From a virus, in the IMG/VR virus record IMGVR_UViG_3300005613_000291, positions 1-30,385 of that record: a stretch of 30,385 nt of DNA. The stretch is one strand, 5' to 3'. The notes below the pieces were generated by a model that was not told where the DNA came from, searched no databases, and was given only the letters and a program-made list of their open reading frames with translations. Below are positions 1 through 30,385 of the stretch, one piece after another. The position numbers and the translations under genes are program-made. The stretch's first letter is position 1, and each line of letters opens with the position of its first letter.

Positions 1-372
1 TGGTAGTATAGAGGTATAGAGGTATAAGAGTATAAAGGATAATGTAAGGTATGAGGGTATGGTAGGTATGAGGTATGGTAGTATAGAGGTATAGAGGTAT
101 AAGAGTATAAAGGATAATGTAAGGTATGAGGGTATGGTAGGTATGAGGTATGGTAGTATAGAGGTATAGAGGTATAAGAGTATAAAGGATAATGTAAGAT
201 GTTAATGTGGTGGGTGTGGGGTATGGCAGTATAGAGGTATAGAGGTATAAGAGTATAAAGGATAATGTAAGATGTTAATGTGGTGGGTGTGGGGTATGGC
301 AGTATAGGGGTATGTATAGGTATAATACAGTATGAGGGTATGAGGGTATAGGGGTATAAGGGTATATAGGTA
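1..372. repeat. Tandem array of 73-75 bp units, C-depleted
   Basis: Four head-to-tail units begin at 1, 76, 151 and 224. The first two are 75 bp and nearly identical; the next two are 73 bp and share a different 3' third. From 297 to about 372 the array decays into GGTAT/GAGGGTAT motifs. The + strand has a single C (position 227) in the first 299 bases, so the opposite strand is almost G-free. The array is cut by the window edge and probably continues leftward. No open frame of credible composition crosses it. A role as origin, packaging or recombination site, or spacer, is inference only. Confidence 0.9.
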
Positions 373-404
373 TTGACATATAATAGGTATAAGGGTAGTA
401 TAAT
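373..404 (+). promoter_or_regulatory. Possible sigma-70-type promoter for the left gene block
   Basis: A perfect TTGACA lies at 373-378. The best -10 choices are TAGTAT at 396-401 (17-bp spacer) or TATAAT at 399-404 (20-bp spacer, longer than usual). It sits between the repeat array and the first small gene, which is where a promoter for the rightward block would be expected. In DNA this AT-rich such matches occur by chance, so the call is weak. Confidence 0.3.
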
Positions 405-548
405 ATGATTAGTCTAGGGGGAATGTATAGGGTAGGATAAAAATGTAAAAAAAATGTATAGATGTATAAATATGTATTGATATAATGTGGTAAAGGTGTA
501 TAATAAGTATAGGGGATGATAAAAACAATTAGCATAAGGGGTAAGGCA

Positions 549-707
549 ATGTTTATTATAGATAAAGGTAAAGTGAAAAATATTGACATAGATGATCTTA
601 AGGAAGAAAATAAGAGATTATATGAAAACCTTAAGAAGAAAGCTCAGTTTAATGGAGGTAGGATTGCCACTTATAACGAGATCATGAAGGGGAGGAAAAT
701 AAAATGA
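549..707 (+). CDS. Small hypothetical protein, charged and helical
   Basis: A 52-residue protein, rich in Lys and Glu, with a likely amphipathic helix through IDDLKEENKRLYENLKKKA. The frame is open from an earlier ATG at 516, but that start has its G-rich stretch pressed against it. The ATG at 549 follows AAGGGGTAAGGC at proper spacing, so I chose it. The stop overlaps the next start (ATGA), which suggests translational coupling. Function not recognised. Confidence 0.6.
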   Translation: MFIIDKGKVKNIDIDDLKEENKRLYENLKKKAQFNGGRIATYNEIMKGRKIK

Positions 708-877
708 TATATAAGATAATATTAATATTAGCATTATGTGGTATATTCAGGAGTAAAGCCCTTTTCCCTAGTATGGGTAAGGGTAAGGGATCAACAAAAA
801 GTACTAAAGGTAAAAAAGCCTTTTTTGTAGCCGATCTGAGTAGGGGTAAAAAGCATACTGATTATACTCATGGGTAA
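704..877 (+). CDS. Small protein with hydrophobic N-terminus and Gly/Lys-rich centre
   Basis: A 57-residue protein. The ATG overlaps the upstream stop (ATGA), preceded by GGGGAGG at 689-695. Residues 1-14 are hydrophobic (MIYKIILILALCGI) and could be a signal or membrane anchor. Residues 25-38 are a Gly/Lys/Ser-rich linker, followed by a basic tail. The hydrophobic stretch is short for a full transmembrane helix. Function unknown; the call as a gene rests on start coupling and ribosome binding site. Confidence 0.55.
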   Translation: MIYKIILILALCGIFRSKALFPSMGKGKGSTKSTKGKKAFFVADLSRGKKHTDYTHG

Positions 878-905
878 TGAGTATGCACTAATAAGAGGTA
901 ATATT

Positions 906-1139
906 ATGTATAATTTACATTTAAGCCGATTAGAACTAAGTATATGTAATCAATTACATATTAATACAGTAAATTATGATTTAAGTGATAAGGCTCATTA
1001 TATTTTAGATCAATTGAGTACATATAAACGTATAGTGAAACACTTAAATATCATTGATATGCTTAAACAATTATATATATATGATAGTCGATTACACTAT
1101 GCCTTGACATATACAGATGTTAAGACATACGTATTATAA
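906..1139 (+). CDS. Hypothetical protein
   Basis: A 77-residue protein, His/Tyr/Leu-rich and probably all-helical. The frame opens at 870, but that ATG lacks a ribosome binding site and lies inside the upstream gene. The internal ATG at 906 is preceded by AAGAGGTAATATT, a good Shine-Dalgarno, so I prefer it. A stem-loop terminator begins four bases after the stop. No family recognised. Confidence 0.55.
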   Translation: MYNLHLSRLELSICNQLHINTVNYDLSDKAHYILDQLSTYKRIVKHLNIIDMLKQLYIYDSRLHYALTYTDVKTYVL

Positions 1140-1142
1140 ACG

Positions 1143-1194
1143 AAAATATCCCTTATAGGGTAGGTATAGGTAATAAGCTATAAGGGGTATTTTT
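1143..1194 (+). terminator. Intrinsic terminator
   Basis: A 16-bp stem pairs 1143-1158 (AAAATATCCCTTATAG) with 1178-1193 (CTATAAGGGGTATTTT), allowing one G-U pair, around a 19-base loop. It ends in a short T run. It sits between two same-strand genes. Partial termination or attenuation between the first and second groups of small genes is plausible. The near-symmetric A/T ends mean it could act in both directions. Confidence 0.6.
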
Positions 1195-1220
1195 ATAACC
1201 AATAAGGGGGATATTATTAT

Positions 1221-1487
1221 ATGAAAAGTGCTGTAAAGGCTAAGATAGAAGTACTTATGAAGTATTTTAACTTTGTAAGTAGGGAATGGGTAGATGTGAT
1301 AAATGACAATCAGTTTTTTTATTTGGGTAAGTACTATCTTGTATATGAGCAAGTGCAGGCTGAAAAGTATTATAAAAGGGCAATATGCTTACCTAAAACA
1401 TTATTTAAAAAACAGGTACTTATCACGTTATATTTTATAGATAAAGTACAGTATGAGGACAAAATCTATTATGTATATGCTCAGTAG
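1221..1487 (+). CDS. Small phage orphan (88 aa)
   Basis: An 88-residue protein with a good ribosome binding site (AAGGGGGATATTATT before ATG). The pattern of residues 7-50, a helix ending in YFNF followed by FFYLGKYYLVYEQVQAEKYY, resembles a widespread small phage family in which a short helix precedes a xEYLVxTDEEAxxAA segment. This is memory-based and weak. The next gene may be a diverged duplicate. It starts just after the terminator at 1143-1194. Confidence 0.6.
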   Translation: MKSAVKAKIEVLMKYFNFVSREWVDVINDNQFFYLGKYYLVYEQVQAEKYYKRAICLPKTLFKKQVLITLYFIDKVQYEDKIYYVYAQ

Positions 1488-1495
1488 GGGGAAAT

Positions 1496-1762
1496 ATGAA
1501 AAGGATTGATACATGTAAAAAACAGGCACTAAGTAAGTTTTTAAATGTACCCTTAAGTAATATACAAACATATACTACTTGTTTATATTACTATAATAGT
1601 GTATTTTTTGGTATTTTAACTTTAGGGGAATACTATAAAGATATAGACGACTATAAGGGAATTATATTTAAGGATGTACTGTACAATAATAGACAGTACT
1701 TTATATACGTATTTAAGGCAATAAACAATTACCTACAAGGAAAAGGGGATTTAAGAACATGA
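1496..1762 (+). CDS. Small phage orphan, possible relative of upstream gene
   Basis: An 88-residue protein, eight bases downstream of the previous stop with GTAGGGGGAAAT before the ATG. It shares with its neighbour the same length, an N-terminal K-x5-K(F/Y)xN helix, an FF-x2-6-LGxYY element and aromatic-rich strands. The two may be an old tandem duplication. The stop overlaps the next ATG (ATGA at 1759). Function unknown. Confidence 0.6.
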   Translation: MKRIDTCKKQALSKFLNVPLSNIQTYTTCLYYYNSVFFGILTLGEYYKDIDDYKGIIFKDVLYNNRQYFIYVFKAINNYLQGKGDLRT

Positions 1763-2007
1763 TATACATTAATGGTAAGGGGTGTAAAAAGGGAGAGTGT
1801 TATTTTATTGAAAATAATGTTTTTTCTTTACATCAAAATATTGCTATAAGAGTCACAAAGATTAATGTGAAAAATGGCAATACCTACTTTTATGGAGATG
1901 AAATTGACATAAAAACGGTATGTATATTGTATAATCAAAAACTTAAAAAAGAGAGCCGCATTAAATTAGATATTTATGGGGAGGTAATAAAAGACAATGG
2001 TATATAA
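1759..2007 (+). CDS. Hypothetical protein, probably all-beta
   Basis: An 82-residue protein translationally coupled by ATGA to the gene before, with AAAAGGGG upstream. Alternating hydrophobic strands and several Gly turns (YINGKGCKKGECYFIENN, ITKINVKNGNTYFYGDE-type pattern) suggest a small beta fold. It overlaps the start of the GP88-like gene by 11 bases. No family recognised. Confidence 0.55.
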   Translation: MIYINGKGCKKGECYFIENNVFSLHQNIAIRVTKINVKNGNTYFYGDEIDIKTVCILYNQKLKKESRIKLDIYGEVIKDNGI

Positions 2008-2632
2008 TCAGCATATTGGCATGTATACAATTGATAGACCGATGAATACCTGCATCTTTGCTTCTAATTTTTGTAGACGAACATGCTATAATAACAAGCT
2101 TTATAAATCTATGTTTAGGGAAACAATGCTACAGAGGGATAAATATAATGCCTTATTTTGGGATAACCTTGACGGTCCATACTTATACTTATTATTGAAA
2201 AATAAACGTATAAGAGGTAAAAGGGTCAGATTTTGTACTAGAGGTGAACCAATTACTTGCTATGATGATATACTTAAAATTGAGGATATACTGAGGTATA
2301 ATCCTAATACTCTTTTTTGGTTACCAACAAGGGCTCATAATAGGAAAGAGTATAAAAAGTTTATTGAGGATATATTGTTTCAGTATGATAATATAAGGAT
2401 ACAGGCCAGTATTGATATTGAAACTAATAAGGATCATATAGAGGTATTAAAGAAAGATAGATGGTCCACCATGTTTTATGGCGATAATGACGATATACAA
2501 GGGAGGGTATTATGCCCAAAAACATGGCTTTATAATAGGGTCACTAAGTATCATGGTTACTGTAGGGAGTGTAGTATATGCTTTAATAATGATATGAAGA
2601 GGCCTGTACATTTACATTTAAGACAACACTAA
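1997..2632 (+). CDS. GP88-family-like cysteine-rich phage protein
   Basis: A 211-residue protein starting after a strong GGGGAGG. The N-terminal cysteine cluster (C19, C26, C30 in CIFASNFCRRTCYNNKLYKS), a Phe-Cys-x-Arg-Gly-Glu-Pro motif near residue 74, a central alpha/beta region, and a C-terminal YCRECSIC cluster match the layout of the phage GP88 family (Pfam Gene product 88). In that family cysteines near the N-terminus precede a barrel-like domain. A metal or Fe-S site is inferred from the cysteines. The biochemical role of the family is not established to my knowledge. It is the best conserved gene of the left block. Confidence 0.7.
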   Translation: MVYNQHIGMYTIDRPMNTCIFASNFCRRTCYNNKLYKSMFRETMLQRDKYNALFWDNLDGPYLYLLLKNKRIRGKRVRFCTRGEPITCYDDILKIEDILRYNPNTLFWLPTRAHNRKEYKKFIEDILFQYDNIRIQASIDIETNKDHIEVLKKDRWSTMFYGDNDDIQGRVLCPKTWLYNRVTKYHGYCRECSICFNNDMKRPVHLHLRQH

Positions 2633-2646
2633 TGAGGTATTAAACC

Positions 2647-2865
2647 ATGACAATATTGACGTTTAAGCATTTATTATCTGTCTTAATTTTAACGATAGAT
2701 AAGGAAGATTGGATCGATTTACAGGTAACCAAAATGCATGGTATTCTATCAATATTATATGCTATTTTAAATGATACAGATATAAGTGATAAACTAAAGT
2801 ATAATGCAGATTTACTGCAATTGTATTTTATTCTACAAAAAATAATTGGTAAAGTAGATCAATAA
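2647..2865 (+). CDS. Hypothetical helical protein
   Basis: A 72-residue protein, Leu/Ile-rich and likely two or three helices (residues 3-16, 31-40, 46-68). ATGAGGTATTAAACC before the start gives a modest ribosome binding site that overlaps the region after the GP88-like stop. No transmembrane segment is clear because charged residues interrupt the helices. Function unknown. Confidence 0.5.
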   Translation: MTILTFKHLLSVLILTIDKEDWIDLQVTKMHGILSILYAILNDTDISDKLKYNADLLQLYFILQKIIGKVDQ

Positions 2866-2891
2866 TAGATTTAAGGGAGGTAATGATTATT

Positions 2892-3080
2892 ATGATACAA
2901 GTTGCATATAAGAGTAAGAAAGAGTTAAAAGAGTGTAAAGGTAAAAGATTGGTATATATGGAAACATCTCTTTTCGGTCCTGAGTATCTTAGTACTGGTT
3001 CTTTTTGTGTTACTAATACGAAAAGAACATATTTTGCAAGGATTACCATGAAAAATGATTTAATCAATAAAGTAGAATAA
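2892..3080 (+). CDS. Hypothetical protein
   Basis: A 62-residue basic protein. The frame contains an ATG at 2883, but GGGAGG at 2875-2880 is too close to it. The ATG at 2892 has normal spacing and was chosen. The sequence has a central GPEYLSTGSFCVTNTKRTYFARI segment that looks like beta strands. Not recognised. Confidence 0.55.
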   Translation: MIQVAYKSKKELKECKGKRLVYMETSLFGPEYLSTGSFCVTNTKRTYFARITMKNDLINKVE

Positions 3081-3104
3081 TAAGAGATAAGAGGTAAATA
3101 GATT

Positions 3105-3293
3105 ATGAAACAAAGATTAATTATTGATAATGTGGATTTTGATTTATTAGAAAAACAACGAAAGATATTAAACAAGGCTTTTTATACTGGTAACGTCCAA
3201 CAGGCTAAACCTTTAAAAGCCTTAAGAGGTATATTAAACATGCTAGATAGTTGGAGTGATAACCGATTTTATGAAAAGGATGGGGGAAAATAG
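3105..3293 (+). CDS. Hypothetical protein
   Basis: A 62-residue protein with AAGAGGT upstream. It is predicted helical, with a run of Leu/Lys/Arg (LLEKQRKILNKAF) and a C-terminal LRGILNMLDSWSD helix. The pattern resembles small phage proteins of unknown role that carry an EKQRxxL...LxGLLNLLDxW motif. The next gene starts three bases after its stop, so the two are co-translated. Confidence 0.55.
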   Translation: MKQRLIIDNVDFDLLEKQRKILNKAFYTGNVQQAKPLKALRGILNMLDSWSDNRFYEKDGGK

Positions 3294-3296
3294 ATT

Positions 3297-3518
3297 ATGA
3301 GTAGTTATGATATACATGATATTACAGATAAGATTATTGATTTTGAGGCCGGTGAATTATCCCATAGTGAAATTATTAACTTATTCTCTACACTCATTAA
3401 GACTCACGTATTATTTCAATTGCAAGGGTATTACCAGAGATATGCAAGGGATTTATTACTAGGTGGGTATATTAACAGGCAAGGAGATATATTGAAATAT
3501 GAAAATGAAGACGATTAA
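3297..3518 (+). CDS. Small phage orphan with Asp/Glu-rich helix start
   Basis: A 73-residue protein after GGGGGAAAATAGATT. The segment ITDKIIDFEAGELSHSEII, then LFSTLIKTHVLFQLQGYYQRYARDLL, matches a pattern familiar from many phage genomes: an acidic FExGELs.eEiv.LFq.Li.tG.vwqLQG.Y.R.A..Li..G...., usually 60-75 residues. That recurring family has no assigned function that I know of. The last 20 bases overlap the next gene. Confidence 0.65.
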   Translation: MSSYDIHDITDKIIDFEAGELSHSEIINLFSTLIKTHVLFQLQGYYQRYARDLLLGGYINRQGDILKYENEDD

Positions 3519-3756
3519 AAGCATTATTTGTACCATTTTTATATTATCGCTATTAGTATTATTTTTTATAAGTATAAGTACTATACCCATAACTAAACAT
3601 AGGGAGGTAAAGCTAAAAGGTAATAATAATGGTAGTATTATTTGTATGGCTAAGGTAAGAAGACGTAAAAGGATAAGACGTAAAAAGAGGAGTAGGAAAA
3701 AACGTCTTAATAATCTTAAAAGGGCACGATCTAAGAATAAGAAATATAAATCATAA
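3499..3756 (+). CDS. Single-span membrane protein with extreme Arg/Lys tail
   Basis: An 85-residue protein. Residues about 7-27 (IICTIFILSLLVLFFISIS) form one clear membrane segment. Residues 52-85 are almost entirely Arg/Lys with Ser/Asn (KVRRRKRIRRKKRSRKKR and onward), a strongly cationic tail suited to binding nucleic acid or phospholipid. The start overlaps the upstream gene by 20 bases. An internal ATG before the basic segment would give a soluble 36-residue basic peptide, so two products are possible. Function unknown. Confidence 0.55.
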   Translation: MKMKTIKSIICTIFILSLLVLFFISISTIPITKHREVKLKGNNNGSIICMAKVRRRKRIRRKKRSRKKRLNNLKRARSKNKKYKS

Positions 3757-3769
3757 GGAGATAAAAATT

Positions 3770-4345
3770 ATGGGCACTAGGGGTATTTATGGATATCATA
3801 AAAATGGCATTGACAAGCTTACATATAATCATTTTGACTCTTATCCTTCAGTTTTAGGTAAAGGTATAATTGATTATGTACGTAAATATACAGATGGGGA
3901 GATAGATAAGGCATTCAATAAAATTATTATGGTAAAGCATAATATAAAACCGACAAAAAAGATGATTAGTAATTGTAAAGATTATACCGATTTAGGTGTA
4001 AGTAACCAAAGCATTAATGATATTTACTGTTTATTACGTAATAGTCAGGGGGATTTAAATCCTTACCATAAAGGGCTTTTATATATGATAGACAGTAAGG
4101 ATTTTATTAAAGATAGTTTATTTTGTGAATGGGGATATATTATAAACTTAGATACCCATAAACTTGAAATTTATAGAGGTTTTAATAAAACAAGGAGTAT
4201 AAATAGGTATTGTGGAAAGAGTACTAAACATCAAGATGGGTATTACCCATGTAGCTTGATAAATGAGAGGTATTTACTTGATTATAGGTCAATGTCTAAC
4301 AGTGCTATTGATCAATTTACTAAACATTTAGAAGAGGTTTATTAA
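3770..4345 (+). CDS. MGTRG-type phage protein of unknown function
   Basis: A 191-residue protein after AAGGAGATAAAAATT. It begins MGTRGIYGYHKNGIDKLTYN and continues HFDSYPSVLGKGI. The M-x-T-R-G-x-x-G-F-x(4)G-x(4)TYNHxDSYPSxLG signature is shared by many phage proteins of about 190-250 residues. The conserved start right after Met is reminiscent of N-terminal-nucleophile-like folds, but here position 2 is Gly, so I do not claim such activity. The rest alternates strands and helices. The function of the family is not established to my knowledge. Confidence 0.7.
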   Translation: MGTRGIYGYHKNGIDKLTYNHFDSYPSVLGKGIIDYVRKYTDGEIDKAFNKIIMVKHNIKPTKKMISNCKDYTDLGVSNQSINDIYCLLRNSQGDLNPYHKGLLYMIDSKDFIKDSLFCEWGYIINLDTHKLEIYRGFNKTRSINRYCGKSTKHQDGYYPCSLINERYLLDYRSMSNSAIDQFTKHLEEVY

Positions 4346-4347
4346 TA

Positions 4348-4716
4348 ATGTTATTTACAACTAATTATACTGAACAGAAAGCTTTACATGATAAACAAAA
4401 GGCTGATGAATTGAAAAAACAAGCTAAGGTATTAGATAATAAGGCGAATGAATTCCTAATGCATCATATGCTGGAAAACAATACCATTAGTATTGAAGAT
4501 AAGAAGTATGGCAAAGTGACCTATGTCAAAGGTACTACATTATTTAGTATTGATAAAACATCCTTATTATTATTATTGGAAAAGTATATACCTAAGAAGA
4601 CTATTAACCTGTTAGTGAAAAAATGCACTAAGGTTAGTGCTAAAAATGCTTACATTAAGTATTTTAATGTTAATACAGGTAGTAACACTCATATAAAAGG
4701 AAAGGGGAAAAAATAA
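4348..4716 (+). CDS. Small phage protein, paralogue of the gene at 10296
   Basis: A 122-residue protein. Residues 10-40 form a Lys/Ala coiled helix. Residues about 51-63 read KKYGKVTYVKGTT, followed by a D-x-L-rich helix and ending YIKYFN near residue 109. The same order, a helical N-terminus with AKxLxxxA(D/N), then KYGxxxxVxGTT, D, L-rich helix and YIKY, occurs in the 116-residue product at 10296-10646. The two are therefore homologous despite very different base composition. Comparable small proteins are frequent in phages, often near recombination genes. No function is proven. Confidence 0.7.
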   Translation: MLFTTNYTEQKALHDKQKADELKKQAKVLDNKANEFLMHHMLENNTISIEDKKYGKVTYVKGTTLFSIDKTSLLLLLEKYIPKKTINLLVKKCTKVSAKNAYIKYFNVNTGSNTHIKGKGKK

Positions 4717-4721
4717 GCATT

Positions 4722-5024
4722 ATGGATAAAAAACAAGCAGTACAAGAGGTAAAGAAGTTAGTTAAAAAGGGGGATATAATTTATTGTATCTTGGATCATG
4801 TAAGTCAGTCAGGTATGATGCGTCATATCTCATTCTTTGTTATCAAAAAAAATACCCCTATAAGGCTTAACTGGTATATATCCCATATATTAGATTATAA
4901 ATTGACTAAAGAGAAAAGCCTAAAAGTTTCAGGGTGTGGTATGGATATGGGATTTAGTGTTGTTTATAATCTTAGCCAAGAATTGTTTAAAAACGGTTAC
5001 CATGTCAAGCACTCATGGTTATAA
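4722..5024 (+). CDS. HVS-SGM family small phage protein
   Basis: A 100-residue protein whose pattern VKKGDIIYCILDHVSQSGM, then RHISFFVI, then KVSGCGMDMGFSVVYNLS matches a family I have often seen in phage genomes and prophages (LLKPGDTVYTxLRHVSRSGMxRxIxxYxI ... VGGCGMDMGFxLVYxLSxxLF). The family is 90-140 residues long, and its function is not known to me. It is spaced five bases from the upstream gene and has AAAGGGGAAAAAATAAGCATT before the start. Confidence 0.75.
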   Translation: MDKKQAVQEVKKLVKKGDIIYCILDHVSQSGMMRHISFFVIKKNTPIRLNWYISHILDYKLTKEKSLKVSGCGMDMGFSVVYNLSQELFKNGYHVKHSWL

Positions 5025-5045
5025 TAAGAGGGGAGATAAGAACAT

Positions 5046-5477
5046 ATGATTAATCTTAAAGCTATAAAGCCTTATACCCGATTACACAGGGGATTTTCTA
5101 CAAAGCCTTATATCTATGTAAGAAGGTATAAAAGGAATGTATCACGTATAATTTTTAATTCCTACTTCTTAGCCTTAACAGATAACAGACAGGCTAAGTA
5201 TACACGTTTATTTATATCCGAACCTGATAAGGTACTTGCCTTTGATTTTCTTAGTAAAGGATTGCAATCTGATTTGAAATTGATTACTACTAATAATGAG
5301 AAATTTATTAGTGCTACTGCTATCTTAAAGGAAAACGTATGGATAAAAGATGATAGATATGAGGTATTTTTGATTGATAAGAGTAAAGAAGATGGTAAGC
5401 AATACCCTATTGATAAAAACTTACCATTAGCCCATATTAAAAAAGAGAATAGGTTATATATTATTGAGGTGAAATAA
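5046..5477 (+). CDS. Hypothetical protein, last gene of the left block
   Basis: A 143-residue basic protein with GAGGGGAGATAAGAACAT before the start. It has alternating strands in residues 15-60 (repeated Tyr/Arg) and a hydrophobic-polar C-terminal half ending RLYIIEVK. No motif recognised. It is followed 33 bases later by the strong terminator at 5511-5561, which marks the end of the transcription unit. Confidence 0.6.
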   Translation: MINLKAIKPYTRLHRGFSTKPYIYVRRYKRNVSRIIFNSYFLALTDNRQAKYTRLFISEPDKVLAFDFLSKGLQSDLKLITTNNEKFISATAILKENVWIKDDRYEVFLIDKSKEDGKQYPIDKNLPLAHIKKENRLYIIEVK

Positions 5478-5510
5478 TAATCTATTTTTAAGCCATTTAA
5501 GGCATATCTT

Positions 5511-5561
5511 AAGGCCTTATGTATTATTATTATTGAATTGTAATACATAAGGCCTTTTTTT
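5511..5561 (+). terminator. Strong intrinsic terminator ending the AT-rich gene block
   Basis: A perfect 16-bp inverted repeat, AAGGCCTTATGTATTA at 5511-5526 and TAATACATAAGGCCTT at 5541-5556, around a 14-base loop, is followed directly by a T run. It closes the left block just before the non-coding region. Confidence 0.9.
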
Positions 5562-5784
5562 ATGTCTATATCTTAGCCAGGTCCGGCCAGGTCCTTATAT
5601 TATCTCTTCATATAATCCTTATACAATACCAATATCATTGACATTACCCAACTATTCACCTCTTTTTTAACCTCAAATTTGACATATTTTGGCAGGTATG
5701 GTATAAAGCCTTATATTACCCTTACCAAAATATAGGTAATATTTTCATCTCATAAAAACTACACAAATAAACATTAAGTAAAAT

Positions 5785-5889
5785 ATAGACTAGATAGACT
5801 ATGTATTTTTTTACTTATGTATAATATTTAGTATAGTATAGATAGACTATATAGACTACACAATACTATAAATAGACTAAACAGACTAC
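5785..5889. repeat. Three paired AGACTA motifs (iteron-like)
   Basis: AGACTA occurs at 5787, 5796, 5844, 5853, 5874 and 5883. Each pair is separated by exactly 9 bp start to start, with each pair reading roughly ATAGACTA-N-A-(T/C)AGACTA(T/C). The constant 9-bp phase within pairs suggests a dimeric protein contacting two near-adjacent half sites. Initiator or repressor binding is inferred; the RHH protein encoded at 6458 is one candidate ligand. Confidence 0.75.
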
Positions 5890-5892
5890 ATG

Positions 5893-5946
5893 TATATTAG
5901 AATATGATAATATTATTATATAAGAATATTATTATATTAGAATATA
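5893..5946. repeat. AT-rich stretch with nested direct repeats
   Basis: Two nested 12-bp direct repeats: ATATTAGAATAT at 5894-5905 and 5934-5945, and AATATTATTATA at 5909-5920 and 5925-5936. The stretch has almost no G or C. It lies next to the AGACTA pairs and would melt easily, as a DNA unwinding element would. Function inferred from position. Confidence 0.6.
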
Positions 5947-6230
5947 GGCAAAAAGGAGGCCATAAAGTGGGGGGGACAAATTTTGCAGCAAAACCCTAAA
6001 CCTCAATATCAAACTTCACAAGTAGCCAGCCTTTTTGGTTTTTACCTCAGATTTCACAGGGGGAAAAACACTTATTTTTCACACCCGGTAGCCACATAAC
6101 CACCACATGAGGGTGCTGTACAGCCCGTATAATATATAAAATATTTACAGAAAGGCTTACCTCTAAATAAGGGTAATAGTTACAGGGGGTTTTCCATGTG
6201 ATTGTCTGTGGTAGGGGTACGTATAAGGTT

Positions 6231-6424
6231 AGGGGGTGGTCGATTTTTTAGGGGGGGGGGTGGTCGCGTTTTATCACATAAGGAAACCGGCTGTGGTGCT
6301 CATCTTAGGGGGAGTGTTTAGTAATTTTAAAAAAAAATCACATAGGGGATTGACATACATGTATAATGATGTATAATGGTCTCAATACACGCCCTCAAGC
6401 CCACAAGAGGGGGGGGGTGGTCCG
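6231..6424 (+). repeat. Three G-run / TGGTC repeats
   Basis: A G run followed by TGGTC and then G or CG occurs at 6232-6242 (5 G), 6251-6266 (10 G) and 6409-6424 (9 G). The first and third continue into CGATT. The G runs could slip during replication or sequencing, or form quadruplex-type structures. The third copy lies in the leader of the RHH/sigma/polymerase operon, between promoter and first gene. Confidence 0.7.
6350..6377 (+). promoter_or_regulatory. Consensus sigma-70 promoter of the polymerase operon
   Basis: TTGACA at 6350-6355 and TATAAT at 6372-6377 are both perfect hexamers with a 16-bp spacer. Transcription would start near 6384, giving a leader of about 75 bases that includes the third G-run repeat before the RHH gene. 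A perfect consensus suggests early, strong transcription by host RNA polymerase. Confidence 0.8.
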
Positions 6425-6457
6425 ATTAAACCGTACTATTATTATTGGGAGTTTATT

Positions 6458-6625
6458 ATGGAAACTGAGTCTCGACGGTTCAACTTATTCCTGGATGACG
6501 GCCTATACTGGAGGCTGAAACGATATGTTACACGCCTGGCAGTTGACAGCCATGTACACATAAGTATGGCTGAGATTATCCGTATGGCTATCGTTGCTTT
6601 CCTGGATAAGGTAGGGGAGAAATAG
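6458..6625 (+). CDS. Ribbon-helix-helix DNA-binding protein (55 aa)
   Basis: A 55-residue protein preceded by GGGAGTTTATT. The layout is RHH-like: an N-terminal strand (RRFNLFLDD), a first helix (LYWRLKRYVTRLAVD), a turn with HISMAEII, and a second helix (IIRMAIVAFLDKVGEK). Such dimers bind paired short DNA sites. As first gene after the promoter it is probably an autoregulator or acts on the AGACTA pairs upstream (inference). The sigma-like gene follows after a single base. Confidence 0.75.
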   Translation: METESRRFNLFLDDGLYWRLKRYVTRLAVDSHVHISMAEIIRMAIVAFLDKVGEK

Positions 6626-6626
6626 T

Positions 6627-7070
6627 TTGGAAGAGTTACTTAAGGTTATAGCGAAAAGATACGATAAAAAGGGTATACCATTTGAGGATCTCTACCAGGA
6701 GGCCTGGGTGGTATACCTGGAAAACCCAAAGCTGAATACGGGGAAGCTTATTAGTAAGCTTCGGACTAGGTTAGGGAGGATGTTAAGGAAGGAATACAGG
6801 TATAATAAGAAAGAAAACTTAGAGATATTGATACCGGAAAACATTAAAACACCTGAGGAATTACTGGAGAAAAAGATGGGGGTAAGGAGGACTAAGGATA
6901 TTTTGCAGACCCTCCCCCTTCAAGAATACACTGTGGTGTGCCTTGTATGGGGGATGGTAGGGTTAGAGCCGATGAGTTTTGCTGCGGTGAGTAGATTGGT
7001 GGGTAGGTCCGCCAGGTGGGTTTCAACAGTGGTGAAAAGAGCAAGGGGTGTAGTATTAAAGGGGAAATAA
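6627..7070 (+). CDS. Compact sigma-70-like factor
   Basis: A 147-residue protein using a TTG start with GGGGAG just upstream; the gene begins one base after the RHH stop. Residues 1-60 have the region-2 look (KGIPFEDLYQEAWVVYLEN, then Arg/Lys-rich helix RLGRMLRKEYRY). Residues about 95-145 have a region-4 helix-turn-helix (PLQEYTVVCLVWGMVG, then FAAVSRLVGRSARWVSTVVKRA). Size and order match small ECF-like or phage sigma factors without a region 3. It would direct host RNA polymerase to phage promoters. An RNA-polymerase-independent HTH role cannot be excluded. Confidence 0.65.
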   Translation: MEELLKVIAKRYDKKGIPFEDLYQEAWVVYLENPKLNTGKLISKLRTRLGRMLRKEYRYNKKENLEILIPENIKTPEELLEKKMGVRRTKDILQTLPLQEYTVVCLVWGMVGLEPMSFAAVSRLVGRSARWVSTVVKRARGVVLKGK

Positions 7071-7128
7071 CCCCCCCCCCTATTAATATAATAAGGTAAT
7101 AGAAGCAGAGAGAGAGAGGAGTAGAATT

Positions 7129-7308
7129 ATGTATAACCCGATTAAAGAATATACACGTATGGTACCGTTTTCAGAGATGCGTACCTTAGACACAGGAGGA
7201 GGCTATTTCCAGCTCCAAGCTAATAAGAAATATAAGAATGATCAAGCCAAAAGGAAGGCTAAAAAGATAGAGAAAAAGAAGTATACTAAGCCCACTACCC
7301 ATTATTAG
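7129..7308 (+). CDS. Small basic hypothetical protein
   Basis: A 59-residue protein. AGAGAGAGAGGAG lies before the ATG, and the stop overlaps the TAGGAG ribosome binding site of the polymerase gene. The N-terminal half has a GGG turn. Residues 31-52 are a highly Lys-rich helix (KKYKNDQAKRKAKKIEKKK) suited to nucleic-acid contact. Its fixed place just ahead of the polymerase suggests a replication accessory, which is inference. Confidence 0.6.
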   Translation: MYNPIKEYTRMVPFSEMRTLDTGGGYFQLQANKKYKNDQAKRKAKKIEKKKYTKPTTHY

Positions 7309-7316
7309 GAGTTTTT

Positions 7317-9929
7317 ATGCTTGACATTTGTAGAAACTGCCCCTTATACAAGCCGGGGATGCCTAACTATGTACCCCCTACCATACCCAGCCCGGCTGAT
7401 TATAAATTATACCGCATTCTTATGATCGGGGAGGCACCGGGGGAGGAAGAAGTAAAGCAAGGGAAAGGCTTCGTAGGTCAGTCAGGCCAAGAGCTTGATG
7501 CATACCTACGTCGCGCCAAGGTGCCAAGGAAGACCTGTATTGTTACTAATCTTGTACGCTGCAGGCCCCCCGATAACAGAGATCCAACTAATGAAGAGGT
7601 TAGTTGCTGCTCACAACACCTTGAGGATCTCCTCGTCCAGTATAAACCTCAAGTGGTGATTGCCGTGGGGAGGTACGCAGCCCGCTGGTTTATACCCTCC
7701 GTTAATATGGAGCTGCATCACGGATTGCCTATCCAGGTGCAGGGACGAACGGTAATTCCGGCGTACCATCCTAGTTTCGGGTTAAGGCAGACACATATGA
7801 TGACTGTGATAGCTCAAGACTACAAGATGGTACGCCAGGTTATTGACAATGAGGTGAGGCCGAGGATGCTGGAGGGTAAGAGTTTGGGGCTACAGTATGA
7901 GGAGATTACCACGGTAGCGGATTTCTGGAAATCGGTATCACTTGGTAGCACATTAGCTGTAGATACAGAGTCAGAGGTAGTGGGGAGTCAGCCTGACCCT
8001 TTTAAGGATAAGTTATGGTGTATTACCTATAGTCCGGATGGGAAATATGGGTATATGCTAAGAAAGCCCCATTTGTGGCAAGAGTTTGGGTGTTGTGTGA
8101 ATAAAGATCATAGGACTACTGTTCTACACAATGCTCCTTATGATCTAGCTGTGCTGGCTAGTGTAGGGGTATATCCTAAGAATGTAGAAGATACCATGCA
8201 GATGGCATACTTATTGCAGGACGTGCCCATGGGCTTAAAGGCATTAGCATATAGATTGTGTGGTATTAACATGAGGGCATACAAGGATGTGGTAGGGAAA
8301 CATGGTGCGAAGAAGGCATTAGAGTATATACTTAAGGCCAGTATGGTAGAGTGGCCAAAGCCCCCAGTGCAAGTGTCGGTCGAGAAGGGACAGCTTAAGT
8401 ATAAGCAGCCGCAAGGGTTTAATAAGATATTCCAGAGGGCCTTGAATGACTATGCTAAGAACCCTGAGTTGGATCTGTATAGTCGGTGGATAGGGAGGAA
8501 AGATCGGAAGATAGTCGAGGATAGGTTAGGGCCCATGCCTCAAGGTAATCTTGATGATGTACCGTTAGAGCAGGCATTAGAGTATGCATGTAAGGATGCC
8601 ATTGCTACATATAGAGTATACCCTATGTTGAAGCGGAGGATTGAGGTGTTAGGGTTAGGGGATGCATATAGGAGAGACATAAGCATCATACCGGCGGTTA
8701 TGGATATCATGCACAATGGTATGAAGATTAGGCCTGAGCACTTCAGGGGGCTTAGTAAGGACTTTACTGTTGAGTTGGACAAATTACAGCGGGAGGCGAG
8801 CAGGTTATATACGGAAAGGACAGGGAAGGAGAGGATTATTAACCCTAACTCACCACCTGATGTGTCAAACATACTGTTTGAGATGGGTATATTCAAGAAA
8901 AGGGGATTGAGTACGGCACAGGAGATGCTGGACAGGTATAAGAGTAACCCGAGACACGCTCCCATGATCAAGTGTATATCTAGTTATAGAGAGTATAAGA
9001 AGCTTAAAGGCACATACTCTGACGTTTTACCTACCCTGGTAGATGAGAATGATAGGATACACACAAAGATTAGTATGACACGCGCTGTGACAGGGAGGCT
9101 AGCATCAAGTAACCCTAACCTTATGAACCAGCCTACATCCAGTGCTATAGGTAGAGAGATCAGGGCAGGGTTCATACCGGAGCCCGGCTGGGTATATGTG
9201 AGCCTTGATTACTCTCAGATTGAGATGAGGAAGATGGCTGATGCTGCTCAGGATGAGTTGATGTGTCAAATGTTTCGGGATGGTGCCGATATACACTCAG
9301 AGACAGCAGCCAGGATGTTCAAGATACCTTTGAATCAGGTGGATAAAGAGAAGCATAGGTACCCGGCCAAGAGGGTGAGTTTTGGTATCATATATGGGAT
9401 ATCGGAGATAGGGCTACACAAGCAGATGGTTATGGAGGGGCTGGATTATACTAAAGATGATTGTGCCGGGTTATTACAGTCATGGTTTAATGTATATAGG
9501 GGGATCAGGAGGTATATTAGTGAGCTAAGTGCTGAGGCACGCAGGACCGGTATGGTCCGGGATATGTTTGGTAGGTATAGACTGGTACCGGAAGTATATT
9601 CTTCTCAGCCACGAATTATTGGGGCTGGTCTGAGACAAGCGTGTAATGCCCCTATACAAGGTGGGGCTCAGGGGATCATTAAAGAAGCAATGAAGATGAT
9701 AGTACCTGTGCTTAGGAAGTATGGGGATGTATGTAAATTGGTAATGCAGATACATGATGACCTGTTATTTGAGGTGAGAGAGGATAAGGTAGAGGAGTTG
9801 GTCCCCCTTATACAGGTTATTATGGAGAATGCAGTGAAGTTGAGTGTACCTACGCCGGTGGACCCGAAGGTAGGGAGAAACTGGAGGGATTTAGTGGGGT
9901 ATGAGGAATTCTTACAAAGTGGAGGGTAA
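7317..9929 (+). CDS. Fusion of uracil-DNA glycosylase, 3'-5' exonuclease and family A DNA polymerase
   Basis: An 870-residue three-domain protein. Residues 1-180 are a family 4-like uracil-DNA glycosylase: C5/C8 and C82/C97-98 fit the four Fe-S ligands, GEAPGEEE (38-45) and FVGQSG follow, and YHPS (150-153) is the second catalytic motif. Residues about 205-440 are a DEDD exonuclease: D216/E218, HNAPYD (N272, D276) and YACKD (Y423, D427), so proofreading looks intact. Residues about 455-870 are PolA palm/fingers: DYSQIEMR (631-638), K685-x3-FGIIYG and HDDL (813-816). There is no 5'-nuclease. Replicative polymerase of the phage; the glycosylase may remove uracil or, by analogy, sense it ahead of synthesis. 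About 80 extra residues sit between exonuclease motifs II and III. Confidence 0.93.
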   Translation: MLDICRNCPLYKPGMPNYVPPTIPSPADYKLYRILMIGEAPGEEEVKQGKGFVGQSGQELDAYLRRAKVPRKTCIVTNLVRCRPPDNRDPTNEEVSCCSQHLEDLLVQYKPQVVIAVGRYAARWFIPSVNMELHHGLPIQVQGRTVIPAYHPSFGLRQTHMMTVIAQDYKMVRQVIDNEVRPRMLEGKSLGLQYEEITTVADFWKSVSLGSTLAVDTESEVVGSQPDPFKDKLWCITYSPDGKYGYMLRKPHLWQEFGCCVNKDHRTTVLHNAPYDLAVLASVGVYPKNVEDTMQMAYLLQDVPMGLKALAYRLCGINMRAYKDVVGKHGAKKALEYILKASMVEWPKPPVQVSVEKGQLKYKQPQGFNKIFQRALNDYAKNPELDLYSRWIGRKDRKIVEDRLGPMPQGNLDDVPLEQALEYACKDAIATYRVYPMLKRRIEVLGLGDAYRRDISIIPAVMDIMHNGMKIRPEHFRGLSKDFTVELDKLQREASRLYTERTGKERIINPNSPPDVSNILFEMGIFKKRGLSTAQEMLDRYKSNPRHAPMIKCISSYREYKKLKGTYSDVLPTLVDENDRIHTKISMTRAVTGRLASSNPNLMNQPTSSAIGREIRAGFIPEPGWVYVSLDYSQIEMRKMADAAQDELMCQMFRDGADIHSETAARMFKIPLNQVDKEKHRYPAKRVSFGIIYGISEIGLHKQMVMEGLDYTKDDCAGLLQSWFNVYRGIRRYISELSAEARRTGMVRDMFGRYRLVPEVYSSQPRIIGAGLRQACNAPIQGGAQGIIKEAMKMIVPVLRKYGDVCKLVMQIHDDLLFEVREDKVEELVPLIQVIMENAVKLSVPTPVDPKVGRNWRDLVGYEEFLQSGG

Positions 9930-10039
9930 TAAGGTATAAGTTATAAGTTTCTGTTATATAGAAAGGGAAAATATATGAAACACGATATGTATTTTGATGA
10001 AGCATAACCAGTTAATTCACTTATGATGGAGGAGAAATA

Positions 10040-10237
10040 ATGAATGATACACACTCCGGTTACCAGGTGTGTATGGCAACGGAACTCTATAGACTAGAAG
10101 CTAAGTTAGAGGAGAATAGGAGTCAAGGGTGGGTTCTGGATGGGAATTTAATTGTATTTTATAATCACAAATTACAACGTAAAGAATATTACCATGCTAT
10201 GATCCATACTAGGCATGGTGAATGGAGGGCAACATGA
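10040..10237 (+). CDS. Hypothetical protein
   Basis: A 65-residue protein with ATGGAGGAGAAATA before the start. The N-terminal half has a helix (ATELYRLEAKLEEN) and the second half reads like strands (WVLDGNLIVFYNHKLQRKEYYHAMI). Its end overlaps a 20-residue frame at 10234. Not recognised. Confidence 0.55.
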   Translation: MNDTHSGYQVCMATELYRLEAKLEENRSQGWVLDGNLIVFYNHKLQRKEYYHAMIHTRHGEWRAT

Positions 10238-10296
10238 ACATAAAGGTAGGTTGTTTAGTAGAACTATCAAATAACAAGGAGGAGGAGGAGGAGTAA
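10234..10296 (+). CDS. Possible 20-residue leader or coupling ORF
   Basis: A 20-codon frame reading MNIKVGCLVELSNNKEEEEE. Its ATG overlaps the preceding stop and is preceded by ATGGAGGGCAAC. Its stop overlaps the next ATG (TAATG). The five final GAG codons are also the long GGAGGAGGAGGAGGAG ribosome binding region of the next gene. It may serve translational coupling rather than make a useful protein. Confidence 0.35.
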   Translation: MNIKVGCLVELSNNKEEEEE

Positions 10297-10646
10297 TGGA
10301 CATAGACATATCTAAGGAACCAAAACTATTAAAAGCAATGGCTGATAGGGCCAGAGCAGAGTTACTCAAAAAAGAAGCCAAGCTATTAGCCCAAGAGGCT
10401 GATAAACACCTACGCACCTTCATGGCCTTAGCAGATACCCCCCATATGGAACACGCCAAGTATGGTCAGTTCGCTATCGTTGAAGGTACAACTACTAGTA
10501 AGCTTGATATTAAACAATTCAAAGCCAACCTGCTACTCAAAGGTGTATCCCTGGCGACGTTGAATGACGCCTTGATTCAGTCCACAACAGCAGGCACCCG
10601 CGCTGGTTATATCAAGTATACACCACCAGGGGCTAAGAAGAGATAA
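10296..10646 (+). CDS. Small phage protein, paralogue of the gene at 4348
   Basis: A 116-residue protein with an unusually long GGA-repeat ribosome binding region. Residues 9-45 form an Ala/Lys/Glu helix. Residues about 54-66 read AKYGQFAIVEGTT, then SKLDIKQFKANLLL, and near the end AGYIKY. The same order occurs in the AT-rich-block gene at 4348 (KYGKVTYVKGTT ... YIKY). Families like this recur in phages beside recombination functions. No activity can be assigned. Confidence 0.7.
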   Translation: MDIDISKEPKLLKAMADRARAELLKKEAKLLAQEADKHLRTFMALADTPHMEHAKYGQFAIVEGTTTSKLDIKQFKANLLLKGVSLATLNDALIQSTTAGTRAGYIKYTPPGAKKR

Positions 10647-10649
10647 GAC

Positions 10650-10979
10650 ATGGAAGGTAAGGATAAGAAGAGGGAGTTAAGCCACTTATTTATGATGATT
10701 GAGCAGAACACTGAAAATGGTATCAGGTTATGGGACCACCCTCTGTATGAGCCACTCTTACTTAAAGCCACCGGGGAGTTTGCCAACATGCTCCAAGATC
10801 CCTTCGCTGTTGTGTATGCCCTGACTGACCCTCTTCCTCGTGCTAGAATGACCCTGATGACTTTGAATGCTATTTATACTTTAGGAGTTAAGGAGGGAGA
10901 GAAGAGGAAAGAAACAGAGATACTGGAGGGTATGTTGGCAGCTAAAGAGGGGGCTAAAGGAGAGACGAAAAATGATTAG
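10650..10979 (+). CDS. Hypothetical helical protein
   Basis: A 109-residue protein that begins three bases after its neighbour's stop. It has mostly helical content, with an internal LLLKATGEFANMLQDPF segment and a Lys/Glu-rich C-terminal helix (KEGEKRKETEILEGMLAAKEG). The stop codon is the left edge of the inverted repeat 10979-11016. Unknown function. Confidence 0.55.
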   Translation: MEGKDKKRELSHLFMMIEQNTENGIRLWDHPLYEPLLLKATGEFANMLQDPFAVVYALTDPLPRARMTLMTLNAIYTLGVKEGEKRKETEILEGMLAAKEGAKGETKND

Positions 10980-11016
10980 TTTGTCACTCATACTTAACTA
11001 AATATGAGTCACAAAC
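10979..11016 (+). terminator. 14-bp inverted repeat, terminator or operator
   Basis: GTTTGTCACTCATA (10979-10992) pairs with TATGAGTCACAAAC (11003-11016) at 13 of 14 positions around a 10-base loop; the only mismatch is C-C. It starts on the last base of the upstream stop codon and is followed by CACTTTTG, a weak T tract. It lies about 45 bases before the sulfotransferase start. Either a terminator or a binding site for a dimeric regulator is possible. Confidence 0.55.
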
Positions 11017-11060
11017 ACTTTTGTTATTAACCTATGTGATACAAAGAGGTACAATACGTT

Positions 11061-11846
11061 ATGAAAGCTGAAAGGCTACTGTTCACTATAACACCTGGCC
11101 GCTCAGGTACCATGTTATTGGCCAACATGTGTGTATTATTACCTGGAGTGGCCGCAGAACATGAACCAAAACCGTTATTTTCAGATATATTCTTTAAACT
11201 CAGACGTGAACCGCAGATAGTGTACCCATTCCTTAAGGTAAAGCGTAAATGGATTGACAGGATCTGTGCAGAGGAAGAAGCAACCACCTACATAGAGACT
11301 TGTCACCTGGCCTGTAAGGGGTTCTTCGAGCCTATGCTGGGGATGGGGTGGAAGTTTGAGGCAATAATCCTGAAAAGGCCCCTGCGTGACGTTGCTACCT
11401 CTTTGTATCGTATAGGTGATGTACCGACACAGACGCGTACAGGGAGAAAGTATTACCTACACCCTGAAAACCCTAATAATAGGGTTGACATTACGGGGTA
11501 CTGGAAGAAGCTCTCTGCTTACCAGCTTTGTTATTGGTATTGTTTAGAGATGGAGCGGCGATCGGAATACTACCGTGTGTGGCTGCCTAAACAAGGTGTT
11601 AAGGTTCATGAGGTGGGGTTAGAAGAGCTAGGGACTATGGAAGGATTTAAAGCTTTCTTATCAAGAGTACATTTACCTGAGCCCCCGGCACTAAAACAGA
11701 AGTTGTTTGATATGGTGACGGTTATTCAATGGAATTATAAGGCCACCAGGAAACGATGCGGTCCGGGTACGCCGGTAGATCCTGCAGCTCAGGAAGCAGA
11801 ATTAACAGAGCTTATTTTACGAGGAGAGAATAAATGCCACAAGTAG
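11061..11846 (+). CDS. Sulfotransferase-like protein (PAPS-dependent)
   Basis: A 261-residue protein after AAAGAGGTACAATACGTT. The N-terminal TPGRSGTMLL (11-20) fits the 5'-phosphosulfate-binding loop of sulfotransferases, and EHEPKP follows at 33-38 as in bacterial members. KRPLRDVATSLYR (105-117) matches the 3'-phosphate-binding Arg...Ser motif. The family transfers sulfate from PAPS to sugars or other hydroxyl groups. The target here is unknown; a glycan made by the glycosyltransferases elsewhere in this window is a reasonable guess. The end overlaps the next gene by 13 bases. Confidence 0.75.
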   Translation: MKAERLLFTITPGRSGTMLLANMCVLLPGVAAEHEPKPLFSDIFFKLRREPQIVYPFLKVKRKWIDRICAEEEATTYIETCHLACKGFFEPMLGMGWKFEAIILKRPLRDVATSLYRIGDVPTQTRTGRKYYLHPENPNNRVDITGYWKKLSAYQLCYWYCLEMERRSEYYRVWLPKQGVKVHEVGLEELGTMEGFKAFLSRVHLPEPPALKQKLFDMVTVIQWNYKATRKRCGPGTPVDPAAQEAELTELILRGENKCHK

Positions 11847-12328
11847 TAGAAAGATGTAAGCGTGCTCCCAGTGCTAAGGTATTAGCCAGAAGAGAGCACC
11901 CAAGTGTAATACCTTATGAGCAACTGAGTACCTTACGCCCCAAATGTAATCTCCAGCTTACCTTATGGGACGGTGGAAGCGCGTGTATTGAAACTAATGA
12001 CGGATCACGGTACTGGTTTGATGTACTGGTTAAATACTGTGCATTTGTACAGAGGAATAAGGATCGCCATGCTTGTGTCTGTTATAAGAGAAGAGAGCGC
12101 GAGAAGGGTAGTGGGGGTAGTATGGATGTGTTTGCTCTGTTTGTGGATGAGGTGGCCTTTACACCACCTATTATGGAGGAAAAGTATAAGGACCCTAAGC
12201 ACGAGACGGGTAAATCCCGTATGTTAGGTGAGAGGAGAAATGCACAGGCGGCCCGGTGTGGAAAAGACTTGCATTGTAGTAATAATAATGCTAGTCTTAG
12301 AGGGAAACAGTTTTGGGACTCACTTTAA
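11834..12328 (+). CDS. Hypothetical protein
   Basis: A 164-residue protein with CGAGGAGAGAATAA before the ATG, overlapping the sulfotransferase end. Residues 36-90 have a strand-rich core (LQLTLWDGGSACIETNDGS, then RYWFDVLVKYCAF). The C-terminal third is charged and poorly structured. Cysteines are scattered and do not form a clear zinc site. A competing frame at 11973-12227 lacks a ribosome binding site. Unknown function. Confidence 0.55.
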   Translation: MPQVVERCKRAPSAKVLARREHPSVIPYEQLSTLRPKCNLQLTLWDGGSACIETNDGSRYWFDVLVKYCAFVQRNKDRHACVCYKRREREKGSGGSMDVFALFVDEVAFTPPIMEEKYKDPKHETGKSRMLGERRNAQAARCGKDLHCSNNNASLRGKQFWDSL

Positions 12329-12344
12329 AGGGAGGAAGAAGAGC

Positions 12345-12701
12345 ATGATTAAGATCAGAACAAAGAAGGTAATTAGTAAGAATGGGGCTAAGATGCGGGA
12401 GATACTGGATATAGAGGGTGTTATGGACCAGAAAGACTTACCCGTGGCTTACCTGACAGGCTTACCCCAATTCTACATGGAAGTAGTACAAGGTTATAAT
12501 GTATGTACAGTGCATAACCTTAGTGAGGGGGATATGTATACTATTCACCTATGTTGCTCTTCCCGGCATCTTATCGAAGAAGGTGATTGGCAGGAGACCT
12601 TAGGTAATCTGCGGGAAGCAGGTGAGAAGCTACATACGATCCGGAAAGATATCAAGAAAAAGGGTAAGTCCTGGAAAGGGGAGGAAACCGTTACTATCTA
12701 A
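12345..12701 (+). CDS. Hypothetical protein
   Basis: A 118-residue protein. The frame is open upstream to 12228, but GGGAGGAAGAAGAGC directly before the ATG at 12345 fixes the start. It begins MIKIRTKKVISKNGAKMREI, has a middle region of mixed strands, and ends in a Lys-rich helix (LHTIRKDIKKKGKSWKGEE). No family recognised. Confidence 0.6.
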   Translation: MIKIRTKKVISKNGAKMREILDIEGVMDQKDLPVAYLTGLPQFYMEVVQGYNVCTVHNLSEGDMYTIHLCCSSRHLIEEGDWQETLGNLREAGEKLHTIRKDIKKKGKSWKGEETVTI

Positions 12702-12741
12702 TTGAATAATAAAGTACCATGGGAGGAGAACGGAGTTATGT

Positions 12742-13779
12742 ATGCTAGGATTAGACAATATACCTGAAGAGAACACTCCCAACACAAGTCCTTTAATTGA
12801 AAGCCTCAGAGGAACGATCAATGATCTGCACTCTGAGGTTTCTCATTTAAGGAAGGAATTAGGTGATAGGGAACAGCTTAACTATGAGATCCTGCAGCAG
12901 ATTGAGAAACTTAACCCATACCTGAGTGTGTATAAGCCTAAACGTGGACGCCCAAAAGTCACATCCTGTATAGAAGCTGTGATTCAGTTCGGTGATTGGC
13001 ATATAGGTGAGATGACTGATCCTGCTATGACCGGGGGTTTCGGTGAGTACAACTATAAGATAGCCCAAAAGAGAGCATTCTACATTACAGAGTCGATGAT
13101 GAAATGGGCAGAACTTCACCGAAGCAGCTACCGGTTATATGATTGCCATATCCTTGACCTTGGTGATAATATCTCAGGTGATATCCATCAAGAGCTTCAG
13201 GTTACCAATGAGTTCCCGGTACCACAACAAGTTATTAAGTCTGCTTACTTGAAAGCTGAGGTTTATAGAAGGATAGCTGCACACTTCCGGAAGGTTACAG
13301 TGGAGTTTGTTAGTGTGGATAACCATTCCAGGAGGACCAGGAAACCTCAAGCTAAGCAGGCTGGTCAGAACTCAGAGAATTACCTGGTAGGGTTCATTAC
13401 ACAGACCATGCTGCAGAATATAAAGAATATCACGTTTAATCTGCATTTATCCCACCAAATTTCGATCCTTATTAGTGGACGACGTTATCTATGCGAACAT
13501 GGGAATACGGTCAGAGGATGGGCAGGATTTCCCTGGTACGGTGCAGATAGGAAAGTAGCCAAGGAAGCCAAAAGGACCATGAAAGGTGAAGGGTTTGATA
13601 AACTGGTACTGCAGCATTTTCATACACCGGTACATACACAGTATTTTATGGTGGGAGGAAGTCTGAGCGGGACGACTGAATTCGACCATCAACAAGGCCG
13701 TCATGCAGCTCCCGCTCAATGTGCTTGGATGGTACACCCTAAGCATGGAGAGTTTAACTGGTGCGCATTTAAAGCTTAG
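12742..13779 (+). CDS. Calcineurin-like metallophosphoesterase with coiled coil and AT-hook-like motif
   Basis: A 345-residue protein after GGGAGGAGAACGG. Residues about 18-58 form a coiled coil. KPKRGRPK (65-72) is an AT-hook-type core. The phosphoesterase domain follows: GDWHIG (84-89), LGDNISGD (140-147), VDNHSR (192-197, DNH where GNH is usual), CEHGN (251-255) and QHFHTP (291-296). These fit the D-x-H / GD / GNH / H / GHxH metal ligands of the superfamily. A nuclease role like SbcD/Mre11 is possible, and the DNA-binding motif favours a nucleic-acid substrate; it is not proven. Last gene of the right-going operon. Confidence 0.75.
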   Translation: MLGLDNIPEENTPNTSPLIESLRGTINDLHSEVSHLRKELGDREQLNYEILQQIEKLNPYLSVYKPKRGRPKVTSCIEAVIQFGDWHIGEMTDPAMTGGFGEYNYKIAQKRAFYITESMMKWAELHRSSYRLYDCHILDLGDNISGDIHQELQVTNEFPVPQQVIKSAYLKAEVYRRIAAHFRKVTVEFVSVDNHSRRTRKPQAKQAGQNSENYLVGFITQTMLQNIKNITFNLHLSHQISILISGRRYLCEHGNTVRGWAGFPWYGADRKVAKEAKRTMKGEGFDKLVLQHFHTPVHTQYFMVGGSLSGTTEFDHQQGRHAAPAQCAWMVHPKHGEFNWCAFKA

Positions 13780-13814
13780 GCGCTAGTCTAAGCGGTGTGC
13801 CTTTAAAGCTTAGG
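13760..13814. repeat. 21-bp direct repeat at the convergent gene ends
   Basis: GGTGCGCATTTAAAGCTTAGG (13760-13780) and GGTGTGCCTTTAAAGCTTAGG (13794-13814) match at 19 of 21 positions, 34 bp apart. The first covers the end of the phosphoesterase gene, the second the end of the converging methyltransferase gene. A small hairpin (GCTTAG 13774-13779 / CTAAGC 13788-13793) lies between. The 24-base gap has no good intrinsic terminator. Confidence 0.7.
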
Positions 13815-14489
13815 TAAGGATATATTTGTACGAAGCAGGTAACCACCTTTGTGGAAGGAGAGCATATGTTTCTCACGTGATGTATCCACAATAAAGGCAC
13901 CCCCTGCCTTTTTCATGTATGTGTCTACTGCCTCTGCCGGTCCTGGGTAAGAGTGAGGGGCTACATCAGGGCTGATGATTGTGTCCTCTACAATGAGGTA
14001 ACAGCCAGGGGTGACAAAGGATGAGTACAGTTCCAGTTCTTTAAGTACATGTCGTTTATTGTGATTAGAGTCCAAGACTACCATAATCTTAGGGGAGCGT
14101 CTGTGTATGCCGTAGATAGCCCCTAGATGCTCTACAACGTGCCTGATAATGGTAGGATCGGTGCTGCTTCCTGTATATGAGGTTACCCGATCAATAAGCC
14201 AGCCCTGGGAGATGAACCCATCCCCTGCCTCCCCTGTCCGCCATACCTTCTTATCAATAGTAATAACATGCCCAATCTCAGTCCCCATGAGCTGGAAGAT
14301 ACTTGCATAGAAAACAGCGGAGCCCCCTTCATAGGTACCCGTCTCAATAATAACATCAGGCTTAGTTTCCATGATGATCTCTTGTTGTACCATCATATCA
14401 GTGGGGGGTTTCAAGCACCTATAACCCAGCCAGCGTGATTGTTCCCAGGCTTTAGACTCATAGTATAGTTGGTTGAACTCCTTATCCAT
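13803..14489 (-). CDS. CmcI-like (cephalosporin hydroxylase family) SAM-dependent methyltransferase
   Basis: A 228-residue protein. KPDVIIETGTYEGGSAVFYA (43-62) is the SAM-binding loop, and the LDSNHNKRHVLKELELY segment in the second half is characteristic of this family (D-x-x-H-x(3)HVL-x-E-L), followed by VEDT. Despite the family name, members are mostly Rossmann methyltransferases or oxidation partners acting on small molecules or sugars; in phage and surface-polysaccharide clusters they are often linked to glycan methylation. It overlaps the preceding gene by 8 bases and is the last gene of the left-going unit. Confidence 0.75.
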   Translation of the reverse strand: MDKEFNQLYYESKAWEQSRWLGYRCLKPPTDMMVQQEIIMETKPDVIIETGTYEGGSAVFYASIFQLMGTEIGHVITIDKKVWRTGEAGDGFISQGWLIDRVTSYTGSSTDPTIIRHVVEHLGAIYGIHRRSPKIMVVLDSNHNKRHVLKELELYSSFVTPGCYLIVEDTIISPDVAPHSYPGPAEAVDTYMKKAGGAFIVDTSREKHMLSFHKGGYLLRTNISLPKL

Positions 14490-14790
14490 TTGTATTGCGT
14501 GCCTCCCATAACGCCCGAACCCTCTTGGCCATCAGGTCATACCCAAGTTCAGGGTAAGTAAGGTTAAGCCAGGTGATACTGACGTAGAAATGACTCTCAT
14601 GAATCAGTACAGTTCCACCCTGAGATGCAGCGGCCTCAGCATCATCAATAGTGGCAGGGAAGTAGATACCCTGATCTTCAGTATCAATCAGGACCTTCTG
14701 TTGCCATTTAGGTACTAAGTTGGTTACCTGGATCTCAAATTCAACTACATCTACCTCTCTAATACCATCACTTATTGTTATTGGTGTCAT
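14482..14790 (-). CDS. Hypothetical protein
   Basis: A 102-residue acidic protein with GGGGAGAACC before the start. It has a strand-rich N-terminal half (ITISDGIREVDVVEFEIQV) and a C-terminal helix (YDLMAKRVRALWEAR). It overlaps the CmcI-like gene by 8 bases and follows a tiny membrane-protein gene. Not recognised. Confidence 0.55.
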   Translation of the reverse strand: MTPITISDGIREVDVVEFEIQVTNLVPKWQQKVLIDTEDQGIYFPATIDDAEAAASQGGTVLIHESHFYVSITWLNLTYPELGYDLMAKRVRALWEARNTNG

Positions 14791-14803
14791 GGTTCTCCCC
14801 TTA

Positions 14804-14905
14804 TTATATAAATTTATAATACAACAAAACTGAGTACATCATAATACCTACACCTATAGCAAAAAATAACCACTCTAATATACGTCCCCATGGTATTTTA
14901 CCCAT
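14804..14905 (-). CDS. 33-residue single-span membrane peptide
   Basis: Reads MGKIPWGRILEWLFFAIGVG and continues IMMYSVLLYYKFI: a short basic N-terminus and one membrane helix (residues about 9-30). GGGAGATTATAC precedes the ATG, and the start overlaps the ERCC4 nuclease stop by 8 bases. Size and context resemble the tiny membrane proteins at 16966 and 28159. Function unknown; a holin-like or membrane-anchoring role is only a guess. Confidence 0.55.
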   Translation of the reverse strand: MGKIPWGRILEWLFFAIGVGIMMYSVLLYYKFI

Positions 14906-15608
14906 GTATAATCTCCCGTATGTTTTTAGCTAAAGTTTTACCAATACCATCAATACTCATCCAATCTTTCTCTGTCGCTTCAACCATCTGTTTTAAGGTT
15001 TTAAAGTGTTTTAATACCTCCTTCGCTCTTTCCCTCCCTACTCCAGGCAGCTCAGTAGCTACCCGCTCAATGAAGGGTTTTTGTTTCGTACACAGATCAG
15101 CAAACTCTTTATGTTGAGCAAGATAGGAGAGATGCTGATCCAGGTTCTTTTTAGTCCACCATCCATATAGTACCAGGACTAGTTGTGCTGTTTCCCGAGG
15201 GGTATGGGTACGCCATAAGTAGATACCGCGACGGATCTGCAGGGTATTAAGGTACCCGAATACCTCTTTTGCCCCGAACCTCCTGGAGCCTAACATCACA
15301 TCACGTTTCCACTCTTTAAGGATGCCGGTATGAGGATCAGGGATATGATACCCCTCAATGATAAGGTAGTTGACATGGTAAGTCCTGAGCATTAAGGGGG
15401 CTTGATGCCCTGATAGACGACCGGATGACATAGAGGTGAGCAAGTCCCGTATCTTTTTACGCTCAATCCCTACAGCCAAGGGGGTATCATTCTCCCCCCG
15501 GCCAAGGAATGAAAAGTCAGCAGATTCTAAGTGACCGAGTTGGGCAGGGGCGGATTTGAGCATAGAGTAAAGTTCTTTAGAGCCTGTACGGTCATCGACA
15601 GTGATCAT
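14898..15608 (-). CDS. ERCC4/XPF-family structure-specific nuclease
   Basis: A 236-residue protein. Residues 1-60 hold the nuclease signature: VDDRTGS (4-10), D31, and GIERKKIRDLL (47-57), the V/GERKxxxD motif of XPF/MUS81 nucleases. Residues about 186-236 contain two helix-hairpin-helix motifs (LPGVGRERAKEVLKHF and IDGIGKTLAKNIREI), the usual DNA-binding tail. It probably cuts branched or flapped recombination and replication intermediates. It follows the Sak4-like ATPase with no gap (TAAATG) under its own GGGAGG, so the two are probably co-expressed. Confidence 0.88.
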   Translation of the reverse strand: MITVDDRTGSKELYSMLKSAPAQLGHLESADFSFLGRGENDTPLAVGIERKKIRDLLTSMSSGRLSGHQAPLMLRTYHVNYLIIEGYHIPDPHTGILKEWKRDVMLGSRRFGAKEVFGYLNTLQIRRGIYLWRTHTPRETAQLVLVLYGWWTKKNLDQHLSYLAQHKEFADLCTKQKPFIERVATELPGVGRERAKEVLKHFKTLKQMVEATEKDWMSIDGIGKTLAKNIREIIHG

Positions 15609-16343
15609 TTATTTCCACTTACCTCCCGGTAATAAAGTTTGTCCCAACATTGGGAATGTACACATTGGCCCTTCCAACGTGAACCCCTCCATTGTAACAT
15701 CTAATCCACATTTGTCAATAGTGCAAATTGCTTCCCCATCTTCAAAATCAATACTCACGGCTACCTGTACCAGATACCCCATATCAGAAAACCCGGCACG
15801 CTCATACTCACTGGTCCTCTTATCATTCACGTACTTAGGTTTCTTCTTATGGATAATAAGCACGTTCACATCATTCTCACACTCTAGGGCCAGGCGTAAC
15901 AGGCCACGGAACTCCGCATTCACCGGACCGTAATGGAAGGGCTGTACCTGAGTGAGCTTCCCAAATCTGGCCAGCCTGATCAGCTCCCAGGCTTCAGTGC
16001 CGGTATCAATAATAATGGTCCTGGCCCCGGAAACCAGTGCTTTTTTGTAGTCTGCTTTGAACTTATCCCATTGCTTCATAGCAACAGATACATCAATAGG
16101 CTGCCCATTTTGAGCAGGGATACGGTACCTACAGTGATAGATGGTCTTCTTACTGGTGAACTTCCCTAAGACGCCCTCTGTACGTACATCCAAATCAAAG
16201 AGTATAATAGGCCCCGGCGCAGTAAGCGCAAAGTGAGTCTTACCTTTACCTGTGAGGCCGTCTACTGAAACTACTAAACGATTTCTTATAACACTCTCAG
16301 CTAAGGTGAAATGCTCAAGGCCTTTTAGTTTCGGGTCAATCAT
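15609..16343 (-). CDS. Sak4-like RecA-fold ATPase
   Basis: A 244-residue protein. GLTGKGKT (29-36) is the Walker A loop, followed by PIILFDLD. RTIIIDTGTEAWEL (108-121) is the Walker B strand with D113. VLIIHKKKPKYVND near residue 160 resembles the sensor/L2 area of phage Sak4 recombinases. Such single-domain RecA-like ATPases assist single-strand annealing with a phage ssDNA-binding protein. It overlaps the upstream gene by 8 bases and lies beside ERCC4 and Cas4-like nucleases, which supports a recombination role. Confidence 0.8.
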   Translation of the reverse strand: MIDPKLKGLEHFTLAESVIRNRLVVSVDGLTGKGKTHFALTAPGPIILFDLDVRTEGVLGKFTSKKTIYHCRYRIPAQNGQPIDVSVAMKQWDKFKADYKKALVSGARTIIIDTGTEAWELIRLARFGKLTQVQPFHYGPVNAEFRGLLRLALECENDVNVLIIHKKKPKYVNDKRTSEYERAGFSDMGYLVQVAVSIDFEDGEAICTIDKCGLDVTMEGFTLEGPMCTFPMLGQTLLPGGKWK

Positions 16344-16722
16344 CTATCCCTACCTCCTCTTCCAACTGTTTTTCCCACCTACGAGTAATCACTTCAGGAT
16401 CAAGTGAATCTCTCTCCTCACTAGTCTCTTCCTCTACAATACCTCTAAGGAGAGCTAGGTATACGCGGCCATCCTTAATCCTACTCCTGATGTCCTCTGT
16501 CTGGAGTTTCTTCCCCCCACAGTAAGATGCAATAGCATCCACGTGTTTTTTGAAGAAGATAAACCAGACCTGTAGAGGTGTGATGCCTAACTCTTGGCCG
16601 GTTTGTTTGAAATTATTCAGACAGTCAGACTCTACTGCATAGTCTGCCCCTTTGCGTATGTACTCACTCTTTTCCTCAGTAACCATAAGGTCTAGGATCT
16701 TTAGCATTGTTTTATTCGTCAT
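16336..16722 (-). CDS. Small phage protein with KH-DAI motif
   Basis: A 128-residue helical protein after GGAGGGGGGTAATTTTTT. The segment GADYAVESDCLNNFKQTGQE, then LGITPLQVWFIFFKKHVDAI and SYCGGKK, matches a recurrent phage family (YA...D.L.NF...A...G..P.QV.......KH..AI) whose role I do not know. The acidic C-terminal tail (EEETSEERDSLD) is typical. It overlaps both neighbours, within the recombination gene run. Confidence 0.65.
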   Translation of the reverse strand: MTNKTMLKILDLMVTEEKSEYIRKGADYAVESDCLNNFKQTGQELGITPLQVWFIFFKKHVDAIASYCGGKKLQTEDIRSRIKDGRVYLALLRGIVEEETSEERDSLDPEVITRRWEKQLEEEVGIDD

Positions 16723-16952
16723 AAAAAATTACCCCCCTCCAACAGATTATGGTACTTCTCATAGTCAGTAGAACGAGCCCCATGGAGTGTTTCATATAAG
16801 CCACCATCATCAAACCATCCCGGCTTTTCTTCTAGGCCTAAGGCATCAGCGATAGGATTGTAGTTGAATAATGCGTACATAATATCAATCTCTTCCTGTG
16901 TCTCTAATACTATTGTTACAGGTTCCAAAGCTTTTTTAACAGATACTCGCAT
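16719..16952 (-). CDS. Hypothetical protein
   Basis: A 77-residue protein after GAGGGGGAAAAT. It begins with a strand (PVTIVLETQEEIDIMYALFN) resembling small phage proteins with an I.LET.EE...L...L motif. The tail is acidic with several Tyr and Gly. It overlaps the next gene by four bases (ATGA), which suggests coupling. Unknown function. Confidence 0.6.
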   Translation of the reverse strand: MRVSVKKALEPVTIVLETQEEIDIMYALFNYNPIADALGLEEKPGWFDDGGLYETLHGARSTDYEKYHNLLEGGNFL

Positions 16953-16965
16953 ATTTTCCCCCTCA

Positions 16966-17097
16966 TTATAATAATGATGATAATAGTAGGCCTATAACAA
17001 GCCCGAAGATTGTCCCTAAACCAAGGAACCAAAACTCTAAGGCCTCCATACGATCATGGAGTGCCTTTACCTTTGCTACCGGTCGTATCATTCTCAT
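16966..17097 (-). CDS. 43-residue single-span membrane protein
   Basis: An N-terminal basic amphipathic stretch (MRMIRPVAKVKALHDRMEAL) is followed by one membrane helix (residues about 22-43: FWFLGLGTIFGLVIGLLLSS). AAGAGGGATCATATT precedes the ATG. The end is 13 bases before the next start. It is the second of the tiny membrane genes embedded in the replication set. The layout resembles XhlA-type or other membrane-tethered phage peptides, but no family is assigned. Confidence 0.55.
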   Translation of the reverse strand: MRMIRPVAKVKALHDRMEALEFWFLGLGTIFGLVIGLLLSSLL

Positions 17098-17140
17098 AAT
17101 ATGATCCCTCTTGTTGTTATGGTTGTTGTTATTATCGTTA

Positions 17141-17695
17141 TTATAGCCACTCCATCTCCTTTGCGTGCTGTACTATCATCACCCAATTCTCATCTACCTC
17201 AGTCTGTGTATACTGTACAACATACTCCTTATATATAGGCCCAAACTCTTCCCCTTTACCATACCCCCCGTTAATGTACCATATCCGGAACCTACAAGTA
17301 AGCAGGCCCAACATCTTACAGTACCCTTTTGTTTGTGTTAGCCATTTCCACACCTGCCCTGGGCTGGCATTCTTTGTTGACTTCCAGGTACACTTATACT
17401 CCTCAAGGAAGTCATCAAGCAGGTTTATACCATCAGGGGAACCTACAATACCATCCAGCTCTACTTCACTAGGGCGTATAATGTATGGGTATTCTCGTTG
17501 GAAAGCATCAGCCAAAGCACGTTCCCACAAGAAACCAGTCTGTGCCCACAGTGCATTATCAGTCTCTCGGGGACCCCCAAAGAGTTTCTTCTCAATGTCA
17601 GTGTAAATGGTAGACAGGTGGAGCTTCTGAAAGGTACGGTCTTTAGCAGTGGTGAGGTCTAAAGGGAATGGTTGGTCAGTTTCAATTATATTCAC
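17141..17695 (-). CDS. PD-(D/E)XK nuclease, Cas4/RecB-like
   Basis: A 184-residue protein with a GTG start after CGGAGGGCG. The core signature is visible: E58 in GFLWERALAD, D88 in GIVGSPDGI, and E99-x-K101 in LEEYKCTWKS. Later SPGQVWKWLTQTKGYCKMLG carries the conserved Q...Y helix. No Cys cluster for an Fe-S centre is evident, so it is closer to Cas4-like/YqaJ-type exonucleases without the cluster. It likely resects DNA ends for recombination with the neighbouring ssDNA-binding and Sak4-like proteins. Confidence 0.8.
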   Translation of the reverse strand: MNIIETDQPFPLDLTTAKDRTFQKLHLSTIYTDIEKKLFGGPRETDNALWAQTGFLWERALADAFQREYPYIIRPSEVELDGIVGSPDGINLLDDFLEEYKCTWKSTKNASPGQVWKWLTQTKGYCKMLGLLTCRFRIWYINGGYGKGEEFGPIYKEYVVQYTQTEVDENWVMIVQHAKEMEWL

Positions 17696-17717
17696 TTTTT
17701 TATACGCCCTCCGTTTA

Positions 17718-17755
17718 AAATAAAGGGGGCCCCTGGTCCCCTACAGCCAGGAGCC
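17718..17755 (-). terminator. Weak intrinsic terminator
   Basis: On the - strand GGCTCCTGG (17755-17747) pairs with CCAGGGGCC (17736-17728), a 9-bp stem with one G-U pair and a 10-base loop, followed by CCCTTTATTTT. It sits between the ssDNA-binding-like gene and the nuclease gene in a 124-base gap and probably gives partial termination. Confidence 0.45.
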
Positions 17756-17819
17756 TAGATACGTACAATAAAACAAGTTAGCCACTAGGGAGTAGCAAGA
17801 ATTAACATAAGTTACATTG

Positions 17820-18590
17820 TTACAGAGTTACAACACCATCCTTGAGTGTCCAGGGACGTTCATCCGCACCAAGGAAATCATCCTGGTAAGCCAATTGTGT
17901 AGCGGCTTTAGCCAGTTTAGCATCCTTGTTATTCTCGGTGACATACTGGAATACATCAGTAAGGAGGTCCGCTCTCTCAATAGAGCCGTCATTGCTGTTT
18001 AATAAAGCCATGATAGCGTTCGTGGCTACCTTGGAGACTTCATCACCGGAAGCGGTAGTAGCGGTACCTTTACTGCCTTTGCTGCTTCTGGTGTTTTTCT
18101 TTTTCCCTTCACCGGGAAGAGCGATAACTTTATCAATGATCAGGATAGTAGCATCCTTTTTCTCATTAACTAGGCCTGTTCTTTTTGGTGCAGGTGTCCG
18201 GATAACATGAGCTTCCATACCGTCAAGACAGGAGATGTCACCGTCAGCAAGACGATCAGTTGGGAAGCCAGCATTGAGTAGGGATGCAAAGAAAATACCA
18301 CCATTGGATGATTTAACAATACCGGTAGCCGAACCAATAGGAAGGAGTTTTTTCCCACTAGGGGATGGTTGCCAGTCAGCCGCCTTACCCATTGACCAAT
18401 ACTGTACTACATCCTCACCATCGGCTTGATCAAAGGTGATCTGTAAAGCGGGTACGGTTACCGGGGATTTACCATCATAATCAAACATTGCGAAACGAGC
18501 TGACTTAACAGTAACATCCACATCGTCCAGTAAACCACCGCCTTCAACGAAATCTTCAGGATTTAAACTTACGCCTACTTCTTTTGCCAT
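17820..18590 (-). CDS. Putative ssDNA-binding protein
   Basis: A 256-residue protein after AAAAGGAGTACAAGAAAC. Residues about 20-155 look like a beta-rich domain (VDVTVKSARFAMFDYDGKSP, then VPALQITFDQADGEDVVQYW, a C-terminal ILIIDKVIALPG strand), compatible with an OB-like fold. A Lys/Ser/Gly linker (about 163-180) leads to a helical C-terminal domain ending WTLKDGVVTL. The call rests on architecture and on its place between ThyX and nuclease/Sak4/ERCC4 genes. No diagnostic motif is seen, so an unrelated structural protein remains possible. Confidence 0.5.
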   Translation of the reverse strand: MAKEVGVSLNPEDFVEGGGLLDDVDVTVKSARFAMFDYDGKSPVTVPALQITFDQADGEDVVQYWSMGKAADWQPSPSGKKLLPIGSATGIVKSSNGGIFFASLLNAGFPTDRLADGDISCLDGMEAHVIRTPAPKRTGLVNEKKDATILIIDKVIALPGEGKKKNTRSSKGSKGTATTASGDEVSKVATNAIMALLNSNDGSIERADLLTDVFQYVTENNKDAKLAKAATQLAYQDDFLGADERPWTLKDGVVTL

Positions 18591-18647
18591 GTTTCTTGTA
18601 CTCCTTTTAAAAGGTTGGTAATAAATGGTAATACATGGTAATTACAA

Positions 18648-18860
18648 TTATACTAAGCCTTTATTCTCTGCTAACCAGTAAGGTATTTCTATTTCCGCTG
18701 TCTCACCTATCTCATAGGTAGAGCAATAGCGTAGCTGTGATTTGGGGAGCCAAACCTCCTTTCCTGCGGCCCCTCCGAAGTTAAATAATACAGCACCTGT
18801 TGTGGTGTGTAAGATTGTGCCATCTAAGATTACAGGGTCTGCTTTACTGTTCATACCCAT
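18648..18860 (-). CDS. Hypothetical protein, small beta fold
   Basis: A 70-residue protein one base after the ThyX stop, using GGGAGGGATGAT. It reads as short strands with a GAAGKEVWLPKSQL core and EIEIPYWLAENKG tail. The pattern of D-G-T-I-...-A-V-L-F-...-WLPKSQ resembles small phage proteins that sit beside replication genes and end with W.A...GL. Function unknown. Confidence 0.6.
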   Translation of the reverse strand: MGMNSKADPVILDGTILHTTTGAVLFNFGGAAGKEVWLPKSQLRYCSTYEIGETAEIEIPYWLAENKGLV

Positions 18861-18861
18861 A

Positions 18862-19647
18862 TCATCCCTCCCATCCTTTCCAGGGGATACCCCAGTATCT
18901 ATGGGGGCTGCAACTACAGCTGCTACTACTGGTAGATGTACCTGAACCGGTTACTGTAGTGGAGCTTGTCCCTGGCATTATGTCATCAAAAATAACAGGC
19001 ACCTGATGTTGTACCTTATATAAGAGGTTTATAGCTACCTCCCTCATCTGTGGATGAGCAGCAGGGGCACACCTTAATTTGAAGAAATGCCGCCACTCCC
19101 GCAGATTCGCTGTCATGATCAGTTCAGTCTTAAGGGCATTAGGTAAAACGGAGCGGGCCTGTTGTGGAGACCACCCATGACCACGTAGAAGCTTGTAATC
19201 GTCCTCAGCATAATAAAGATTTAGTAACCAAGTCCGTATTGCCTTACTCTCAATACCTACAATACAATCACTTGATACATTATAAGTACCCAAGGGTAGT
19301 GAAGCAGGTACCCAGGGGGGGATAATGAAAGTGATATGCCCATCTTTACTATAATCACAGTACCGGGTAGATTCTTGTGAATAGCTGGCCAGTCGGTGTC
19401 TGACAATTTCATGTGAGATTGCGCGGTCTACAATAAACTTAGCGGTAAGACTGAGGTGCTCAATAACCGACTCATGCCCACGTCTTAGTAATTCCCTTAC
19501 AAACTTAGCAGATGTCTCTTTAGTTATAGCTTTCTTGTGGCTCTGATAACACGTCCTGCCTATTGCCTCTATGTGCTGGGGAAATAGCTGCGCTAGAGGG
19601 TATGGAGGTGGGTCTATAAGGGTAGCTGATGCTCGTATTAGTTTCAT
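18862..19647 (-). CDS. thyX: Flavin-dependent thymidylate synthase ThyX
   Basis: A 261-residue protein. RHRLASYSQESTR (83-95) is the ThyX signature RHRxxSxxxxSxR, and GHESVIEH (57-64) is the second conserved box. The enzyme makes dTMP from dUMP using FAD, NADPH and methylene-tetrahydrofolate. The catalytic core ends near residue 226. The last 35 residues are an unusual Ser/Thr/Gly/Cys-rich tail (TSSTTVTGSGTSTSSSSCSC, then an aromatic end) not expected in ThyX. The start overlaps the small membrane gene (ATGA). It supplies dTTP for phage replication. Confidence 0.93.
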   Translation of the reverse strand: MKLIRASATLIDPPPYPLAQLFPQHIEAIGRTCYQSHKKAITKETSAKFVRELLRRGHESVIEHLSLTAKFIVDRAISHEIVRHRLASYSQESTRYCDYSKDGHITFIIPPWVPASLPLGTYNVSSDCIVGIESKAIRTWLLNLYYAEDDYKLLRGHGWSPQQARSVLPNALKTELIMTANLREWRHFFKLRCAPAAHPQMREVAINLLYKVQHQVPVIFDDIMPGTSSTTVTGSGTSTSSSSCSCSPHRYWGIPWKGWEG

Positions 19648-19820
19648 TCTTCCTCCCCCCTCAAATCTACAAGCGTTCTCTTAGACAAATCATCCAGTAT
19701 ATCCTCACCTAAATCACGACCACACATAAAAGCATCTACAAGTAAGGTGTATATTACACCTAAGGTATAGACAGGTGAAACTACAACAAAGTATAAAAGC
19801 CTGAGCGTGTATCCAATCAT
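19644..19820 (-). CDS. 58-residue membrane protein
   Basis: The frame opens further upstream, but that part lies inside the helicase gene. The ATG at 19820 overlaps the helicase stop (ATGA) and has TTTGGAGAAACTAAT upstream, so it was chosen. Residues 3-30 are hydrophobic (YTLRLLYFVVVSPVYTLGVI, then YTLLVDAFM), consistent with one long or two short membrane segments. The C-terminal half is acidic. Its stop overlaps the ThyX start, so it is coupled on both sides. Confidence 0.6.
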   Translation of the reverse strand: MIGYTLRLLYFVVVSPVYTLGVIYTLLVDAFMCGRDLGEDILDDLSKRTLVDLRGEEE

Positions 19821-21403
19821 ATTAGTTTCTCCAAAGGTTTTGGTATCAAGGTTTCCTGCCTGACAGTCTCTTTGAACCACTGTGGCATAAAATGATTATA
19901 CTGTACCTGAAACCAGCCAAACATATCATCAATAATAAATACTTCACACTTATCATCCTCTGCTCTCATCCCCCTACCTGCAGCTTGGACTAAGTTTTGT
20001 GCAGCAAAACACACCCCAAACTCCGGATCTAGCTTCTTTCTCTTTTTATCTACCTCCTTTCTTAAGTCCTGAAAAGGGATCTTACCTATTATCTGGTACT
20101 CACATTCAGTATACGGGAAATCATACCCTGTAACTACCGACGGTGATACCAGTATAGCAGGCGGTTTAGCCTTCTTAAATTGAGCCACCACCTCTTGAAT
20201 ATCCCTACTATCGTGTAGATACATATATGAGGAGTAGTCAGATACATTCATAATCCTCTCACATCTGGCATAACTCACGGCATGTATAATACCCTTCCTA
20301 TCTAATCGAGTCCGGATGATCTGATCAATACGAGACAGCCAGGTCCTCATCTCAGCATTACTCATTTTATGCCACATTCTGACAGTCTTAATCCAACTGA
20401 TAGGACGGGACTCTTTAGGGAAATGGCTCGGATACTCTACCTTATCTACATCCTTTTTGTCAATCCCTAACAACTCTAATACTTTGGGAGTGACAGTAGC
20501 GGAAGTCATGAGTACTTTTGGGATATCCCGGAACAGGTACTCACGGCTGAAATTAGCAGGCCAGATAGGATCATACATGAGGGTGTAGGGGGCTACCTCT
20601 ACATGCCACTGAGGTTCCGTCATCCCCTCCAGCTTTTTCAGTTTCATGTGCAGTTTACGCCTGGCGCGAAAGAGAGGATCTTTAACCAGTGAGGCGACAG
20701 CCAGTTCCTGTTTAGCTGTAGTAAGGTAATCCGATAGCTTCTCATACACCTCTTCCGACCAGTCCCAATACTCCTCATTAGTAAAGCCTGGCTTAGGCCA
20801 GTAAACACCCTGCAGCCTTACCTGATCAAACTCCTTCCGGGTTACGCAAAAGGCCAGGACACCGAGGAGCTTAAGAAGAGAATCGTGAGCTTCGTCACAG
20901 ACCAGAAGTGCGAATTCCCCCAGGGTATCGGGTTTATTGCAGCCCCAAAAAGAATAATTAGTAACAACAATTTTACATGCTTTTGCCCGTCTAATATGAT
21001 CATAGTAGTTACATCCTTTCACCCTATACTCACAGGGTACACCAAAGTTACATGGCCCCCAATCACAGGAGGACGCAAAATAAGGTACTGAATCTTCTTG
21101 TAGTTTACGGCATCTATGGGCATTCTTACCCTTCACAACCGCAAGGCTCAGTGTGGAGCCAAATTCTCGGGCGAGCTGGTCCTGCAGTCCCTTACCTGAT
21201 GTAAGTATGAGAGTCCGGCCTTTAGTGAGGATAGCATCTGTTATGTAACATAAGCTTTTGCCGGACCCGGTGGGCTGGATCTGTAATATAAACTGTTTGT
21301 CAGAGTTGGACAGGTGATCTATTGCTTGTTTTTGGTGGGGCCTCCAGTCTATGAATTTAGCTGGCAGGTTATACTCCCGTGGTGTTTTTAGTGCATTCCC
21401 CAT
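19817..21403 (-). CDS. DinG/XPD-like SF2 helicase with probable Fe-S cluster
   Basis: A 528-residue protein. QPTGSGKSLCY (43-53) is motif I, and VCDEAHD (168-174) is motif II (DEAH). Between them lie C98, C113, C118, C124 and C131, placed where XPD/DinG helicases bind a 4Fe-4S cluster. TSATVT follows (motif III), and LVQAAGRGMRAEDD near the C-terminus is motif VI. The family unwinds DNA 5' to 3'. A replicative or recombination role is inferred from its neighbours. Four of the five Cys would be enough for the cluster. Confidence 0.88.
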   Translation of the reverse strand: MGNALKTPREYNLPAKFIDWRPHQKQAIDHLSNSDKQFILQIQPTGSGKSLCYITDAILTKGRTLILTSGKGLQDQLAREFGSTLSLAVVKGKNAHRCRKLQEDSVPYFASSCDWGPCNFGVPCEYRVKGCNYYDHIRRAKACKIVVTNYSFWGCNKPDTLGEFALLVCDEAHDSLLKLLGVLAFCVTRKEFDQVRLQGVYWPKPGFTNEEYWDWSEEVYEKLSDYLTTAKQELAVASLVKDPLFRARRKLHMKLKKLEGMTEPQWHVEVAPYTLMYDPIWPANFSREYLFRDIPKVLMTSATVTPKVLELLGIDKKDVDKVEYPSHFPKESRPISWIKTVRMWHKMSNAEMRTWLSRIDQIIRTRLDRKGIIHAVSYARCERIMNVSDYSSYMYLHDSRDIQEVVAQFKKAKPPAILVSPSVVTGYDFPYTECEYQIIGKIPFQDLRKEVDKKRKKLDPEFGVCFAAQNLVQAAGRGMRAEDDKCEVFIIDDMFGWFQVQYNHFMPQWFKETVRQETLIPKPLEKLI

Positions 21404-21424
21404 AAAAAATAATCTCCCATTAAA

Positions 21425-21967
21425 TTAGGATTCTTCATCCTCATCATCATCATCAATAAAATTCAATAAACTTACTCCCCCCTCATCTCTCATCAACCAT
21501 CCGTATTCATGCTTTAACCATTTCATGTGTTCCTTTTTCCAAAACCCCGTACACATTTTCTCGATACACCTCTTAGTGTTAGCTACCATCTTTTGGGCTT
21601 CTACTACAACATTCTTCCTCAGATAGAACCCAACCCTATCCTGCAAATTCTTATAGAGGTTATCGAAGCCTTGCTGTTCCCTATCTCCATTGATCAGGTT
21701 CTCCGCAGCATAAATAGCCCCGAGAACTGATCCCGGTATTACATCATCCTCCCACTTCTCAGAGGCCTTAAACAAGCGCATAATAGCATCCCGGACAACA
21801 TCACCCTTATTGAAATACTTATACCTCTTTACTAATAAGTCTAGTTGTTTAAGGAACTTAGGTGGGACATAAACCGTGAGTTTAGCACTGTGGCCCTTCT
21901 CATCATGTGCAGGGCGTACTGTAGGCTCTTCAGGGAACTTCACCTTTGGGGGCGTAGTATCCGGCAT
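21425..21967 (-). CDS. RHH-domain DNA-binding protein with acidic tail
   Basis: A 180-residue protein. Residues about 28-67 match a ribbon-helix-helix domain: SAKLTVYVPPKFLKQLDLLV, then KRYKYFNKGDVVRDAIMRLF. The middle is helical (80-160). The end is strongly acidic (DDDDEDEES). It is likely a dimeric DNA-binding regulator, or a partner of the helicase downstream; the acidic tail could contact basic partners. AAAGGATACATATAT is the ribosome binding site. It is distinct from the 55-residue RHH protein at 6458. Confidence 0.7.
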   Translation of the reverse strand: MPDTTPPKVKFPEEPTVRPAHDEKGHSAKLTVYVPPKFLKQLDLLVKRYKYFNKGDVVRDAIMRLFKASEKWEDDVIPGSVLGAIYAAENLINGDREQQGFDNLYKNLQDRVGFYLRKNVVVEAQKMVANTKRCIEKMCTGFWKKEHMKWLKHEYGWLMRDEGGVSLLNFIDDDDEDEES

Positions 21968-21988
21968 ATATATGTATCCTTTTGGTGC

Positions 21989-22201
21989 TTATATTATCTT
22001 AAACCAACGTAAACACATAGCAGTAAGGCCACCTAAGAAACCACATACCCCTATGTATAATTTATCCATGACGGTTTTCTTACCTAATCGTTCCTTAATA
22101 GCTTGAACCTCTACACGAGTATTATGACTAATATCAAACAGTATGCCCAACTTTGTGTTTGAATCAGCGTTATCAAATGAGTTGCGTGTAATTTCATCCA
22201 T
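21989..22201 (-). CDS. Small protein with C-terminal membrane segment, XhlA-like layout
   Basis: A 70-residue protein after GGAGGTATTACTG. A soluble helical part (residues 1-46, with HNTRVEVQAIKERLGKK) is followed by a membrane helix (about 47-64: LYIGVCGFLGGLTAMCLRW) and a positive end. This is the layout of haemolysin XhlA-type phage proteins. The identification is architectural only. It overlaps its upstream neighbour by 8 bases. Confidence 0.55.
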   Translation of the reverse strand: MDEITRNSFDNADSNTKLGILFDISHNTRVEVQAIKERLGKKTVMDKLYIGVCGFLGGLTAMCLRWFKII

Positions 22202-22430
22202 CAGTAATACCTCCAGGTTTATCCCCCGTACTCGGTATAAAAAATCTCCCTTGGCTTAGGATGTAACGGCGTAGTGCCTCATGGATACACTCACTACAGC
22301 AGTCCCCCCAAGTAGTGTACATACCTAGTTCATGTATAAGTTTGGCTTTATGGCACACTACACAAGTAAACTTGATGTCGGTATAAACATCACCGGGTTT
22401 TTTGTCACTAATATCAAATGGGTTCCCCAT
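22194..22430 (-). CDS. Small zinc-ribbon-like protein
   Basis: A 78-residue protein. CVVCHKAK (23-30) and CCSECIHEAL (44-53) supply two CxxC pairs separated by about 18 residues, the spacing of a small zinc finger. The N-terminus overlaps the end of the glycosyltransferase gene. The C-terminal segment is Gly/Pro-rich. Nucleic-acid or protein binding is plausible; no specific family is assigned. Confidence 0.6.
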   Translation of the reverse strand: MGNPFDISDKKPGDVYTDIKFTCVVCHKAKLIHELGMYTTWGDCCSECIHEALRRYILSQGRFFIPSTGDKPGGITDG

Positions 22431-23475
22431 TAAGCATTTCCTGTGATTTAAAGTTATGATACCATTCCTCTATGTCTATTACTTGTAATGATTCTATCTG
22501 TTTCCTCTGCTCTGAACACTTCATATGTATCTCCTCACACATCTTCTCTATGGCCTTCTGATTGCCCTTACAATGAGGCGCGTACTTCTTGATAAGATCC
22601 AGGCCACCAAACATATAGGTAGCAATAAGCCGGTTACGAAGGTAATCGTCACCATAGAAATTATACCCCCTCTTTTCCTTCCCTTCGTGATATAATGCCT
22701 CACCATTATAAATCACCTTATTATAACCTAGTACGGCTAGAGTGAAGTTTATGAAGTTCTCACCACCCCCATACACCCCCAGCTCAGTAGGCCACCCCCC
22801 AAGAGTGTTGTATATGCCTCTGGTCATCATCATACCACAGGTGGACATTGCCCCCACTGTGAAGGGTAAGTCATTTTCGGATTTACGATAGGGTGTAAAG
22901 GAGTAGTGATACATTCCTTTTTCCGGATCACAATGGCCGCCCAGTTTATATATCAATTTCCTGCCAGGTTTGTCAAGCATATAATTGAGTGGCAGATGTA
23001 AAGTACCTTTAAGGGTTCTAAAATACAGCCAGTAGTGGGTGTACATATTACGTAAGGCCCCTGGGGTTATAATACAGTGAGCATCACAGAAGAATAAGAA
23101 ATCAGTATCGTCCCCACTGGTAGCCCTGATACCTGTGTTCTTTGCCTGCCAATGAGAGAGTTTATCCTGGTATGTGTAATATTTGACTTCTTTATGGATC
23201 TGAGCATATGAGGCCATTTTTTTGCCCCATTTATCCTTGATACCGTACATGAATTCATTTACATCAGCCCTAGTCATCTTACGGCCACAAGGGGCAGTTT
23301 TCATATGCTGACGGGCAACTTCCGGACACCAGTTATTGATTAGGACTAGCTCTACCTCAGCTTGTAACCGAGACTGAATACTCTTAAGTTCCAGCAGCAG
23401 GCTTTGCATAGTATAAATTACATCCATACCCCCATTTACACAAGGCATTATCACTGACAGTTTAGGTGGGTTCAT
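22414..23475 (-). CDS. Family 2-like glycosyltransferase (GT-A fold)
   Basis: A 353-residue protein. It opens with a GT2-type strand (KLSVIMPCVNGGMDVIYTMQ), has the acceptor-side GIRATSGDDTDFLFFCDAH with DAH at 131-133 as the metal/nucleotide-binding DxH-type motif, and ends with a GGWPTELGVYGGGENFINF segment typical of polypeptide-GalNAc-transferase-like and related GT2 enzymes. It likely transfers a sugar from a nucleotide-sugar. The substrate is not known. It is one of four glycosyltransferases in this run. Confidence 0.8.
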   Translation of the reverse strand: MNPPKLSVIMPCVNGGMDVIYTMQSLLLELKSIQSRLQAEVELVLINNWCPEVARQHMKTAPCGRKMTRADVNEFMYGIKDKWGKKMASYAQIHKEVKYYTYQDKLSHWQAKNTGIRATSGDDTDFLFFCDAHCIITPGALRNMYTHYWLYFRTLKGTLHLPLNYMLDKPGRKLIYKLGGHCDPEKGMYHYSFTPYRKSENDLPFTVGAMSTCGMMMTRGIYNTLGGWPTELGVYGGGENFINFTLAVLGYNKVIYNGEALYHEGKEKRGYNFYGDDYLRNRLIATYMFGGLDLIKKYAPHCKGNQKAIEKMCEEIHMKCSEQRKQIESLQVIDIEEWYHNFKSQEMLNGEPI

Positions 23476-23476
23476 A

Positions 23477-24049
23477 TTACTTTACTTCCTTTTTTCCTGG
23501 GAACTCTATAATATTAGCAGGGGGCTCTATAACTACATCATAGTCCTCTTTACCCGGCTCCAGAGCCTTAGCCCCTCGGGGTAAGTGTTTGCCTTCTCCT
23601 GCGTCCTGACACACTTTACACTGGTCCTTGAGGCTATACACATCAGTATACATACGAGGCTCTGTATCATACTTTTCCCGGAAGTGACGTAAACAGTACC
23701 AATGGCCCCCCTCAGGGGTTTTATCCTCAGGGTTTTTATAGACAGTGTTCGGATTACTGGCGATCTTCTCTTCCCACATCTTTTTCCAGTGTTCCCGTCG
23801 CATCTTATCTACACCCTCTTTGAACTTATTCACCTCTTCTTGAGACATTTGACGGAGGATGATATCTTTACGGGTGATTTTACGGACTTTGTAAAGGGTA
23901 TTATCAATGTTAATGACATCCCCAACAGCACGACGTTTGATGGACTTTACCGTACCCATCTCTACGGGTTTAGAGTTATCAGGTACGCCTAAGTCTCTTT
24001 TCTTCTGATTCTCTTCATTCTTTTTGAGCATATCTTCAAGTTTTTCCAT
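23477..24049 (-). CDS. Hypothetical protein
   Basis: A 190-residue, highly charged protein with GGGAGGTAAAACCAG before the start. Lys/Glu-rich helices flank a short strand motif (GDVINIDNTLYKVRKITRKD). HWYCLRHF (about 117-124) and CKVCQD (142-147) give three Cys and His residues that might bind zinc. It starts two bases before the glycosyltransferase in the same operon. No known family. Confidence 0.55.
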   Translation of the reverse strand: MEKLEDMLKKNEENQKKRDLGVPDNSKPVEMGTVKSIKRRAVGDVINIDNTLYKVRKITRKDIILRQMSQEEVNKFKEGVDKMRREHWKKMWEEKIASNPNTVYKNPEDKTPEGGHWYCLRHFREKYDTEPRMYTDVYSLKDQCKVCQDAGEGKHLPRGAKALEPGKEDYDVVIEPPANIIEFPGKKEVK

Positions 24050-24141
24050 CTGGTTTTACCTCCCAAAATAAAAAGGTTATGGGGGTCCTACTAACCAGGT
24101 ACCTAGCGTTCGGCAAAGGCCCCTGCCACCCCCCACCGGTT

Positions 24142-24927
24142 CTATGTTCTTTGTTCCCATCGTTTAAAAGTTGCTTTAGGCCCCTGCTTCCTGTAACCAT
24201 TCTTAATCATCCAGGGCCTTCCTAAATCCCGTATTGTAGGCCCGGAATTCTGTGGCGAATACACCCCAAAGTTATGCCCCTCATATACAGGCTTCATGAT
24301 AGCATTATGCCCCTTAATCTGCTTTTCAGGATTACCCTTACCATCCAATACTTGGAGTGCTTTCCTAACAAAATAAGGTTTTATTAGGGATGGGTGTCCA
24401 CAGAAACCAAGAAGACCACGTTCCCCAGGGGCTACCTGAAAGTATTTACCATTCCACCGTAGATACCTATTCCAGTTCTTAGTAAGTACCGCACTCGTAG
24501 GGAATTGGGATAAACGAAGGATAAGGAGTTCAGGTTCTTCCTCCATCATCTTACACATCTGTAGAAGGTCTATGTCTTGCATTAATTCCCAGTCATCCTC
24601 CAGGTGGAAGATATAATCCGGTTTCCACCTCTCCTGTTCCATTGCATACGTCCACACTAATTTGAATGCTTTCGGGAATGACGGGGCTAGGGAGATGTTA
24701 CAGTATACGAGAGAGTCTGGGAAGTGCTTATAAATGATATCTACCATCTCAGGAGCAACACAGGTATTAACACCCTCATCACGGCACTTGGGGTCTATAT
24801 TAATGAACACCCGCATAGATACCCCATAGTGACAATGAGCAAACATATTTACCCAAAAAGAGTGTAGGGTCTCCCGTAATAGTTCTGGTCTTGTAGTTGC
24901 TGTAATAGTTAGGGCTATATTTCTCAT
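24142..24927 (-). CDS. GT-A-type glycosyltransferase
   Basis: A 261-residue protein. The N-terminus has a GT2-like pattern (IALTITATTRPELLRETLHS). YIFHLEDDWEL (105-115) carries the EDDW motif used by inverting GT-A enzymes for metal and donor binding. Later GLLGFCGHPSLIKPYF and the GHNFGVY segment fit the acceptor side. An unusually weak ribosome binding site (GAAAAGAT) suggests lower expression. Sugar and acceptor unknown. The downstream 90 bases before the next gene are GC-rich without a clear terminator. Confidence 0.75.
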   Translation of the reverse strand: MRNIALTITATTRPELLRETLHSFWVNMFAHCHYGVSMRVFINIDPKCRDEGVNTCVAPEMVDIIYKHFPDSLVYCNISLAPSFPKAFKLVWTYAMEQERWKPDYIFHLEDDWELMQDIDLLQMCKMMEEEPELLILRLSQFPTSAVLTKNWNRYLRWNGKYFQVAPGERGLLGFCGHPSLIKPYFVRKALQVLDGKGNPEKQIKGHNAIMKPVYEGHNFGVYSPQNSGPTIRDLGRPWMIKNGYRKQGPKATFKRWEQRT

Positions 24928-24954
24928 ATCTTTTCTTATGTCCCCATTGTCCCC

Positions 24955-25560
24955 TTATGATAGCCTTTTCTTCTCAAAATACATTAGGTTCTGATAATAC
25001 GCCTTGATCCCTTTCTTCATGTGCTTACCTGACTCTTCAAGCTTCAGACATATTGAGTATTCTATACTTGGGGCTCTCCAATACCCCATATTAGTAAACT
25101 TCTCTACCCAGTAGGATTTAGGTTGACAATTAACATGGTGTACACCCCCCTGGCCAGGTCCGGCAGCAGTGAAGAGTACATGATCAGATGCCTTACAAAT
25201 GGTGGATACCAGTATATCCGCAGCAAAGGGTTCAAGGTGTTCGGCTACTTCAAAACATATACACAAGTCAAAACGTACACTATCATTAAAGACAATAGGT
25301 ATACGTAGGTCCTTAATAGACAACCTGCCCTCAGGTATTACAGTAGACGCCAGACAGTTAGTGGTACCTTCTACCCCGTAGGCATCTACCCCAAGATCAA
25401 GGAAGCCCTTCACAAGGTCCCCGTTACCACATCCCAGGTCTATAAGGGATTTGGGGTTAAGTACGCTCTGTATTGCCCCACAAACTATAGGGACACGCCA
25501 GTTTAACGATCTCCTGTTTTTGAAAAAGGAGCCTTTATAGAGTCTATTGAGATCATCCAT
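24955..25560 (-). CDS. Class I SAM-dependent methyltransferase
   Basis: A 201-residue protein with GGGAGTGGATC directly before ATG. LIDLGCGNGDLVKGFLDLGV (39-58) is the SAM-binding motif I, with DAYGVEG following as motif post-I and DLCICFEVAEHLEPF later as the motif II/III region. The layout matches small-molecule or sugar methyltransferases of the Methyltransf_23 type. Its start lies 58 bases inside the end of the upstream glycosyltransferase gene. It probably caps or modifies a glycan (inference). Confidence 0.8.
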   Translation of the reverse strand: MDDLNRLYKGSFFKNRRSLNWRVPIVCGAIQSVLNPKSLIDLGCGNGDLVKGFLDLGVDAYGVEGTTNCLASTVIPEGRLSIKDLRIPIVFNDSVRFDLCICFEVAEHLEPFAADILVSTICKASDHVLFTAAGPGQGGVHHVNCQPKSYWVEKFTNMGYWRAPSIEYSICLKLEESGKHMKKGIKAYYQNLMYFEKKRLS

Positions 25561-26669
25561 GATCCACTCCCTGGTTTTGGGTTACGTATAATGTAGTCAA
25601 TTACTTTCCCCATCTTAGGTATAGCTACTTCATACAGGCCATTACATTGATAATAATGTTGAGATATTTCATGCTGGCCTGTAATAATATAGGGTTTATT
25701 ACTAAGAGTATCATCAATAGCCTTAGCTATAGCATCAGGTTCCTGGCTTTTGGCCACAGTATTAGGCCACCTACTGACAAATGGAGAGAAGCGTTTAGGG
25801 GACGTAATGACACAACACAGCCCACAGGCCATCGCCTCTAGCACACCCCGGTCATTCTGCCCCCCAACACCACTATGTACAAATATCTTACTACCATTCA
25901 TAAACTGCTGCAACTCTTCCCGTGGTAATCCTCCTACCTCAGTTAAGTCCAGTACTTGGGCTAAAGAGTCAATAACAGCATTCATTCCACACCTTATCCT
26001 ACCCCCAGGCATAATGAGTTTTAAGGGATTGTGGGGGCGTAGTTGGTTATATCTTTCCGCTGCTTGTAAGGTCTTATATTGCCCCTTTTTCTTATGGATA
26101 TGGGAGGCCCCTACACAGATGTCAAAAGTCTTAGGGATAGCATAATCGGGATGGAATATAGCCTCATTCACAGGTTTAGTAAAAGGGAAGATGAATTTAC
26201 CTTTAACGGTAATAGCAGGCCTCTCTATAAGATCATCCATAACAATATCCCAAAAAGGCCAGCGAGAGTTAGAGGTGTTAGCTCGGTAGAACAAGATCCA
26301 GTTCTCGCGCTTATCACGGATCTCATTGATAAGAGGCAGCCATGGTTTAAATCCTCCCCTTACAAAGAGAATATCCCCAGGGTTAAGAGCGTGCCTGGCC
26401 ATATTAATAGAGGGGACTACGTGCAGGGTTACCCGCTCATCAAGGTGTTTGGTGCCTAAGCCGCGTTTAGAGTCTATGAAGATATTCACACGCTCCAGAT
26501 GCCCTAACCTCACAAGCTCCCGCCATAGATGTATCATCCCGTCTGATTCAGCAGTCTGTGCAAAACGATTGGTAGGGAAAGGGTTTCGTACGTAATCATC
26601 GTAGTACTTCTCAGGATCTTTGGGCGGCCTATCTGATGTGTACAGATATACCATAGAGGGCTTTCTCAT
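25503..26669 (-). CDS. GT4-like glycosyltransferase (GT-B fold)
   Basis: A 388-residue protein. The C-terminal half has the donor-binding pattern DICVGASHIHKKKGQ, then LIMPGG, and GQNDRGVLEAMACGL (270-284) with E278, the conserved Glu of GT4 enzymes. The expected first Glu of the usual E-x7-E motif is replaced by Gln/Asn, so donor binding may differ. The long 58-base overlap with the methyltransferase suggests a tail extension. Probably acts with the other glycosyltransferases on one glycan. Confidence 0.7.
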   Translation of the reverse strand: MRKPSMVYLYTSDRPPKDPEKYYDDYVRNPFPTNRFAQTAESDGMIHLWRELVRLGHLERVNIFIDSKRGLGTKHLDERVTLHVVPSINMARHALNPGDILFVRGGFKPWLPLINEIRDKRENWILFYRANTSNSRWPFWDIVMDDLIERPAITVKGKFIFPFTKPVNEAIFHPDYAIPKTFDICVGASHIHKKKGQYKTLQAAERYNQLRPHNPLKLIMPGGRIRCGMNAVIDSLAQVLDLTEVGGLPREELQQFMNGSKIFVHSGVGGQNDRGVLEAMACGLCCVITSPKRFSPFVSRWPNTVAKSQEPDAIAKAIDDTLSNKPYIITGQHEISQHYYQCNGLYEVAIPKMGKVIDYIIRNPKPGSGSWMISIDSIKAPFSKTGDR

Positions 26670-26869
26670 TTGTACTTGTCCTCCACGATCTTATCAAAAT
26701 GAGGGTTCTCCAACTCAATAACATTACCACAGTTAGGGCAGTCCAGCCACTTAGCTCGCCATTCCATGGACTGACCCCTGTTGTTAAACTTCCAGGAATA
26801 CCCACACATTACGCAAGTAGCCTGGACTTTGAGCTGTTTCTTACTATAAGTTACAGTGGTTACACCCAT
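26666..26869 (-). CDS. Zinc-ribbon protein
   Basis: A 67-residue protein. CVMCGYSW (19-26) and CPNCGNVI (44-51) are two CxxCG knuckles about 24 residues apart: a classical zinc ribbon. Start and stop overlap both glycosyltransferase neighbours (ATGA at the stop side). Probably a DNA- or protein-binding adaptor; no substrate evident. Confidence 0.75.
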   Translation of the reverse strand: MGVTTVTYSKKQLKVQATCVMCGYSWKFNNRGQSMEWRAKWLDCPNCGNVIELENPHFDKIVEDKYK

Positions 26870-28155
26870 ATCCTACTCTCTTCTAATAGTGGAGCATAGA
26901 CGGTTTTGTACAGAAAGTCATAGTTATTCTTCTGCCTGAACCAGGTCTTAGTCATAATTGCTTCATTGTCAGTGAGGCGTTTCAGGATAATAGCGGCTAA
27001 GTCTCGAAGGTAAATAGACATGTTGCTATTTTCGAATTGACGAATAAAGGAGCCAAACTCAAAATATAGAGCATTGTACCCGGTAATTTCACTCATAAGA
27101 TCAAGGGACCGGTTAAGGACGGGTAATACACCACCGGCAAGACAAGCTTCAGGAAGCACCAAGCCGAAGGTTTCCTCTGATGTAGGGAAGATGAAAAGGT
27201 TAGAGCACATGAAGATTTCCCGTATCATACGTTTAGGGATACCCACACCATAGCGTTTAGGGTCATAGTCAGCGGTGAACACTACCTCAGAGCCGATTTC
27301 CAGGTTAAGGCTCATAGCGATCTTTTTGTACTCATCCACGATATCACGTTGCTTTTTCCCGGTACACCATTGGGTAGCCACGACAAGGCAGACTGATTGA
27401 AACATCTGCTTTAAATTTGCAAAGATACCCATCACCACTTCTAGTTTTTTCGCTGCCAATCGGTCTACAGAACAGGGGTAAAGCTGGACGATATCAGCGT
27501 GCATTATACCGGGAGCATAGTCAATAAACTTGCAGGTTTCATCTGAGAAGTCAGCATAAGTCCTGAGATCCTTAATGTGAGGTACTATCCTTACATCCTC
27601 TGCCCAGCCTTTGTAAGCCTCAGCTACTCTGGTCTTATCTGATTTATTGGGGTAAACTATTTTGTGTTTCTTACCATACTTGTTGATGTCCCACCAATCC
27701 GGGAAGACCATTTCACCAGCAGAGTTCTTGTATTGAGATGTTGTAGAGTGAATCCAGTGCAGCCAGCGTACATCAGGTAAGTCAGCACTGGCATCACGGC
27801 ACCCAAGACCAAAAGGCATATTCCAGCCCTGGAAGATGAAATCATGGGTGATGATGACATTGTAACCGACTACTTCGGTACGAAGCATTTGAGCCATGTT
27901 ATTCCGGACAAGCTTTAATTCGGGGGTAAGGTCATTCTCGCTACGCAAGTCCTTAAGGTGCCCAAAGGGGATCTTCTTCTCATGTGTTACCCCCTTTGGT
28001 ATGAGTACCTCATCCTTTGGGTTAAACTGTTCACAAGTGAATAGGTGGACATCATGCCCGTAACGGTGAAGTAGTCGGGCCTGTGTGAGAACTATTTGGG
28101 TTAGTGAATACTGGGGACCGAAGTCCTGGAAATTCGTGAGTATACCTATCTTCAT
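26860..28155 (-). CDS. GT4-family glycosyltransferase
   Basis: A 431-residue protein after GGGAGGGTAAAGT. An N-terminal Rossmann-like domain begins MKIGILTNFQDFGPQYSLTQ and continues LLHRYGHDVHLFTCE. The donor domain has FIFPTSEETFGLVLPEACLA (321-340) with E328-x7-E336, the GT4 signature. It likely uses a nucleotide-sugar to build a glycan in the host cytoplasm or to decorate a virion protein. It is the first glycosyltransferase of the left-going run. Confidence 0.88.
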   Translation of the reverse strand: MKIGILTNFQDFGPQYSLTQIVLTQARLLHRYGHDVHLFTCEQFNPKDEVLIPKGVTHEKKIPFGHLKDLRSENDLTPELKLVRNNMAQMLRTEVVGYNVIITHDFIFQGWNMPFGLGCRDASADLPDVRWLHWIHSTTSQYKNSAGEMVFPDWWDINKYGKKHKIVYPNKSDKTRVAEAYKGWAEDVRIVPHIKDLRTYADFSDETCKFIDYAPGIMHADIVQLYPCSVDRLAAKKLEVVMGIFANLKQMFQSVCLVVATQWCTGKKQRDIVDEYKKIAMSLNLEIGSEVVFTADYDPKRYGVGIPKRMIREIFMCSNLFIFPTSEETFGLVLPEACLAGGVLPVLNRSLDLMSEITGYNALYFEFGSFIRQFENSNMSIYLRDLAAIILKRLTDNEAIMTKTWFRQKNNYDFLYKTVYAPLLEESRIWV

Positions 28156-28158
28156 ACT

Positions 28159-28260
28159 TTACCCTCCCAAGGTTTGTTTAAGTACCAGTGCCAGGTAAAA
28201 AGCAAGGGCAGCGGTACTTAAGATTATAGCGACACGTTTAATCTCCTCCAACCAGTTCAT
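28159..28260 (-). CDS. 33-residue single-span membrane peptide
   Basis: Reads MNWLEEIKRVAIILSTAALA and then FYLALVLKQTLGG: an amphipathic start and one membrane helix (about 10-28). The ATG overlaps the hydrolase stop (ATGA), and three bases separate its end from the GT4 start. No Shine-Dalgarno is obvious (upstream AATAGCCCGGC), so it relies on coupling. Same design as the peptides at 14804 and 16966. Function unknown. Confidence 0.5.
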   Translation of the reverse strand: MNWLEEIKRVAIILSTAALAFYLALVLKQTLGG

Positions 28261-29207
28261 GCCGGGCTATTTCCCTCCTTATTGTCAACCAAAAGTAAAT
28301 CCGGTAAGGTAACCGTAAGGGCTTTCATATCATCCCCATTCCTGAGTTTTCCCATGTATACTTGTTCAGGCGTGTTCCCAAAGCAGTAACACCAGTTACA
28401 GTCATAAAAGGCAGCATCACAGAGCGCGTCAAATATCTTCCAGTAACAGAAATGATCAATGTTATTATTTCTCCTGGAACCTGACAGAGCAGCAAAATGA
28501 TTAGCCTGATTGCCTCGATCGGAGTTAACGTAGATGTAATTCCTGTTGATAACCTGGGTAGCTTTATTGAATACCTTCTTTGCATCTTTAGTACCCACAA
28601 GCATATCCCTATCACCGGCAACAGTAATGAGGAGTGTGCTGGGAGGGATCTGTGTCATGTCTTCTAATTTAAAGATAGGGGTTATTCCGGGGGCTACACA
28701 CATAGCGGCTTTAATTGGAGGTAGTCCAACTTCTGTGGCAGTGGCAGTGAGGTTGGCAGTGAGGAGCGCACCGGCACTGTGGCCTACCATAGCTACTTTA
28801 TCAAGTTCCGGGGTTACGAACATATTAGTAAGGGAGTCAAGGATAGCATGAATGGAATTTACAGCGAACTTACGACTTGACACGCCACTAATCATTGACT
28901 GGTATACCGGGAAGACTACAATATTACCTCGTCTGGTTATGTGGTTGATCCAGCCAATGTAGTATGAAGGTGAGGTTCCAAAGAGTCCGTGCATGAATAC
29001 AACTACAGGGGCGGACACCGGGGTAGGATCAGCAGGCTCAAATATGTAATAAGCCTTGGCTCCCCGTCCGAATTTAGCCTTGGTAACGCTGGCATGTGCG
29101 TAGTCACCACTTCCAGGACCTGTTGTAGGCTGATCAGCATGTAAAACAGTGGTAGAACAGATAAGGATAAACAAACAGGCGATGAGTATAGAACATAATG
29201 TTTTCAT
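28257..29207 (-). CDS. Secreted alpha/beta hydrolase (lipase/cutinase/chlorophyllase-like)
   Basis: A 316-residue protein. Residues 1-24 form a clear signal peptide (a Lys near the start, hydrophobic CSILIACLFILIC, cleavage near AxA-like VLHA). VVVFMHGLFG (69-78) is the oxyanion-hole strand, VGHSAG (141-146) has the nucleophile S144, GDRDM supplies an Asp, and NHFAA has H237. Fold order matches chlorophyllase/PET-hydrolase-type esterases. With its signal peptide it would be exported by the host; it may de-esterify surface polymers. GGAGGTAATGT is the ribosome binding site, and a promoter lies upstream (29250-29278). Confidence 0.82.
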   Translation of the reverse strand: MKTLCSILIACLFILICSTTVLHADQPTTGPGSGDYAHASVTKAKFGRGAKAYYIFEPADPTPVSAPVVVFMHGLFGTSPSYYIGWINHITRRGNIVVFPVYQSMISGVSSRKFAVNSIHAILDSLTNMFVTPELDKVAMVGHSAGALLTANLTATATEVGLPPIKAAMCVAPGITPIFKLEDMTQIPPSTLLITVAGDRDMLVGTKDAKKVFNKATQVINRNYIYVNSDRGNQANHFAALSGSRRNNNIDHFCYWKIFDALCDAAFYDCNWCYCFGNTPEQVYMGKLRNGDDMKALTVTLPDLLLVDNKEGNSPA

Positions 29208-29249
29208 ACATTACCTCCATTAAAGGGTTAGGGTTTGTGAACGCTCCTT

Positions 29250-29278
29250 AAAATATCAGAGTGGTTTACGTCTGTCAA
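29250..29278 (-). promoter_or_regulatory. Sigma-70-type promoter for the left-going operon
   Basis: On the - strand TTGACA (29278-29273) is perfect, followed by a 17-bp spacer and TATTTT (29255-29250, four of six matches to TATAAT). It lies about 45 bases upstream of the hydrolase start and downstream of the adhesin gene, so it would drive the hydrolase, glycan and replication genes. Confidence 0.6.
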
Positions 29279-29319
29279 GTAAAAAGTAAGTGAGCATTAA
29301 AATGAACATTAATAAGTTT

Positions 29320-29393
29320 GAGGAGGCCCGAAGTGGGAGGAGCTTCAGGCCCCCTCTGGGGAGAAACTAAGACTCTAAGAAAAAGGAGAGTCT
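29320..29393 (-). terminator. Two hairpins behind the adhesin gene
   Basis: The nearer hairpin pairs 29387-29393 with 29370-29376 (AGACTCT/AGAGTCT, 7 bp, loop 10) with a weak T-rich downstream. The further one pairs 29320-29333 with 29343-29356 (12 of 14 pairs, GC-rich). Neither has a long U tract on the - strand, so termination would be partial or the hairpins may protect the transcript end. Confidence 0.5.
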
Positions 29394-29418
29394 AAGGTAA
29401 TAATACATACATAACTTA

Positions 29419-30385
29419 TTATGGAGGAGGCTCTGTAGTTGTCGTAGTGGACACACTCGTACTTGTAGTCGTGGATGTAGATGTACTTGTAGTTGTAGTT
29501 GTAGTAAGAGTAGTGGTTGTAGTAGATGTGGAAGTTGTCGTTGTAGTGGAGGTGGTTGTGGATGTTGAAGATGTGGTTGATAATGTACTTGTAGTAGAAG
29601 CTGTAGAGGATGTTGAAGATGTGGTTGATAATGTACTTGTAGTAGAAGCTGTAGAGGATGTTGAAGATGTGGTTGATAATGTACTTGTAGTAGAAGCTGT
29701 AGAGGATGTTGAAGATGTGGTTGACGTTGAAGTAGTTGTAGTAGTTGTAGTGTGGTCACTGTGGGCACTAATCGCACCTGGAGTCATAGCGTGATTATAC
29801 ATATGTAACTCATCCACAATCTTCTGGCCCCCGTAACCAATCAGGAGCTTCTCGGTATTAGCTAAATCATAATCACCTGGGGTAAAAGAATCTGACGTAC
29901 CGACGAGTACACCATCAACATAGAGTTTTAAGTAAGAGTTGTCTCGAACAGCGGCGATGTGGTGAGTACCTGATGGGAATTGGTAATTATATGATACACT
30001 GATTCCAGATTTCCACTCATAGAGTTTTCCATTAGAGGCAGTACCTCCGTAAAGTTTACCATTAAAAACAGCGAGAGAGTATATGTGCGTTTCAGTCCCA
30101 AGTTTAGGAGCTACTTCTACCCAAGCATTTGTTCCATTCCACTCATAGAGTTTTCCATTAGGAATAGTACCTCCGTAAAGTTTACCATTAAAAACAGCGA
30201 GAGAGTATATGTACGTTTCAGTCCCAAGTTTAGGAGCTACCTCTACCCAAGCATTTGTTCCATTCCACTCATAGAGTTTTCCATTAGAGGCAGTACCTCC
30301 GTAAAGTTTACCATTAAAAACAGCGAGAGAGTATATGTGCGTTTCAGTCCCAAGTTTAGGAGCTACTTCTACCCAAGCATTTGTT
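29419..30385 (-). CDS. Adhesin-like protein: 42-residue repeats, LamG-like fold, Ser/Thr tail (partial)
   Basis: The 5' end lies beyond the window. The visible part starts with 42-residue repeats (GKLYEWNGTNAWVEVAPKLG, then TETYIYSLAVFNGKLYGGT), probably blades of a beta-propeller. A LamG/concanavalin-like segment follows (HHIAAVRDNSYLKLYVDGVL, then LLIGYGGQKIVDELHMYNHA). The protein ends with about 105 residues of nearly pure Ser/Thr (TTSSTSSTASTTST pattern) and EPPP. The fold order fits a phage tail fibre or surface adhesin that binds carbohydrate. The Ser/Thr tail could be glycosylated by the nearby glycosyltransferases (inference). Confidence 0.8.
   Translation of the reverse strand, partial: TNAWVEVAPKLGTETHIYSLAVFNGKLYGGTASNGKLYEWNGTNAWVEVAPKLGTETYIYSLAVFNGKLYGGTIPNGKLYEWNGTNAWVEVAPKLGTETHIYSLAVFNGKLYGGTASNGKLYEWKSGISVSYNYQFPSGTHHIAAVRDNSYLKLYVDGVLVGTSDSFTPGDYDLANTEKLLIGYGGQKIVDELHMYNHAMTPGAISAHSDHTTTTTTTSTSTTSSTSSTASTTSTLSTTSSTSSTASTTSTLSTTSSTSSTASTTSTLSTTSSTSTTTSTTTTTSTSTTTTTLTTTTTTSTSTSTTTSTSVSTTTTTEPPP
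29579..29722 (-). repeat. 48-bp tandem repeat x3 encoding Ser/Thr
   Basis: Three identical 48-bp units (29579-29626, 29627-29674, 29675-29722), each encoding 16 residues of the TLSTTSSTSSTASTTS type, plus a partial unit at 29561-29578. The identity at DNA level indicates recent expansion or conversion, so tail length may vary between relatives. Confidence 0.9.
30013..30385 (-). repeat. 126-bp direct repeats encoding propeller-like blades
   Basis: Units begin at 30013, 30139 and 30265, exactly 126 bp apart, each encoding 42 residues. Near identity at DNA level (a few changes, such as TASN versus TIPN) implies recent duplication. The third unit runs to the window edge, so the copy number is not known. 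Confidence 0.9.

Follow-up and report, generated by a model that had tools for sequence, protein, structure and literature searches.

Why would a viral DNA polymerase carry a uracil-DNA glycosylase (UDG) at its N-terminus, and would that domain still remove uracil? The question is raised by an 870-residue protein encoded in the IMG/VR record IMGVR_UViG_3300005613_000291, which was analysed over its entire length of 30,385 bp and is referred to hereafter as the window.

A glycosylase, an exonuclease and a polymerase in one protein

A previous sequence-only reading of this DNA had proposed that the three domains are united in a single 870-residue protein and that the key residues of all three are intact, and both proposals hold. 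The open reading frame (ORF) starts with ATG, has no internal stops and follows a likely ribosome-binding site; its three Pfam domains all score above the gathering cut-offs, far from chance, and a match to PHROG 17 extends from residue 32 to residue 865, i.e. across all three. Alignments to known UDGs and to relatives confirm the key residues, and the features of the gene are the following:

7307–7311, + strand: Shine-Dalgarno-like AGGAG, 5 nt 5' of the ATG at 7317 (sequence)
7317–9929, + strand: UDG-exonuclease-family A polymerase fusion ORF, 870 aa (ORF list, Pfam, fold)
7317–7850, + strand: family 4 UDG domain, residues 1–178 (Pfam, NCBIfam, model match)
7329–7340, + strand: candidate Fe-S cysteines C5 and C8 (CRNC; alignment with relatives)
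7428–7451, + strand: UDG motif 1, GEAPGEEE, residues 38–45 (alignment)
7545–7562, + strand: pocket Asn N78 and third candidate Fe-S cysteine C82 (TNLVRC; alignment)
7608–7610, + strand: fourth candidate Fe-S cysteine C98 (alignment with relatives)
7767–7775, + strand: UDG motif 2, HPS, residues 151–153 (alignment)
7962–7970, + strand: exonuclease motif I, D216-T-E218 (alignment)
8127–8144, + strand: exonuclease motif II, HNAPYD, with D276 (alignment)
8256–8552, + strand: lengthened stretch separating exonuclease motifs II and III, limits approximate (spacing comparison)
8583–8597, + strand: exonuclease motif III, YACKD, with Y423 and D427 (alignment)
8739–9887, + strand: family A polymerase domain, residues 475–857 (PF00476, DNA_pol_A, E 4e-103; Klenow match, E 3e-71)
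9207–9224, + strand: polymerase motif A, DYSQIE, with D631 and E636 (alignment)
9357–9395, + strand: polymerase motif B, R681-x3-K685-x7-Y693, F689 also kept (alignment)
9753–9761, + strand: polymerase motif C, HDD, H813-D814-D815 (alignment)

Folding of the full chain with AlphaFold2 (alignment of 34 sequences), a check that the same reading had recommended, gave a single confident chain (pLDDT 92.8, pTM 0.89), and in a structure search the whole-chain model resembles Klenow and phage polymerases. The family A motifs A, B and C are all present. The exonuclease domain (Pfam DNA_pol_A_exo1, residues 199–330, E 1e-14) has the complete DEDD 3'-5' set, namely D216, E218, D276 and D427, together with the motif III residue Y423.

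An 80-residue insertion in this exonuclease had been singled out as an oddity of the protein. The long stretch is real, but it is not private to the window: motifs II and III are separated by 150 aa here and by 136–154 aa in the five nearest full-length relatives, against 60–83 aa in most other fusions. The window and these five relatives form one clade in the polymerase tree, and the insertion is a lineage trait of this small clade. Long spacings are also found in phiLo, ctsm1931, L023/L025 and L120.

A family 4 glycosylase domain with all its pocket residues

The N-terminal domain matches the Pfam UDG superfamily (PF03167, residues 33–161, E 8e-27) and the NCBIfam models Arch_udg (E 3e-37) and UDG_fam4 (E 1e-34); it passes the Pfam superfamily cut-off and scores 119.6 bits with TIGR00758, for which the curated cut-off is 125.3. 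We assigned its residues by alignment to relatives and to the family 4 UDGs of Thermotoga maritima, Thermus thermophilus and Sulfolobus tokodaii, with which sequence matches range from E 1e-23 to 3e-26. The entire family 4 motif set, GE(A/G)PGxxE, pocket F and N, and HP(S/A), is present, the pocket Phe being F52, and E39 and E45 are invariant or nearly so in A1, A5 and A6. The four cysteines proposed earlier as Fe-S ligands remain good candidates, as C5, C8, C82 and C98 are nearly invariant across relatives and their spacing fits family 4; C97 is an additional neighbour of C98. The best PDB matches of the UDG model are again the T. thermophilus, T. maritima and S. tokodaii enzymes (TM 0.82–0.84 against 1ui0, 1ui1 and 1l9g), and it also matches the UDG part of the phiLo polymerase (9QHS). 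Sequence and predicted fold agree with the earlier proposal that the domain would be able to excise uracil. UdgX, a uracil-binding and uracil-crosslinking relative, has a KRRIH loop, and membership in that group was rejected (TIGR03914, 68 bits versus a cut-off of 190; no KRRIH in the sequence). One PDB name for UdgX-type UDGs is "phage SPO1 DNA polymerase-related protein".

Four other fused UDGs (L014, L017, L118, and L134) keep the catalytic residues, and the third and fourth Fe-S cysteines are absent from them; judging from their sequences, they may function without a cluster.

The architecture is widespread in phages

The sequence-only reading had recommended a search to see how often UDGs precede PolA in phages. 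Rarity of this domain order was not supported. Approximately 65 distinct single-ORF fusions were found among phage records and IMG/VR, including SPO1, phiLo (PDB 9QHS) and dozens of IMG/VR contigs, and published descriptions of the order cover SPO1-like phages, Shbh1, and PaBG with its relatives. The UDG-domain search of phage records retrieved 64 records, the annotated ones mostly under DNA polymerase genes, and scans of IMG/VR added many others; phmmer detects a UDG together with a polymerase in 76 ORFs of the fetched loci, a count in which the window enters twice and near-identical contigs are included, and the polymerase tree holds 67 distinct fusions, the window among them. Scanning IMG/VR with the window protein by itself revealed no close relative; the intact fused UDGs, aligned all together, proved too divergent for use as a query, whereas smaller alignments succeeded. 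The nearest fusions (L089, L066, L062, L063, and L086) are 35–39% identical over ~800 aa, and within this clade the UDG domain (32–43%) is conserved to the same degree as the polymerase domain (32–42%). Pfam confirmed the domain order in L089 and L062, the two of the five nearest that were scanned, and also in Serbin, PMBT14 and LysYB1; for L028 the UDG and polymerase models matched and the exonuclease model did not. The window protein is a divergent addition to an already known architecture, its nearest relative found being 39% identical.

Several of these systems have been described. The DNA polymerase I gp205 of PaBG, a jumbo Pseudomonas phage, likewise has an N-terminal UDG followed by a 3'-5' exonuclease and a family A polymerase in one protein, and the idea of uracil removal has been published for it and the "Lupandier" group (PMC7412058); PaBG was not among the matches listed by tblastn. 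The polymerase of Thermus phage phiLo (phiLo_158) shares with the window an intact-pocket UDG joined to a family A polymerase, and its phage also carries ThyX; it differs in its length (1175 aa as annotated) and in a polymerase part only 28% identical to that of the window over the matched stretch. For the 9QHS structure a "modified template" was used. Bacillus phage SPO1 gp31 and its Herelleviridae relatives LysYB1 and Shbh1 have the same domain order, but the pocket of SPO1 and LysYB1 is degenerate, unlike that of the window (motif 1 QENPF or ADNPT, with S or G at the position of N78). Serratia phage Serbin, Pseudomonas phages PMBT14 and Lebethron, and Yersinia phage P744 also share the order and differ in having GDxPN as motif 1 and P in place of N78; their gene adjoins thymidylate-synthase-like, dCMP-deaminase-like and related nucleotide genes.

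Some relatives depart further from this pattern. A group of IMG/VR proteins of 324–354 aa (L044:734-1777, L045, and L050-L060) has a UDG-like domain and an exonuclease, with no catalytic UDG motif, and the polymerase is apparently encoded separately. The fusion L028:8980-11487 has lost P and G of motif 1, the pocket F and the motif 2 His (replaced by N) and has kept N78; it adjoins thymidylate-synthase-like and dUTPase-like genes.

Pocket state and selection across the fusions

E39, E45, F52, N78 and H151 are retained in the window and many single-ORF fusions, and the window and most fusions keep the pocket residues across ~25–40% identity. PF00303, a model that cannot separate thymidylate synthase from dUMP hydroxymethylase, is present in 11 of the 13 records that have lost N78 as opposed to 4 of the 40 that have kept it (Fisher p ~1e-6). 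The phage-collection records alone, which were not chosen by motif patterns (those used on IMG/VR were biased towards either the kept or the lost pocket), give 7/7 pocket-lost versus 2/10 pocket-kept (p 0.002); in both comparisons the rows are not independent and come from few independent lineages, so that the p-values overstate the evidence. Since most of the phages without the pocket Asn carry PF00303, retention of the pocket seems to matter where the DNA contains T. The pocket was lost at at least two separate places in the polymerase tree, in the SPO1-like clade and in the Serbin/PMBT14 clade. Within the Serbin/PMBT14 clade, protein searches already show thymidylate-synthase-like genes in two relatives that keep the pocket, ctfzr933 and L076, PF00303 itself giving no match in L076.

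The DNA of SPO1 is of the hydroxymethyluracil (hmU) type. Its gene 29 carries the annotation dUMP hydroxymethylase, the only such annotation among the pocket-lost phages; "pyrimidine hmase" is annotated in P744 and ctfzr933, and pocket-lost phages other than SPO1 may also have hmU-type DNA. In the SPO1-like and PMBT14-like fused UDGs L005-L009, the degenerate motif 1 is often GxNP (QENPF, ADNPT, GDNPN), reminiscent of the catalytic Asn of MUG/SMUG1 motifs, and any substrate of these domains may be something other than uracil.

In six closely related pairs of moderate dS, dN/dS was 0.04–0.14 for the UDG segment and 0.03–0.11 for the polymerase. The UDG segment is constrained in pocket-kept pairs (L083/L084, 0.04; L127/L119, 0.05; L064/L072, 0.09) and likewise in pairs that have lost the pocket (L007/L008, 0.07; L023/L025, 0.06, the dS of the latter being near saturation). 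Thus, the UDG domain is under purifying selection even where the pocket is lost. Together, selection and the pocket pattern suggest a DNA-holding role, plus real uracil removal where T-containing DNA is made.

Genomic context

The GC content of the contig rises from 28–32% in positions 1–6000 to 43–48% in 6000–30385, with a step at ~6 kb, just 5' of a sigma-like ORF (6627–7070) and the polymerase gene. The AT-rich part contains ~15 short ORFs on the + strand, one with a GP88 domain (1997–2632). Two small paralogous proteins (4348–4716 and 10296–10646; 35% identity, E 5e-14) flank the step, an argument for the contig being a single genome. Downstream of the polymerase and on the opposite strand lie ThyX and a recombination/repair set made up of a nuclease, a Sak4-like ATPase and a helicase:

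14898–15608, − strand: ERCC4-HhH nuclease (domain search)
15609–16343, − strand: Sak4-like ATPase (domain search)
18862–19647, − strand: ThyX, flavin-dependent thymidylate synthase (Thy1, PF02511, E 2e-48)
19817–21403, − strand: DEAD/Helicase_C_2 helicase (domain search)

The same contig carries a run of glycosyltransferase-like and methyltransferase-like genes (22414–28155, − strand).

ThyX had been correctly recognized in the previous reading, which saw in it a sign that uracil control is a theme of this genome. That theme is not supported: Thy1 exceeds its cut-off in only 6 of the 53 fusion-bearing records, counted over whole records, and the 30,385 bp of the window record, which may be a fragment, yielded neither a PF00692 dUTPase nor a PF00303 thymidylate synthase. 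What stands of that reading is the intactness of the domains and the predicted excision-capable UDG, whereas the ThyX theme does not.

Role of the glycosylase domain

The explanation that we favour, and hold to be rather probable when its parts are taken jointly, is that the protein is the virus's own polymerase, probably replicative and of the known UDG-exonuclease-PolA type, whose UDG domain both removes uracil and grips DNA. We call it replicative because it is the sole polymerase found in the 30-kb fragment; this role, like catalysis and processivity, is one that we infer for the window protein. The UDG domain would excise dU misincorporated by the polymerase or uracil arising from cytosine deamination. 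The vaccinia holoenzyme offers a parallel built of separate subunits, with a UDG of another family, D4, and a family B polymerase; the likeness of D4 to the window domain is an analogy of design and not of descent. In the A20-D4-E9 holoenzyme, D4 is a UDG physically bound to the polymerase and serves both processivity and uracil excision (PMC3946371, PMC10253040). By analogy, the window domain, gripping DNA, would help to keep the polymerase on its template, and a passage of the published description of Shbh1 suggests a processivity role for such UDG domains (PMC5135824, citing Kazlauskas & Venclovas 2011). On the other hand, cutting uracil out of a template in single-stranded form would create an abasic site at which the same polymerase is blocked, and tight coupling of the two activities could be harmful.

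Before any role is assigned, the fusion might be suspected of being a sequencing or assembly artefact uniting two genes, given that it is seen in one metagenomic contig whose GC content shifts at ~6 kb. This is scarcely credible: the ORF is unbroken and served by one ribosome-binding site, the paralogue pair straddles the step, ~65 distinct fusions elsewhere have the identical domain order, the long exonuclease spacing recurs in five close relatives, and a solved structure exists for such a fusion (phiLo, 9QHS). It is the relatives with single-ORF fusions that rule out artefactual joining. A different account makes the UDG domain a DNA-binding or processivity module only, its catalytic residues being incidental to polymerase function. 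SPO1-like, Serbin/PMBT14-like and other phages do retain the domain with E39, F52 or N78 replaced, these altered domains are under strong purifying selection, in marine-type contigs such as L044 a UDG that Pfam still recognizes precedes the exonuclease although all its motifs are gone, and processivity is the role suggested in the passage just cited. Catalysis is not the sole reason for the domain, since the fold survives under selection in pocket-lost fusions. Nevertheless, the window and most fusions keep all pocket residues despite their low mutual identity, which would be needless for mere grip, and we consider the module-only account unlikely, though it deserves consideration.

Two further accounts concern what the intact pocket does. 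The domain might scan the template ahead and halt synthesis at uracil without cutting it, like the uracil pocket of archaeal family B polymerases; the pocket is intact and a fused UDG would be positioned to meet template or duplex DNA, but all the family 4 catalytic residues are kept, beyond those for binding, and the low UdgX score and absence of its loop also make such halting improbable. Alternatively, the domain could target a modified base instead of uracil, for instance to edit base replacement. In other fusions the altered pockets go together with PF00303 genes, and specificity can perhaps shift in this family; however, the window pocket is of the standard uracil type and its record has no PF00303 gene, making this account very improbable. 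Uracil removal combined with DNA gripping is the most parsimonious reading and the one that we retain.

More tentatively, and with less conviction than for the window protein itself, the UDG fold of phage family A replicases could be a standing DNA-gripping module, whose pocket is kept with T-containing DNA and has been dismantled more than once with a hydroxymethyluracil-type base. The window protein would represent the catalytic state, gripping DNA and removing uracil. Its value is comparative, as an intact-pocket example: together, the intact-pocket and dismantled-pocket fusions constitute a natural experiment on what a replicase-fused glycosylase does, whether repair, uracil sensing or processivity.
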